A DNA stretch of 64,000 bases. Source: Giardia muris. Its lineage: Eukaryota; Fornicata; Diplomonadida; Hexamitidae. The notes beneath the pieces are model-generated. The model worked only from the letters and a program-made list of their open reading frames with translations. It searched no databases and was not told where the DNA came from. Below, piece after piece: positions 1 through 64,000 of the stretch. The stretch is from NCBI GenBank assembly GCA_006247105.1, contig CM016926.1, positions 558,001 to 622,000 of the forward strand, in the 5' to 3' direction. Numbering within the stretch: position 1 is the stretch's first letter; each line of letters starts with the position of its first letter. Position numbers and translations under genes: made by a program.

Positions 1-22
1 GATTTCATGCCTAAAAAAACGC

Positions 23-3000
23 ATGAGTGATCGCGATCTCCTCGTCGAGGTCTACGCGGGCGAGGAGCTTTTCCCACTGGACGGTCGCGCCTTCTACGCG
101 AAGCACCAGACCGTCTACGTCTGTGACGAGTTCATGCAGTCCCGAATCTTCCACACTTTTGAGGCACAAGTCACGGCTCTTGCCACCCTACCCATGGGAG
201 GGCTCCTCCTCGTCGCCACAGCGCGGAAGGATGGGACCTTCATCGAGGTCGTCGATGGGACGAACGGTGATGCCGTTCATTCATATGTGCTCCCACCGGA
301 TGTTGGGCCAGCCGCCAGGATGGCTGTTAGTCCCGACGGACAGGCCTTAGTCCTCTTGACCGCATACCCCATCGAGGCCCTCTATCTCATTCGCCTGAAC
401 CGGATGAATGACGGGTTGGTCCTTGCTCAGCTCGACTTGACCGTATACTCACCCATTGTCGCGCTATCCGAGGAGGCAAATGCCTCGGAGGAGAAGATCT
501 CAAATTGGAGAGCGCTTTCGTTCTGCCCTGATGATGGAGGAGCTATCGTTTGTATCTCTAAAACTATCGCCCTCCTGGTGCTCGTACAGCTCACAGGTAA
601 CCATTGTTACCTCGTGGCACGCCCAATTGGACAAGGGTTCGTGCAAGGTGCCCAAGGCACGAACATTGATGACTTTATCGAAAAAAACTTTATATCGAGC
701 CTTTCCTTCGACGTTCTTCACCCTCTCAACCCACCAGAGGAGGCCTCGACAGACGGGTTCACAGTCACGACGACTTTGGCATCTCCAGATGGGATCTGGA
801 CGGCACATTCCGAAGAGGATGTCTCCAAGGTCCTGCAGAATGTATTTGGACAAGCACTACCTAGTGCGGACCGAGATTCTGCGAGTTATCTCTCCCTTGT
901 CGAGCGGTATTGCGACCTTGGCTATAATTCAGTGAGCGCCCCACAAGGCTTCAGCGAGCGCGTCAATATCGCGTACACAGACGTTTTCACGCATTTCTAC
1001 GCCCTGCCCAGCGTCTCTGCCACCGATTGGACGGAGACGGAGCAGGTCCTTGTTGGAGGCCGTTGGGGACAGAAAACGTCTCCACGTGACTTTCTCCGGA
1101 GCCGAGAGAGCCGTTGCCTCCCAGCGATCACGGCCCAGACGGCATTCTCGTTCACGGGGGCACATGTTTGGATACCGCATCGGCAGGCTTGTCTGCTGGC
1201 GTGTAGAAACCTTGGACTCGTCGCGTTTTTCATTCCGCAACGGGGACGTATCGATAAGGCTAACGCGGAGCGCCTACTCTCGTCTGGGGTCATCCTCTTC
1301 CCGCCACCCCCACGTACCGCTCTCGTCGACATGGACTTTCAGTTCGATAACGAGGATAGGGACATGCATAGGTGGTTGGAGCTCCCTGAGCTTATGCTTG
1401 GATTACATGACGGTCTGGCTTCTAACTCCATCATCTACGACCTACCACACGTTCCCATCAATGATTGGTACTCTGGGGATAGACGCCTTTTAAGTGTGAG
1501 TGCGTCTTTCTATCGGGAGGATGGACAGATGGGTGCGGATGACAACTACATTGATCGCCAAGATGGTCGAGGAGGTGATAGTATGTCGAAGTTGGGGATC
1601 CTCTTTATCTGTGGGTTTGGAGATTCGACGGTGAGATGGTATAAGTACCTCCTCTCAGACTCCGATGACGATTCCGGCATGCAACCCCTCTACGCCCATA
1701 CATATCTGACTCTTGGCCCAGCCAGATACTTGCACACATTAGCTCTCAAGGAGACTTCTCCATATTTCACGGAGAAATCCCCATCACAGCATCAGGTCTG
1801 TTTGGCGGTGACGACTGAGGCAATTGGTTATCTCCCCTCCTTCCCCATCAAGGAGGGGACTCAGGCAAACGTCTCAGTGATTCGCCCTGCCGTCTTACAT
1901 ACTGTCATACCTTCGCTTGTATTTGACGGGATGAACCTACGAGCGACACACTTCCGTTCCTTGATGAACATTCGTCTGATGGTTGAGATGCAAGCAGACG
2001 TCTACAAGTATACTCCGACGCAAGCGAAGGTTGCTTACTATGCTCTTATGAAGTATCATACGGGACTCCTGGTCAATAGTCCTGAGACCATCTTCAGAGA
2101 CTTCTTGCGGCCACCACCTCAAAACCCGATGCATTCCTGCTTGATAAACGACCGGATTAGTACGAATCCCACTTTGATGCTTTCGGATTACGTCCCTTTG
2201 ACGACCGTTCTCAATCTATCTGGTGGGAAGCGAGCAGCCTCCGTAGTACGTGGGTCGATCGCGACAATTCCTTATGGTAGGTTACTCTCTAACTCAGATG
2301 CTGTCTATCATTGCGTCTTTTTAGGGACTCTTGATACTGGCCGTCTATATATGATGCTACATGGAGATGATAAGCTTCTCGCCACGAATTACTTTTCTTG
2401 TCGGTTACCACTCTCAATTCTTGACACCAAATGGTACATTCCTGACCCAATCACTTCTCTCATCGCGATCCCAGACTTGAAGTTCATTATCACAGGCCAT
2501 TCAAGCGGGTATGTTCGGATCTTCTATTGTGGCTTCTCCAATGCAGACTCAGTTTCTTTACGACGTCGGATGCTGATCAACCTTCTTCATCGTATCAAGG
2601 TTTCGGAGCTTCCGATCACACATCTGAAGTTCTCCACCTCATACCACCAGCTGGTAGTCTTGGATGCGGCGGATAACCTCTTCTTCTTTGGAGGCCCTCA
2701 GATGGAGTTCGTCTTCTGTGGAATGCTCCAATTGAAAACACAATCCTATCTCAGCTCGCTTTATGAAGCTATCAATGAAGGGCAAGGCTCGGACCCCTTC
2801 GGATACTCGGCATTCTCCCTTCACTTTCAAGCCTATCTTCTTCAGAAGTTTAACAACCTCATTATCGATGGCGATTCAATCGCTACCTTGCTGAAATATC
2901 TCGATACTGCAGAGGCTCTAAGAGGTCTGGAACTCAATCAAGGGCGAAGGGCAGCAAGCTGTTCAATCTATTTAGCCCTCACCAATGCCACATCGAACCT

Positions 3001-6000
3001 TCATCTAGACTTCTTGAATCAATCGGTTCCGACGCCCGCCGTGCCTCTCACGGAGGATCAGAAGGATAACACGAAGGATGTCAGCCGTGCGGCCCATGGA
3101 CTTTTGACTGCGCATCAATCCACCCAGGTCTATTCTGTTCCCATTCGTCTGGCAAGTATGGAGATCGACCTTGACCTTCCCACTTCTGAGCGGATGGAGC
3201 GCCCTCGAGGCAACGACATGAAGCTTATGCACGCTCTGATGAACAGCTTTCGGCCGACCTACAACCCCTTCATCGATCCGTTCGTCCCACTCCTCTACAC
3301 GACCGTGACAGACCTCGCTTTGACCTGTGAGTTCATCTACGTGGCGTTTGCTAATGGTGACATCCTTCGACTCACTTATCCAGACGTCGATATCGGTGCG
3401 ATCCGATCGGAGACATCCTCAATCGTCCTGCAAGCAGACTACGCCGAGGCCCTTGCCTCTAGTGCGGAGCGCGAGCTCGACGTGCTCTCGGGGAAGTACG
3501 CCAAGATCGTCACTGACCGTTTGTTATTGGACCCTGCAACCATGCATCCTCATGTCTTCCGTACTAGCCTTCCAATAAAGCGGTTAGCTGTTGACCCCTG
3601 CGCGATCCCTCCGCCTTGCTCTCTCTGTGATATCCTCTATGTGGGCCTGGAGGATGGGCGAGTCCAAGCATATGCTGGAAAGCACGAGGTCGATCAGAAC
3701 ATGGCATCAAGGATGGCGCAGTACATCCTGGAAACTCCCCTTCTGGGTGCATCTGGAGGAGATGCGATCATTAAGATGAGTGGCCCCATCACCTCTCTAA
3801 GCCTCATACCTGAAGCTGGCCTATTAGCAGTTTCGGATAGCCGTGGTGCCACTCTGGTCATTCCAATGCCCCAGCTCTCCTCCGTATATATCAAGCGAGT
3901 ATTAGCACAGGTCAGAGACCTTCAGGACATTTCTGGACCAAACGTCTCTCAAATCTCCGCCACCATGGTTCCAGCCGCATCTGATTTCATTTGTACCACA
4001 GCTGGAAAGACGCTTGACGAGCTTGATGATGTGCCTCATTATCTGATTCGTTGTTTCCGGAGCGGGGAGATGAACTTTTCTCGCCTAGCGACGAATTGCT
4101 CGGCAGTCGATTCAATTGGAGTTGGTTTTGCAGATGCCCAAGGAAATACCTTGACCTATTACAACGATCACATGAGTAGCTTTCTGACCCTCCTAATCGC
4201 AAACTCGGCAGGGTCAGTGATCCTTCAGCAGCTTCCCGCCCAGGTTGTGGCGGGAGCGAGCCAACAGATCCAGGCCGTGAACGCCTCCCTCAAGAACTTC
4301 GCCCAGTTGCAAGCCTCGCAGGATTCTCTCATGCTTGCTACGGCCAGCTCGAAGATTTTCGCGAGCTGGAGGGTAGGAATGGCTACACGCATGCGGAACC
4401 GTGCCGGGGTCATGCTGTTACGGGACTACCAGGTCGCGTATCGTACCTATGAGCAGCTTATTCACGCCCTTACTGCCACCGAGCGGGTCACAGACGGTCC
4501 ACTCTGGTGTACGGAGACATCTTTGACCCCGCCTCTATCTTCGCATCATCCTATCCTCCTCACGCAGGAGGCACAAGCCCTTCTACAAGGGTCGACGACA
4601 TACAATGACATGGAGCAGTTCCTTCACTTTGACGAGCTCCGGCATCTGGCATCCATTGCAAACGCGCACGATGCCGAGGTTATTGGAATGGCCTCTGCGG
4701 CGGTCCAGAAGGCCGTCTCACGGATGGTTGCAAAGGTCGTCCTCGTCAACGCACCCTCGCACCAGGATCTCAGCGTCCGACTCGCGGCGCAGGCTTGCGC
4801 CCTTCGTTTTAGCAACAAGCTCAAGGAAAAGTCGCTTGAGAAGACCTTCGAGGAGGTGCAGAAGTTACGGGAGTCTTGTAAGGAGCTGGAGGCGGACAAC
4901 ATGCGCGTCCTGACCGGAAATGACCTGGACGTGGTATATAAGAACTCGACCCTTCAATCTCTTGAAGCACTTGCGAAAAATAAGCCTGTCTATGGTATTG
5001 GGCCTGGTGAACATCCCTCACCATTTGAGCTCTCACGCACTTCGACTAAGGTCAAGTCTCTTACTAATTTGAACCGTATATCTTCCATTAAGAGCATGAA
5101 AGAGGCACTCTCGCGGATTACTAGTAGATCCACCCTTAGTGAGTTGGATCAGCTTGCACAGGAGGAGGGAAAGAGAATCGACGTTAACAAGATCCTGCTC
5201 TCATCTCATCGCATTCCGGAGACAACCTTCCGGATTTCTAACGATGTGACGGTCCTCGCACGCAATTATCTCTTCAAGCACGTCTCGGAGGTCGAGCGGA
5301 TGCTACGCTCCTCGATCTTGAGAGGGTTCATGTACCTCTCCAGCTTGGAACGGATTCTGATCCATCAGAGTCGTCAGGATGAGGTTGGCTACGCCGTCTG
5401 TGGTCTTGCCGACCCAGCCGTATACATTCCTTCCTTCCCAATCCCTCAGACGTCCGAGAGTATTATGAAGAAGGCAAGAAAGGTATGTTACCTCAGATCA
5501 GCTCAAATAGCTTCCGAACGATACAGTATTTACGCTCCACAGATCACCCTTCTTAAAGGCTTGGAATCCTCTGTTAAGGGTAAGGATAATAGTGTTCAAC
5601 TTCTTTTTGGGCTTGGAGCTGCGCCTGCCGGACGTAATTCCGTCTTTATCCGTAAGGGCACTACGGACGAGACAGGAGGAGAGGAGAACGCGGAACAACA
5701 GCTACAGAAGACATTGGAGTACAATCCGTCGACATACTATTATAAGCCAGATGATCCGTTCTTTATTGTGGACAGTCGGGTTGTGATTTCCACTTCCACA
5801 GATGATGAGGGTGGGGCGGCAACTATGGAGCTTCCAACATCCCAGACACTCTTCTCAATGCTTCAGCTCTCCACCGAGCTCTCCGACCGGGCTCCTCCCG
5901 TCCCATACGCGCAGGTCACGAATAGTAACGTCTTTGGATATGTCTATCCGCGCCTCCCCCCCGCGGATATCCTTGGGAGCCATGACTCCCTTTCTCTCCG

Positions 6001-9000
6001 TCGTGCATTGTTCCCCGAGAGTGAGAGTGCGTTTGTGATCCGCGCGAAGCAGCAAATCATTCTTCTCCGCGCGATCGCGATTTTGTTGATGCAGGATATG
6101 AACAAGAAACTAGCCGAGGAACGTGATCGGAAGTATAGAATCCAATCGAGGATCCAGGAGCTAGTCACTCAGCTGAAGGATAATGGGAAAGAGATCATCT
6201 ACATCGCAAAAGAAGAGACTCTTCTCAAGCTTATCGAAGAGCAACGGGCACGGCTCTTTACGGAGCTGACGGACCAAGGGATTGGACCAGAGGAGGCCGC
6301 GGCACGTGCTGCAAAGGCCGCCGTCCTCAATCTTCCTAATGAGGATTACATTTCCAATCTTGTAATGGAGAACATTGATGTGCAGCTTCTTGATGTCAAT
6401 ACGATCACGGGTTATAGTCCAGACGGAGCCACATCCGGTGCCAAGCCCTGCGAGAGCCTCGCTCTCATGCTCGGTTATAATCCGTACACAGGGAAACAGG
6501 GGACGAAAGAGCAGTCGTACTCGGAGTACCTCACGGGAGCCTTGCGGCAACTTGCGGCCCCAGGCCCCATCGAGAAGATAGGGACGACTGTCAAAGATTT
6601 TCTAGACACACTCACATTGGAGGAGGCGATGCACGCCGTACAACGCCAAGGCAATGAGGCGGAGCAGCGCAAGTTCGAGGAAAGCTGCCTCGGGCTTCTT
6701 GACCTCAACTTACGCCTTGCAAAGTTCCAGGACAACACGGCCGTCAACTCAGCTCTCCTGGCCTTGACGGACGAGGGCCTGTTTCGAATCGAGCACCTAC
6801 AGACCTTGATTGCGCGCATGCGGAAGGAGGAGCGGACGAAGAACAATGTTACTGATAGGGAGGTGCTTCGTCTCTGGTATTCGTATAAGCGTGCGCTCTA
6901 TGAGATGATGCGGGGCGCGATCGACGCTGCGAACCGGGTTACGGTTCGGGATATTCCTTTACCCACGTCATATGGGCTAGACAAATGCCCAGGGATGAAA
7001 CTCAGCAAGGAACAGGAGGCAGAAATAGAGCAATACCGAGCCCGTATCAACGAGCTCATGGATAAGAGGATGAAGGATAGAAGAAACCTTGAGGCATCAT
7101 GTCGAACTCTTCGAGAACAAGCACACGAGCTGAGCCTCCAGTTTGATGCGGAAAGGCTTTCGGGGTTGCGTGCACGACGATTTAATGCCGAGCTGAAGCT
7201 TCAAGCCATTCAGCTCGCGGTTAGTTCTATGAACCTCCGAATCCTTGCACGACACCGCCAGCTTGATAGCGAGGATGTGGCGGCGCGTCATGTCCGTGGA
7301 TTAGTACGTGAGGCCACTAGTCTTGGACAGTCCGAGACGGTTCTTAATGCGCTTCTTGACCGTCTTCAACAGCGGATGACGATCCTACGCACGGCAGAGA
7401 AGGTTTATCTCGGAGGTATCAAGAGAGAATTGCAAGATCCCGGTCTATTGAAGTACCTTCGCCAGAGAAGTAACCCAAAGGTGACTCGCAATACGATCCG
7501 AACATACTTCACCAGCGCCCCCAACATCGATCATGCTATTGAGGGGCTTCGCAATACGGCGGAACAACGGAGTGGGAGCTTTGAGGCTGGGATGGGGACC
7601 ACTTACCTCTCCTATGCGTCGATTCAGGCGATCAACCAAGGGATTTTGGCCGCCACAGACCAGCAGGTCGCACAAGTCTCGAAGGCGTATCAGGAGGTCT
7701 TGCTTGCTAACGAGGATGACGCCCTCCGATGGCTTGCGGCCACTCATAGTCTAGTTGGGAACAAGGGGGATGCCGATTTCAGAGACCTGCTTCTGGAATC
7801 GGCGTTGGCTGACGCCCTCTTCTTTGAGACTCCGACCTCCTCACAGCCATACCCAATCCTGATTGGCGACCAGGATATTCCGAAGATGGACCTTCCAGCC
7901 CTCGTTTCTCTCCCCGCAACGGAGAACCCATTACTCGTCTCAATCATCAGTCGTATCATCCCGCTTCAATCGCTCCCGAACATATCCCAATTAATAGGGC
8001 AGGTCTCATCCAATGCGAATGAGTTGACGACCTTCGACGTGCTCCGTTGCACGAAGCTCGGTCTCGAGCTGCAGATCTACGAAACGACGCGTTTCTTGCA
8101 AGAAGTCCAGACGTCTCTCGGATCTTTCAAGCAAGAGGATACATACTACGGTACCAAGGTCGATGAGAGCAATCACGCCTCCTTAACACTCACGCGTAAG
8201 AACAATACGGCCTTTCTGGATCTACCACTCGTAGTCCTTCTTACCGAAGGCCAGATTGAGGGTACACGCTCATGGGATGCAATTGTTGACACACGTCCCC
8301 TTGTTTTTGGTGGGGTGCGTGTCGGGCTTGACATTGCGAAGACGGAGATGCGTCTTGGAAGACAGGTTTCGGTCGATAGACCTACCGATGATTTTGGAGC
8401 CGACGTGGACTTAGATTTGGCTGCGGAAGAGCAGGAAGACTTCATCCTTCCGGATGAGGCATCATATGCAGTGCTCGATAAGGCATACATTGACATGCTC
8501 AATGACAACATCCGAGCTTTGGGAGAACGTCGTAGTGCGGTTCTGATGAATCTCTCGCGCTTCCGTCAAAAGACGAAGCTAGTCCAGCATCGGATCGACA
8601 TCCTCGACTGGGAGAAGCAGGATGCAGTCGCGCAAGCTCGCGATTACCAGCTCATTCGGCTTAGCAAAGAGATGCACGAGATCCTACGCGAAAGCACGAC
8701 GACGACCGAGAAGCGTAGTCGCGAGGTCAACAGCGTCCAGAGGAAGTTGGAGCACACAAGGAAGACGAACATCCTCGCCAACAACCAGATCGAAAACCGG
8801 ATCAACGCCATTCCTCTCGAGATCAAAGCGATTGAGCAGCAGAACGTCGCTCTCGAGGCCCGGATTAACGAGTTACGGGCGAAGAACACGCAACGACGAC
8901 AAGCGATCCCAGAGGCAGACGTTGATGAGGTTGAAGTTGGTTCACAAGCCGAAGCTGACAAGAAGTTCCGTCGTATTGCGGCCCTTAGAAAGATGAAGGA

Positions 9001-9088
9001 ATTGAGCCGCGCACAAGAGGAAGAGCTTCAATTCCTCATGCGGGAGCTAGAGAAACTTCGTAAGAGGACGTACCCGAGCTTTGACTGA
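23..9088 (+). CDS. Giant WD-repeat/coiled-coil protein, probable CFAP43-type axonemal protein
   Basis: This 3021-aa protein has a beta-rich, WD-propeller-like N-terminal half (about residues 1-1450). A helical half follows, with coiled-coil stretches near 1590-1630, 2020-2055, 2330-2390 and 2830-3021. The last 200 residues (LGERRSAVL, then LDWEKQDA, then YQLIRLSKEM) resemble the C-terminal module of the CFAP43/CFAP44 family. In that family the two proteins form the tether that links the inner-arm dynein f/I1 motor to the doublet. The CFAP44 gene lies 9 kb away, which makes CFAP43 the favoured reading, but the N-terminal propeller is too divergent to confirm by eye. CFAP57 or another WD/coiled-coil axonemal protein is the alternative. 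The protein is much longer than animal CFAP43 (about 1650 aa). The ATG is preceded by an A7 run, the usual start context here. Its stop is 8 bp from the stop of the convergent next gene. Confidence 0.6.
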   Translation: MSDRDLLVEVYAGEELFPLDGRAFYAKHQTVYVCDEFMQSRIFHTFEAQVTALATLPMGGLLLVATARKDGTFIEVVDGTNGDAVHSYVLPPDVGPAARMAVSPDGQALVLLTAYPIEALYLIRLNRMNDGLVLAQLDLTVYSPIVALSEEANASEEKISNWRALSFCPDDGGAIVCISKTIALLVLVQLTGNHCYLVARPIGQGFVQGAQGTNIDDFIEKNFISSLSFDVLHPLNPPEEASTDGFTVTTTLASPDGIWTAHSEEDVSKVLQNVFGQALPSADRDSASYLSLVERYCDLGYNSVSAPQGFSERVNIAYTDVFTHFYALPSVSATDWTETEQVLVGGRWGQKTSPRDFLRSRESRCLPAITAQTAFSFTGAHVWIPHRQACLLACRNLGLVAFFIPQRGRIDKANAERLLSSGVILFPPPPRTALVDMDFQFDNEDRDMHRWLELPELMLGLHDGLASNSIIYDLPHVPINDWYSGDRRLLSVSASFYREDGQMGADDNYIDRQDGRGGDSMSKLGILFICGFGDSTVRWYKYLLSDSDDDSGMQPLYAHTYLTLGPARYLHTLALKETSPYFTEKSPSQHQVCLAVTTEAIGYLPSFPIKEGTQANVSVIRPAVLHTVIPSLVFDGMNLRATHFRSLMNIRLMVEMQADVYKYTPTQAKVAYYALMKYHTGLLVNSPETIFRDFLRPPPQNPMHSCLINDRISTNPTLMLSDYVPLTTVLNLSGGKRAASVVRGSIATIPYGRLLSNSDAVYHCVFLGTLDTGRLYMMLHGDDKLLATNYFSCRLPLSILDTKWYIPDPITSLIAIPDLKFIITGHSSGYVRIFYCGFSNADSVSLRRRMLINLLHRIKVSELPITHLKFSTSYHQLVVLDAADNLFFFGGPQMEFVFCGMLQLKTQSYLSSLYEAINEGQGSDPFGYSAFSLHFQAYLLQKFNNLIIDGDSIATLLKYLDTAEALRGLELNQGRRAASCSIYLALTNATSNLHLDFLNQSVPTPAVPLTEDQKDNTKDVSRAAHGLLTAHQSTQVYSVPIRLASMEIDLDLPTSERMERPRGNDMKLMHALMNSFRPTYNPFIDPFVPLLYTTVTDLALTCEFIYVAFANGDILRLTYPDVDIGAIRSETSSIVLQADYAEALASSAERELDVLSGKYAKIVTDRLLLDPATMHPHVFRTSLPIKRLAVDPCAIPPPCSLCDILYVGLEDGRVQAYAGKHEVDQNMASRMAQYILETPLLGASGGDAIIKMSGPITSLSLIPEAGLLAVSDSRGATLVIPMPQLSSVYIKRVLAQVRDLQDISGPNVSQISATMVPAASDFICTTAGKTLDELDDVPHYLIRCFRSGEMNFSRLATNCSAVDSIGVGFADAQGNTLTYYNDHMSSFLTLLIANSAGSVILQQLPAQVVAGASQQIQAVNASLKNFAQLQASQDSLMLATASSKIFASWRVGMATRMRNRAGVMLLRDYQVAYRTYEQLIHALTATERVTDGPLWCTETSLTPPLSSHHPILLTQEAQALLQGSTTYNDMEQFLHFDELRHLASIANAHDAEVIGMASAAVQKAVSRMVAKVVLVNAPSHQDLSVRLAAQACALRFSNKLKEKSLEKTFEEVQKLRESCKELEADNMRVLTGNDLDVVYKNSTLQSLEALAKNKPVYGIGPGEHPSPFELSRTSTKVKSLTNLNRISSIKSMKEALSRITSRSTLSELDQLAQEEGKRIDVNKILLSSHRIPETTFRISNDVTVLARNYLFKHVSEVERMLRSSILRGFMYLSSLERILIHQSRQDEVGYAVCGLADPAVYIPSFPIPQTSESIMKKARKVCYLRSAQIASERYSIYAPQITLLKGLESSVKGKDNSVQLLFGLGAAPAGRNSVFIRKGTTDETGGEENAEQQLQKTLEYNPSTYYYKPDDPFFIVDSRVVISTSTDDEGGAATMELPTSQTLFSMLQLSTELSDRAPPVPYAQVTNSNVFGYVYPRLPPADILGSHDSLSLRRALFPESESAFVIRAKQQIILLRAIAILLMQDMNKKLAEERDRKYRIQSRIQELVTQLKDNGKEIIYIAKEETLLKLIEEQRARLFTELTDQGIGPEEAAARAAKAAVLNLPNEDYISNLVMENIDVQLLDVNTITGYSPDGATSGAKPCESLALMLGYNPYTGKQGTKEQSYSEYLTGALRQLAAPGPIEKIGTTVKDFLDTLTLEEAMHAVQRQGNEAEQRKFEESCLGLLDLNLRLAKFQDNTAVNSALLALTDEGLFRIEHLQTLIARMRKEERTKNNVTDREVLRLWYSYKRALYEMMRGAIDAANRVTVRDIPLPTSYGLDKCPGMKLSKEQEAEIEQYRARINELMDKRMKDRRNLEASCRTLREQAHELSLQFDAERLSGLRARRFNAELKLQAIQLAVSSMNLRILARHRQLDSEDVAARHVRGLVREATSLGQSETVLNALLDRLQQRMTILRTAEKVYLGGIKRELQDPGLLKYLRQRSNPKVTRNTIRTYFTSAPNIDHAIEGLRNTAEQRSGSFEAGMGTTYLSYASIQAINQGILAATDQQVAQVSKAYQEVLLANEDDALRWLAATHSLVGNKGDADFRDLLLESALADALFFETPTSSQPYPILIGDQDIPKMDLPALVSLPATENPLLVSIISRIIPLQSLPNISQLIGQVSSNANELTTFDVLRCTKLGLELQIYETTRFLQEVQTSLGSFKQEDTYYGTKVDESNHASLTLTRKNNTAFLDLPLVVLLTEGQIEGTRSWDAIVDTRPLVFGGVRVGLDIAKTEMRLGRQVSVDRPTDDFGADVDLDLAAEEQEDFILPDEASYAVLDKAYIDMLNDNIRALGERRSAVLMNLSRFRQKTKLVQHRIDILDWEKQDAVAQARDYQLIRLSKEMHEILRESTTTTEKRSREVNSVQRKLEHTRKTNILANNQIENRINAIPLEIKAIEQQNVALEARINELRAKNTQRRQAIPEADVDEVEVGSQAEADKKFRRIAALRKMKELSRAQEEELQFLMRELEKLRKRTYPSFD

Positions 9089-9096
9089 GCAACCAT

Positions 9097-12000
9097 TCAC
9101 TCTCTCAACATGCCTTGTTGGATGAGGTATGCACGCACTCGCTGCCGGCGCCAAGCCAGGGCGGAGGCGACATAGTCTTCACTGAGGGCAACCTGATATG
9201 CCTCGAAGTAGAACATTCTGAGCTGCCAGATGATTTCCATTGCGAGGGCGGAGATCTGTTCGGCTTGGATGCTAGTATTCCGCATAAGGGAGAAGGAGTC
9301 GGTGACGACCTTTCCCAAGAGCAAGAGTAAAAAGAGGTAGCGATAACGGTTGAAGAACTTCTTCGTCGCGTCCATAAGGATTGTGATCCCACGGAAGCTT
9401 GATGATTGGATTCGTGGGTTATCGGTCACGGCCCTGAGTAATGCCTCTGCGGTTTGTATGGTTTCTGGAAGCATACAATTGTCTGGGTGAAGGAAGGATT
9501 GCATGAAGATGTTGATGGGATTAGCTTCTTGACCCTGAGTATAGGGGAAATGATAAGCGACACTATTCCGGACCAGTTGAAGGATCCCCTGGATCATTTC
9601 AAGGAAGGCGATGAAGGCGTTCACCTGCTTAAGAAGCAAGTGGTTGAGGCGGGTCTCAAGGGTGGTCAGGAAGATGGGGCTTTCGACGAGACCATTATAT
9701 TGCGTCAAATTTCGGATATGGACGCTACTCTCCTTTGCCAAATATCCACTTACGGTATAGAAGGGTGAGGTGGTGGTGGCAGTAGTTAACATCTCGAGGA
9801 ATTGGAAAAGAAGGTCATAGCCAAAGACCTCCCAATCGTCGGAATGATGGAGGACGCTGCAGATATCTGTACTAAGTTGGAAGCCACAATAAGGAAGGTC
9901 GGCGACAAGAGCCTGGACCTGCTCAACCTTCGTGGCTGGGTCGAAGAGAGTCATGTAGAAACGAGGGTTATCCACACTTAACCCGTATAGGGGCGATGTG
10001 TCCGGGCTCTTCTGAATCATATCGACAAGGAGCTTATCTGGAAACACGAATAGGCCGGTAAACCCCGTGGAATGCCGTTTGTACTCCTCACTCATGAGGA
10101 TGAGCTTATGGAGAATGACACGAGCCACTTCATGATGGATGTTATACACCTCCAGGCCGCAATGTTGAACCCTTATGTGGGGTATTTTTCCATACACGTC
10201 ATCTCCCACCCCATGCCCACCCACGGCTCCTCCCTCCACTATTTGAGTAGGATTCAGCCTTGAGAGCTTAGAAAGGTCATACCGTTGCTTCCCTACACGA
10301 GTAATTGACGTCGCTAACTGTTGAAGATAGGCATGCTCCAAATCGCTTGCATATTGCATGACAGAATAGTTCCTGATGGTTTCAACAGCAGCACGAATGG
10401 TGGGAGGACACTTCTGAAGCGTTGGAGCTCTATACACGCGCCGTCCAGTACGCGTCCAACTGATATTATTAGCCGTTCCAAGCCCAGTCCTCATGGCGAT
10501 ACTTGGAGAAAAGGAGAGGCGTTTGAGAGTCGCACCAGGATAATAACGGAAGTCTGCGTATTGAGCACGCACCGACGTGACAAGATCCAAGCGGAAGCGT
10601 TCTCGTCCATCAACGTTACCTTTAGTCCCCACGGCCATATAACTGGAATGCATGATCCTTGCACTATTGCTCTTGATGGAGTTCGCGATGTTAAGGTTAG
10701 CGTTTCCAAGGACGTAGTTTGAGAACGGTTCATGCGATAATGACATCGGAGAGATGTGCAGAGGACTTCCCGATGTGACATTTGTGTAATAGCCGGTCGA
10801 AAGGCCTACCGGGAGCAAAACACGAAGCCCCATGCACGCATCCTGCGGCTGTCTCAACTCCACAAAGATCTGACGGCAGCTTATGAGGAGACGTTGTTCT
10901 AACCACCAATCACGGCAGATAGCATACTTGACCCGTGAATCCATGCGGAACTTTGCAAGAGCCCCGACGATGGCGGTCTTCGAGACGTACTCGGGCTTAT
11001 CCAAAGCCTTTCCTAGACGAAAGATAAAACCATGCACGCTCAGAAGACGGGTCTGGAAGATAGCTCTTTCCTCCAATGAGCTTGGCAGGACGCCTATGGC
11101 TGCCGTCCCCATATCGTTATCAATTCGCTTGAAGCGCATTCCAAGAGCCCCCAATAAGGATTGATGACGCTCACTCCACATCGTCTCCATCTTCGTCAAG
11201 CGCGTCTCAATGGCCACGTTAGGAATAGGTTGTGGAGGAACGGTGGTCCCTTGTAACTGGTGAAACGGATAGACTATCTGCTCAAGCATATCCTGGTGGA
11301 GTTCATCTTGCGCTCCTGCGGAGACTAGAATGCTGAGATGGCCGGAGATCGCGTGAGTAGCCCCATGAGTCAAAGGTCCACGACCCTCTCGAAGGGCTCG
11401 AGGCGCATATTGCAATAACGTGGAGATGGGATAATATAGGTTATTGAAGCTACAGAGAAGGTACTGGTGTGGGGCTTGATAATCATTCCCGGTTTGTAAG
11501 GGCCTATGATACGAGCCCATGTACCTCTGCAAGACTTTAGCCACCGCCGCACTCCTCTTGAAGGCTTGAGTGCTCAAGAACGGACAGGTCTGAGATCCAT
11601 AAATGGGAAGTGCTCCACCCTCCAGGAAGTTCCGTTGGATCCGCCCATGTATCTCATGGAGCTCTGCCTTGTTACACCGTTTGACCATGAAGTTATCTGC
11701 TGCAAAGGCGGCGATCGCAGCCTTCTGGCTTGCTGAGAACCGCTCGATAAGACCGGACTCTTGTATGAGCCGGATTACCGTTTCAGCATATTGTTCAATG
11801 GTTCCTTGTTTGAGAGAATACGAGTTGACGGGCCTACTTACCGTTGGGGCCTCATTTTGCGTAGCCTGGGAGTTCTTAGGCTCATCCTTCTGCGTCTTGG
11901 GGGCTCTTTTGCGTGCAGGCTCGACCTCTTTGGGTTCCTCCTGTTTCTTGGTCTTCTTCCTTCCTCTCTTCGGGTTCTCCTCCGGTTCCGTTATAGGTTC

Positions 12001-15000
12001 CTTGGTAGCCTCAGTTTTGGTCTTAGACTTCTTTTTTGTGGCCGCAGGTGCGGATTTAGTAGTCTTAGTTTCCCTTGTTACTTTCTTCGGGGTCTCTTCA
12101 ATTGGCTCTGTGGGAGTCTTTTTCCGAACACGGCGATACTTTTTGATGACCACCTTTTTCTTGTGCATTTTAGGCTGTTCCACTGGCTCTAACATGGGTT
12201 CCTCGAAGGGGTCAAAGATGAGGTCTGGAAATTCGTAGAGTTGACTGAAGGTAAGGGAGCGGGGTAGTTGCTCACCGTTTTGGGACTCACTATCAAAGTC
12301 ATCCTCTTCCAGAGGAGGGTTTGGAAGGACTTCAAAGACGTTGATTGGGTGAAGGAGCGTATGAAAGGAGGTCCATAACTCTTCGGGGATCGATGCGGCA
12401 GGCCTAGAGTACTTCGCTACCACTTCGTTCCAGACCTCCGCGACGTATTGAGGGCCCTTTTCCACGTCCTGAAGTATTTGTGCCGCCACCGTCTTGCGCA
12501 TCGACCTTGAGGATAATGTCACGCCATTAGCAAGGCATAGTGCCGTGAACCAACTGGGAACTCCTCTTTCGATGACTGAGAAATAAGAGCGTGGAATAGT
12601 GGAGAAGACGTTGGGTGCGATTAGGAAGAACTGAAGCTCGGGTAATGAGAGTCCTAACTCCGTCAAGAATTTAACTGCACCCTTTGCGGCGACCGACTGG
12701 CGTGCCTTATGAACGCTAAGCGAGAACTCTCTTGAGATGGCCGGCTGGGGCTCCAAGGAGCTCAAGGCGGAGAGGTCAGGAAGCTCAAGCTTCTGAACTT
12801 GCCCACCTACCTCTCGTAATTGGTCCGGCCGGATCGGACGCATGGCAAACCCTACCTCCGGAATATCGGAGTTATTAACGAAGTCCATGGGGTTGAAGAT
12901 GATGTTCCTCTCGATTGGACTTGTCAACACGTCATATAAGCCGCCAAGTAGGACCTCGATGCTAGTGGTCTGCTCCAAGGAGAAGGGGAGCTCATGAAGC
13001 TTGCTTCCGAAGATCAAATCCCCATCGGTTCTTGGTGCCAAGGCCTGAACGTTCGACAAGTCTGCACCATATCGTAGATGCGAGGTGCCGAAACTACGGA
13101 AGACACCGGCATCGCAGAACGTGTATTGGTTCCAGAAGGGGCGGTCCCGAAGGATATGTAACATGGATAGCTTGGTATTGGTGAAGTAGGACGTCACCAT
13201 GCGATACCATCCATTGAACCTATCAAGTAAGAAGAGGGATGCCGGGTCCGATTGTTTCAGTGCTGCGACGAGGAACCAATTGGACCGTGCGCGCCTCAAG
13301 AATTCGCCACAGAACCCGCCAGTGGAGATGTAATTCTCATATAATAGCATGTCAACAGGGTCTCTTGGACTTATAGTTGGTATGCTACTTTGATTCTGGT
13401 ATTGAAGACATCCGACTCTTGTGACTGCCCTGTAACCCTTTAGAAGTGTGATGAGATGTCTCTCAATGTCTATCAGCTTGAAGATGTCACAAAAGGCGTC
13501 CGTGAAGTCTGCGGGGGTATATGTCTCTGGCGGAGCGTTTCTTAAAACCTCAGAGATGAAAAGATTGGTACGACGAAGCACGTAGTTCAATAAATTCCGC
13601 TGCCCAACGGTCTGTGGGATGCTCAGAACCTTCTCAGATGTTATCTCCTCATCTCTTGGCTTACTCTTATGGTAGACTTCTGGGTCATGAAACTTCTTCC
13701 CCGTATCCTCGTCGTAATGTGTATCCGCTGCACGCATCCAACAGTTTGGTAATGGCATGAATTGACCGGCAAGGGCGACCGTAGGGATCTCTCTAAGAAC
13801 CCACCGGGTGACTTGAAGGACATGTTCTGGCTCCTTCTTCGCCAAAGAACGCTTCATTGTCAAAGCTGGAGTCGGCGTTGTCATAGGATCTCGTACCTCA
13901 TCAGATCGTAATGGCCCCGACTGATTAGGAGTTGGAGTCGTCAAGACGGGCTCCGTTGGAGATAAAGTAGACGATTTGATAAGATTTGTGCGGTCCTTCA
14001 CCAAGAGAAACCGATTACGTTGCCCATAGAAACAACAGGGAGTGTGCCCGAACGAAGAGACAAGCATGGGGACGGCCGTCTGTAGGTCAATACCGGCCTG
14101 GGTGCACGGGTGAATGAAAAGGACATCATTGACGTGCAACAGGTTTGCAACGGAAATCGGAGGGGTGCAGAAGGCCAAGCGTGGCTCATCCCACACCTCG
14201 GCCTTCGCTTGCGGATGAAAACCCTGGAAGGAGTCCGTAGAGAGCGAGGAAGTGGTGGACGTGCTTGGTTGATATGCGAATGGATCATTCAGACTATCAT
14301 AATTGGCGTCGGCATCAGCATCATATTCCTCATCGTCATCAGGACAAAGAGGTTGCCTCTCATGCGGCTGAATTTGTTGTGAGTCGGTTACGGGCATGAA
14401 GAAATCTGTATGGCCGTAGAAGGATGACTCGCCCGTACTATCGGAATCAACAAATGGAATGTCGGTAGACTCTTCCATGGCGGTATTCGAGGGCATGAAG
14501 TGAAAGTCATGACTAGGGATACTTTCTGTGGAAAAGGGAGGGTTAGGAGGTGCAAGGTCTTGGGCTAACGGGAAGAAGTAAGATATATTGCCAGAATAGT
14601 ACCGCTTCTTACAATACTGAATGGCATCTTCACGCGAACGGCAATTATGAAAGATCGATAACCTATGTGCCATCCCGGGAAGTTGGACCGTCATGGAAAA
14701 GGGTTCAACATGCTCGACTAATAAGATGCGCCCGGTGAAGGCATAAAGGTTCCAATCGCTGATGGCGTCACGCGAGGTTCCTAAGTCCGTAGTCCAATTC
14801 CCAGTGGCTTGCTCAGGATCTATGGGAACAAGGCCACGGTAAGAGTGAATCGGCTTGAATAGGGGGTCTGCTAGCACGCCATTTGGAGCACCTCTGCTCA
14901 CTTGGAAGATGGCTAACGAATTATCGAAAGTGGGCTTGTGGAAGGTGTAAAGATTCGGGCCCACGGTGGATAAGGAGAAGGATCCGAGAACAGGGTTTGT

Positions 15001-15774
15001 GCAGCCTCCCCAGAGGTAATCCAATAGCTTCTGGCAGACGAAGCGATTCTTCAGCATAGCGGAGACAGAGTATTGATCATCCACCCTTTTTGCGGTCTGC
15101 CCTTCTTCCTCCTCCTCACGAGAATAACGTGCGGCCGCAGTCTCCCGTTTCGTGTGCAGTTCCAGTTCATATCTAGCCGAGATGAAGATTGGTCGTATAT
15201 CCATATCGGAGCGTAACCCAAGCTCAATGCCATACAGGAGAAGCTGTTGATATGGGAGTAAGGGGGTCTTCCTACTAGCGACGCTATCCAAGACCGTCAA
15301 GACATCCTCGTGACTACATGAAGGAGAAGAAAACCATGAAAGGAGGTTATCGAGTCCGGACTCTGAAGAGCATAGAGCCTCCAGAATGCCAAGGAAGGCA
15401 TCAAGGTTACCTAACGAATGAGTCAATTGTGCATGTATTAGACCAGCCTGTGCCTCTGGTAAGCCGGCTGTGAGGGAAAGGTTCCGATCCATAAGAAAGG
15501 GTTGAGTATCTTCTTGGCATTGATATCGTGTCGTAGATATCAAGCTGAGATCATCTCTAGTAATGCTTGGCCAACGGATGGCCGAATATATGTCATTTGC
15601 TGACCCCATTTCAAAGACATTCTCATCTTTATGGAGGTCTCCAACGAGTTCTGGAATGATATCTCGTGGACTTGCGACTGTGCATGAGGCATGGGGCGCA
15701 CAGACCGGCCCTCGAATGATGGGGAGCAAGCCTGGCTCATCCCTATTCAGATCCATTTGATCCGTTTGATCCAT
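9097..15774 (-). CDS. Unrecognised 2225-aa protein with lysine-rich central linker
   Basis: I do not recognise this gene. The 2225-aa product has no signal peptide or clear membrane segment. Residues 1-1190 and 1300-2225 look globular. They flank a low-complexity basic linker at about 1198-1300, rich in K, T, E and P, with motifs such as KKKVVIKKYRRVRKK and RGRKKTKKQEE. A basic linker of this kind suggests nucleic-acid binding or nuclear localisation, but that is inference. The ATG follows AAA, and a second in-frame Met at codon 7 is also possible. The stop codon overlaps AGTGAA (9096-9101 on this strand). The gene is convergent with the 3021-aa gene and read in the same direction as the 199-aa gene upstream of it. 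Confidence 0.85.
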   Translation of the reverse strand: MDQTDQMDLNRDEPGLLPIIRGPVCAPHASCTVASPRDIIPELVGDLHKDENVFEMGSANDIYSAIRWPSITRDDLSLISTTRYQCQEDTQPFLMDRNLSLTAGLPEAQAGLIHAQLTHSLGNLDAFLGILEALCSSESGLDNLLSWFSSPSCSHEDVLTVLDSVASRKTPLLPYQQLLLYGIELGLRSDMDIRPIFISARYELELHTKRETAAARYSREEEEEGQTAKRVDDQYSVSAMLKNRFVCQKLLDYLWGGCTNPVLGSFSLSTVGPNLYTFHKPTFDNSLAIFQVSRGAPNGVLADPLFKPIHSYRGLVPIDPEQATGNWTTDLGTSRDAISDWNLYAFTGRILLVEHVEPFSMTVQLPGMAHRLSIFHNCRSREDAIQYCKKRYYSGNISYFFPLAQDLAPPNPPFSTESIPSHDFHFMPSNTAMEESTDIPFVDSDSTGESSFYGHTDFFMPVTDSQQIQPHERQPLCPDDDEEYDADADANYDSLNDPFAYQPSTSTTSSLSTDSFQGFHPQAKAEVWDEPRLAFCTPPISVANLLHVNDVLFIHPCTQAGIDLQTAVPMLVSSFGHTPCCFYGQRNRFLLVKDRTNLIKSSTLSPTEPVLTTPTPNQSGPLRSDEVRDPMTTPTPALTMKRSLAKKEPEHVLQVTRWVLREIPTVALAGQFMPLPNCWMRAADTHYDEDTGKKFHDPEVYHKSKPRDEEITSEKVLSIPQTVGQRNLLNYVLRRTNLFISEVLRNAPPETYTPADFTDAFCDIFKLIDIERHLITLLKGYRAVTRVGCLQYQNQSSIPTISPRDPVDMLLYENYISTGGFCGEFLRRARSNWFLVAALKQSDPASLFLLDRFNGWYRMVTSYFTNTKLSMLHILRDRPFWNQYTFCDAGVFRSFGTSHLRYGADLSNVQALAPRTDGDLIFGSKLHELPFSLEQTTSIEVLLGGLYDVLTSPIERNIIFNPMDFVNNSDIPEVGFAMRPIRPDQLREVGGQVQKLELPDLSALSSLEPQPAISREFSLSVHKARQSVAAKGAVKFLTELGLSLPELQFFLIAPNVFSTIPRSYFSVIERGVPSWFTALCLANGVTLSSRSMRKTVAAQILQDVEKGPQYVAEVWNEVVAKYSRPAASIPEELWTSFHTLLHPINVFEVLPNPPLEEDDFDSESQNGEQLPRSLTFSQLYEFPDLIFDPFEEPMLEPVEQPKMHKKKVVIKKYRRVRKKTPTEPIEETPKKVTRETKTTKSAPAATKKKSKTKTEATKEPITEPEENPKRGRKKTKKQEEPKEVEPARKRAPKTQKDEPKNSQATQNEAPTVSRPVNSYSLKQGTIEQYAETVIRLIQESGLIERFSASQKAAIAAFAADNFMVKRCNKAELHEIHGRIQRNFLEGGALPIYGSQTCPFLSTQAFKRSAAVAKVLQRYMGSYHRPLQTGNDYQAPHQYLLCSFNNLYYPISTLLQYAPRALREGRGPLTHGATHAISGHLSILVSAGAQDELHQDMLEQIVYPFHQLQGTTVPPQPIPNVAIETRLTKMETMWSERHQSLLGALGMRFKRIDNDMGTAAIGVLPSSLEERAIFQTRLLSVHGFIFRLGKALDKPEYVSKTAIVGALAKFRMDSRVKYAICRDWWLEQRLLISCRQIFVELRQPQDACMGLRVLLPVGLSTGYYTNVTSGSPLHISPMSLSHEPFSNYVLGNANLNIANSIKSNSARIMHSSYMAVGTKGNVDGRERFRLDLVTSVRAQYADFRYYPGATLKRLSFSPSIAMRTGLGTANNISWTRTGRRVYRAPTLQKCPPTIRAAVETIRNYSVMQYASDLEHAYLQQLATSITRVGKQRYDLSKLSRLNPTQIVEGGAVGGHGVGDDVYGKIPHIRVQHCGLEVYNIHHEVARVILHKLILMSEEYKRHSTGFTGLFVFPDKLLVDMIQKSPDTSPLYGLSVDNPRFYMTLFDPATKVEQVQALVADLPYCGFQLSTDICSVLHHSDDWEVFGYDLLFQFLEMLTTATTTSPFYTVSGYLAKESSVHIRNLTQYNGLVESPIFLTTLETRLNHLLLKQVNAFIAFLEMIQGILQLVRNSVAYHFPYTQGQEANPINIFMQSFLHPDNCMLPETIQTAEALLRAVTDNPRIQSSSFRGITILMDATKKFFNRYRYLFLLLLLGKVVTDSFSLMRNTSIQAEQISALAMEIIWQLRMFYFEAYQVALSEDYVASALAWRRQRVRAYLIQQGMLRE

Positions 15775-15800
15775 TTTCCATCTTCAAGTAACACTGCTCG

Positions 15801-16400
15801 TTATAGATAGAACCTTCGCGTCCCTTGTAGACGCGATCGGATCTGTACGAGGTCGGCGTCGGCAAGTCTCAGGTGTTGTATGATGGTGGCGCCAACAATT
15901 ACGAGTATAGGGTCTTCGGACTCCAAGTGCCGTAGGAGTTGTTGAAGGGTTTCGGGGCCAACGTCACGAATTCCTGGAAGAAGACAAGCGACCCGAATAA
16001 GAATGGTAGCGGATGGTCCTATGAGGAGGGTTTGCAGTACATCATCTGGGATACGTTCCACGGGCCTTTGTCTTGCAAAGGTAATGAGTACCGCTGCTTC
16101 TTCATCAGTGTAGCTTCTATTCTGTAGTAAAAGGCCTGTAAGATTAGTGGTGAGTTTATCAGCATGGAAGGCGGCCAGGAGGGACGTGATGGGGATAGGA
16201 GTAGGCTCAGAGGCCAATAGTGGGCCGATCAAAGAACTAACAACTTTCACCCCCTCAATGATTAATCTTTCTGCCATTATGGTCCCTCGAATCACTTCAA
16301 GAATTCGAAGGATAGTTCGACGGTTATCCTCGAAGGGCCGGCGGGAACGTATCACGATGATAGCCAACGCTACACGTAAGCGCTGTGTATCCTCTTCCAT
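15801..16400 (-). CDS. Small all-helical protein, unknown function
   Basis: The 199-aa product has no recognised domain. It is rich in Leu, Ile, Val and Arg with regular helical periodicity, and short paired helices such as VLQTLLIGPSATILIRVACLL and TLQQLLRHLES suggest a HEAT/ARM-like solenoid; this is inference only. There is no signal peptide. The gene is divergent from the NEK-ankyrin kinase, with only 9 bp between the two start codons, so both must use the same tiny promoter. Its stop lies 26 bp upstream of the 2225-aa gene on the same strand. Confidence 0.7.
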   Translation of the reverse strand: MEEDTQRLRVALAIIVIRSRRPFEDNRRTILRILEVIRGTIMAERLIIEGVKVVSSLIGPLLASEPTPIPITSLLAAFHADKLTTNLTGLLLQNRSYTDEEAAVLITFARQRPVERIPDDVLQTLLIGPSATILIRVACLLPGIRDVGPETLQQLLRHLESEDPILVIVGATIIQHLRLADADLVQIRSRLQGTRRFYL

Positions 16401-16409
16401 GCCGAAAAA
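16401..16409. promoter_or_regulatory. 9-bp intergenic between divergent starts
   Basis: The bases gccgaaaaa are all that separate the ATG of the minus-strand helical gene from the ATG of the plus-strand kinase. The A-run fits the A-rich initiator that sits just before start codons in Giardia-type genomes. Transcription in the two directions must therefore start within or beside this element, giving near-leaderless mRNAs. Confidence 0.55.
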
Positions 16410-18107
16410 ATGCGGGGAACTTATACGTCAGTATTCACTGATGACTTCGAGATTAGTGAGGGGCTTGGAAAGGGTGGTTTCGGACATGTCTATAAGGTCA
16501 TTCGGAAGATGGATGGTGCTCTTTTCGCATGCAAGGAGATGGATTATGCTCATTTCTCCTCAGTCAAACTCCGGTTAATCGAGACGGAAGCCTCCATCAT
16601 GAAGCTTCTCGATCATCCCCATATTGCACGATTGGAGGCGATATATGATGATACTGAGAAGAAAGTGATGCAATTAGTGATGGAACTTTTCACCAATGGC
16701 GACTTGAATGGGTTGATCAAGAGAATGCGGATCTCAGACCTTTGTCTTTCCGAGGCTCAGGTCTGGTGTATTGCTAGAGCCCTTTTAAGCGCTCTCGATT
16801 ACATGCATTCTGGTCCTAAGTTCCCCGTTGGTGATGTTTGCATCATTCATCGGGACATCAAGCCTGAAAACATCATGCTGAGTGAGGCGTACATGGTGAA
16901 GCTCATAGACTTCGGGATTTGTAAGATTCTTGACGAGAAGGTTGCACATACGCGTTGTGGTTCCTCAAATTATGCCGCCCCCGAAATCTTCGTTAAGAAC
17001 CCAGCGTACCGAGAGAATATTGACATCTGGGCATTAGGTTGTGTCCTTTACGAGCTAGTCCGTGCGGAAACCCTTTTTAACTTCGATGTTTCAAAGGGGA
17101 ATCCAGAACCAATCACCACGGTTCCTAGGATCACCTTTCCTGGGTATTCGAGAGAACTAGAAGAGCTTGTCCAAAGCATGCTCATTCTTGACCCAGATCG
17201 TAGACCATCAGCACAGCACCTCATGGAAAGCATTTCATATCGACACATTCCGCAAGTCCCTGCAATCCCAAAGAAATATAATCTTTCTCTTTGCACCCAA
17301 CCGCTATACAAGCATGCTCTACAAAGGCTAGATGGAAAACTGAATCGTAAGGACGAGACGGAGCAACAAACCCTTGCCAGAAAGGGCCAGACCAGTAGTC
17401 TCAAAGCTCTTCTTAGTGTGAGCGTATATTGCGTTAATAATCAAGGAAAGACCGCGCTTCATCTCGCTGTCGAGGCCGGGAAGAAGTTTTCTGCCAAAGC
17501 CCTCCTCCCATATGAAGCCCGATTTAGAGACAATGATGGCTTCACCGCCTTAGGCTTGGCGGTGAACGCTGGGAATAACGACCTTATTGATGTTTTGCTT
17601 CCCATGGAGGCGCCTCCTCGAGAGCTTTGCACCGCGACCTATCCGATAGATGACCTGGGGATGACACCCTTGATGTGGGAGGCGGTGAAGAATGACTCCG
17701 GTGCCGCCCATTGCATGCTAGCTCAGCGCGGAAGACAAACCCCAGACGGTAGGACCGCTCTCATGTTCGCTGCCGAGTATGGGAGTACCGAGGTTGCTAA
17801 GTTACTACTTGATGAGGCGGGAATGCAGACTAGTAACGGTGAGTTTGCTTTACTCTATGCCCTGGAGAATGGGCATCTAGATATCGTCGAACTCCTTCTA
17901 GAAAAGGAACAACACCTCACAACAATTGATAATCGGACTGCTCAAACAGCCGCTGCATATTTGAATAATGGCAACATTTTATCACGTTTTCCACGTGGTG
18001 ACGAACAGTCCTCGGCCCTCTGGAGCGTTCTTGGAGATCCCTCCCGTGATGGGCCCGCCCCCGCCTTACAGAGCACGCTCGCATGCCTTGCCGAGTTGCT
18101 TCAATGA
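16410..18107 (+). CDS. NEK-type protein kinase with C-terminal ankyrin repeats
   Basis: This 565-aa protein has an N-terminal Ser/Thr kinase domain (about 12-285) with all key elements visible. The Gly loop is GLGKGGFG (18-25), the ATP lysine is K42 in ACKEM, the catalytic loop is HRDIKPEN (147-154), the metal motif is DFG (167-169) and the APE motif is at 190-192. It should be active. Residues about 325-540 carry ankyrin repeats, with motifs such as GKTALHLAVEAG and GRTALMFAAEYG. The NEK-ankyrin architecture is the hallmark of the large diplomonad NEK family, usually linked to the cytoskeleton and cell cycle. The gene is followed after 21 bp by CFAP44 in the same orientation. Confidence 0.9.
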   Translation: MRGTYTSVFTDDFEISEGLGKGGFGHVYKVIRKMDGALFACKEMDYAHFSSVKLRLIETEASIMKLLDHPHIARLEAIYDDTEKKVMQLVMELFTNGDLNGLIKRMRISDLCLSEAQVWCIARALLSALDYMHSGPKFPVGDVCIIHRDIKPENIMLSEAYMVKLIDFGICKILDEKVAHTRCGSSNYAAPEIFVKNPAYRENIDIWALGCVLYELVRAETLFNFDVSKGNPEPITTVPRITFPGYSRELEELVQSMLILDPDRRPSAQHLMESISYRHIPQVPAIPKKYNLSLCTQPLYKHALQRLDGKLNRKDETEQQTLARKGQTSSLKALLSVSVYCVNNQGKTALHLAVEAGKKFSAKALLPYEARFRDNDGFTALGLAVNAGNNDLIDVLLPMEAPPRELCTATYPIDDLGMTPLMWEAVKNDSGAAHCMLAQRGRQTPDGRTALMFAAEYGSTEVAKLLLDEAGMQTSNGEFALLYALENGHLDIVELLLEKEQHLTTIDNRTAQTAAAYLNNGNILSRFPRGDEQSSALWSVLGDPSRDGPAPALQSTLACLAELLQ

Positions 18108-18128
18108 GACAGATTCCACAGTAAAAAA
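18108..18128 (+). promoter_or_regulatory. Fused poly(A) signal and initiator between tandem genes
   Basis: This 21-bp gap contains AGTAAAAAA (18120-18128). Its first six bases match the AGTRAA poly(A) signal for the kinase, 12 bp after its stop. Its A-run abuts the ATG of CFAP44 and matches the A-rich initiator. One nine-base element therefore appears to end one gene and start the next. Confidence 0.6.
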
Positions 18129-21100
18129 ATGTCTGAGACGATGGTTGCTCCGATACGTGTGGGGAGCACAATCGTAAGTAGCCAGAACACTCCCGGAGAC
18201 CTTTACAACGAGCTATACACATTTGGGATCGATACCAACGGGTTCTCGAATCTGGCCCATTTGAGTAACCGGTACCTCGTCTTCGCGAGCGGGAACGCCA
18301 TCTGCGCCATGGACACCGAGACAGGAGCGAGGACGGCCGTTCCCTCGTTCACGATGGGGGGTGTCACCACATTAGCGGTAACACATGACCATTCGCACCT
18401 CGCCGTCGGGTTTGCGAGTAGGCAGGTGGGGGCCTTGGTCTATATCTTCCGCATCAGCATCGACAGGCCAGGGATGACGGAAGGAGACTTTCCAATTGTT
18501 GAGATGATACCACCAGATGCACACTTTGAGCTACTTCCACCTATAGAGATATCAGCCAAGATGCACTTGATTCATGAGGTCACCCTTAAGAGTGTTGGGA
18601 AGCTGGGAGTAGCGGCCATGTCGTTCAACCACGACTCGACCCTTTTGGCCATAGTCTCATGTTCTCCGGACTATCAGCTCTCCATTTATGACTGGCAACA
18701 CGAAAAGCTTCTTCTGAAGGCCCCTGCGTTCACAAGCGACGTTTATCGGGTATCTTTTTGTCGTTACACGCTGGATGCTCTGATAACAGGAGGGAAGAAT
18801 CACTTGAAGCTTTGGGAGATGGCCATGACCTTTACGGGTCCGAAACTCCAGGGCGAGCTAGCAAAATTCGGTATTCTTGACTCGTCCGACTGCACAGCTT
18901 TTCTTGAACTTCCCTCAGGGAACACCCTTTCGGGTTGTGGTACTGGTGAGATCGTCCTTTGGGAGGCGACTACCGTCCGGATCGTCTTCCAACGCCCAGG
19001 TGGTCGGCGTTGTCATGATGGACGAGTCGAATTCCTATACTGTGACCTTGATGGTCTTTTTACACGTAGTGCTGCGGCTGTCTTCGCGACAGATGATGGG
19101 TCGTTTGAAAAGCCCTCTACAACACATAAGCCAACGCTTCTATATTACAACCTACTCCTTAGAGGAATTCCTTCAGCCTCCGATGGTTGGTTCACTTCGG
19201 AAGGGGGAGCAGACCAGCAACGAAAGACTGCCCAAGAGGGCGTTTCGAGCGCACAGCTTGCAGATGGGTTTGACGAGTCACACGTGAAACACTTCCTTCC
19301 GGTCATCGTGACGGCCGGCTCTGATGGCTATGTACGCCTCTGGTCGGGCCATGAGATCTTACAGTCACAATTCAAGGATAACGGCGATAGTGTCTTCTTC
19401 GAGATCACCCCCGTCGAGGAGATCTACATTGGCCCGGGTTCCTGTATTCGCACCATGTCTCTCAGTCCCGATTCCTATTCCATCGCGATGCAAGACGCTG
19501 GAGCTGGAGGGATAATCATCGTTGATATTGCGACGCGAAACCTTCGTCGGATCTGTTGTGGGCATGGTGGATCGGTTCGTTCCATTGCGTGCATGAACAC
19601 GTACACCGACCTGAACCTGAGCGGGACGAATGCCGATACAAATGCCATGAGTATGCGTTCCGGGCTTGTAGCTACGCTTGGAGACTCCGGAGTGGTGTTC
19701 CTTCACGATCTGGCCGCACGGAAACTTGTCTCGATGAAGGTGCCCGCTTGTGGGCGCGGAACCAAGTTGATCTTCATCCATAATGGGATCTGCCTCGTTG
19801 TTGGGTATACCGATGGGTCTGTTCGGTTCTACTCGGTCTTTTACGAGCCGCCCAAAACAACCGAGGAGGAGGATGAGGTGTCGGAGCTTGAGGATTGCCT
19901 GTTCCTCATCAAGGCCTTCAAGTGTTTCAACGATCCTGTCGTCGATATCACATGTTCCTCAGAGGGTTTAGTCACCATTCTTAGCGCTAATGGGCAGCTC
20001 TTCCTCGTTCGTACCTCACTCTCACTCGTTCGTCAAGGGTTGCCTGGGGATATCACGACATCATTGGATGAGCAAGAAAAGCTATCGGCACTGGCCCGTG
20101 GGCTTCTCAACGTCAAGGATGCAGAGGCCGAAGAGCTTTGCCGGAAGGAGCTCGAGATCAACCTCGCGGGTGCCAAAGGAACGCTTGGGATGACTACTCA
20201 CGATGTCCTACCGTTGGGATACTTTGATCTTCATATGTCCGTCTTCAAGGAGTCGGCCGAGAAGACGATGCAACGCTTACGGAATCTCTTCTTCGTTACG
20301 CCCACCTTATTGGCGATGACGGTTACAAATTGTTCGTCTCCCGAGAACCGTATAGCGGCCATACCTCTCCCCAGCCTTTCTACTCTTCTAGAGTATAGGA
20401 AGGGCGCCCGAGATGAACCTGTCGTCTCGGCCGTGGAAGAACCCGCCTCCGGAGACTCAATCCCCGTCATGGCCTCATCGATCTCCTACGACCTATCTTC
20501 TCTTATCACTGGCGAGCCTAGGTTCCTTTCCATTCATATCCCCGCCACGCCTCTCCCCGGGACCTGTGAGGCGACGATCGCCAAGGTTGAGAAGGCGGTC
20601 GTCCAGAAGCAGATCAATGCAATGCTCCCGTCTCGTGGTGCCGTTGAGTCGGCCATGGACGCCTTACTCGCCATGGAGATGGAGGAGGAAAAGGAGGAGC
20701 AAGAATCTGACGAGGAAGAGGAGGAGGAAGAGTATGACGAGGAAGGAAACCTGATCGAGAAGCCAAAAAAGAAGAAGATCGACCCCAATGACCCTGTCTA
20801 TGAAGATACAACGCAGCCGCAGAACTTCGATTTCGTTCAGTTCAGCATTGTAACTGGACCCGATTCCGACCCCATGAGTAGTCGTGTGCTCCTTCTCGTG
20901 AATCTCTTTGTCGAGGAGGAGATTCGTAATCGTGCTGAAAGTGCAATGGCCAACGTTCGGGCACGAGCAGAGTCCAATTCCGCCGCGTCTATGGCTTCTG
21001 TTGGAGACCCTGCAGTCTTCTGTGCAGCCCTAGCCGTCGCAGAGGCCCGTGCAACATATCGTAGTAGCCTCATCTATTCGTTTGACTACTCCACTATATG

Positions 21101-24100
21101 TACTGCCCTTCTTGATTTACATGCACCCAAATCGACCACGGACCTAGCAGCTAGCATGCGCGGGGAAGGCCAGGGAAAGGGGAAGACTTCTTTCCTTCGT
21201 CCGACGATTGTGATTCCTGCGGCGCATCGAGGCCCCATTCTCGACGCACCATCTCTCAAGGAGTCGGAATTGGCAGATCCCGAGTTTGAACCTCCGCATA
21301 CGACGTCTATTGGGCTTCTTGTGCGTCGTCCAATCGCCGCTTATGCTATCCCGACCCGTGGGTTCGTGGATTACATTACGGACGATTTAGTCCGTTCGGA
21401 GGTCGCAGAGGAGGGACGGAAGCGTAGTGAGCACACTACAAGCGGGGCGATCTTCACCCTACAAGATGGAGGCTCATTGACCGTTGAACCTCTCGTCACA
21501 ACACAGGAATTAACAGACTTACGGCAGCACGTCATCGAGGACGAGTCAAATCTCACCCCATTGGCTGCCATGCACTTACGGGAGGCGAATATGCGCTGGT
21601 GGAGCACCAACTGCTCTCAGTGCGTCCCCGGGGGCGGCTTGTGCGCGATGAATATCGGCTTCGGTGGACACGTGTGTATCGTGGGCGATGCTGCTGGTAA
21701 CTTGTTCGCATTCGGCACTCGAATGCTGGAGATGTTGCTTGATAAGCTTCGTACCGCGTACCTTGACGCCGTAACCACCTTCCGGAACCCCCAGCTTGCA
21801 ACATTCAATGGGAATCTTTGTTCTCGTTACGTCCGGGACAAGATCTATTCAACAGACATGAAGAGCATCAAGCCCGCTCTTTCTTTACTCATTAACGCCC
21901 GCCTCTACTCTCTCGTCCCGGAGGTTCCTAAGCAGAGGTCGGAGCAGATGCTAAACGAGGGTGTGACAGTCCTCGAGGCAGAGGACTTGAATAAGCAGGA
22001 TTTGCCCATGAAAACTCAGGAACCGGTGGCAGATCAGATGAAGTCGGCATACCCGACGCTTGAAGAAGCACGGATCTCGGAGTTAGACGCGGTTGCAACA
22101 AAGCTTGGCCAAGAAAGCAAGCATGCGGTCCTTCTGAAGATGGACAACCTTCGAGGTCTCTACGCCACATTGGTTCGGACAAATGCCGCCTTCCCCATCG
22201 AAAAGCGTTTATTCCCACATGAATTCGCACCAGACCTTCTTTTGGCTAACGAATGGCTTGCTCGTGAGGAGAGGCGCGCACATATCCTCATCTATGACGA
22301 GTACCGGCCCCTCTTCCAGTCCGTTGTGGAGAAGATAGACAAACTTCTCGAGGCGTTTCCCATAGCGGAGCCGATCTACTCCGTTCGTGCGTTTGCAAAC
22401 CCTGCGCAACAGGTTTCGACCTTCAAATGCCTTCCCCTTACCAAGCAATTCGAGCGCTCGCTCTGTGAGGCTCTTGGGATCTCGTCCATTGACAATGTCC
22501 CTTCTCAGGTCACCTCTCAGGACCCCACTCATTCCGAGGCATCGAGCGATAGTGCAGATTCCTTCTTGGATGCACCTCAGCCGGTCGCTGAAAGCGAGGA
22601 TCTTGCCGTCACGGCTGAGACGCAATTGCAGGCAAGTACGATTGGCAATTCTCAGCCCCGTTCGGCAAAGGCACCTATTCGGACGAATCGTGGTACTGGG
22701 ACGAAGACTCTGAAGACGATAGATAAGATAATTGCTCAAACGCTTTCGAATAAGCTTGGAGAGAGCCTCAAGCAAGGATTAGGTGACGACGTAGCTTCGG
22801 ATGGTGAGATTCGTCAACAACGAGTCATGCGACGTGCAGAAGCCCGACAGAAGAGGAAGGATGAGTTACGGGCGCTCCTGAATCGAAAGCCGGATCCTGA
22901 TAAGATCTCATCCGAGGATGAGAGTTCTCTTCAACAATCGAACGCGACGTTTGGGATCTTTCATTTGAAGACGACGAGCGAGTATGTGCAGGATGTTGGG
23001 CGTTTGACACAGGAGTATGAGCGTGCATTAGAGGCGGGTGAGCCTGCCCAGCCTTGTAACCCTTATGAGAACAAGGATGGGCGTTGGTTACAGTTCCTTC
23101 TCGTTCTTAAGGGGATGCATGACGCCAGAAAGGAGTTCAACGAGCGTGTCGCCATTCTGTTTGCTTGTAAGCAGGCAGTCGTCCTCAAGGTTACCCAGCT
23201 CAAGGAACAAGCGTTACACCTATCTGCCGTGATTAGACAGATCGTCGGGCCAGAGGTTGCTGCGGAGATCGATTCCGTTCTGGCGGGTGATGAGTTCTTT
23301 TCGGATCCGGATAAGCTGACTGCCATGATAAGCATGCATCCCAATGAGCTTCAACACTTACGGTTCATGGAATTACACGACCGGTACATCACGAACTGGT
23401 TAAGATCCGGGTTTGCTGAAGGGGACTCTCCTGAGAAGCTCGACAACATGTCCTACTGCTTACGTTTGTTGCGGTGTTTCATCCCAGATCCTGATGAGGT
23501 TGAGCATAGCTTCAGCGCTGGAGATGTCGGAGGCCAGGAGCTTCTAGAGAACTATCTGAACCATTGTGTCTCGTCGCATTTAATCCCTTCGGAGGTTGCA
23601 GAGCAGCTCCGTACGGTTGCGCGCACGAAGCCTGTCCGATTAGAGAGCATGGTACGGCAGATCGTCATTGATACGAGCGAGGCTCTTGGGGGCTTGAATT
23701 ATGGCATCGTCCCGCACATCAAGAAGGTAGCGGTCGAGGAGGCCGAAGATGGTGATGATAGTTCCTTTGAGGAGATGGTAGAGGATGGGTCTGACGATTC
23801 CGATGAGGCCGAACCATTTAACCTCTCTCGTCCGTACGTCAAGACCGAGGCCCTTCTTGGAATCCCTTTCACAGCATTGAATGGGACTCTTCAACAGTCA
23901 AGGACAGGGATCGCCCTTGATACTGAGACGTATTCGGGTCATCCTCTTCGTGAAGCCACTTGCGTTCAATTATCGAACGCGACAACTCTGGCCCCAACGG
24001 TCTCGGCAATCCAGCTCCATGCCGAGGCATTGCAATACAACCTGCGCTCACTATTACTCCCATGCAATAACCCCCATGTCGGCGTCCATCCAGGGACGAT

Positions 24101-25691
24101 GACCTATTCGGCGGTCAAGGCGGTTTCCGTCTTTTATCGTCAGGCCGTCACCACCGATCAAGCAAGACGTGCTCGAAGCTGGGTGAAGGTTATCCTTCAT
24201 TTCCGCTCAGTCGTCATAAACACGATCCTAGCCTTAGCCCTACGGTTCGATGCGGTTGTGCGCGACCTACAATATTCGGGAGTTGAACTACAACAGGATT
24301 TCTCCAGAATCCAGATCCGCTTGATTAGTCTCTTTCAACAAGCCGAAATCCACCATCTATATATCACACGAGATGCTCAATCGCTCGCCCATCTCGAGGC
24401 GTGTAAGGCTGATCATCATCAAATCGCCATGCAACTTGAACAGCTTCGGAAACAAATCATTGCGAAGACCGAAGAGGCTAGTGCTGTTGGACAGTCTCTG
24501 CAGAAGCTTCTCAAGGAGTTCAATAACGCCATCAGTGCAGAGGCGCCGTTTCGGTCCAAACTCGTCAAGGTGTACATGAAGAAGTTCCGTGCGGCTAGAG
24601 CTGCTCGTCAAGTGACAGAGGCTGGAGACTTTGACCCTACGATTGGGACCGTTGGGCCTAATGGAAAGAAGACCATTGGCTCGACAAACCCTGACGATTA
24701 TATGGTTGAGAGTGATGAGTCCTCAGAACTTTCGAACCTTTCGGAGGGCGGTGGTGAGGACGATGATGACGAGCCAGTTGATGAGACGGTTGCACCAGAA
24801 GGCGTTAGTAATGAGCTCTTCAACTTTGTATTGAATCTACGTGCAAAGAAGCGTGAGTATGATTCACAGCTCGCCACCATCTATCAGGCATCGGAGCAAT
24901 TGAAATATCAATATAGTGCGCTTCAGAAGAAGGAGAAGACGACCCTTGCGGTGACTGAGACGGCAAACCGTGAGCTCACCCAGTTCCGTGCTGGAAAGCA
25001 GAAGGAATTGAATGCTGTGCAAACGGCATCATTGGTGACGCTTGGGCAGTTCGCTTATCTCGACTCCGATTCAATGATCCGACCTGATCTTACTCAAGCT
25101 CTCCTCTTCGACATGCGAGCCATTCAGATCTTAAAATCTCGAATCACCTTACGTCTACGTCAGCTTCGGCATTGCTATTACATTGGAGAGACTCTTAAGG
25201 ACTCGTATTGCGAGTTGGTTCAACGTGAAAAGAATGCGCAGAAGGAACTTCAGGTCTATAGCGATAAGCTCGTTTCCGTCCAACTCTTGAAGTTTGGTCG
25301 GACCCTTGACATTGCAAAGCTGGATAGCGTCTGTATCAACGAACAGGCGGAGGAGCTCGCCAGGATCCTTAATGAGGAGGAACTCGAGTTCAAGCGCGAT
25401 CAGTTATATAAGGAAACCATCCTCGAGCGTGGAAAGGACCAGCTGAAATATGCTCTCGATAAGAATACTGACCTCGTCATGGAACTCGCACAATTGGAAC
25501 GGGAAAGCTTGGCTCTTGACCGCGCGATCCTAGCACGTCAACGACGTGCCCCAAAGGCTTGGTGTTCCGATAACAAGAACGAGCTCATCCGACAAGAGTA
25601 TAACACGTTGAAGCGGGAAATCATCAACCGGGAACGTGAGCTTCGAACACTCGTCGACGAAATCGCCATTCTCAAGAGCCATGGGAATTGA
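18129..25691 (+). CDS. CFAP44: CFAP44 (WDR52) homologue, axonemal dynein tether protein
   Basis: This 2520-aa protein has N-terminal WD repeats (about 20-660), an acidic E/D-rich stretch at about 851-885, a second at about 2190-2225, and a coiled-coil C-terminus. Several segments match CFAP44 as I know it: a GNAICAMDTETG start of the propeller, SPDYQLSIYDWQHEKLLL, LKLWEMAMTFTGPKLQGEL with LPSGNTLSG after it, and a C-terminal LVSVQLLKFGRTLD. CFAP44 pairs with CFAP43 in the tether/tetherhead that anchors inner dynein f/I1 to the doublet and regulates flagellar beating. The protein is longer than the human one (about 1850 aa). The ATG is immediately preceded by an A-run. An AGTAAA signal lies at 25716-25721, 25 bp past the stop. 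Confidence 0.88.
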   Translation: MSETMVAPIRVGSTIVSSQNTPGDLYNELYTFGIDTNGFSNLAHLSNRYLVFASGNAICAMDTETGARTAVPSFTMGGVTTLAVTHDHSHLAVGFASRQVGALVYIFRISIDRPGMTEGDFPIVEMIPPDAHFELLPPIEISAKMHLIHEVTLKSVGKLGVAAMSFNHDSTLLAIVSCSPDYQLSIYDWQHEKLLLKAPAFTSDVYRVSFCRYTLDALITGGKNHLKLWEMAMTFTGPKLQGELAKFGILDSSDCTAFLELPSGNTLSGCGTGEIVLWEATTVRIVFQRPGGRRCHDGRVEFLYCDLDGLFTRSAAAVFATDDGSFEKPSTTHKPTLLYYNLLLRGIPSASDGWFTSEGGADQQRKTAQEGVSSAQLADGFDESHVKHFLPVIVTAGSDGYVRLWSGHEILQSQFKDNGDSVFFEITPVEEIYIGPGSCIRTMSLSPDSYSIAMQDAGAGGIIIVDIATRNLRRICCGHGGSVRSIACMNTYTDLNLSGTNADTNAMSMRSGLVATLGDSGVVFLHDLAARKLVSMKVPACGRGTKLIFIHNGICLVVGYTDGSVRFYSVFYEPPKTTEEEDEVSELEDCLFLIKAFKCFNDPVVDITCSSEGLVTILSANGQLFLVRTSLSLVRQGLPGDITTSLDEQEKLSALARGLLNVKDAEAEELCRKELEINLAGAKGTLGMTTHDVLPLGYFDLHMSVFKESAEKTMQRLRNLFFVTPTLLAMTVTNCSSPENRIAAIPLPSLSTLLEYRKGARDEPVVSAVEEPASGDSIPVMASSISYDLSSLITGEPRFLSIHIPATPLPGTCEATIAKVEKAVVQKQINAMLPSRGAVESAMDALLAMEMEEEKEEQESDEEEEEEEYDEEGNLIEKPKKKKIDPNDPVYEDTTQPQNFDFVQFSIVTGPDSDPMSSRVLLLVNLFVEEEIRNRAESAMANVRARAESNSAASMASVGDPAVFCAALAVAEARATYRSSLIYSFDYSTICTALLDLHAPKSTTDLAASMRGEGQGKGKTSFLRPTIVIPAAHRGPILDAPSLKESELADPEFEPPHTTSIGLLVRRPIAAYAIPTRGFVDYITDDLVRSEVAEEGRKRSEHTTSGAIFTLQDGGSLTVEPLVTTQELTDLRQHVIEDESNLTPLAAMHLREANMRWWSTNCSQCVPGGGLCAMNIGFGGHVCIVGDAAGNLFAFGTRMLEMLLDKLRTAYLDAVTTFRNPQLATFNGNLCSRYVRDKIYSTDMKSIKPALSLLINARLYSLVPEVPKQRSEQMLNEGVTVLEAEDLNKQDLPMKTQEPVADQMKSAYPTLEEARISELDAVATKLGQESKHAVLLKMDNLRGLYATLVRTNAAFPIEKRLFPHEFAPDLLLANEWLAREERRAHILIYDEYRPLFQSVVEKIDKLLEAFPIAEPIYSVRAFANPAQQVSTFKCLPLTKQFERSLCEALGISSIDNVPSQVTSQDPTHSEASSDSADSFLDAPQPVAESEDLAVTAETQLQASTIGNSQPRSAKAPIRTNRGTGTKTLKTIDKIIAQTLSNKLGESLKQGLGDDVASDGEIRQQRVMRRAEARQKRKDELRALLNRKPDPDKISSEDESSLQQSNATFGIFHLKTTSEYVQDVGRLTQEYERALEAGEPAQPCNPYENKDGRWLQFLLVLKGMHDARKEFNERVAILFACKQAVVLKVTQLKEQALHLSAVIRQIVGPEVAAEIDSVLAGDEFFSDPDKLTAMISMHPNELQHLRFMELHDRYITNWLRSGFAEGDSPEKLDNMSYCLRLLRCFIPDPDEVEHSFSAGDVGGQELLENYLNHCVSSHLIPSEVAEQLRTVARTKPVRLESMVRQIVIDTSEALGGLNYGIVPHIKKVAVEEAEDGDDSSFEEMVEDGSDDSDEAEPFNLSRPYVKTEALLGIPFTALNGTLQQSRTGIALDTETYSGHPLREATCVQLSNATTLAPTVSAIQLHAEALQYNLRSLLLPCNNPHVGVHPGTMTYSAVKAVSVFYRQAVTTDQARRARSWVKVILHFRSVVINTILALALRFDAVVRDLQYSGVELQQDFSRIQIRLISLFQQAEIHHLYITRDAQSLAHLEACKADHHQIAMQLEQLRKQIIAKTEEASAVGQSLQKLLKEFNNAISAEAPFRSKLVKVYMKKFRAARAARQVTEAGDFDPTIGTVGPNGKKTIGSTNPDDYMVESDESSELSNLSEGGGEDDDDEPVDETVAPEGVSNELFNFVLNLRAKKREYDSQLATIYQASEQLKYQYSALQKKEKTTLAVTETANRELTQFRAGKQKELNAVQTASLVTLGQFAYLDSDSMIRPDLTQALLFDMRAIQILKSRITLRLRQLRHCYYIGETLKDSYCELVQREKNAQKELQVYSDKLVSVQLLKFGRTLDIAKLDSVCINEQAEELARILNEEELEFKRDQLYKETILERGKDQLKYALDKNTDLVMELAQLERESLALDRAILARQRRAPKAWCSDNKNELIRQEYNTLKREIINRERELRTLVDEIAILKSHGN

Positions 25692-25715
25692 CTTGGACTT
25701 GAAATTGGAGGAAAG

Positions 25716-25721
25716 AGTAAA
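25716..25721 (+). promoter_or_regulatory. AGTAAA poly(A) signal of CFAP44
   Basis: An exact match to the diplomonad AGTRAA signal lies 25 bp downstream of the CFAP44 stop, in the 53-bp gap before the convergent malic enzyme gene. Confidence 0.6.
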
Positions 25722-25743
25722 GGCCCTACCTCATTCCAGTTCA

Positions 25744-25749
25744 TTTACT
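25744..25749 (-). promoter_or_regulatory. AGTAAA poly(A) signal overlapping malic enzyme stop
   Basis: The hexamer includes the TAA stop codon of the malic enzyme gene, so the 3' UTR should be very short. Confidence 0.6.
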
Positions 25750-27415
25750 CATACTTAGGCACCCATTGCATCCCACGAAGCATTGAGATAACCTCGGAGT
25801 CCTGTGTCGGGAGTTGCTTACGAACAAGGTTCTGCGTCTCCGCGACACGAATGAAGCCAAGGGCGCAATGACATGAAACTTCACGAATAAGAGAAATGTC
25901 GGGGAGAAGCTCCCCCCTTGCGAGCGCCTTCTCGTCAACCATTGCCGCAAGGGCACGCGCGACGCCCCCGATCATCTCGTCAGTGATCTTCTTCGCACGA
26001 CACGCATACGCACCAAGCCCAATCCCCGGGAAGACATAGAAGTTGTTGCATTGAGCCGTCTGAATGACCTTTCCATCAGGAAGGACGACCGGCGGCATCG
26101 GGCTTCCAGAAGCATATAGAGCCCGACCCTTCGTGTACTTCATGCATTCCTCGGCCGTACACTCACATTTCTCGGTTGGGTTCGAAAGAGCAAAAACGAT
26201 CGGGTCCTGGGTCGTCCCCTCACAAAGCGTCGTCAAAATCTCTTCGTTAAAGGACTTAGGGATCGTCGAGAGGCCGAGCAAGCACGTCGGTTTGACCTTC
26301 TTTACGACGTCCAACAACGTCTTCATCCCCTCACAAGACATATCACTACGGGCGTATGGTAACTTGTGGCTCGCGATCGTCTTATTGACGTAGTCGCTGC
26401 GGTCCGTGGTAATGAGGCCTTGCGAGTCAACGATATAGAACTGACGACGTGCCTCCTCAAGGGTCTTCCCCTCGTCAACAGATAGGCGTGCGATGCTCTC
26501 AGCAACACCTATCCCTCCAGCGCCTGCCCCATACATCACATAGATCTGGTCGGAAGCATGGACGTCGCGACCCATACGAATCGAGCAGGAACGTACCGCC
26601 GACGCGAGAGTCGCAGCAGCGATGCACCCTGTCCCTTGGATATCGTCGTTGAATACTGGCCCATTCTCGCGATGCTTCTCAAGCAACTTAAAGGCCGTAT
26701 CATTGGAGAAGTCCTCGAACTGATAGACGCAATCCGGCCACTTGTTATGGACGGCAGAGATCGTCTCGGCAATAAGGTTATAGTAGTCCGCATCCTTGTT
26801 CCTTGGCTCACGGAGTCCAAGGTAAAACGGATGATCGCGAATCTCGGGAACATCACACCCGAAATCAAACGAGATTGGAAGGGTCTCTTCCGGAGCAAAG
26901 CCCCCACCCAGCGAGTAGAGCGTGAGCTTCCCGACGCAAATCTGGTGACCGCCAGTTCCCAAGTCACCTAAACCAAGGATGCGCGTCCCGTCAGTACAGA
27001 CAATGATACGAGGCGTATGCGGCCATTGATCCAGAATCGAACGAACACGTCCAAGGTGCGCCCTATTCAGGTAGAAGCCATGGGGCAGCCCTTGCCAGAT
27101 ACCCGAGTAAGTCTTACAAGCAAGACCGACGGTGGGGGTGTAGACGATCGGAAGCACCTCCTTCAAGTGCTCCAGGCAGAAAGAGCTGAAGAGGGTCTGA
27201 TTCGTCTCCTGAAGGCGCGTTAGATAGAGCCATTTCTCGATTGGCTTCTCAAGGATGCTGTACTGAGCAGAACAGCGTGCAATCTGGTCGTGAAGGGTCT
27301 CAACACGCGCGGGGAGGCGCGCAACAAGACCATAGGACTGGCGTTCGGCGTTCGTGAAGCCGGTGTCCTTGTTCTTCTGCTTGCACCTCAAGACGTTGGA
27401 GTCAACTCCAGGCAT
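25745..27415 (-). CDS. Malic enzyme (decarboxylating malate dehydrogenase)
   Basis: This 556-aa protein, of normal family length, oxidatively decarboxylates malate to pyruvate, most likely with NADP in Giardia. The family signatures are present: VYTPTVG with the catalytic Tyr at 92, TDGTRILGLGDLG (141-153), GK163 in VGKLTLYSLGGG, metal ligands E234-D235 in YQFEDFSN, FNDDIQGT with Asp258, and a dinucleotide-binding GAGAGGIG (296-303). There is no targeting peptide, so a cytosolic enzyme in fermentative carbon metabolism, feeding pyruvate to alanine, ethanol or acetate production, is expected. The ATG follows a T/A-rich start context (ctaaaaaATG). The gene is convergent with CFAP44. Confidence 0.95.
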   Translation of the reverse strand: MPGVDSNVLRCKQKNKDTGFTNAERQSYGLVARLPARVETLHDQIARCSAQYSILEKPIEKWLYLTRLQETNQTLFSSFCLEHLKEVLPIVYTPTVGLACKTYSGIWQGLPHGFYLNRAHLGRVRSILDQWPHTPRIIVCTDGTRILGLGDLGTGGHQICVGKLTLYSLGGGFAPEETLPISFDFGCDVPEIRDHPFYLGLREPRNKDADYYNLIAETISAVHNKWPDCVYQFEDFSNDTAFKLLEKHRENGPVFNDDIQGTGCIAAATLASAVRSCSIRMGRDVHASDQIYVMYGAGAGGIGVAESIARLSVDEGKTLEEARRQFYIVDSQGLITTDRSDYVNKTIASHKLPYARSDMSCEGMKTLLDVVKKVKPTCLLGLSTIPKSFNEEILTTLCEGTTQDPIVFALSNPTEKCECTAEECMKYTKGRALYASGSPMPPVVLPDGKVIQTAQCNNFYVFPGIGLGAYACRAKKITDEMIGGVARALAAMVDEKALARGELLPDISLIREVSCHCALGFIRVAETQNLVRKQLPTQDSEVISMLRGMQWVPKYE

Positions 27416-27479
27416 TTTTTAGAAGTGTCGGGACCATGTTTACACGCCCAGAACGGCTAGTGACATGCCAAACAACGCT

Positions 27480-28565
27480 TCAGCCGGCGGTGCGTGAATC
27501 GATGATGAGGAGGGACACACCTAGCACGCAGGCCAAGAGGCTGGCGGCGTTTCCGACGATGGCGAGAGAGACGTACATGACGACAGTTGTGTCTGTGGGC
27601 CATCTTCGTGGCCAGACGCAGAGTCCCATGAGCAGGAAGCAGATGGCGCGGCTCCTGGGGGTGCCAAAGAGCGTGAGGCTATTCTGGATCTTGTTGGCTT
27701 GCCTATTGAAGTCAAATATGCACAGGCCTATTGCAACGCACAATGCGAGTAGGAAGAGGAGCTGAAACCAGGCCTCTGGCCGTTTATAGCCCGAATCGAT
27801 GCAAAGGACGTTCAGGATGAACCCGATGATAAGGAATAGCTCGATAAGAATGGCTAATACTTTAATGGTGGTATCCAACCTATGAAAGATGGGGGCACGA
27901 CCATCAAGTTCGTTCCTAGATTTGCCACTCCTTCCTCGAGGATTGGTCGAACAACAACGGGAGCCTTCAGACGTATCATATTGTTCACGCCAATCACGCC
28001 TTTGTGAACGCGTTCGGTCATACCTATCGTCACGGCGTACTCGTCCCTCATGTGAGCGTCCTACACTTGGCCTATCGATATATTCGTCATAGTAACGATA
28101 ACGACTATATTTGTCGCCCTCACGATCAGATCTATGTCCATCGAATGGGTCTCGGTTATGGGTTGATCTATGAGTTCTCGGTCTCGAGTACGAACGAGAA
28201 GGAGTCGGGCTACTCATGCTATCGCCACTAGTACTAGGTTCTCTATCATGTATCCGTCGTGGCCTGATGTTCTCTTCTGAACTTGATGAACTAGGACTTC
28301 GTGCATATCGGTCTCGACTTCTTTCTCGAGTCTGGCCTTGCCGTCTACTAGTGGCCCCATCGACTGAATAATCGTTAGGGGTATCATAATGGTGCGTCCG
28401 AGAGGTACTACGGCTTGTCTGATACCGACTGGGATCGGTCCTACTGCGGGACGGGCCTCCAAGGGAGACGCTATCCGGCTCGTTGTATTGTTGCCGTCTT
28501 GGCTGGCTCTGATCTCGAGAGCGTGGCGGTGGGCCCTCATGGCGATATCGATCCCTATTGGACAT
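27480..28565 (-). CDS. Four-TM membrane protein with Arg/Ser-rich N-terminal tail
   Basis: Residues 1-225 of this 361-aa protein are an unstructured tail very rich in R, S, D and Y, with many SRSR-like and RDR-like elements. Four hydrophobic segments follow at about 232-256, 262-284, 300-318 and 328-352. The helix bundle, with LTLFGTPRSRAICFLLMG between helices 2 and 3, is reminiscent of the COPI-associated or MARVEL-like four-helix families. I cannot assign it to either with confidence. The charged tail would face the cytosol and could be phosphorylated. No signal peptide is seen. The gene stops 64 bp from the malic enzyme start on the same strand. Confidence 0.75.
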   Translation of the reverse strand: MSNRDRYRHEGPPPRSRDQSQPRRQQYNEPDSVSLGGPSRSRTDPSRYQTSRSTSRTHHYDTPNDYSVDGATSRRQGQTRERSRDRYARSPSSSSSEENIRPRRIHDREPSTSGDSMSSPTPSRSYSRPRTHRSTHNRDPFDGHRSDREGDKYSRYRYYDEYIDRPSVGRSHEGRVRRDDRYDRTRSQRRDWREQYDTSEGSRCCSTNPRGRSGKSRNELDGRAPIFHRLDTTIKVLAILIELFLIIGFILNVLCIDSGYKRPEAWFQLLFLLALCVAIGLCIFDFNRQANKIQNSLTLFGTPRSRAICFLLMGLCVWPRRWPTDTTVVMYVSLAIVGNAASLLACVLGVSLLIIDSRTAG

Positions 28566-29239
28566 CCCCGATTTTTCGAGAAGTACAGCACTAATTAAGG
28601 CTGGAGCCTCTTTTCACTATTCCCTTGTAGACCTTCATTTACAGGATGTGTCACGTGACATGCTGGTTGGTGGTCGGCTTAATACCGAGACCAAAGGAAT
28701 CACGACATCTGCTCTCACCTCTTACTCCTCTCTTTCCATGAACTGACCCACTATATCTATCTCTCTCCCATAACCGTGAACAAGCTTTGCTTCAGTGTAC
28801 ACAGTATCAATCCTCCAAGCTTTTCCTGCGACGTTTTTTTGATCCATCCGCATGACACGCGGCCCGGCTTGTGCCCCAGGCTGTACCTTGCATGCAGATA
28901 TACCGCCAATATTTCGGCGCACACCTTTAATTAAGCTCCAGGGTTGGTTAGAGGAGCATCTCTGACGAGGTCCCCGGTTTGCAGTCAGCATCCTTCAGGA
29001 CTCAAGAAAGCCCCCAAGTATCCCTAATCGCCCTACTATCCCGATTCTAAGGAGTGTTTCGCACCCAATGGTGCTGAGAAGACGAGTGAATGGTGTTTCT
29101 CACCAGATTGTCAAGAATGACAAACTCCATACGACTTGAGTCTTCGTCCATATAAACCTCAGTGTAGATATCCTGGCGGCTCTACCTAACCTCGATCCCT
29201 TCTGGAATGGGCTGATAATAACACGTCGACTCCAGGCCT
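28566..29239. other. 674-bp intergenic region flanking the left repeat arm
   Basis: I see no supportable gene here. Short open frames of up to 89 codons (28722-28991, minus strand) have no recognisable content or good start context. The segment separates the core gene cluster from the outer end of the inverted repeat. It includes a tRNA-like stretch near 28938-28990 that does not fold into a proper tRNA by inspection. Confidence 0.5.
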
Positions 29240-29573
29240 CCCCGCGAAAGTTCAGCACCCAGCTTTCCCACGGAGTCTCCCGCCGCAGTACTCACAGGGC
29301 CCGCGCCGGCTTCTCTTGCGAATTCGGAACGAGCTCGCGAGTTGCCCGGCGGGTGTGGCCGAACTGGGGGTTGCAGTCGGGAAGGCCGGGGGGATCAATT
29401 GGAGGGGTGCGGATCCAGGGGTAGGGCCGGAGTGAACGGGTCGTCCCGCAGGCTCGGGAGGGGCACTGAATCCTAGGGTCTGTGGGAGCCTCTCCTTGTT
29501 GGTGGGGAGGATTGGGGCATCGGGGAAGGTGTGTTCAGGCGGGGAGGAGGGGATTGATGCCTGATGCTCAAAA

Positions 29574-30750
29574 ATGCCCCTCACTGAGTTGATGAAGGCA
29601 GTCAGGAGAGGAGACCTCGAGGGCTGAAAAGGAATCTCCATGAGGTTGGGAAGAGGAACGAAAGTGGCAGCACGGCCCTGATGTGGGCAGTAGGGGAAGG
29701 CTATTCTAACTTCATCCCCCTCCTCGAGAAGAGGTTGGAATGAGGGACAACCGAGGACGGACTGCACTGATTTGGGCCCCCTTCACTGGCAAGACAGACT
29801 GTATTCGACCCCTCCTCTCCGAAGTGGGGAAGCAGCCGAAGAAGTGGAGCTTCCCCCGGAGCACAGCTCTCATGACGGCAGCCCACGAGGACTACCCCGA
29901 GGTCGTTGAACTCCTCTTCCCATGAACAGGGACTGACTCCAAAGGCCACACAGATGGCATGCAAACAACAGTCCAGATGAAGACGACTTCACTCGGGTCC
30001 GCCAGCTCCTCGAGAATGAGAGATCAGAACGCATCCCTCCCCCGAAGGAACCGCTACTGCCTCTGACGTCTGCAGTGGCCGGGGACGTCGGGGGAGTCAG
30101 GAACACTACACGTGAGCATCGAGGCTCATGAGATGTAGCTCTGATGATGGCCGCCTCTCACGGACGCCCCCCATCTGTCCCCCTGCTCCTCCCACTAGAG
30201 GGGGGGCTGTTCAACAACCAGAAGGAGACGGCCCTTCTGCTTGCACTCCAGGAGGGCTGGGTCGAGTGCGCAAGACTCCTGGCGGACGAGGCGGCAGTCC
30301 ACGAAGGGGACGGAAGAATGCACATCGAGGGGATCCGAAGGCTTGTTCGGGAGTGGCCTGACTCACTCCTATCAAGGACGTATCGAGCAGTTGCAGATAC
30401 CCTGGAGGAGGCGGTCATGCGGAAGGTACGGGAGAGGCTGGAGATGCTCAGCCCGCACCACGTCCTGGCCCTCCTGTCCCCAATCGAGCAGTCGGAAGGA
30501 GCTCGGAGAGATGGTCTGGTCGGCACTCCTCTGCGAGCCCGGAGCACTGGACGACGCCTTCTGTGAGGACGAGATGGTTGACGGGTGCATCGTCTGCCTC
30601 TCGCGCCAGAAGGACGCGGTCATCCTTCCCTGCCGGCACCTCGTCGTCTGTGAGGTATGTGCTGATCAGATCGAGCACTGCTGTCCGTACTGCCGGGGGA
30701 AGGCCGACGAGGCCCTTGTCGTCGAGTATCCTGAGTGGCCGGATGTGTAG
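29574..30750 (+). pseudogene. Broken ankyrin-RING gene, left copy
   Basis: This is the remnant of an ankyrin-repeat protein ending in a RING finger, broken into at least four frames. It starts at 29574 with ctcaaaaATG, the start context used by the intact kinase gene at 37932, and runs 17 codons to a TGA at 29625. Homology continues in another frame (29627-29743), then a third (29740-29925, with GRTALIWAPFTGKTD), and later frames near 30144-30480. The RING is in the frame that ends at 30750 (CIVCLSRQKDAVILPC, then CPYCRGK). Ankyrin matches to the intact genes at 35356-37932 and 38172-39353 show the original order. Every lesion is also present in the right-arm copy. Confidence 0.8.
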
Positions 30751-30840
30751 CCATACGACCCCCTCTCCGGTCCATCCAGATGAGCTGGAGGTCTATAATG
30801 AGCTCGATGTCACCTCTCGCTCCAGGTCTCCCCTTCACCA

Positions 30841-30846
30841 TTCACT
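30841..30846 (-). promoter_or_regulatory. AGTGAA poly(A) signal overlapping VSP stop (left copy)
   Basis: AGTGAA begins at the last base of the VSP TGA stop codon, the usual tight arrangement in Giardia surface-protein genes. Confidence 0.65.
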
Positions 30847-32720
30847 CACTTCCCCCTGCATCCGAACCACCAACCGAGGAAGCCCCCGAGACCTCCCAGC
30901 ACCAGCAGGACGGCAATGACGATTCCCGCAATGGCACCCCCCGAGAGCCCCGAAGAACTGGAGGAGGGGGGAGGGGGGCAGGTCCCATTGGCGTCGGGGC
31001 TGTTTCCATTCCAGCAGGTCGTGCAGGCGTCCTTCGTGCAGACCGTGCATCCTGAAGGGCAGGCCGTGCAGTTGAAGGGAGAGCCAGAGGCCGAGTTGTA
31101 GTATCCGATGGAGCAGTTAGTGCAGGTGAGGGCATTGTTGTTCGAGGTGCACGTCCCGCACCCGGCCGGGCAGAGGGTGAAGGTCCCTGAGGTCGTGTCG
31201 AGAGGGAAGGGGGCGTTGGTGGCAGCCTGAGTGCACTTCCCATCGGCATCGGCCGTCTGGCACAGCTTGCTCCCGACCGAGGTCCCGGAGGTGAGGGTTA
31301 TGGGATAGCAGCCTCCGTTGAAGAAGAAGTAGTTGGGGGAAGTACTCCCAGTCGGATTCTTGCACGCCTCGCACTTCGTGGCGGTCTTCTCGACAGGATT
31401 CCCGTCCGCCTTCATGCAGACGTTGTCCCCGGCTGCTCTCGTCCCCGTGTTGACGTCCCCGATCGGGGTGCAGGTCCCATCGATCGGGACGAACCCGGCC
31501 TTGCACTCCTTGCAGACGAGGGCCTCCCCGACGAGGAACTGGTTGTCCTTGGAGCAGATCCCCATCGAGCTCGCCTTGTAGGGGGAGAGGCAGGCCCCGT
31601 TGTAGAACATGTATCCATTGAGGCAGGAGGCGCAGGAGCCGGAGGAGGGGTCCTTTGTGCACACCTTGTCGTTCACGTCGACGCACTCATTGTCGACCGG
31701 GATCTGATCGCTCTTCGAGCACACGTCGCAGACGAGCCCGAGGCCGAGGTTGAGGCAGCTCTCGCATCCCGTCGAGCACTGGTTGCAGGCCGTGATGGCG
31801 GAGCCGTTCTTGACAGGCCCGAATCCCGCCTTGCAGCCCGTGCACTTGGTCACGTCGTCGTTACAGATCCCGCAATTCTGGACGGTGCAGGCGGTGCAGG
31901 TCTTAGCGGTGTCTCCGACGAGGCCGAAGCCCTCCTTGCAGGCGGTGCAGGCTGTAGATGAGCAGGTTTTGCAGTTCTCAACGGTGCACTTCGTGCAGGT
32001 TCCGTAGTTCTTGGTCGTATCGCTGTTAGCAGTATAGAAGAACCCTTCAGAGCACTTGTCGGTATCACAGTTTTGATGATTCGTGTCGGTGTCGCACTGA
32101 TCGCACCCAGTGGGGCAGGCCTCACAAGTTGCCGAGGTGCCCGACCCCGAAAGGAAGAAGGCGGGCCCGCACTTGGAGCAGGCGTTGGCAGCACTCGCCT
32201 GGACGCAGTTCTCGACTGAACAGGAGTAGCAGTTGGCGTTGTTCGCATCTGGGAGGTAGCCCGAAGCGCAGGCGTCGCACTTCCCGGTCCCAACAGCGTA
32301 TCCAGTTGCGCACGTCTTGCAGGTGTTGGCCTGGCTCGCCTCGGTGCAGTGGTCGCAACTCGTGCACTCGAAGCACTGGGTCATGGAGGTCGAGCTGTCG
32401 GGTTTGTAGCCCGAGGCGCAGGTGTTGCATTTACTGGCTGGAGTGTCATATCCAGTCTTGCAGGTGTCGCAGGTGTTGTCAGAACTCGCCGTGGCACAGT
32501 TGGTGCAGGCGGCGCAGGAGTAGCAGGCGGTTTTGTCTTCCTTGGGAAGGAAGCCGTCGTTGCAGGCGTCGCACCCTGAGTTGTCTGCATTGCACGTCTT
32601 GCAGTTGTTGATGGAACAAGTGTCGCTCCTGACTTTTCGGAGCTCGTTGTCGCCGGGAAGAGAGGCCCTTACTTGGGCAGCGATGACAGCATTCACCACG
32701 AGCAGGAGTGAAACGAACAT
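30846..32720 (-). CDS. Variant surface protein (VSP), left copy
   Basis: This 624-aa type I membrane protein belongs to the family behind antigenic variation. Residues 1-19 form a signal peptide (MFVSLLLVVNAVIAAQVRA). The ectodomain (about 20-585) is Cys-rich, with about 30 CxxC motifs, many Thr/Ser/Gly residues and repeated CxxCxxGY-like units. A Pro/Ser-rich spacer (CPPPPSSSSSG) leads to one TM helix (about 591-620) and a short tail ending GCRGK. Giardia VSPs share this layout with a CRGKA tail; the GCRGK variant is one reason to suspect G. muris. The start context gAATGTTC resembles the PyAATGTT type reported for VSP genes rather than the A-run of the other genes. The protein is identical to the right-arm copy. 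Only one VSP is normally expressed per cell, so either copy may be silent. Confidence 0.95.
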   Translation of the reverse strand: MFVSLLLVVNAVIAAQVRASLPGDNELRKVRSDTCSINNCKTCNADNSGCDACNDGFLPKEDKTACYSCAACTNCATASSDNTCDTCKTGYDTPASKCNTCASGYKPDSSTSMTQCFECTSCDHCTEASQANTCKTCATGYAVGTGKCDACASGYLPDANNANCYSCSVENCVQASAANACSKCGPAFFLSGSGTSATCEACPTGCDQCDTDTNHQNCDTDKCSEGFFYTANSDTTKNYGTCTKCTVENCKTCSSTACTACKEGFGLVGDTAKTCTACTVQNCGICNDDVTKCTGCKAGFGPVKNGSAITACNQCSTGCESCLNLGLGLVCDVCSKSDQIPVDNECVDVNDKVCTKDPSSGSCASCLNGYMFYNGACLSPYKASSMGICSKDNQFLVGEALVCKECKAGFVPIDGTCTPIGDVNTGTRAAGDNVCMKADGNPVEKTATKCEACKNPTGSTSPNYFFFNGGCYPITLTSGTSVGSKLCQTADADGKCTQAATNAPFPLDTTSGTFTLCPAGCGTCTSNNNALTCTNCSIGYYNSASGSPFNCTACPSGCTVCTKDACTTCWNGNSPDANGTCPPPPSSSSSGLSGGAIAGIVIAVLLVLGGLGGFLGWWFGCRGK

Positions 32721-34881
32721 TCTACCGGCAGAGGGTCGAAGCGGGATTCCGGGTGTGCTGGTGCCGGACAGAGGGCTCGGAAGGACTGTCGGGATGTGGG
32801 AAGGAGTCGAGAGCGGGCCGTGGGAAGAGGCGTTCGAGGTCGTCCAGAGGGGTCACGGTGTTGTCAGGAGGGAAGGGACATCCCGCAGGACGGGGCAGAT
32901 CCGACTTGGGAATAGTCCGAAAGCCCATCCCCCGTCCTGGACTCACTCCCCCCATGGATCTGGAGGACATCGGACGCCTTTGAGTTGAGGGGAGAGGCCG
33001 TTCTGCAGGCAGGTTCATGACCTCATGTGGCCGTCTGCCCTCAGGGACAAGTCCGGCCATGACAGGGCCCGGGGGTCCGCTTCGACAGGGAGCGTGTGAT
33101 CGCATCCCTCGGCACTGGACAACTCTATCAGCACCCCGGTTGTCCCGGCCCCACTTGTGCGAGTGCTATGTGGACCAGTCCAGGACCACGCCGGTGGACG
33201 AGGAGCACGGTTGATAGTTGAGATGGCGTGCCGATCCCTGACAGGGGACTCGCAGCATCCGGAAGTCCTGAGCAGTCTCGCATGCCTCAAGACGCCTCTG
33301 GTGGGGGAACGTCCTGGGCATCGATCCGCCTGGGGACTGCACAGGGAGGCAGTGTCCTTGGCGTACTCGGTCAGGACTGGATCGACGACGATGCTCAGAC
33401 GAAGGCTCGGTCCTCGTCTTCGGGGCTGATGGTCTGGGACGTTGGGGGGCTCGTATGCCACTGACTCCACTCTGAAGGACAGACTTCATCGCTTCCAGCC
33501 GGCCCAGAAGACCCCGTAGTTGCCCCGTTGCTCGTCTCCCAGTCCGAAAGGGGATCGGTCGAAGGTTTCCTCAATGCTGTGCTTCCGTCCAGACACCCCA
33601 CGCCTCTGAGGTCAGCGGTCATCCCAGCTCGGATCGTGGGAGCCAGCAGGACGTCCTGGACCACAGAGAACCGAGGGGCAGGGGGGTTCCGAAGACGCCC
33701 AGGAAGTCCCATTGGGCGGCCGTGCAGTCCAACAAGAAGCGCCCAGTCGACACGATCCTCCGGGGCCGGCCTGGCCTACGACTTGCGGGCTCTTTGGTGG
33801 TCGGTTCCTACAGCCTCCTCTGCGTACTGAGAAGTCAGAAGCGTCCTTCTACTCCCCGATGGCTCGGTCCCAGGCCATGCAGACCTTCTACCCTCTCTGT
33901 GACTACAAAGACGAGGAGGGAGAAACAGGGGAGGCCAAGAGGTCGCTTATGGAGGACTTCCTCGTGCAACCCCGGGCCCAAGGGACTGCTCGACTGTCCT
34001 TACCTCCGGGGTATCGTACATCGGCCATCGAGAGGAGATTAGCCACGCCCGGGGCGGCTTCAGGTCGTGAGGGACAGATCCCGGCAGTTATGCTCCGCTC
34101 GAAGCCACAGGCAGGAGTCCTTCCGAGTGATCGTGGCTCCCCCGGCTTCCAGCCAGCGAGGAACGGGGTCAGACGTGCGTCCCACCGGGGCTCTCCGAAA
34201 GGATGGTGCGTCGTTCCTTGACAGGTCGAGGAGCAGATCGATGCTCGTGGTTCGGGCCTGCTCTCCAGGACGTCCCGGTCCGTTCTATTGTTCCTGGACA
34301 CCTCAGGAGAGCGGGATAATCACACAGCTCCCCGGCCTGAGCCCACCGGGTGCTCGGGGAGGGGCCGATCGAATGGACTGCTATCACCAACGTGGACGAG
34401 CCCCCACCATCCCCTCCCTCGGACATCCCGGAGCGAGTCTTCCCCTCTCCCTTCTCTGAGGAGGAGGACCGAAGGGCTCCAAGCACATCGGCCTTCTTGT
34501 CGAAAGAGCCTCCAGCCCCCGGTCGACCGGAGGCATCTCCCGCCACCTCTCTGACCGGGACGCCCCCCACCGAGCTAAGGAGCGGGGGTCCTGTCTGTTG
34601 GCCCCCTCCCAGAGCCGGCCGTCAAGCGGGAGGTGTGATCGACCCCCAGGGGAAGCCTCCCGGACTCCCTGAGGACTCTTCCCCAGAGGACTGGACCCCC
34701 ACAACCCTCCCCTCTCCCAGTAGGGGCATAGGACTGAGAGTGCTCCTCCCCAGCTATTCACACGTCTTTCGTTCGTCCTGGTGGAGCACGATCCCCAGGA
34801 CTCGGGGAGTTGAGAATGTCCAGCCAGGCACTCCACGCACTTCGTTGATGTTGAAGACAGTGGGTGTAAGATATGAGAGTC
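32721..34881. other. 2.1-kb VSP upstream region without supportable gene (left arm)
   Basis: Open frames of 100-180 codons overlap on both strands and in several frames here. I could find no protein family in any of them, no A-rich start context, and only R/P/S/G-rich composition, typical of translating GC-rich non-coding DNA. The longest are 34350-34898 (plus) and 33015-33470 (minus). It may be decayed coding sequence or long VSP flanking DNA. The identical mirror copy is at 39354-41514. Confidence 0.5.
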
Positions 34882-35310
34882 CTAGAGGTACACCTTGACG
34901 GTGCTCTCGACGGGAGTCCTGCAGAGCGGGCACCTCCCGTTCCTGGTCTGCTCTGCACAAGTGGAGCAGACGCAGATGTGGTTGCAGGGCTGGAGAAGTG
35001 TGTCCTTCGGATTCGTGAGGCAGATGACACAGGTCATCCCCTCTGGAAGACTTCCGGACGAGGAGAGCTCCATGACGCCTCTTCGGTTGGCTGCTCCAGG
35101 GGTCGGGGGAGGGATCCGTTCCAAGCCCTCGTACTCGAGGAGCTCGTGGACTCGGGAGTAGTGGCCTCTCAACGCCTTCCCATTGTAGGCGTACCACTTG
35201 GCTGCGTGTTCCTCATCCCTTGGGGAGGGTCCTTCGCCCTCTCCTGGAGACAGTCAAGGAGGAAGGCCTCCATCTTCACTTGTCCTCGCCTTCCGGACTG
35301 ATGGGCAGGA
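34882..35310 (-). pseudogene. 5'-truncated ankyrin-RING fragment at the inner end of the left arm
   Basis: On the minus strand this encodes the tail of an ankyrin protein, with AAKWYAYNGKALRGHYSRVHELLEYEG resembling the post-ankyrin segment of the neighbouring kinase (AKWYANN, then VRKLLKNEG). A complete C-terminal RING follows (CVICLTNPKDTLLQPCNHIC, then CPLCRT, ending KVYL). Upstream of about 35262 the frame is closed by a TGA, and related sequence continues in another frame (from an ATG near 35248). No ankyrin repeats precede it, because the kinase gene ends at 35356. The RING part up to 35034 is inside the repeat arm; the ankyrin tail is unique and differs from the right-hand gene. Confidence 0.7.
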
Positions 35311-35355
35311 CCGCCTGATCCATTGAGGCTCTTGGGTCGTCATCCGGGACTCGGA

Positions 35356-37932
35356 TCAACCACTCTTCTGGGTCACGTGCCTCTCTGCCTCTTCTAGAAC
35401 AGCTTGTGCTGTCGGACGGTCTTCGGGGTTCTTTGAGAGCATCCGGGAGATGAGGGGACCAAGCTCACCCCTTCCCTCGATGACTGGGGGCTCTTCCACA
35501 GCAATAGCGATCACATTGGAGAAGGGGAGCATCCCAGTGCACATCTCATATCCAATCACCCCCAGGGCCCAGACGTCGACCGGGAAGGAGTACTGCGGCT
35601 CCGGATCATAGAGCTCATGGGCCATGTAGAGCTCCGTCCCTGCGATCGTGCTCATCCGGCGAGACCTGGCGGCATCTCGAACGAGTCCGAAGTCTGCGAG
35701 GACGAGCCTTCCATTTGGAGCAAGGAAGATGTTCCCCGGCTTCAGGTCTCTGTGGACGAGCCCCCTCTCGTGGAGGTAGGCAAGACCGCTCGCCATCTCC
35801 CGAAGGCATCTCCACACCTCCTCGTCCCTGAAGGGCTCTCCCCTCTTCCCGCGCCCCCGGACCTCGTCGAGGAGCGTCCCGGAGCACCACTCCATCACGA
35901 GGTAGGCGGTCCCGTTGTCCGGGTCGTCGTGCACCCGGTGGTAGCGGAGGACGTGGGAGTGCTCGAGGGAGGGGATGGTCCCCATCTCCCTTCGGAGGGA
36001 GTCGACGATCGTCCTCTCCATCTCCTCGTACTCGACGACCTTCAGGGCGCAGTTCCTGTGCTCCTCGGACCAGGCGGAGAAGACGGTCCCGAAGGCCCCC
36101 CTTCCGAGCCTCCCCGTAAGCTGGAAGGACGAGAGCTCATCGGGAAGGTCGGGGAGCTGGACCTTCTTTCTGAGGAGAGGCGTGATCTTCTTCTTCTTCC
36201 CATCGGGAAGGCCGTTGGCGACGTCCTCTGCCGTCCTGCCCTCCCCGTCCCTCAGGTCCCTCTCCAGAAGGAGGAGGCCGACGCACTCCTCGTGTCCTTC
36301 CCCCACTGCATGCATCAGGGCCGTCAATCCCCTCCCGTCCTGGAGGCGGGCCTCGAGGGGCCGGAGGAGGCGGACGACCTCGGTCTGGCCTCGGGAGGCG
36401 GCGTGCATCAGGGCCGTCATGCCTGAGGAGTCCTTCTGTCCCGCCTGGTCGAGGTGCCTTCGGAGTGTGTTGAGGTCTCCCTGGATGGCGGATGAGATGA
36501 GAGAGCTGTCCTCCCGTGCAGGGGGAAGCCTGCCCCCGACAGCAGCGAGGTTCTGGAGGAGGATCCTCTTCTCCTCCTCCACCTCCTCGAGGCGTCTCTG
36601 AAGGTCTTTCATGTCATGGTTCTCGGTCCTCAATTGGGTAACCTCCTTCTCGAGGGCGATGTTCTGGGCCTTCTGGTCAGCGAGTGCTCTCTTAAGGTCC
36701 TCAGTGGTCTTGGAGAGTTGCTCCTGAAGGGTCGCCTTCTCTGTGGTGAGGGAGTTGATGAGGGCTCGGTTCTGGTCAGAGGTCTTTCGAAGGTCCTCGC
36801 ACATCTCCGCATGCCTCTTGGACTCATTGATAGTATTGTCGAGCTGTTGTTTGAGGGAGGAGACTTCTGCAGTTAGCCGATCGATTCGAGTATTGTCCCG
36901 TCGTTCCCTGTCCTCGAACTGTTTGTGGAGGATATCGTTCTCTTCGTTGGTCTTGGAGAGCTGGGCTTTGAAGGAGGATATCTCTTGATTCATCTGGGAG
37001 AGCCGCTCCTCTGCTTCTTCTTGCGCCTTCTTGGAGGAGGATAGCTGCTCCTGAAGAGAAGTGTTCTCTGTGCGTAGGTGGGAGATCTTGTTGTCCTGCT
37101 TGAGTGTTGTGCTTTCCATCTCAGTGAGCTGGTTCTTGAGAGAAGCGTTCTCTCCCCTCGCCTCGGCAAGGCTCTTCTCGGCCTCCTGTGCTCTCTTGTT
37201 CAGGGCCTCGTTCAGCTCGTGATTCTTCTTGGACTCATCGATGGCATTGTCGAGCTGCTGTTTGAGAGAGGAGACTTCCCGATTCAGTTGGGATAGCTCA
37301 TTCTTCATTTCCTCATGTGCATTCTTGAAGGAGGAGAGGTCTTTCCTGAGAGACTCATTCTCAGTGGTGAGCTCATCGACACGCTCTCGAAGCTCAAGCA
37401 TTTCAGCAGGGTTTGATGGATGAGGGAGGCGAATTGTTCCTTCGTTCTTGAGGAGCTTGCGGACCTGGGTGAAGTCTCCTCTCTCTGAACTGTTATTCGC
37501 GTACCACTTGGCAGTGTGACCTTTAGAGTCTTTCATTCCTTGTTCATAAGGGAGGAGGAGCTGGACGACATTGGGACGGTTGTAGTGGGATGCTATCATG
37601 AGAGCGGTCGTTCCAGAAGGGAAGGGAACTGTTTTGCCATATAGAGCGATTGTACTATTCTCTGTTGCCTGCTTCCCCGCCTCTGAAAGGAGGAGCCAGG
37701 CACAGTCTGTCTTGCCATGGTAGGCGGCCCACATCAGTGCGGTCCATCCAAAGTTGTTCTGCATCCCAATCTCCCTCTCGAGGAGGGGGATGCAATTGGC
37801 GTGACCCTTCCAGGCGGCAAACATTAGGGCCGTCTGACCATTTCCACCCTTCTTCCCAACCTGATTGAGATTCCTTTTCACGCCCTCGAGGTCGCCATCT
37901 CTAGCCGCCTCCATCAAAGCAGTAACGGACAT
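35356..37932 (-). CDS. Ankyrin / coiled-coil / ankyrin / NEK-type kinase
   Basis: The domain order in this 858-aa protein is unusual: N-terminal ankyrin repeats (about 1-165), a long coiled coil (about 180-465), a second ankyrin block (about 480-570) and a C-terminal kinase (about 590-855). The kinase has GRLGRGAFGTV (about 600-610), the ATP lysine in ALKVVEY, HRDLKPGN (about 724) and DFG (about 744). The usual APE reads AHE (about 770). All catalytic residues are present, so it is probably active. In most diplomonad NEKs the kinase is N-terminal. The ATG follows ttcaaaa, and N-terminal MSVTALMEAARDGDLEGVKR shows the canonical start of the local ankyrin family. It sits in the unique centre of the inverted repeat, divergent from the ankyrin-RING gene. 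Confidence 0.9.
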   Translation of the reverse strand: MSVTALMEAARDGDLEGVKRNLNQVGKKGGNGQTALMFAAWKGHANCIPLLEREIGMQNNFGWTALMWAAYHGKTDCAWLLLSEAGKQATENSTIALYGKTVPFPSGTTALMIASHYNRPNVVQLLLPYEQGMKDSKGHTAKWYANNSSERGDFTQVRKLLKNEGTIRLPHPSNPAEMLELRERVDELTTENESLRKDLSSFKNAHEEMKNELSQLNREVSSLKQQLDNAIDESKKNHELNEALNKRAQEAEKSLAEARGENASLKNQLTEMESTTLKQDNKISHLRTENTSLQEQLSSSKKAQEEAEERLSQMNQEISSFKAQLSKTNEENDILHKQFEDRERRDNTRIDRLTAEVSSLKQQLDNTINESKRHAEMCEDLRKTSDQNRALINSLTTEKATLQEQLSKTTEDLKRALADQKAQNIALEKEVTQLRTENHDMKDLQRRLEEVEEEKRILLQNLAAVGGRLPPAREDSSLISSAIQGDLNTLRRHLDQAGQKDSSGMTALMHAASRGQTEVVRLLRPLEARLQDGRGLTALMHAVGEGHEECVGLLLLERDLRDGEGRTAEDVANGLPDGKKKKITPLLRKKVQLPDLPDELSSFQLTGRLGRGAFGTVFSAWSEEHRNCALKVVEYEEMERTIVDSLRREMGTIPSLEHSHVLRYHRVHDDPDNGTAYLVMEWCSGTLLDEVRGRGKRGEPFRDEEVWRCLREMASGLAYLHERGLVHRDLKPGNIFLAPNGRLVLADFGLVRDAARSRRMSTIAGTELYMAHELYDPEPQYSFPVDVWALGVIGYEMCTGMLPFSNVIAIAVEEPPVIEGRGELGPLISRMLSKNPEDRPTAQAVLEEAERHVTQKSG

Positions 37933-38171
37933 TTTTGAACATCAAGCATCCCCTTCACCAGCCTTCCACTGAGGCCCCCATCTGACACTCTGGGCATCCA
38001 ACCACTACCAACGACCTGCCCCGAGGACGGGAGGCCCACAGCTCTCCTCGGGGTGCTCTCGTCCCTGGATAAGCTCCCATTGATCGTCACTCTCCCCTTA
38101 TAGCCCCCCAACCCCCTGGTGAGGGTCGGACCCGTTCCCCTCTCAAGGACGAATGGTCTCTGACGAGAGCC
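37933..38171. promoter_or_regulatory. Divergent intergenic region at the centre of the inverted repeat
   Basis: This segment lies between the kinase start and the first possible start of the ankyrin-RING gene. Only the kinase side has a clear A-rich initiator (tcaaaaATG). I see no comparable element on the other side, which adds to doubt about that gene's start. Confidence 0.4.
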
Positions 38172-39353
38172 GTGCCAGACGGAGAGAGGAGCCCACTGGC
38201 TTCCCGGGGACGGGTGCATCGATCTGGACGCCCCTCTGTTGTCGAGGGGATGCGAGATGGTGGGTCAGCCTCTGGGACCGGAGGGGAGGGAGCTGGGGCT
38301 CGGAAACATCCCCACTCCTTTGAGACATCGAGAGGGAAGGACGATCTCGATGAGGTCGGGGAGAGGAACGAAGATGGACGGACTGCACTGTGTAGGCCGC
38401 AAGACGTGGCCGCACAGATTGTGTTCCTCCTTTCTGAGGCAGGAAAGCAAACAACGAAGGACTGGAATGGGCTTCCCCCCGGAACAACTGCTCTCATGAT
38501 CGCGGCCCATCGCAACTATCCCGAGGTCGTTGGGTTCATCTACCCCTACGAGCAGGGCAAAAGAGACGCCAATGGGAAAACAGCCCTCATGAAGGCCGCA
38601 GAGGAAGGCCATGTCAGCTGTGCGCTCCTGCTCAGGGGGGAGACCGGGATGCAGGACAAGGATGGGTGGACCGCACTGATGTGGGCCGTGTGGAACGGCC
38701 ACACGAACTGTGTCCGACTCCTCCTCTCCGAGGTTGGGGTTCAGGCGACGCAAGAGTGCAACGGCTTCCCTTCTGGAGCGACCGCCCTCATAATGGCAGC
38801 CCACCGAAGCCATCCCGAGATCGTTGAGCTCCTTCTCCCCTACGAACAGGGAATGAAAGACTCCGAAGGCCATACCGCTCACTGGCATGCGAACAACAAA
38901 GGGTACTCCGCCCAGGTCCGAAAGCTCCTTAAGAAAGAAGGCACGAAGCGCCTTCCTCCTTCACTGAACTCTGAAGTACTCGAACTCCGAGAGTGTGTCA
39001 ACGAACTCGCCGTCGAGAACGAGTCTCTCAAGAGGGGCCTCTCCTCACTCAAGAATGCCCAAGAAGAGGCGGATGACGAGCCGTCTCAAATGAGCCAGAA
39101 AGTCTCCTCCTTCGAGGAGCGGTTAGAGAAGTGCCAGGAGATGAACAGAAGCCTTCGGAGGACCCTGAACCAGAAGACCGAAGAGGCTAAAGCGATCACA
39201 ACCTGTGTCATCTGCCTCACGAACCCGAAGGACACACTTCTCCAGCCCTGCAACCACATCTGCGTCTGCTCCACTTGTGCAGAGCAGACCAGGAACGGGA
39301 GGTGCCCGCTCTGCAGGACTCCCGTCGAGAGCACCGTCAAGGTGTACCTCTAG
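38172..39353 (+). CDS. Ankyrin-repeat protein with C-terminal RING finger
   Basis: This 393-aa frame has ankyrin repeats (about 75-245), a short coiled coil (about 265-335) and a RING finger (about 344-382) with CVIC, CNHIC, CSTC and CPLC, ending KVYL. RING-ankyrin proteins are likely E3 ubiquitin ligases; the target is unknown. The first 75 or so residues look wrong. There is no canonical ankyrin-family start, and GRTALCRPQDVAAQIVFLL reads like GRTALMWAA-type repeat sequence shifted by small deletions and then restored. The true start is therefore uncertain (Met27 at 38250 is an alternative), and the gene may be decaying at its 5' end. The last 153 bp (RING) are inside the right repeat arm. 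Confidence 0.7.
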   Translation: MPDGERSPLASRGRVHRSGRPSVVEGMRDGGSASGTGGEGAGARKHPHSFETSRGKDDLDEVGERNEDGRTALCRPQDVAAQIVFLLSEAGKQTTKDWNGLPPGTTALMIAAHRNYPEVVGFIYPYEQGKRDANGKTALMKAAEEGHVSCALLLRGETGMQDKDGWTALMWAVWNGHTNCVRLLLSEVGVQATQECNGFPSGATALIMAAHRSHPEIVELLLPYEQGMKDSEGHTAHWHANNKGYSAQVRKLLKKEGTKRLPPSLNSEVLELRECVNELAVENESLKRGLSSLKNAQEEADDEPSQMSQKVSSFEERLEKCQEMNRSLRRTLNQKTEEAKAITTCVICLTNPKDTLLQPCNHICVCSTCAEQTRNGRCPLCRTPVESTVKVYL

Positions 39354-41514
39354 GACTCTCATATCTTACACCCACTGTCTTCAACATCAACGAAGTGCGT
39401 GGAGTGCCTGGCTGGACATTCTCAACTCCCCGAGTCCTGGGGATCGTGCTCCACCAGGACGAACGAAAGACGTGTGAATAGCTGGGGAGGAGCACTCTCA
39501 GTCCTATGCCCCTACTGGGAGAGGGGAGGGTTGTGGGGGTCCAGTCCTCTGGGGAAGAGTCCTCAGGGAGTCCGGGAGGCTTCCCCTGGGGGTCGATCAC
39601 ACCTCCCGCTTGACGGCCGGCTCTGGGAGGGGGCCAACAGACAGGACCCCCGCTCCTTAGCTCGGTGGGGGGCGTCCCGGTCAGAGAGGTGGCGGGAGAT
39701 GCCTCCGGTCGACCGGGGGCTGGAGGCTCTTTCGACAAGAAGGCCGATGTGCTTGGAGCCCTTCGGTCCTCCTCCTCAGAGAAGGGAGAGGGGAAGACTC
39801 GCTCCGGGATGTCCGAGGGAGGGGATGGTGGGGGCTCGTCCACGTTGGTGATAGCAGTCCATTCGATCGGCCCCTCCCCGAGCACCCGGTGGGCTCAGGC
39901 CGGGGAGCTGTGTGATTATCCCGCTCTCCTGAGGTGTCCAGGAACAATAGAACGGACCGGGACGTCCTGGAGAGCAGGCCCGAACCACGAGCATCGATCT
40001 GCTCCTCGACCTGTCAAGGAACGACGCACCATCCTTTCGGAGAGCCCCGGTGGGACGCACGTCTGACCCCGTTCCTCGCTGGCTGGAAGCCGGGGGAGCC
40101 ACGATCACTCGGAAGGACTCCTGCCTGTGGCTTCGAGCGGAGCATAACTGCCGGGATCTGTCCCTCACGACCTGAAGCCGCCCCGGGCGTGGCTAATCTC
40201 CTCTCGATGGCCGATGTACGATACCCCGGAGGTAAGGACAGTCGAGCAGTCCCTTGGGCCCGGGGTTGCACGAGGAAGTCCTCCATAAGCGACCTCTTGG
40301 CCTCCCCTGTTTCTCCCTCCTCGTCTTTGTAGTCACAGAGAGGGTAGAAGGTCTGCATGGCCTGGGACCGAGCCATCGGGGAGTAGAAGGACGCTTCTGA
40401 CTTCTCAGTACGCAGAGGAGGCTGTAGGAACCGACCACCAAAGAGCCCGCAAGTCGTAGGCCAGGCCGGCCCCGGAGGATCGTGTCGACTGGGCGCTTCT
40501 TGTTGGACTGCACGGCCGCCCAATGGGACTTCCTGGGCGTCTTCGGAACCCCCCTGCCCCTCGGTTCTCTGTGGTCCAGGACGTCCTGCTGGCTCCCACG
40601 ATCCGAGCTGGGATGACCGCTGACCTCAGAGGCGTGGGGTGTCTGGACGGAAGCACAGCATTGAGGAAACCTTCGACCGATCCCCTTTCGGACTGGGAGA
40701 CGAGCAACGGGGCAACTACGGGGTCTTCTGGGCCGGCTGGAAGCGATGAAGTCTGTCCTTCAGAGTGGAGTCAGTGGCATACGAGCCCCCCAACGTCCCA
40801 GACCATCAGCCCCGAAGACGAGGACCGAGCCTTCGTCTGAGCATCGTCGTCGATCCAGTCCTGACCGAGTACGCCAAGGACACTGCCTCCCTGTGCAGTC
40901 CCCAGGCGGATCGATGCCCAGGACGTTCCCCCACCAGAGGCGTCTTGAGGCATGCGAGACTGCTCAGGACTTCCGGATGCTGCGAGTCCCCTGTCAGGGA
41001 TCGGCACGCCATCTCAACTATCAACCGTGCTCCTCGTCCACCGGCGTGGTCCTGGACTGGTCCACATAGCACTCGCACAAGTGGGGCCGGGACAACCGGG
41101 GTGCTGATAGAGTTGTCCAGTGCCGAGGGATGCGATCACACGCTCCCTGTCGAAGCGGACCCCCGGGCCCTGTCATGGCCGGACTTGTCCCTGAGGGCAG
41201 ACGGCCACATGAGGTCATGAACCTGCCTGCAGAACGGCCTCTCCCCTCAACTCAAAGGCGTCCGATGTCCTCCAGATCCATGGGGGGAGTGAGTCCAGGA
41301 CGGGGGATGGGCTTTCGGACTATTCCCAAGTCGGATCTGCCCCGTCCTGCGGGATGTCCCTTCCCTCCTGACAACACCGTGACCCCTCTGGACGACCTCG
41401 AACGCCTCTTCCCACGGCCCGCTCTCGACTCCTTCCCACATCCCGACAGTCCTTCCGAGCCCTCTGTCCGGCACCAGCACACCCGGAATCCCGCTTCGAC
41501 CCTCTGCCGGTAGA
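39354..41514. other. 2.1-kb VSP upstream region without supportable gene (right arm)
   Basis: This is the mirror copy of 32721-34881. It has overlapping long open frames on both strands, none with a recognisable domain or start context. It separates the RING 3' end from the VSP ATG at 41515. Confidence 0.5.
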
Positions 41515-43389
41515 ATGTTCGTTTCACTCCTGCTCGTGGTGAATGCTGTCATCGCTGCCCAAGTAAGGGCCTCTCTTCCCGGCGACAACGAGCTCCGAAA
41601 AGTCAGGAGCGACACTTGTTCCATCAACAACTGCAAGACGTGCAATGCAGACAACTCAGGGTGCGACGCCTGCAACGACGGCTTCCTTCCCAAGGAAGAC
41701 AAAACCGCCTGCTACTCCTGCGCCGCCTGCACCAACTGTGCCACGGCGAGTTCTGACAACACCTGCGACACCTGCAAGACTGGATATGACACTCCAGCCA
41801 GTAAATGCAACACCTGCGCCTCGGGCTACAAACCCGACAGCTCGACCTCCATGACCCAGTGCTTCGAGTGCACGAGTTGCGACCACTGCACCGAGGCGAG
41901 CCAGGCCAACACCTGCAAGACGTGCGCAACTGGATACGCTGTTGGGACCGGGAAGTGCGACGCCTGCGCTTCGGGCTACCTCCCAGATGCGAACAACGCC
42001 AACTGCTACTCCTGTTCAGTCGAGAACTGCGTCCAGGCGAGTGCTGCCAACGCCTGCTCCAAGTGCGGGCCCGCCTTCTTCCTTTCGGGGTCGGGCACCT
42101 CGGCAACTTGTGAGGCCTGCCCCACTGGGTGCGATCAGTGCGACACCGACACGAATCATCAAAACTGTGATACCGACAAGTGCTCTGAAGGGTTCTTCTA
42201 TACTGCTAACAGCGATACGACCAAGAACTACGGAACCTGCACGAAGTGCACCGTTGAGAACTGCAAAACCTGCTCATCTACAGCCTGCACCGCCTGCAAG
42301 GAGGGCTTCGGCCTCGTCGGAGACACCGCTAAGACCTGCACCGCCTGCACCGTCCAGAATTGCGGGATCTGTAACGACGACGTGACCAAGTGCACGGGCT
42401 GCAAGGCGGGATTCGGGCCTGTCAAGAACGGCTCCGCCATCACGGCCTGCAACCAGTGCTCGACGGGATGCGAGAGCTGCCTCAACCTCGGCCTCGGGCT
42501 CGTCTGCGACGTGTGCTCGAAGAGCGATCAGATCCCGGTCGACAATGAGTGCGTCGACGTGAACGACAAGGTGTGCACAAAGGACCCCTCCTCCGGCTCC
42601 TGCGCCTCCTGCCTCAATGGATACATGTTCTACAACGGGGCCTGCCTCTCCCCCTACAAGGCGAGCTCGATGGGGATCTGCTCCAAGGACAACCAGTTCC
42701 TCGTCGGGGAGGCCCTCGTCTGCAAGGAGTGCAAGGCCGGGTTCGTCCCGATCGATGGGACCTGCACCCCGATCGGGGACGTCAACACGGGGACGAGAGC
42801 AGCCGGGGACAACGTCTGCATGAAGGCGGACGGGAATCCTGTCGAGAAGACCGCCACGAAGTGCGAGGCGTGCAAGAATCCGACTGGGAGTACTTCCCCC
42901 AACTACTTCTTCTTCAACGGAGGCTGCTATCCCATAACCCTCACCTCCGGGACCTCGGTCGGGAGCAAGCTGTGCCAGACGGCCGATGCCGATGGGAAGT
43001 GCACTCAGGCTGCCACCAACGCCCCCTTCCCTCTCGACACGACCTCAGGGACCTTCACCCTCTGCCCGGCCGGGTGCGGGACGTGCACCTCGAACAACAA
43101 TGCCCTCACCTGCACTAACTGCTCCATCGGATACTACAACTCGGCCTCTGGCTCTCCCTTCAACTGCACGGCCTGCCCTTCAGGATGCACGGTCTGCACG
43201 AAGGACGCCTGCACGACCTGCTGGAATGGAAACAGCCCCGACGCCAATGGGACCTGCCCCCCTCCCCCCTCCTCCAGTTCTTCGGGGCTCTCGGGGGGTG
43301 CCATTGCGGGAATCGTCATTGCCGTCCTGCTGGTGCTGGGAGGTCTCGGGGGCTTCCTCGGTTGGTGGTTCGGATGCAGGGGGAAGTGA
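41515..43389 (+). CDS. Variant surface protein (VSP), right copy
   Basis: This 624-aa VSP is identical to the one at 30846-32720: signal peptide, about 30 CxxC motifs, one C-terminal TM helix and a GCRGK tail. The two genes point away from each other, 8.8 kb apart. Identity extends through the 2.1-kb upstream region, so both share the same promoter sequence and the same mRNA. A probe or RNA read cannot tell them apart, and Giardia-type RNAi silencing of one would silence both. Confidence 0.95.
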   Translation: MFVSLLLVVNAVIAAQVRASLPGDNELRKVRSDTCSINNCKTCNADNSGCDACNDGFLPKEDKTACYSCAACTNCATASSDNTCDTCKTGYDTPASKCNTCASGYKPDSSTSMTQCFECTSCDHCTEASQANTCKTCATGYAVGTGKCDACASGYLPDANNANCYSCSVENCVQASAANACSKCGPAFFLSGSGTSATCEACPTGCDQCDTDTNHQNCDTDKCSEGFFYTANSDTTKNYGTCTKCTVENCKTCSSTACTACKEGFGLVGDTAKTCTACTVQNCGICNDDVTKCTGCKAGFGPVKNGSAITACNQCSTGCESCLNLGLGLVCDVCSKSDQIPVDNECVDVNDKVCTKDPSSGSCASCLNGYMFYNGACLSPYKASSMGICSKDNQFLVGEALVCKECKAGFVPIDGTCTPIGDVNTGTRAAGDNVCMKADGNPVEKTATKCEACKNPTGSTSPNYFFFNGGCYPITLTSGTSVGSKLCQTADADGKCTQAATNAPFPLDTTSGTFTLCPAGCGTCTSNNNALTCTNCSIGYYNSASGSPFNCTACPSGCTVCTKDACTTCWNGNSPDANGTCPPPPSSSSSGLSGGAIAGIVIAVLLVLGGLGGFLGWWFGCRGK

Positions 43390-43394
43390 GTGAA
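43389..43394 (+). promoter_or_regulatory. AGTGAA poly(A) signal overlapping VSP stop (right copy)
   Basis: The hexamer starts at the last base of the TGA stop of the right-hand VSP and matches AGTRAA exactly. Confidence 0.65.
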
Positions 43395-43484
43395 TGGTGA
43401 AGGGGAGACCTGGAGCGAGAGGTGACATCGAGCTCATTATAGACCTCCAGCTCATCTGGATGGACCGGAGAGGGGGTCGTATGG

Positions 43485-44661
43485 CTACACATCCGGCCAC
43501 TCAGGATACTCGACGACAAGGGCCTCGTCGGCCTTCCCCCGGCAGTACGGACAGCAGTGCTCGATCTGATCAGCACATACCTCACAGACGACGAGGTGCC
43601 GGCAGGGAAGGATGACCGCGTCCTTCTGGCGCGAGAGGCAGACGATGCACCCGTCAACCATCTCGTCCTCACAGAAGGCGTCGTCCAGTGCTCCGGGCTC
43701 GCAGAGGAGTGCCGACCAGACCATCTCTCCGAGCTCCTTCCGACTGCTCGATTGGGGACAGGAGGGCCAGGACGTGGTGCGGGCTGAGCATCTCCAGCCT
43801 CTCCCGTACCTTCCGCATGACCGCCTCCTCCAGGGTATCTGCAACTGCTCGATACGTCCTTGATAGGAGTGAGTCAGGCCACTCCCGAACAAGCCTTCGG
43901 ATCCCCTCGATGTGCATTCTTCCGTCCCCTTCGTGGACTGCCGCCTCGTCCGCCAGGAGTCTTGCGCACTCGACCCAGCCCTCCTGGAGTGCAAGCAGAA
44001 GGGCCGTCTCCTTCTGGTTGTTGAACAGCCCCCCCTCTAGTGGGAGGAGCAGGGGGACAGATGGGGGGCGTCCGTGAGAGGCGGCCATCATCAGAGCTAC
44101 ATCTCATGAGCCTCGATGCTCACGTGTAGTGTTCCTGACTCCCCCGACGTCCCCGGCCACTGCAGACGTCAGAGGCAGTAGCGGTTCCTTCGGGGGAGGG
44201 ATGCGTTCTGATCTCTCATTCTCGAGGAGCTGGCGGACCCGAGTGAAGTCGTCTTCATCTGGACTGTTGTTTGCATGCCATCTGTGTGGCCTTTGGAGTC
44301 AGTCCCTGTTCATGGGAAGAGGAGTTCAACGACCTCGGGGTAGTCCTCGTGGGCTGCCGTCATGAGAGCTGTGCTCCGGGGGAAGCTCCACTTCTTCGGC
44401 TGCTTCCCCACTTCGGAGAGGAGGGGTCGAATACAGTCTGTCTTGCCAGTGAAGGGGGCCCAAATCAGTGCAGTCCGTCCTCGGTTGTCCCTCATTCCAA
44501 CCTCTTCTCGAGGAGGGGGATGAAGTTAGAATAGCCTTCCCCTACTGCCCACATCAGGGCCGTGCTGCCACTTTCGTTCCTCTTCCCAACCTCATGGAGA
44601 TTCCTTTTCAGCCCTCGAGGTCTCCTCTCCTGACTGCCTTCATCAACTCAGTGAGGGGCAT
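43485..44661 (-). pseudogene. Broken ankyrin-RING gene, right copy
   Basis: This mirror of 29574-30750 has the same start (ATG at 44661), the same premature stop after 17 codons, the same frame changes, and the RING end in the frame that stops at 43485. The two copies are identical where compared, so the gene was already dead before the arms were duplicated, or the arms have since been homogenised. It is convergent with the VSP, with 95 bp between the stop codons. Confidence 0.8.
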
Positions 44662-45076
44662 TTTTGAGCATCAGGCATCAATCCCCTCCTCCCCGCCTGA
44701 ACACACCTTCCCCGATGCCCCAATCCTCCCCACCAACAAGGAGAGGCTCCCACAGACCCTAGGATTCAGTGCCCCTCCCGAGCCTGCGGGACGACCCGTT
44801 CACTCCGGCCCTACCCCTGGATCCGCACCCCTCCAATTGATCCCCCCGGCCTTCCCGACTGCAACCCCCAGTTCGGCCACACCCGCCGGGCAACTCGCGA
44901 GCTCGTTCCGAATTCGCAAGAGAAGCCGGCGCGGGCCCTGTGAGTACTGCGGCGGGAGACTCCGTGGGAAAGCTGGGTGCTGAACTTTCGCGGGGGGAGT
45001 CTGTTTCATCCCTTGTCCTTATTGTTCTGCCTGTTCATGTGCTCTTTCTCTATGTAGAAGCGGCTCAGACTTCAAA

Positions 45077-45400
45077 ATGATAGGATTGTATGAACGTCTT
45101 TTGACACTCACTGCCGACACTCTTGACGCTCTTAAGGAGGCGATGACTGGGACCGTTAACATGGATGTGCTACGAGGGCTATCCAGGATGTTTATTGACG
45201 TCCTCAACGAATGTCATCGTGAGATTCAAACTCTTGGGCGTGATCTTCAAACTCATTGGTATGAGCCATCGGTTCAAGCCAAGATGCACTCCTTACTTGA
45301 GCGGAAGATTCGGGAGGAATTGACGGACGGCGTCAAACAATGGCGAGATGCGGTCAGTCCACATATGCATCATGATGAGGATGCTCATGCCAGTGGATAG
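45077..45400 (+). CDS. Small helical protein, unknown function
   Basis: This 107-aa product is predicted almost wholly helical and acidic, with an amphipathic pattern (LRGLSRMFIDVLNECHREI). It has no signal peptide or known domain. I accept it as a gene because it starts in the local context ttcaaaATG, fills the gap between the repeat arm and the convergent transporter gene (16 bp away), and its codon use looks like that of the core genes. It could be a subunit of a larger complex, but nothing in the sequence says which. Confidence 0.6.
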   Translation: MIGLYERLLTLTADTLDALKEAMTGTVNMDVLRGLSRMFIDVLNECHREIQTLGRDLQTHWYEPSVQAKMHSLLERKIREELTDGVKQWRDAVSPHMHHDEDAHASG

Positions 45401-45416
45401 CTGGTATGGTGGGGGT

Positions 45417-48400
45417 TTACACACCTGCCCCTCTTGTGATGATCTTCTCACGTAGAGCGTCTGCGTTCTTACACTCGGAGATCAAAGATGCAAAAATGGA
45501 TTCTGGCCTTTCTAACAACGCTCGTGGAGTGTCGAACTCGGAGACGCGCCCGGCGTTCATGACGATGATGCGGTCAAAGTCGACAATCGTGTCGAGGCGA
45601 TGGGCGATGGCAAGGATTGTACGGTCGCAAAGGGATGTGCGGATCGTCTTCTGAATGATAGCATCACTCTCGCCATCCACCTGGGCTGTTGCCTCGTCAA
45701 GAATTACAAGGGGTGCATCGGATAAAAGAGCACGGGCGACACAGACGAGTTGGCGCTGTCCAGCCGAAAGGTTATCCCCGTTGGCCGCAATCTTCGCATC
45801 AAGCCCGCCTGGCTGCTTCTCGAAGTACTCGCGCATTTGGACTTGTTCTAAGACGCGCCAGAGCTTCTCGTCGGAATGCCTGGTGTAACACTTAAGCATC
45901 TGACCACTCATCCCATCTGCTTGCATTTGGGAATATGTGCACAAACATGTCCGCAATGTACCCGAGAACAAGAAGGGGTCTTGTGGGATGATAGCAACAT
46001 GTGCACGAGCCTCGTTAATGGGGATCTGCAACAGGTCTGTCTTACCCACTATTATCTTTGCACCATCTTCTGGCTCACATAGACGGAAAATGGCTGTCGT
46101 AAGAGATGACTTCCCAGCCCCTGTGCGTCCAATAATCCCGACGCGCTCTCCACGTTTTATTTCAAACGTTACGTCGTGTAGCACTAAATCGAGTTCGGGA
46201 CGGTATCGAAGAGAAAGGTTATGGACCTTCAAGCCCACCTCCTCCTCCTCCACGTCTTGTTCATGAGGAGGGAGTTCCTTCTCCTCGGAAGGGAGATTAC
46301 AATACTCACTTAAACGCTCGACACTATTCATGGCACCCTCGAGGCTCGACATGGAAAAGACGAACACAACTAACTTCGTATTCAGTGCATAGCCGTTGGA
46401 TAGGAGCATTCCCACATACTTCGCGCCGTCCCCGATGGGTGCGATGATAACCGCACAGATGCTTAAAGCAACAACGAAGACCGCCATCAACGTGTTCCCT
46501 CGGAAACTAAGCCAGCGGAACATCACCCGTTTCAGCCACTCCGCGCTATAACTCCGCGTCAGGTTCTTCATATTGACTTCCATCAGATCCACTTCCTTCC
46601 GATAGCTCCGAATCGTCGGCAAGGCGGAGAGTGAGTCCTGAATGAGGGCGAAGACCGGGCTTGAAAGGACTGAGCTCAAGCGCGAGAGCTGTGGAGATAC
46701 GATTCGAAAACTCAGGAAAATGCTAATGTAAGCGATGAGGATGATGATAAGGGCAATGATGAAAGGCCAAGACAGGATTGATATAACTATGTTATTGATC
46801 GTCAGGAAGACAAAGTCATCGATCACAGGGCTCAAGGAGTTGGGGACGCTAGTATCGCAGCGATCGATATCTCGACTAAAGCGATTTAGTATTCGTCCCA
46901 TCGGATTAGTCTCGAAGAAGAGTAGTCGGGTGTGAAGAACTGCATTCGCCATCCGAGTATGGGCCAGTCTCGCCGCGGCTATAGAGCTATAGTTGTAAAG
47001 TATTCGGCCAAGGAACACGAAGAGGGTGTAGATCGCCGATATCGCGATGTAGATCCCGATATACCAGTAGTCTGGAATTCCATAAGCGTTATTTGTCCAA
47101 TGAGTAATGAGAAGAGATAGGTACTGCTGTAACAGGTTACCGACAATGGAAATCATTATGTACCCCACGATCCTGTTTCGTCCACACATCCGGAACCACT
47201 CGCGATAGGTCTTCCAGCCAACTGTCCCAATATCCGATTGCTTCTCGTCGTCGACGATATGGACAGGCTTCTGACTCTTCTTGGCGAGAATGTCCTTACT
47301 TCTGGCCAATGTCATATGGGAAGAGGCGGCTAAGTCATGGGACGATGTCGATACGGAAATCAACCCACGTGCATTCATTGCATCGTGATTAACCCTTTCG
47401 AGTATGCCATTGGTGACCTCAAAGATAAGGTCACAGTCCGCAAAGAAGTGCACGTGATGAGATACTATGACAACGGTCTTCTTTCGCTCCCGAATCAAAT
47501 AGCTACAAATGGCATCTGCCCAAAGAGTCTTGCCAACATGTGCGTCGACGGCGGATAGCGGGTCGTCCAGTAGGTAGATGTCCGAATCCGCATAGATGGC
47601 ACGTGCTAGAGCAACACGTGCCTTCTGACCACCAGACAAGGTGATCCCACGCTCTCCAATCTCCGTCTCAACACCGTCGGCAAACAACTCCAAGTCTCCT
47701 TCTAGACACGAGAGCTGAATGGCACGAGTAAACCGTGCCTCGTCGTACTCATTAAAGAAAAGAACGTTACTCTTAATGGTCCCAGACATGATGTAGGGAA
47801 TCTGTGCACAATAGGCAATAGTCCCTTGGCTGAGGATACGTGCAGAAGGATCAGTTGATATGTTTGCAAGTTCACCAAGCATGGCAAGCAGAAGAGAGGT
47901 TTTCCCAGCACCCACCGTCCCATGGATTCCTACGAGATTACCCTTGGGGATGGAGAATGTTAAGTTCTGAAGGATAGGTGGGCATGCATCCTTGTGAATC
48001 ATCATATCACGAGCCTTACGGAACCCAATTCTATATGGAGCGAAGCGCGGATCATCTATGAAATGCATGGCGGTTGCCACGTGCAAGTATGCCCTTTGTG
48101 CCGCCTGCAACGGTGTGTCAGCGCTCGTAGGAAGGTAACATATCTCCTTGTATGCCGAGATTTGATCCAGAAGTGTGAGACTTGGAAGGTCACAAAGCTG
48201 AGCCCATTGATCCAGGTATGGGCAAGATAATGATACGGCATCACAAAGGGTTTCAAGCTCATCGGAAGGAATAGGACTTGGAGTGACCCGTAGAAGACGT
48301 TGAGATGCAACTCTATGTTCATGTTTTAAAGAGGGAAGCATACGCCTGAAACGCTTGATCGCGTCGGAAGTGGGCTTAAAGAGAGGGTCAAGGATCATTG

Positions 48401-49883
48401 GGAGTGAGAGGTATTTCTCCGATCCCCAAGAATAACTTGGAGTACCAACTGTACAGATGGCGACGTCAGGAGACAAGTCTGGCGTCATCTCAACGCTCTC
48501 ACTGTCGGAAAGAAGGCCTACATTGTCATTATCATCATCATTCTTTGAGGCCTTTGCAGCAGTAGCCTGTACCAAGTCTCCGGGGAGCTGTAAGCTGAAG
48601 TTAGTCCCATCCTTAGAAGGGAGTTGCAAGAAGGCGGCAATTCGGTTGCTACTGATCAGCGCCTCGAAGAGACGAGTGAACAGTTGAGGGAGTTGCATGA
48701 AGGCGAAGGCCAATCCATTGAAGGCCAACATTGTCGAGTAAGCGGTAACGTCGTCGAACTTACTGCAGAGTGCAAGGGTTACGAAGGTGAGGGTGAGCAT
48801 GAGAGGGCCTGCGGACGCGAACAAGGCGAACATGTAAGCACTAATGTTCTTCTCCTTGATGAGGTATTGAAGCTCATGGCTCCTGGCGGCCTCGAGGCGC
48901 AGGATTTGCGCCTGTTCCAGTCCCAAGTACTTTACCAGCTTGATCCCTGTTAGAACCTCCGTGCACTTCTTCATCCGAATATCCTTATAGCACATGTACT
49001 GCTTGGTGTACGTCAGCTGGCGCCTGATTAGAAGCGTGGAGATTGGAAACGTAAGGAGAATGGCCGAGATCCCGACCAAGGAAAGGGGATCGACGGTTGT
49101 ACATACAATAACGAAGGAGTAAATGATCCTGAAAGGTAACGAGAGAAACATCGAGGTGAAGACGGCGAACTCCGAGACCTTACTGGTATCTGTGAAGACG
49201 AGGTTGACCACACTCCCACTGACGGAAGAAGACCTTGACATCTCAGATAAGGAGAGGAGCTTCTCGTATACTAGAGACGTGATCGCTTGTCCCGAGACAC
49301 ACATGATACGACAGCCCTGAATCAGCGAAATGTTGATGAAAAAAGCTAGAAGTAACTGTGCAACACCGATTAGAAGAATCCACGGCAAGCTTTTCTGGAA
49401 TAGTGCACCAATCGTGGTGAAGACGTTCGGGTTCTCACCACCCAACCCATCACTGGTCTCAATAGACAGTATTGGAATCAGCTTGTTAATAACGATTGTA
49501 GGGACCTGTCCTAAAAAGGCCTGAATAGGAACTAGGAACATAATGGGTAGGAGGTACCGCATGTTCCCAAACAAGGAGATACTTAGGACGTTAGGAGGGG
49601 CACAGTTGGTGGAACGATGACGACGGATCTTCCGTCTCATGCTTTTGTTCCACTTAGTACGGAACCATTCTGTCGCGCGTTCGACTCTCAGGTCTGATGG
49701 GAGGACATAAAGGTCACGAGGATAAAGAGCCCCTTGATGCTTGATGAGTCGAATCACTGGACGCATCCAACTGAAGCAATAAAAGAAGGCCCTGCACCCA
49801 TACTCGTGCAGAGGCTTCTTCGTCTCCATCGTGGCGAAGGTCTGCGCGTCCTCGGGTGGAGGGGGGTATTGTCGTCTCCTCAT
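45417..49883 (-). CDS. ABC transporter, ABCC/MRP-type full transporter
   Basis: This 1488-aa protein has two membrane domains (about 105-425 and 900-1190, each with about six helices) and two nucleotide-binding domains. NBD1 has Walker A GTVGAGKTSLL (about 650), signature LSGGQKAR (about 748) and Walker B IYLLDDPLSAVD, with Asp in place of the catalytic Glu, typical of ABCC. NBD2 has Walker A GRTGAGKSSLT (about 1249), signature LSAGQRQL (about 1367) and LVILDEATAQVD with the Glu intact. This asymmetric pattern with one active site is classic for MRPs. They export organic anions and conjugates across the plasma or vesicle membrane. An insert between TMD1 and NBD1 (about 430-630) is longer than usual. 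It is convergent with the 107-aa gene. Confidence 0.95.
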   Translation of the reverse strand: MRRRQYPPPPEDAQTFATMETKKPLHEYGCRAFFYCFSWMRPVIRLIKHQGALYPRDLYVLPSDLRVERATEWFRTKWNKSMRRKIRRHRSTNCAPPNVLSISLFGNMRYLLPIMFLVPIQAFLGQVPTIVINKLIPILSIETSDGLGGENPNVFTTIGALFQKSLPWILLIGVAQLLLAFFINISLIQGCRIMCVSGQAITSLVYEKLLSLSEMSRSSSVSGSVVNLVFTDTSKVSEFAVFTSMFLSLPFRIIYSFVIVCTTVDPLSLVGISAILLTFPISTLLIRRQLTYTKQYMCYKDIRMKKCTEVLTGIKLVKYLGLEQAQILRLEAARSHELQYLIKEKNISAYMFALFASAGPLMLTLTFVTLALCSKFDDVTAYSTMLAFNGLAFAFMQLPQLFTRLFEALISSNRIAAFLQLPSKDGTNFSLQLPGDLVQATAAKASKNDDDNDNVGLLSDSESVEMTPDLSPDVAICTVGTPSYSWGSEKYLSLPMILDPLFKPTSDAIKRFRRMLPSLKHEHRVASQRLLRVTPSPIPSDELETLCDAVSLSCPYLDQWAQLCDLPSLTLLDQISAYKEICYLPTSADTPLQAAQRAYLHVATAMHFIDDPRFAPYRIGFRKARDMMIHKDACPPILQNLTFSIPKGNLVGIHGTVGAGKTSLLLAMLGELANISTDPSARILSQGTIAYCAQIPYIMSGTIKSNVLFFNEYDEARFTRAIQLSCLEGDLELFADGVETEIGERGITLSGGQKARVALARAIYADSDIYLLDDPLSAVDAHVGKTLWADAICSYLIRERKKTVVIVSHHVHFFADCDLIFEVTNGILERVNHDAMNARGLISVSTSSHDLAASSHMTLARSKDILAKKSQKPVHIVDDEKQSDIGTVGWKTYREWFRMCGRNRIVGYIMISIVGNLLQQYLSLLITHWTNNAYGIPDYWYIGIYIAISAIYTLFVFLGRILYNYSSIAAARLAHTRMANAVLHTRLLFFETNPMGRILNRFSRDIDRCDTSVPNSLSPVIDDFVFLTINNIVISILSWPFIIALIIILIAYISIFLSFRIVSPQLSRLSSVLSSPVFALIQDSLSALPTIRSYRKEVDLMEVNMKNLTRSYSAEWLKRVMFRWLSFRGNTLMAVFVVALSICAVIIAPIGDGAKYVGMLLSNGYALNTKLVVFVFSMSSLEGAMNSVERLSEYCNLPSEEKELPPHEQDVEEEEVGLKVHNLSLRYRPELDLVLHDVTFEIKRGERVGIIGRTGAGKSSLTTAIFRLCEPEDGAKIIVGKTDLLQIPINEARAHVAIIPQDPFLFSGTLRTCLCTYSQMQADGMSGQMLKCYTRHSDEKLWRVLEQVQMREYFEKQPGGLDAKIAANGDNLSAGQRQLVCVARALLSDAPLVILDEATAQVDGESDAIIQKTIRTSLCDRTILAIAHRLDTIVDFDRIIVMNAGRVSEFDTPRALLERPESIFASLISECKNADALREKIITRGAGV

Positions 49884-50048
49884 CCTTCGATTAAATATTA
49901 AATGGCAACATCGATTTCTTTTCTCAATCCATCCTAGTCTATTGTCTGTCAGGGGTGAGGGTTGGATGCTTGAGGGTCCTTCTCCCTACCCCCTCTCTCA
50001 TATCGCCTCCGTATTCCTTTCCGTTCTTCATGCATTTTCCTATAAATC

Positions 50049-51881
50049 ATGAAAGTTGTCAAATGCCCCTTTTGTGGCCTCAAGTTGACACGGGTGGAGG
50101 ACATCTACGAGGTCAAGGACGTTAGCCCCTCCCCACAAGGCTGCCAGGCCTGCATCACGGAGCTATACAAGCAGATATATCACTTCACCGAGGAGGTCGA
50201 CAAGCTTGCCACCACGCGTGACGGGTACGTCTGCTCGGCATGTGGGATGCACGTCGAAGGACGGATTAATCTCCACTACCACATTTGTGAGTGTCGTGCC
50301 TATGCTTCATATCCTTTTCATGCACACGTTCAATCCATCACAGTCCCGCCACCTTCCAGCTCTCGGAACCTCCCGGTCGTCGATATTACCGCGAAGATGG
50401 TCTCCAATAAGGCCTTCCCCCCTTATGCTCGCTTTAGTCGTATGGGAAAGACGGTTCTCCCGTATCTCTTCGAACGTCTTCAATATCAGCAGAAGAACTT
50501 CTGCTGGTGTTGTGCACAATGGTTGCCCACGTCGATCGTTCGGAAACGACGGCTTTCTGACCTTTTGCGGTTCTCCCCTCATATCATCGCGACGATCTTC
50601 GCACATAACGCGTATGGGCTTGAATTCGACGGCTACCGCGTCTTCATCACGGCGCTTAGTCTTTGTCAGAAGCCCTTTCCGGGGTTTCGTTGCATCAAGG
50701 ATGATATCGTTCGGACCGATCTCTCAGCACCAATGACAACATTATGTGAGTCACGCATGTGGAACGGAAGCGATTACACCATTGTTTGGAACCTCGAGCA
50801 GCTTCGACCTCGGCTTCAGGCCAACGAAGTTGCCATCCCTCCATTGTGCAAGGATTACATGCCAACGGGCTTCATGTACAACATCGATGCCGGGGTGTTT
50901 ATCTGCGATAAGTGCATCGAGAGCCCTTTAGCGATGCGTTGTGCCATCTGCGGTAACGTGAAGAAATGCAAGATCAAGATCACTAGTGTCACACGCCAAG
51001 CGTATTCCAAACGGCCATATTCCACCCTTACCATCAATAAGCCATCCCCTTCAGACGGAACGCTTGTGGACTTGGCTGAATATAAGGATCTGTATTGCTG
51101 TTCAACGTGCAAAGCGAAAGGAAAGGGGTTTGGTGCCACCGATTATCCCAGCTGGGCCCTGGTCTGTTGTGGGAACCTGGGTTGTCAGAATACTCTTCCA
51201 CGTTGGGGGGTTCGGAACTATTATGGTCAACACATCTACCAAGTACCGAATACTGATCGCATTAAGGTCCTGGAGACCAAATATACCCTTCTTCCTTTCA
51301 CCAGCCGAAACGTTCACTCCTATTTCGGAACTCGTGGGACCTACTTAAATACCTCGTCACACTGGTTTGATGGCTTCAATTTCTGTGTATCCTGCATCCT
51401 TTACGACCTGATAACGACCCCTTACCGCTGTGTCGAGTGCGATAAGGCCTATACCGTCCTGGCCTATCTCGAAGCGTATCGACGTCTAAATGGAAGCGTA
51501 CAGATAGTCTCCTTGCGAGAGTATTCACATTCACGTCTATGTCCAAGCTGTCTTGAGACAAGAATACGTGAGGGCCCCGTCATGACGTGCGCCGATTGCT
51601 CAGGCACCTTCCTCTTACTCGACGAGACTGAGTTCAATTACTTCGGAGGCTTTCATGACTGCCTTTGTTTCCTTCACTTCTTGCCATATTGGGGGCCTCA
51701 AGACGAGTCCTTCATTGGGCCTAGGTTCTGGTACTTCGGTGACCCACATGCATATCGAAAGGCTAAGAAATGTCCAGACTATTATCGACGGTTTTGTGAG
51801 CGATGCATGATTGAGAGCAACCGTCAACTAGACGCGAAGATGCTTGCCGAGTGTCGTAGCGCCTCCAACGCCCTCCCCTAG
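50049..51881 (+). CDS. Cys-rich protein with many zinc-ribbon-like CxxC pairs
   Basis: I do not recognise this 610-aa protein as a family member. It carries at least ten CxxC or CxxxC knuckles spread along its length (for example CPFCGLKL at 6, CQAC, CSACGMHV, CWCC, CDKC, CAICGNVKKC, CCSTCK, CVECDKAY, CPSC, CADCSG, CERC), often followed by G or basic residues as in zinc ribbons. Unlike the VSPs it has no signal peptide, TM helix or GCRGK tail, and it is rich in Tyr, Phe and Trp, so it is probably an intracellular multi-zinc protein. The ATG follows tataaatc. It is convergent with the membrane protein gene 28 bp downstream. Confidence 0.85.
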   Translation: MKVVKCPFCGLKLTRVEDIYEVKDVSPSPQGCQACITELYKQIYHFTEEVDKLATTRDGYVCSACGMHVEGRINLHYHICECRAYASYPFHAHVQSITVPPPSSSRNLPVVDITAKMVSNKAFPPYARFSRMGKTVLPYLFERLQYQQKNFCWCCAQWLPTSIVRKRRLSDLLRFSPHIIATIFAHNAYGLEFDGYRVFITALSLCQKPFPGFRCIKDDIVRTDLSAPMTTLCESRMWNGSDYTIVWNLEQLRPRLQANEVAIPPLCKDYMPTGFMYNIDAGVFICDKCIESPLAMRCAICGNVKKCKIKITSVTRQAYSKRPYSTLTINKPSPSDGTLVDLAEYKDLYCCSTCKAKGKGFGATDYPSWALVCCGNLGCQNTLPRWGVRNYYGQHIYQVPNTDRIKVLETKYTLLPFTSRNVHSYFGTRGTYLNTSSHWFDGFNFCVSCILYDLITTPYRCVECDKAYTVLAYLEAYRRLNGSVQIVSLREYSHSRLCPSCLETRIREGPVMTCADCSGTFLLLDETEFNYFGGFHDCLCFLHFLPYWGPQDESFIGPRFWYFGDPHAYRKAKKCPDYYRRFCERCMIESNRQLDAKMLAECRSASNALP

Positions 51882-51909
51882 TGGCTCCTAGTAGATCTTC
51901 TCTCTCCCC

Positions 51910-52422
51910 TCACTTGCAACCCTTGACGCAACTCACTGTCGATCCCACAAGTGCCGACGCGGCCAGGACGAAAGCAAGTCCCGTCCCGATCGCTAGGTAC
52001 ATCCGCATGTTGTGGGCATAGCTGGTCGCCGAGTCATAAGAATACGCACTTGCGAGATAAAGCGAAGTCGGATTGGCACAATTCGGATAGCAAGCGACAC
52101 TCTGAGGGGCCTGTCCCGCCCACTCGATGAAGCCCTCGTAGGCTACTGCGGTAAGCCAGGAGGCCGTAATAGGAAGAGAGCCCGGGATGGCGAACGTCTT
52201 TCCTCCCAATGGCCACGCGAAAAGGAATCCGTGTGGACGAAACCCGTTAAAGATTCCGTCGTCTAGAGAGACCAGGGTGTCACGGACGGGTAAGCCCACC
52301 ACGCGCTTGACTTCTGCCGCATGACGCGCAAAAATGAGGGTAAGGTCAAGAAGGAGGACGGCACCAAGCGCAAGAATGGCACAGGCGAGAGTGCTCACCA
52401 CCACCTTTCCTACGGCGCACAT
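51910..52422 (-). CDS. Small two-TM membrane protein
   Basis: This 170-aa protein has an N-terminal hydrophobic helix (about 6-32, TLACAILALGAVLLLDLTLIF), which may be a signal anchor. An extracytoplasmic or lumenal loop of about 105 residues includes two close cysteines (CYPNC), which could form a disulfide. A C-terminal helix follows (about 142-163), with a short basic tail VKGCK. The loop flanked by two helices recalls small tetraspan-like or claudin-like proteins with fewer helices, but no family can be named. Start context is tacaaaATG. It is divergent from the coiled-coil gene, with 106 bp between starts. Confidence 0.7.
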   Translation of the reverse strand: MCAVGKVVVSTLACAILALGAVLLLDLTLIFARHAAEVKRVVGLPVRDTLVSLDDGIFNGFRPHGFLFAWPLGGKTFAIPGSLPITASWLTAVAYEGFIEWAGQAPQSVACYPNCANPTSLYLASAYSYDSATSYAHNMRMYLAIGTGLAFVLAASALVGSTVSCVKGCK

Positions 52423-52528
52423 TTTGTAGTCTTCGACATCCTAGGTGGCCTAGTACCCTCGTAGGCGTTGCATAGGAATGTGAATCAAAAAAAAGCGCGA
52501 GAAAGTCCGCAATACTGCAAAAAGAAGT
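52423..52528. promoter_or_regulatory. Divergent promoter region with A-runs
   Basis: This 106-bp gap serves the membrane protein (minus) and the coiled-coil gene (plus). On the plus side it has an A8 run (about 52488-52495) and an A5 run (caaaaag) shortly before the ATG at 52529, both candidates for the A-rich initiator. Confidence 0.45.
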
Positions 52529-54130
52529 ATGGATCCGCAGAAGCTCCAGAACGACCTGAAGGAGGCACGCAAACGCATTGCGATCCTCGAAGAGAGCCTG
52601 CGCGCGGCCAAGTTCGAAATTGTTCGTCTGGAGGACGCGAACTCTCGCCTCCTGTCGAACCAGACGGCCTCGAAGCTTGATGGGCCGCGCGTCTCGACTC
52701 TCGAGTCCGAGAACGAGCAGCTCCGTGAGCAGGTCAACGAGCTTCAGCAGAGGATAGAGGCCACGGAGGAGGAGCGCCTGAAGTTCATGGAGCAGATTGC
52801 ACTCCTTCAGGCCGACAATGGTATCCTTTCTAAGGACGTCATGGAGCTAACCGAGACCGTAAACGAGCTTACCGGCCTCGCGGAGGCGGAGGTCCCCGAT
52901 CCGACGGTTGGGATGGTCGAGGACGGTCAACTAAAGAAGCCTCGCTTCGTCCCCTACGAGCAATACGAAAACGTCGCCGCTCTTCTTGCAGAGTACCAGG
53001 ACGATGACATAAATGCAGAGACAAAGACCGCCCAGATTAAGGAGCTCGTCGAGACGAACCAGCGCCTCGAGTCGACTGTCGCTGCGCTCAAGCTAGTCCA
53101 GGAAAAGTCTTCGACGTGGGAGGATAGCCTCTGCAAGGCCGAGTCGCGCATTACGGAGCTCGAGGTCCTTCTCGCCGACGCTGAGAGGCACCACGCAGAG
53201 TATGACAATATGAAGGCCCAGTACGAGGAGATGGAGAAGCAATGCCTCAGGTATCAGGCCGGAGAGGCAGCCCATAACCAGCGCCTCACAGAGTTCGATG
53301 ACGCCCGCAACGCTCTTGTTGCCTCTCGCAACGAGCTCGAGCTCTACAAGCAACGTCTAGCCGCCGCCGAGGACGAGGTCCAAGGCTTGCGTGATGAGCT
53401 TACTCGTCTTCAGCACTCAGAGCTTGCTGCTGAGGATGCCGTCAACCGCATCAAGGAGCTCGAGGAGATGCACTCCAAGCTCGCCGACGATTACACACAG
53501 TCGGTTCGTGCAGTCGCTTCGCTTCGCGAAGTCGAGACTGAGGTCAAGCGCCTCCGCACGGAGAACGAGGCCCAGCGCGCGAGGTTACTCATTGCCGAGG
53601 ATCAGGTCAACCGCGTCGTGGGCGAAAACGAGCGTCTTGAGCGACTGAAGGAAGACCAGGCTGCGGAGATGAACAAGCTCTACGAGGCGAAGCGCCTCTA
53701 CGAGTACATGAAGGAGCGTTTCGAGCCTATCAAGGCGGAGATGGAGAGGCTGCGCGCAAAGGAGCGCAACTATGCTCACATCTTCGCGACGGTCGACGCC
53801 ACGAACAGCAAGAACGACCAGCGTTATAAGGAACTCGAGGACCTGAAGCGCGAGGAGCTAAAGAAGAGAGACGACACGATCCAAACCCTCAAGAACGAGA
53901 AGCTCAAGCTTAACGAGGAGATCATCAACCTCAAAGCGAACCTTCACCTGCGCGAGGAGGAGTATAGGCGTGCGAGCGCCCGCGTGATGGCTCTCGAATC
54001 GTCGCTTGCAAATGCGGCGGGCGGGGAGTATGCCGTCGACGAGGATCTCAAGACTTCCAACCCCATGTCTGTCCGCCTCTCGTCTCTTCGTGCCACCGCC
54101 CAGGCCCGCGCCGCAGCCCAGCAGCAGTAA
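52529..54130 (+). CDS. Long coiled-coil protein, probable cytoskeletal
   Basis: This 533-aa protein is coiled coil over almost its whole length (about 1-500), with heptads rich in Glu, Leu, Arg and Ala. The break at about 110-160 (EVPDPTVGMVEDGQ, then KPRFVPYEQYENV) and the Ala/Gln-rich tail (AQARAAAQQQ) are not coiled. There is no motor, kinase or membrane segment. Codon use is strongly biased to C- and G-ending codons (CGC, CTC, AAG, GAG), more than in neighbours, suggesting high expression, as expected of a structural protein of axonemes, basal bodies or the disc. The specific identity is unknown. The TAA stop lies within AGTAAC, close to the AGTRAA signal. Confidence 0.8.
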   Translation: MDPQKLQNDLKEARKRIAILEESLRAAKFEIVRLEDANSRLLSNQTASKLDGPRVSTLESENEQLREQVNELQQRIEATEEERLKFMEQIALLQADNGILSKDVMELTETVNELTGLAEAEVPDPTVGMVEDGQLKKPRFVPYEQYENVAALLAEYQDDDINAETKTAQIKELVETNQRLESTVAALKLVQEKSSTWEDSLCKAESRITELEVLLADAERHHAEYDNMKAQYEEMEKQCLRYQAGEAAHNQRLTEFDDARNALVASRNELELYKQRLAAAEDEVQGLRDELTRLQHSELAAEDAVNRIKELEEMHSKLADDYTQSVRAVASLREVETEVKRLRTENEAQRARLLIAEDQVNRVVGENERLERLKEDQAAEMNKLYEAKRLYEYMKERFEPIKAEMERLRAKERNYAHIFATVDATNSKNDQRYKELEDLKREELKKRDDTIQTLKNEKLKLNEEIINLKANLHLREEEYRRASARVMALESSLANAAGGEYAVDEDLKTSNPMSVRLSSLRATAQARAAAQQQ

Positions 54131-54160
54131 CCGTGTAAAGACAGGATTTGACATAATTCG

Positions 54161-57100
54161 ATGTCCGAACTTGGGCACCTGGTACATCCTGGTTCTCGGT
54201 ACATGTATGAGCGGCCCCTTGGGTTAGGAACCTTAGGAAAGACGTTCCTGGCGCGTCAGACTAAGGAAAACACCCGGGTCGTCGTCAAGGAGGTGTCTTT
54301 GGATAAGCTCTCGACCGAACGAGAACATGTGGTTGCCCTCCTCAAGGAGCTGCTTGTATTCTATGCCCCGCATGTTGTCCCCGTAACAGACGTTTTACTT
54401 GACCCTGGAGATGAAGTGGCTTATCTGGAATGTCCATATTATGAGGGTGGTTCGCTCATCGAATTGTTAACGTTTCATCGAGAACGTGACGATCCAATAC
54501 CTGAGGATGAAATCTGGCAAGTCCTTGCTTCAATCGTATCAACCCTATCATATATACATGCTCAGTCGCACTTGAACGCGTCGAAGTTGTCTGTACACGG
54601 AAACATTAAGGCAACCAACGTCCTTTTCTCGAAAGGAGGTGTGGCTAAGCTTGCAGACATGAGTCTTACCACGATATATCAAACAGCAACCAAGAGGCTT
54701 CCAGCACCCGAGGCAGAGGGTATAGACTCTCCACGTGCTGACCCTAATACGGATATCTGGGATCTAGGCTGCTTACTCCTTCAAATATGTACTCTCGACT
54801 TAACGCCCTCGTTAGTCAACATCCCTCAGCTTCAGTCACGCTATTCACGTGCTCTCATCGATATTCTTGAAGGGTGCACTCGCAAAGATCCAGAAACCCG
54901 CCTGACAGTCTCTGAGCTCCTAGATCATATTCAGATCAAGTCCTCACTTGAGAAACTTTCTTATTCCCCTTCCCACATCTCACGTGCTCAAGAACATAAC
55001 TCCTCGGAACAAACGTCCGTCTCCTTGGTCAGTGGGGATTCTTTTGTCTCCACTTCATTGTTTTCTCCGGTCATTCAAAGGGTTAATCTTGGGCTTTCAC
55101 CCTGCTCGAACGCCTTGACTGTCAGCTCCTTACAAGACACCTCTTTACGCTCAGAGCATCCCCTTTCTCTCAGTAATGTCCGCACCAGTCAGCTTATCAA
55201 TTCTATCCTGAGTGATAACGAGACCGAGTTCTATATCTCCTTGGGTGATGTACGGAAGACAGACTCAAAGGGAAAGACAGCCTTGATGCATGCGGTCGAA
55301 CAGAATAAGCCGAAATACGTCACACACCTTCTTAAACACGAGGCCGGCCTTGCCGATAGGAAGGGCCGCACGGCCCTTATGCTTTCCTGTGCGCGTGGCC
55401 ATCAAGAGTGTGCGCAATTACTTCTCGACCATGAGACCCAACGGCATGACTCCGCAGGTCGTACGGCCCTGATGTATGCAGCCCTATCTGATAGTGCAAG
55501 TTGTGTAGAGCTCTTATTGCCAAAAGAGGCAGGGCTTGTCGATAACAAGGGAGAGACCGCACTCATGCTTGCTGTTCGATGCTGTTCCATCAGCTGCATC
55601 CCGATGCTCGTCAAACACGAGGCAAAGAAGACCACGAATAAGGGATCAACGGCCTTGATGCTTGCGGTGCGTCTAGGACTGGCGGATTGCGTGAAGCTTC
55701 TTCTTGTCGAGGCGGGTGTCCGGAACCTACGTCAAGAAACGGCCCTCCAAATGGCACTTAAGCGCGGCAACGCGTTGTGTGCCTCGTTATTGATCCCTGT
55801 AGAGGGAAACCTTACGATTAGCACGGGGACATCCTGTCTCTTATGGTGTATCGAGAACCAATTCCTGAGTGTTGCTGAGCAGCTAGTGGCATACTCTGCG
55901 CAAATGCAGGACAGGATGGGACGGACGGCCCTAATGTATGCGGCGGAGCGAGGAATCGTCAACTTGGTCCAGCTTCTTTTGGAACAGGAGGCGGGGATGG
56001 TTGAAAACCAGGGACGGACAGCATTGATGTATGCTGCCTTGGCTGGACAGGAAGAGTGCGTTAAGGTTTTAGTTCCTCATGAAGGAGGGATTCGAGATAG
56101 TAGAGGTAGGACTGCTCTCATGCTTTCCATAGATAATAAGCAGTTTAGAGTAGTCCCATTGCTATTAGATGAGGTCGGAATAAGCGATATAACGGGACGA
56201 ACGGCCTTGATGCGTGCGGCGGCCATCGATAACCTCACCACGGCCAAACAATTACTCCCGGAGGCTGGCAAGACAAATTGTAATGGAGAAACGGCCCTTT
56301 ATATTGCCATCGATCGAGGTGCAGGAGAATGTGTGGAGCTCTTGGCGGAATATGAAGCTGGTCTTGGTCTTGAGAATGGTGAGACCTTACTTATGTGGGC
56401 GGTACGGTGTGATAAGCCGCAATACATCCCGTTTCTCACTGCTACCGCGCGCGAAAGAGATGGGGAAGGTGAGCCTGCCCTTTTCATGGCCGCACGCCTA
56501 AATCGGAAGGACTGCCTCTGGGCTTTATTGGAGCATGAGCATGATATAGTTACAGACCTGGGCCATTCGATCCTCGACCTCGTCGTCGAGAACAATTGGC
56601 TTAGCCTTTTAGACATCATTACTGCGTTCATCCTCTCCGCGGGGACGGCCATCCCGATCCAAGACCGAAAAGGAATAACAAGGTCTAGTGAGACGAAGCT
56701 TATGAGGGCGGCAACCAAGAATGACATTGAGGCTCTTTCGCAAGACCTCTCATCATTAGGAAGGATATGTAAGGGCTGGACGGCACTCCGTGCTTCTGCC
56801 TTCTATGGTTGCGCTGAGGCGACACGTTGGCTATTAGGAGAACTGGGAATACGTGGAGATGATGGGTTCACTACTCTAATGACAGCGGCTCAGGAAGGGC
56901 ATATTGACTGCGCACGGATGCTTATTGGTGAGGTCAAGAAGGCTACACCACAAGGAACGACCGCCCTAATGCTAGCAGCGCGGCATGGGCATGTTAGTTG
57001 CGTATCACTTCTTCAAAGCTTCGAATGCGGGATGATAAGCTACGGAGGTACTACGGCGCTCCATGCGGCGGCAAGTCAAGGACATGAGGAGTGTGTAAAG

Positions 57101-57682
57101 CTCCTTCTTGACGAATCTGGAACCCAAGACAACTCAGGGACGACTGCTCTCATGCTTGCTGCGATTGGAGGCCATGATAGATGCGTATATCACCTATTAG
57201 GAGAGGCGGGTCTATTGGATACTGGCCAATGGACGGCATTACAACGTGCGATGTGGGCGGGCTCTAATGAGTGTGTCTCTCATTTGCTGGGTTTAGAACA
57301 AAGCGTGAGTAAGGTTACCGAGCTAATGGTTGAGGTGATAAGGAACAATATGTCACGGGTCACGATCATCATGCAGACGTCGGACCTATTCAATGCTATG
57401 ATCAATAATAAGGATAGTCGAGGGTTAACGGCGTTGATGTACGCCTCGCACCATGGGAATGTTGATATGGTTAAGGTGCTTTCTCCATTTGAGCAAGCGG
57501 AGAAGGATAACGCTGGATGGACTGCCTTGATGTTTGCGGCCGAAGGCGGTCATGCTGACTGTTTTGCATACTTAACATCGGAGTTCACCATCTGCAACAA
57601 CGAGGGGGTGGGCCCAATAGATATTCTTAGGAGGAATGGCTATACAAAGGCCTTACGAAGTCTGAAACGACTTATGCGATAG
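54161..57682 (+). CDS. NEK-like pseudokinase with about 20 ankyrin repeats
   Basis: This 1173-aa protein has an N-terminal kinase fold (about 12-275) that lacks key catalytic residues. The HRD Asp motif reads HGN (146-148) and DFG reads DMS (166-168). The Gly loop is GLGTLGKTF and the VAIK-type Lys is K43. The catalytic Asp is lost, so phosphotransfer is unlikely, although ATP binding is possible. Residues about 375-1170 form a very long ankyrin array with motifs such as GRTALMYAAERG and GTTALMLAARHG. Giardia-type NEK families contain many such catalytically dead members thought to act as scaffolds. Start: ATG 30 bp after the previous stop in the same orientation. Confidence 0.88.
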   Translation: MSELGHLVHPGSRYMYERPLGLGTLGKTFLARQTKENTRVVVKEVSLDKLSTEREHVVALLKELLVFYAPHVVPVTDVLLDPGDEVAYLECPYYEGGSLIELLTFHRERDDPIPEDEIWQVLASIVSTLSYIHAQSHLNASKLSVHGNIKATNVLFSKGGVAKLADMSLTTIYQTATKRLPAPEAEGIDSPRADPNTDIWDLGCLLLQICTLDLTPSLVNIPQLQSRYSRALIDILEGCTRKDPETRLTVSELLDHIQIKSSLEKLSYSPSHISRAQEHNSSEQTSVSLVSGDSFVSTSLFSPVIQRVNLGLSPCSNALTVSSLQDTSLRSEHPLSLSNVRTSQLINSILSDNETEFYISLGDVRKTDSKGKTALMHAVEQNKPKYVTHLLKHEAGLADRKGRTALMLSCARGHQECAQLLLDHETQRHDSAGRTALMYAALSDSASCVELLLPKEAGLVDNKGETALMLAVRCCSISCIPMLVKHEAKKTTNKGSTALMLAVRLGLADCVKLLLVEAGVRNLRQETALQMALKRGNALCASLLIPVEGNLTISTGTSCLLWCIENQFLSVAEQLVAYSAQMQDRMGRTALMYAAERGIVNLVQLLLEQEAGMVENQGRTALMYAALAGQEECVKVLVPHEGGIRDSRGRTALMLSIDNKQFRVVPLLLDEVGISDITGRTALMRAAAIDNLTTAKQLLPEAGKTNCNGETALYIAIDRGAGECVELLAEYEAGLGLENGETLLMWAVRCDKPQYIPFLTATARERDGEGEPALFMAARLNRKDCLWALLEHEHDIVTDLGHSILDLVVENNWLSLLDIITAFILSAGTAIPIQDRKGITRSSETKLMRAATKNDIEALSQDLSSLGRICKGWTALRASAFYGCAEATRWLLGELGIRGDDGFTTLMTAAQEGHIDCARMLIGEVKKATPQGTTALMLAARHGHVSCVSLLQSFECGMISYGGTTALHAAASQGHEECVKLLLDESGTQDNSGTTALMLAAIGGHDRCVYHLLGEAGLLDTGQWTALQRAMWAGSNECVSHLLGLEQSVSKVTELMVEVIRNNMSRVTIIMQTSDLFNAMINNKDSRGLTALMYASHHGNVDMVKVLSPFEQAEKDNAGWTALMFAAEGGHADCFAYLTSEFTICNNEGVGPIDILRRNGYTKALRSLKRLMR

Positions 57683-57695
57683 CCTGCCTACACCG

Positions 57696-58691
57696 TTATC
57701 TATACCTAAGAGGCCGGACGACCATCTCACGATCAGGATCCTCTCTTGGTTGAGTGGGTACACCATTTCCTCCATCAAGGATGTCGAGGATCGCCTTGTA
57801 TGCATCTGCGACAGCCATGAACCGCGCCTCGCAATCGGGGCAATTAGGATTCCGGTCAGGGTGAAGCTTGAAGGCAAGAGTACGGTATTGCTTCTTAACC
57901 TCGTCCACGGTTGTCCCAGCCTTTAGGCCGAGAGTCTTATAGCTTTCCGCCAGTCTTTCTTCTGGTGAGATAGAAGGCTGACTATTGCCGAATCGGAATA
58001 GCCCAGGAACGAAGATGTTCATCAGAAAAGCTAAGCCACCAACGAGAACTGTGCATATTAGGATGAGACGAACAAGATATCCACAGAGGACGGAGGTTTG
58101 AATATGGTCTGTTGATATTCTGCCATTGCGTACATCCGCCTCTTGTCGGAGCGCTTCCTCAAGGGCAGGTGTATACATCAAGAACCCACCATTGGGCATG
58201 AGTCTACAATCACCACCTTTCTCGACAACGTGATCGATCTCGACGGAAAGCTTTGCAAGAGCATCTTCTGGGATGTTGAGCCCTGGAAACCGGACAAGAA
58301 ACTCCTTCAACTCCTTTGATGAGGTAAAGACGATGATAGGCTTCTTCGGTTGTTGAATATCTGTCAAGGTCACTTCCTTCTGAGGAATGATTCGATAATT
58401 TGGGTCTGTTGGCCCTGTACATGGAGCCGCACCCGGAGCAAAGGGTGGTTGAGTTAGGTAACCTTCTGTTGATAGTTCAAGTTCCAGGTCATCATCGGAA
58501 GAGAATGAGTCTTCAGGAACTCCTTGGGGATGACGAATGTACGCATCATAACGAGGATCAATTGGTCGAAAGGCATGGTTTGGGATCTCAGGAAGTGTAT
58601 TCGGCATGGAACTCTTCGTCGAGGCGAATCGGCTTTGCTGTTCCGCTTGACGTGCCGCATCTAGAAGCTGTTCACGTGGTTTCGAACGCAT
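57696..58691 (-). CDS. Membrane-anchored DnaJ-domain protein
   Basis: This 331-aa protein starts at the ATG at 58691 (context ctgaaaATG); the frame is open 4 codons further, but only to a TTG. Residues 1-195 form an N-terminal region without known domain. One hydrophobic segment (about 201-228) is followed by a C-terminal J domain (about 244-306) with helix II-loop HPDRNPNCPDCEARF, the HPD being 277-279. The HPD marks a functional Hsp70 co-chaperone. A TM helix directly before a J domain suggests an ER or other organellar membrane J-protein, but it lacks the three-helix layout and Brl domain of Sec63. The N-terminal part could face either side. It lies tail-to-tail with the pseudokinase gene (13 bp). 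Confidence 0.88.
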   Translation of the reverse strand: MRSKPREQLLDAARQAEQQSRFASTKSSMPNTLPEIPNHAFRPIDPRYDAYIRHPQGVPEDSFSSDDDLELELSTEGYLTQPPFAPGAAPCTGPTDPNYRIIPQKEVTLTDIQQPKKPIIVFTSSKELKEFLVRFPGLNIPEDALAKLSVEIDHVVEKGGDCRLMPNGGFLMYTPALEEALRQEADVRNGRISTDHIQTSVLCGYLVRLILICTVLVGGLAFLMNIFVPGLFRFGNSQPSISPEERLAESYKTLGLKAGTTVDEVKKQYRTLAFKLHPDRNPNCPDCEARFMAVADAYKAILDILDGGNGVPTQPREDPDREMVVRPLRYR

Positions 58692-58758
58692 TTTCAGGAA
58701 CAAAAGAGAGTTGTTCGGTTTATCTCCTAGATCAGGTCTAGGCGCGTTCAGCTTAGGT

Positions 58759-59724
58759 TTAGCTCGAACTATTACGGGCTCGTTCCAGTGTCTTGTCGAG
58801 ATCCAAGTACTTTGCTAGGGAGGTGGGGTCGATACCATAAGCGTCCTTCAAATCCTCCTCCGGGATCAAGTATGAGAGGAAGGTGCTTGTGAAGGAGACG
58901 TGCTGTAAAGACCAGAGTAGGGCCGACATCTTGTCCTTATCGGTAACATACTTGAGCTCATGTGGGGCAAGGATCTTGATGCATTGAGTACTTCCACGGA
59001 AGGCTGCCCACATTAAAGCCGTCTCTCCTTTATCATTGGATAGGCCGACCTCCCCAATGAGCATCTCGATGCAATAGACGTGCGCGGAACGGGCGGCATA
59101 TATGAGCGCTGTATCTCCATTGATATCGCGGCCACCTAAGTATTGCAAGTTTGCATGTACCAGTTTAAGGTCATTAGCTAGAACGGCATTGTGCAATGGA
59201 GTACGTTCACGACGTTCTTGTTTGGCATATGCTCCTGGCTTCATAGGGGTCGTTGGACACATATGGGATCGGATCAGTTCCGCAATATCATCCGGCAAGT
59301 TCTTATTCTGCAATGCTTGTTGGATCCAGCCGTAACTCACCGGGCGTGACAGGTTGGCGTCGATGAGGTCTCTTAACGCATTCTGATACTTGGGTTGTCC
59401 TAGTAATAGGTGAAGCATTCGATTAATTCGAAAAGTACTCGGGATGGTATGTCGTGCTAGCCTCTCGACTTCAAGGAGGTTATCGGTCTCGAGGGCATGC
59501 TCCAACGGAAACATACCATCCTTAACGGTGTTTGCCTTGAGCAACAAAAGCCCTGGGGGTGGAATGGGGCTTGAAAAGAGAAGTGGATGGCGATAATTGA
59601 AACGCGAGGCAACACGCCTATCCACTCCCTCGGCATCCCTATTCCAGTGGGCGATGCCCAGGAGGAAGCGTACGACGACCCTATACATCCTCTGAGCCGG
59701 AAGGCTCTGGAGCTTACGTGACAT
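58759..59724 (-). CDS. Ankyrin-repeat protein
   Basis: This 321-aa protein begins with about 170 residues of unrecognised, Leu-rich, partly helical sequence. Ankyrin repeats then follow (about 170-290: TPLHNAVLANDLKLVHANL, GDTALIYAARSAHVYC, GETALMWAAFRG). The C-terminal end is helical. No RING or kinase is present. Its start is 8 bp from the start of the plus-strand gene at 59733, a shared minimal promoter. The repeats are of the same local type (TALMWAA, CIEMLIGEVG) as in the NEK-ankyrin genes. Confidence 0.85.
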   Translation of the reverse strand: MSRKLQSLPAQRMYRVVVRFLLGIAHWNRDAEGVDRRVASRFNYRHPLLFSSPIPPPGLLLLKANTVKDGMFPLEHALETDNLLEVERLARHTIPSTFRINRMLHLLLGQPKYQNALRDLIDANLSRPVSYGWIQQALQNKNLPDDIAELIRSHMCPTTPMKPGAYAKQERRERTPLHNAVLANDLKLVHANLQYLGGRDINGDTALIYAARSAHVYCIEMLIGEVGLSNDKGETALMWAAFRGSTQCIKILAPHELKYVTDKDKMSALLWSLQHVSFTSTFLSYLIPEEDLKDAYGIDPTSLAKYLDLDKTLERARNSSS

Positions 59725-59732
59725 TCAAAGAA
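59725..59732. promoter_or_regulatory. 8-bp gap between divergent ATGs
   Basis: The bases tcaaagaa separate the ATG of the minus-strand ankyrin gene from the ATG at 59733. The A-rich side reads toward the plus gene as an initiator-like element. Confidence 0.5.
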
Positions 59733-61631
59733 ATGTCTAGTCCAGAGATTTCATCACATACCCTTTGGAATGAGTTCCGGGAGTGTGATGGGCCTTCTAG
59801 TGCATCGGAGGAGCTGACATCTATAGGAAGAGTGAGTACTCCAATCGAGTCCTCATATAGTCCTGATTGCTCTCATGATTCATTCGGACCAAACAAGATG
59901 GTTATTGCTACAATAGAGGAACTACCACGGCCAATCATAACGGCCTCGAAGCCCTTGATACGCTTCTGGCTTGCAACGCGTGATGGGCGTCTTCTTGTAG
60001 ATAGTTCAGATGCTTGTCCTTTAACTGAAGAAGAACGGTTAGCCCTATATTTATTCATGGACCTGATCCTGGAACGGCAAAGGACACAGGCATTACAGTG
60101 GGCGGGAAGCACCGGGAGTTATTATTTCAAACGCTTCACAATTGGCACATCCACCCCGTTATACGCCTTTCTATATAGTCAGAAGCCATACCCATGTGCG
60201 GAACAGCTGTGTGACCTCATCCTTAACGTGGTCAGACGCTTAATTGGGCCGATAGACCTATACCCCGGTCCTCTTGATCATCTCATCACCTTTCCAGGGG
60301 GCTCGGTGACAGAGGTCATCTATGCATTGATCGCTTTGATACATGATGAGCCGGGGTATTTGACCATTTTCCCTCCGAGCGTGCTTAGTGTATCCTCTGA
60401 AAGCTTCAGATTAGGCTCTCTTTACCTTACGCCCGAAGCGGATATCAATACATATCTGCAACAGAGGCTGGAGTGCGGCCAAGGGCGCGCGGGAGAGATG
60501 AGCCTCATCGTTGCACAATGCACTTATCTGTTCTGCTATCTGAATGACCAAGTTCTTGGAATGTTTGGTGCCACCGTCGACACGCCGATGATGTTGGTCC
60601 AGCCGGCAGACTACGTCCTTGCCCTTCTTCACACCCGCATGACCCTTCCTGATGTAGTGTACATTAATTCATCCGGACGTGCAATGGCCGCGATCCTACA
60701 TAGACAGAGAATAGATACGCCCGACGACCACGCATTAGGAGACTATGGATATGACCCTTCTCTCACCGTCTGCTACATAACCATTTTCGCGGATGAGCTG
60801 GGGCGACTCTTAGGAGAGTTATATGGAGACTCAATTAAGGACTACGCAATCTCCGTAAGGAGGACCGTGGAAGAGCACTTATTCCCAATTGCCGAGCATA
60901 CACTCCGTCGGATCTATCACATGTTTGCTACCTCTCTTCTACAGCCCACACACTCTCTTTCTCTTCAATACCTACGCACGAGTAGTCCTGGGGCCCTAAA
61001 CCTACTTCTCATGGACTTCCAAGGAGGCGTAACGCTGATGCCCACCCATGCCTTCTTGCTGCATGAGGTACGTATGCGAATGAAGGAAGAAGAGGGGAGC
61101 GTGATATTCGAACGCCTGAAGACCAGCCTCGATGCCCTTTACCAAGACGTGGGTCATCTAATCGGGAACTGCATGCAAACCTTCTCCAACGGCTATCGCT
61201 TCCATCATCATAGGGAGAAGGGGCGTTTATACATATTCTGGCTATCGTTCGTCCACATCGCTTCGGATGAGATGTTTTCTGAGGCCCCCCTTGGCACCAG
61301 TCGCTCGGGCGCCGTTGAAATGAGCCCTTCTGTCTGCGAGGAGTCTCAATTGCTTCCGCGGATGGAATACGATGGCGTCCACTTCCTGGCCACACGCATC
61401 CCAGGCCAACGGATAATCGATCTTCTACGACGCCCAACACGTGGCGAAGTGAGTCGTATTCGACAGTATTGTATGGAACGATGGCACCCCAACCCAGTGT
61501 ATCGACAAGCTCGGCTGGTAGCAATGGCTGGGAGCTACACGGAGGACGTGTCTCTCGAACAAGGGCTTCATTACCTTGCATGGCATGCCGCAGCGATGCT
61601 CCGGCAACGGTACCGCTCAGGATATGACTAG
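59733..61631 (+). CDS. Unknown 632-aa protein, possibly longin-type trafficking protein
   Basis: I start the gene at the ATG at 59733, because the open frame extends only to a GTG 15 bp upstream that would overlap the divergent gene. After a Ser/Glu-rich tail (1-85), residues 90-190 read LIRFWLATRDGRLLV, then a helix and SQKPYPCAEQLCDLIL, a pattern like a longin domain as in MON1-type Rab GEF subunits. This is a weak resemblance seen by eye. The rest is globular without motif. There is no TM helix or signal peptide. The stop shares the tetramer CTAG with the convergent gene downstream. Confidence 0.75.
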   Translation: MSSPEISSHTLWNEFRECDGPSSASEELTSIGRVSTPIESSYSPDCSHDSFGPNKMVIATIEELPRPIITASKPLIRFWLATRDGRLLVDSSDACPLTEEERLALYLFMDLILERQRTQALQWAGSTGSYYFKRFTIGTSTPLYAFLYSQKPYPCAEQLCDLILNVVRRLIGPIDLYPGPLDHLITFPGGSVTEVIYALIALIHDEPGYLTIFPPSVLSVSSESFRLGSLYLTPEADINTYLQQRLECGQGRAGEMSLIVAQCTYLFCYLNDQVLGMFGATVDTPMMLVQPADYVLALLHTRMTLPDVVYINSSGRAMAAILHRQRIDTPDDHALGDYGYDPSLTVCYITIFADELGRLLGELYGDSIKDYAISVRRTVEEHLFPIAEHTLRRIYHMFATSLLQPTHSLSLQYLRTSSPGALNLLLMDFQGGVTLMPTHAFLLHEVRMRMKEEEGSVIFERLKTSLDALYQDVGHLIGNCMQTFSNGYRFHHHREKGRLYIFWLSFVHIASDEMFSEAPLGTSRSGAVEMSPSVCEESQLLPRMEYDGVHFLATRIPGQRIIDLLRRPTRGEVSRIRQYCMERWHPNPVYRQARLVAMAGSYTEDVSLEQGLHYLAWHAAAMLRQRYRSGYD

Positions 61632-62107
61632 AGCTTCGAATTTCGAAGGCAAGCCTTCACCAGGTCCGGGTAGAAGAGTTCCACCATATGCGAGAGGTCT
61701 TCGAAGCAGATGGTGGACTTCTCCGTCAGTTGCATCCCCGGCTTATAGGTTCTCTTACTCCGAGGCAGGAGGGGTAGGAACCTCTGTAGAAGATGCAGTA
61801 CCTGAGCATCTGACGGATGTTCAAAGGGCCCACGGATATTCTCTTTAGAACCGGTGATTAGGACGATCTTTTCTGACTCCTTCTGGTATACGTCAAGGAT
61901 CAATCGCATCTCATGGACCGTGATGGCCCTAGAGTTAGCCTCGCCCCCGAGGATCTTCCCGTCGACCGGAGGCCCGTGCTCTGCTAATAATCGAAGGAGG
62001 AAGAGTGAAGGGCTATGATAACTGCCCGGAGGGTTGATGAACCGGAGCACGTCACCGACCTTCATGTTGACTGTTTCGCGGTGTATGGCCTCGTGGTATC
62101 GCGTCAT
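61628..62107 (-). CDS. Small protein, unknown function
   Basis: This 159-aa protein is counted from the ATG at 62107; the frame is open for 15 more codons upstream to a TTG. It has no recognised domain, TM helix or signal peptide. Motifs such as LRFINPPGSYHSP and EKIVLITGSKENI suggest a mixed alpha/beta fold. Its last codon and the stop of the plus-strand 632-aa gene overlap: the palindrome CTAG (61628-61631) supplies the TAG of both genes. It is divergent from the 340-aa gene (50 bp between starts). Confidence 0.65.
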   Translation of the reverse strand: MTRYHEAIHRETVNMKVGDVLRFINPPGSYHSPSLFLLRLLAEHGPPVDGKILGGEANSRAITVHEMRLILDVYQKESEKIVLITGSKENIRGPFEHPSDAQVLHLLQRFLPLLPRSKRTYKPGMQLTEKSTICFEDLSHMVELFYPDLVKACLRNSKL

Positions 62108-62157
62108 GTCTCCTATGCACCCTTCAAAAGAGCAGGGACTTTTTTCCTCCAAAAATC
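62108..62157. promoter_or_regulatory. 50-bp divergent promoter with opposing T- and A-runs
   Basis: The gap contains tttttt followed by ccaaaaa just before the ATG at 62158. Read from each strand, both genes have an A-run upstream. For the minus-strand gene the run lies about 30 bp from its ATG, further than usual here. Confidence 0.45.
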
Positions 62158-63180
62158 ATGACGACTGCGCTCCAGCGACGTGAGGCTTGGCGTCGGCATG
62201 CCGTTGAGGAGGCGCTTCAGTATCGGAGCATGGCGGACACCTACGACTCCATCAACAACTTCGAGTTCACCAATGGGGGAGTGATTTATGATCAGTACGA
62301 TATCCCATCCGACGACCCGTCCGACGAGCTCTTCACGGCGACGTACAATCATGACCCCGTACGGATGAAGAAGGTCGACCGGATCCTCAAGGCGAACCAA
62401 GAGCGTAAGGAGCTTGCAGATACTGTCACTGCACAATACTCAGAGATCCCACACCTGATGAACCAGACCGAGCTCGAGGATATCATCTGCGAGGTCAAAC
62501 ACGAGGCTCGTATGGGCCAGATGCTCACGGACGATGTTATTAACAAGTTTGAGAAGCCATCGCAGAAGCAGATCTTACTAATGACGCCAGCGGAGGAACG
62601 GCTCTTCAAGCAGAAGCTCAAGGAGGCGGCTGCGAAGACCGTCACCTTACCCGTTGAGACCCTTCCTCAATTACGGAATACGATCTCGTCGCGGCGACGA
62701 CCTCGTGAACCAGTGCAGTCCTGGCACAAGCCACCTGCGCAGCCTTCAGGCTTCTCGACGATCGACCCTTTCCTCGTGGTTCCTAAGGAGCTCGAGAAGG
62801 AGTTTACCATGGGTGCGGTCCAGACTCAACCTTTTCGAGGTGGAACTGATTATTCGTACACTTTTGGGACCATCAATCACCGTGCGGGTGTTGGGAAGGA
62901 CGTTCTGCAGAAGTATACCCGGCATGAACGTGAGTATGAGTCTCAAGTGCAGCACGATGCTCAGGCCGAGATAGCCGCATTGAAACAGCGGACACGTGAC
63001 GCGTACGAGCAGAGTCGTCGGCAGATCTCATTGCAACGAGAGAGGGGTCCGAAGGTGTCCGGGTGTACTACTGGTTGCATCGATCCTCGCGACGTCTATC
63101 GACTTGATGCGAACGTTGAGAAGCTGAACCAGAGAGGAAGCTTGATCCGAGGTTACGACGCTCTTTTCCGACATTCCTAA
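62158..63180 (+). CDS. Unknown 340-aa protein, partly helical
   Basis: I do not recognise this protein. It is rich in charged residues and has helical segments at about 115-165 and 265-310 (EREYESQVQHDAQAEIAAL). Between them, a proline-rich and aromatic stretch reads FSTIDPFLVVPKELE and DYSYTFGTINHRAG. There is no membrane segment or signal peptide. The composition resembles filament- or axoneme-associated linker proteins, which is only an impression. The ATG follows aaaaatc. An AGTAAA signal lies at 63234-63239, 54 bp past the stop. Confidence 0.75.
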   Translation: MTTALQRREAWRRHAVEEALQYRSMADTYDSINNFEFTNGGVIYDQYDIPSDDPSDELFTATYNHDPVRMKKVDRILKANQERKELADTVTAQYSEIPHLMNQTELEDIICEVKHEARMGQMLTDDVINKFEKPSQKQILLMTPAEERLFKQKLKEAAAKTVTLPVETLPQLRNTISSRRRPREPVQSWHKPPAQPSGFSTIDPFLVVPKELEKEFTMGAVQTQPFRGGTDYSYTFGTINHRAGVGKDVLQKYTRHEREYESQVQHDAQAEIAALKQRTRDAYEQSRRQISLQRERGPKVSGCTTGCIDPRDVYRLDANVEKLNQRGSLIRGYDALFRHS

Positions 63181-63197
63181 TAGGACCCAGAATGGCC

Positions 63198-63203
63198 TTT
63201 ACT
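63198..63203 (-). promoter_or_regulatory. AGTAAA poly(A) signal for the minus-strand coiled-coil gene
   Basis: It lies 50 bp beyond that gene's stop and only 18 bp from the stop of the convergent 340-aa gene, so the two 3' UTRs overlap. Confidence 0.5.
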
Positions 63204-63233
63204 CTAACCTAGACTACGGTGGTGGAGAAGATG

Positions 63234-63239
63234 AGTAAA
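63234..63239 (+). promoter_or_regulatory. AGTAAA poly(A) signal for the 340-aa gene
   Basis: It lies 54 bp past the 340-aa stop, 13 bp before the stop codon of the convergent gene, again crossing the opposite 3' UTR. Confidence 0.5.
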
Positions 63240-63252
63240 GGGATATCCCCTA

Positions 63253-64000
63253 TCATTTTCCATCTAGGGCGTGAAGACCCGCCCGCATATCGCCAAGATC
63301 TCCGACCAAGGACTGGAGAAGACGCTGAAGCAACTCGGCAAGGTTGCTATCGGCGGGCAACATGTCCTGAAGCATCGTCAGGTTCGCCACGTCCGAGGAG
63401 ATCTCGTTGATGAGCGCCAGGAGCTGGGCCCGACGCATGTTGCAAGACTCGGTGAGGAATTTTAGCTCGTTGGCCTTACTAGCAAGGAAATTGACGGTCG
63501 TTTCAATCGTATCACACTGATCATGAATGGTATCCAATGATACAACCTGCCCGATCAACCCTGCTTCCGTCACGAGCGAAATAGCCCCTCCTTCGCCCTC
63601 GCACCCCGAGGCGGCAGCTTCGATGCACCGTTGAAGAAACCCGAGCGCGTCACGGATGGAAATGGCCATCTTCGTCTGCTGTTGTGTGGAGATGGAGCCC
63701 TGCTCTCGTAAGCGAGCCAGGTCTCTAGCAAGAGACGTCGACTCACGAAGGACGCCCTCGAGCTCCGCGTTCTTCTCATTAAGTCGGAGGACGAGCGTAT
63801 TATTCTCCTCAACGACCTTATTGATCAGGGCCTGAGAGTCGGCGAGCCCAGTCGAAAGGTCCTTAATGAGCGCCTCGCGTGCATGGACCGTGTTGGTCAG
63901 AGTGATCACCTCTGCATAGGAGTTCTTGACCTCCTCGACGAGATAATCGAGCTCCTTCTCCTTCTGCCGCAGCTTGTCGGAGACGTCTATTGCGGAGCGC
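63253..64000 (-). CDS. Coiled-coil protein, partial (5' end outside window)
   Basis: The frame is open from its stop at 63253 to the window edge, so the start is not visible; the GTG at 63909 is internal. The visible 249 or so residues are largely coiled coil (DKLRQKEKELDYLVEEVKNS near the edge, then NKVVEENNTLVLRLNEKNAE) with a hydrophobic helical C-terminus. There is no motor, TM or other domain. A structural or tethering role is plausible. The end is convergent with the 340-aa gene, with overlapping 3' UTRs. Confidence 0.75.
   Translation of the reverse strand, partial: RSAIDVSDKLRQKEKELDYLVEEVKNSYAEVITLTNTVHAREALIKDLSTGLADSQALINKVVEENNTLVLRLNEKNAELEGVLRESTSLARDLARLREQGSISTQQQTKMAISIRDALGFLQRCIEAAASGCEGEGGAISLVTEAGLIGQVVSLDTIHDQCDTIETTVNFLASKANELKFLTESCNMRRAQLLALINEISSDVANLTMLQDMLPADSNLAELLQRLLQSLVGDLGDMRAGLHALDGK

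Follow-up and report, generated by a model that had tools for sequence, protein, structure and literature searches.

Mirror-image pairs of VSP genes in Giardia muris as probable old scaffolds whose arms are probably kept identical by arm-to-arm recombination

The mirror-image pairs of VSP genes in Giardia muris are probably old scaffolds whose two arms have been kept identical by repeated arm-to-arm recombination (gene conversion). In this study, one such pair was analysed in a window of 64,000 nucleotides of G. muris DNA (assembly GCA_006247105.1, contig CM016926.1, positions 558,001 to 622,000) and was compared with further mirror pairs of the same assembly, which was searched as 9.74 Mb in 52 contigs (C1, C2, C5 and so on). 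The pair itself is already known. Table 3 of PMC7641422 lists, on G. muris chromosome 2, the genes 16 008 and 21 957 in the orientation '<- ->' with 624 aa, at a distance of 8794 bp and with NEK and ARP-2 between them; because the protein length, the orientation, the distance and both intervening genes all agree, the window pair is this published pair. That entry gives the gene identities and the distance, and the 5.8-kb arms, their single difference and the shared junctions described below are not part of it (supplements excepted). Furthermore, neither a description of concerted evolution of VSP pairs nor a test of the cause of identity between paired copies was found in the literature searched, which took in subscription papers only to a small extent. 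What merits attention here is the explanation of copy identity, not the pair.

A repeat search with a minimum length of 200 nt returned a single inverted repeat in the window, the two arms of which are given in Table 1. An earlier note on this DNA had described arms of 5795 bp in opposite orientation around a 4166-bp centre with one difference at 35011/39224, and base-by-base comparison bore this out: the alignment that it proposed, of 29240-35034 with the reverse complement of 39201-44995, gave 1 mismatch in 5795 (99.98% identity, above 99%), located about 24 bases from the inner boundary of the arm. The identity extended by 0 bases at either end, so that the arms end sharply on both sides, and only short matches (no more than 38 columns) were present in the 500 bp past either arm end. 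A chance origin of the arm match is excluded. Moreover, each arm does carry a full VSP gene, as the same note had stated, and the two coding sequences were identical at 1872 of 1872 nt, stop codon excluded; the upstream DNA of each gene, put there at 2.1 kb, measured 2314 bp from the start codon, with a further 1606 bp downstream of the stop. Assignment to the VSP family was supported by a Pfam VSP match (E=4.5e-23).

The gap of 8794 bp between the two VSP genes holds the NEK and ARP-RING genes. The RING-encoding 3' end of ARP-2, namely its last 153 bp (39201-39353), lies inside the right arm, and most of the gene lies in the centre. On the left side, the frame resembling the end of a second ankyrin-RING gene has its RING part (34882-35034) in common with the right arm, and its remainder is not shared. 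Among the genes flanking the repeat region (25745-27415 and 45417-49883) are one for a malic enzyme and one for an ABC transporter of 1488 aa.

Table 1. Features of the mirror pair in the window and arms of the seven VSP pairs compared
Feature	Position	Strand	Length	Remarks
Left arm	29240..35034	+	5795 bp	repeat search and base-by-base comparison
Right arm	39201..44995	-		reverse complement of the left arm, single mismatch (39224)
Centre between the arms	35035..39200	.	4166 bp	
Sole arm difference	35011..35011	.		A here, C at the partner 39224 (hence G in the reverse complement)
VSP gene, left arm	30846..32720	-	624 aa	ends GCRGK; one of the published genes 16 008 / 21 957
VSP gene, right arm	41515..43389	+	624 aa	identical to the first, head to head
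Ankyrin and protein kinase gene, 'NEK' of PMC7641422 Table 3	35356..37932	-	858 aa	intact, in the centre
Ankyrin-RING gene (ARP-2 of PMC7641422)	38250..39353	+	367 aa	crosses the inner end of the right arm
Frame resembling the end of a second ankyrin-RING gene	34882..35253	-		
VSP 3' flank	29240..30845	.		homologues elsewhere run past the equivalent of 29240 into shared sequence absent here
Arms of the window pair			5795 bp	1 differing column
Arms of the C5 head-to-head pair			6902 columns	14 differing columns: 10 mismatches plus a gap of 4 bp; the last 30 bp contain eight of the 14
Arms of the C4 tail-to-tail pair			11435 columns	12 differing columns
Arms of the C1 2.37 Mb tail-to-tail pair			6575 columns	15 differing columns
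Arms of the C1 1.96 Mb tail-to-tail pair			at least 7375 columns	1 differing column
Arms of the C2 1.19 Mb tail-to-tail pair			at least 5543 columns	0 differing columns
Arms of the C1 0.84 Mb tail-to-tail pair			at least 6482 columns	6 differing columns

Of the eight arrangements that PMC7641422 gives in its Table 3, seven were compared; the one left out is a cluster of four copies on C2 (2.03-2.07 Mb). That cluster was seen in the assembly at C2:2034111-2066172 as at least four VSP matches of equal score, one on the minus and three on the plus strand. When the seven pairs were pooled, the arms differed at 49 of 50,107 columns, in which the lengths for the C1 1.96, C2 1.19 and C1 0.84 Mb pairs are lower bounds, as their arms exceed the compared sequence. 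Within the seven pairs, 4 of 12,597 nt of VSP coding sequence differed; between pairs, the coding sequences (left copies) were 9.4 to 43.7% different. In a tree of 17 VSP sequences (14 paired and 3 others), both genes of every pair were placed together. The sole VSP coding difference of the C1 0.84 Mb pair (C1:838993) gives one copy the C-terminal tail GCRRK in place of GCRGK. In addition, at least two sets of opposite-strand VSP neighbours with unequal scores, C1 2762961/2768230 and C4 1252113/1258698, were noticed by eye among the best 71 of 416 candidates; inverted VSP neighbours with an intermediate degree of identity may therefore exist.

Such uniformity might also come from the assembly, if the assembler had mirrored a single unit or smoothed true differences. 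The published assembly was made with HGAP from PacBio RS II data with Illumina correction (59 contigs, 9.8 Mb; PMC7641422), which is a point for this reading. The remaining two-gene rows of that Table 3, six in number, have distances that equal the assembly coordinates exactly, tail-to-tail distances being counted with the stop codons; the seven agreeing distances provide no independent check, since the assembly is apparently the same as the published one. In the assembly searched, the centre is present once and the two outer flanks differ, the outer stretches 28560-29250 and 44985-45420 each having one match, themselves; moreover, differences private to one arm were kept in six of the seven pairs, some of them clustered. 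These observations argue against an artefact, which we consider very improbable. The arms are about as long as many PacBio RS II reads, which speaks for it, and a read with a missed adapter yields no unique centre, which speaks against it. Pre-assembly by HGAP may blend near-identical copies, and the true divergence of the arms may exceed the count; it is unlikely, however, to make arms alike that differ by many percent.

The near identity of the arms had been attributed in the earlier note to recent origin or constant homogenisation. Under the former, a recent inverted duplication, one VSP unit would have been copied in reverse beside itself and would be too young to have diverged. The near-identical arms in the window, and their sudden outer ends within flanks that each gave a single match, are in keeping with such an event, and a recent origin was given as possible for the pairs of G. 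lamblia, for which duplication and transposition were favoured (PMC2996952). Pairs at different loci that share their inner junctions bear on the choice. The centres of the C4 and C1 2.37 Mb pairs are homologous (97.3% over 2226 columns aligned in one piece) and their inner arm ends coincide, C4 position 965599 aligning with C1 position 2379926 and 962549 with 2376783; because centres and arm ends are shared, the mirror pair probably predates the separation of the two loci. Likewise, the three short tail-to-tail pairs (C1 1.96, C2 1.19 and C1 0.84 Mb) have both inner junctions in common within 11 bp, the junctions lying 19 bp beyond the VSP stop codon at C1 1.96 Mb and 8 bp beyond it at the other two loci, and their centres align end to end. 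The C1 1.96 and C2 1.19 Mb centres differed at 43 of 1617 sites (2.7%), and the C1 0.84 Mb centre differed from the other two at 250 of 1589 and 255 of 1608 sites, with more than 400 gap columns in each comparison. The common inner junctions within each group (two and three loci) suggested that the mirror architecture probably arose once per group. Judged from these alignments, it is likely that two mirror architectures each arose once and later spread to several places.

For the sister pairs, informative sites in ungapped columns were scored as grouping the arms within a locus or across loci. Arms that had diverged independently since the spread would be expected to group with their counterparts at the other locus. 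The inner 4 kb of the C4 and C1 2.37 Mb pairs (n = 3963) gave 269 sites within and 0 across, besides 21 sites that varied in other ways. In the short tail-to-tail pairs, the counts over 2 kb (709:0 and 568:0) include poorly aligned stretches, and the inner 900 bp was used instead; the ratios within versus across were 193:0 for C1 1.96 and C2 1.19 Mb (n = 867), 277:0 for C1 1.96 and C1 0.84 Mb (n = 856) and 284:0 for C2 1.19 and C1 0.84 Mb (n = 855). The arms of these junction-sharing pairs differed by 0.0-0.23% within a locus; between loci, the difference was about 6% for the inner arms of C4 versus C1 2.37 Mb and 34-44% for the VSPs of the three short pairs. This grouping within loci despite a shared architecture requires that homogenisation took place inside each locus after the loci had split. 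The pattern in the five sister pairs is one of concerted evolution, of which arm-to-arm gene conversion is the simplest means as far as the sequences go. A recent duplication, by contrast, would still need homogenisation after separation in the junction-sharing pairs; this argument is direct for the five pairs, not for the window pair, and we regard recent duplication as an unlikely, although not negligible, account. Of the two causes offered by the earlier note, homogenisation was thus upheld by sister comparison in five of the seven pairs and is favoured for the window by analogy only, and its proposal that gene conversion could keep the VSP copies identical gained support, from the sister pairs, as an evolutionary argument only.

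The antigen genes of sister pairs can be very different. The VSPs of the C1 1.96 and C2 1.19 Mb pairs are 35.8% apart, to the same degree in both arms of each locus, and no further alignment of at least 150 bp between the arms of these two loci was found past about 940 bp from the inner end. Since each locus has matching arms, at least one of the two loci has had both of its arms taken over by a different antigen unit. One reservation about this mirrored antigen is that exchange of centres between loci may have occurred, which would make them look too young. If the arms are maintained by gene conversion, one arm would serve as the template for rewriting the other, homogenisation would recur after loci of a shared architecture had separated, and new antigen sequence would be mirrored into both copies, whereby the few intact antigen genes would stay intact. 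We infer that the copying proceeds by gene conversion rather than by another route of arm re-copying. A further step is more tentative, and we put it forward at somewhat less than even confidence: fixed scaffolds may pass antigens through, a VSP that enters one arm being copied to the other and decay being erased, which would amount to a copy-proofing of intact genes beside a broken archive.

The window pair was also compared with the head-to-head pair on C5, and the site counts of these two were 254:0 within versus across loci, with 8 other variable sites (n = 3753). As the two pairs do not have both junctions in common, this count is supporting only; it fits concerted evolution, and two independent recent duplications would also be compatible with it. 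The left inner junction of the window pair (34771-36717) is continuous with the arms at C1 1.96 Mb (84.7%), and the right one (38646-41984) with a VSP locus at C5 1.01 Mb (93%) that is not listed as a pair; no locus with both junctions was found in the assembly. Descent of the window and C5 pairs from one ancestral head-to-head pair is not put forward, in that only the RING-side junction is shared and the C5 pair joins NEK directly on the left. The C5 pair and the C1 2.76-Mb copy both lack about 190 bp of the VSP 5' flank (34537-34724).

On the inner side, the arm identity stops where two different RING genes cease to be alike, which fits homology-limited copying. As a guide to the last donor arm, the RING segment 34805-35034 was compared with other copies: its identity was 92.9% to the C1 1.96 Mb left type, 86.0% (157 bp) and 89.7% (126 bp) to two other copies of the left type, and 86.6% and 87.3% to two of the right type; the right types were themselves 87.9-89.3% alike to the C1 1.96-Mb left type. 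The outer end is abrupt in flanks that were found once each, and at least one non-homologous join is therefore needed. The abrupt boundary at 29240 is as would be expected of a non-homologous duplication end, which counts against a reading by conversion. Several homologies of the VSP 3' flank end at or within a few bases of 29240, including those at C1 2375751, at the C4 pair and at C4 near 435322. The outer boundary was considered as the end of a mobile unit and this was rejected: the C1 2.37 Mb pair, the C4 pair and a C4 copy at about 435.3 kb share sequence beyond it, which the window lacks on both sides. From this comparison, the boundary in the window is read as a truncation.

Copying in one direction was traceable at the C5 pair, where 1001 bp from the 3' end of a large neighbour gene occur identically in both arms (C5:721000-722000 and 737161-738161). 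The frame of this gene is C5:717003-722000 and the right arm has a truncated copy; since the whole gene stands on the left, the copying ran from left to right. The 1001 bp without a difference point to at least one recent copying event, a point in favour of recent duplication. GC content was 61.2-63.1% in arm segments, 58.6% in the centre, and 51.5 and 49.7% in the 5-kb outer flanks. These values nevertheless lend no support to GC-biased conversion as a mark of paired arms, because homologues not listed as pairs are equally GC-rich (VSP 5' flank: 63.8% in the pair versus 63.8% and 63.2% in two such homologues). By analogy, we infer that the window pair behaves like the five cleanly tested pairs.

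The further proposals of the earlier note, inversion of the centre and hairpin-mediated rearrangement, are conjectural here. Long identical inverted arms would also allow crossing-over, and the pair might then act as an inversion switch: turning the 4-kb centre around would alter context or transcription, be it of the two VSP genes or of the central genes. In each arm, however, 2.3 kb of DNA upstream of the VSP gene is included, with one mismatch, so that a flipped centre would leave the near context of both VSP genes the same. Moreover, none of the nine window proteins scanned, a set without the small frames, matched a recombinase family. No outer flanks common to sister loci, by which the orientation of the centre could be fixed, were found. 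On these grounds such a switch appears improbable. Equally, a transcript across a mirror pair might yield double-stranded VSP RNA, on which RNA-based silencing of VSP genes could draw. Transcripts overlap for 892 of the 1,097 G. intestinalis tail-to-tail gene pairs whose 3' ends were mapped (PMC3610916), and three of the sister pairs have this arrangement, their VSP genes lying 1.66 to 2.03 kb apart. The window pair has a head-to-head arrangement and two intact genes in its gap, and thus no ordinary transcript would span both arms; Dicer, Argonaute and RNAi are also absent, by text search, from the main text of PMC7641422. A role as a source of hairpin RNA is accordingly given very little credence.

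The proposed maintenance of old scaffolds by arm-to-arm copying can be set beside known systems. In 2010, 14 pairs of identical vsp genes were reported in G. lamblia (PMC2996952), and the window locus is ordinary for the genus Giardia. The inverted vsp pairs of G. lamblia WB, 4 head to head and 10 tail to tail, likewise consist of identical VSP genes in opposite orientation with flanks that are near-identical until an abrupt end (PMC2996952). Their divergence points lie 139-729 bp from the coding regions, compared with 2314 bp upstream and 1606 bp downstream in the G. muris arm, and their ORFs are 2190-3847 bp apart, compared with a gap of 8.8 kb with intact genes in the window (PMC2996952). 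The gaps of the nine tail-to-tail pairs given in Table 5 of that paper range over 2393-3222 bp, which may point to a scaffold in common. The 2-4 kb of non-coding DNA that separates the G. lamblia genes is not present here, where 8794 bp with the NEK and ARP-RING genes intervene; since the published G. muris pairs also hold genes or pseudogenes between them, this is taken as a species difference and not as a defining feature. Mammalian sex-chromosome palindromes have gene-carrying arms that are more than 99% identical, as here, and an architecture older than divergence, as do the junction-sharing G. muris sister pairs (PMC8981503). Unlike those palindromes, the present pairs belong to a protist, carry antigen genes on kilobase arms and show no GC elevation specific to the paired copies; the case for conversion is made within one genome, not across species.

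Other VSP loci of the assembly are arranged differently. At C5:531553-554723, at least 12 matches to the window VSP recur every 2017 bp on one strand, with 88-89% identity over the C-terminal 331 residues; this is apparently the internal pseudogene array of PMC7641422. Among the matches listed, those at C3:1289605 (the end of C3), C34:17731 and C35:3100 had equal scores, which suggests that the small contigs C34 and C35 repeat a chromosome-end VSP array.

In conclusion, the paired vsps of G. lamblia were regarded by the authors of PMC2996952 as interesting but cryptic. The sister pairs with common inner junctions and very different antigens provide a direct test, which favours long-lived pairs maintained by exchange. 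If this is true, recombination in Giardia would also preserve intact VSPs, besides diversifying them, and the mirror pairs would be part of the reason why the G. muris repertoire still holds 26 complete VSP genes next to 239 pseudogenized ones (PMC7641422).
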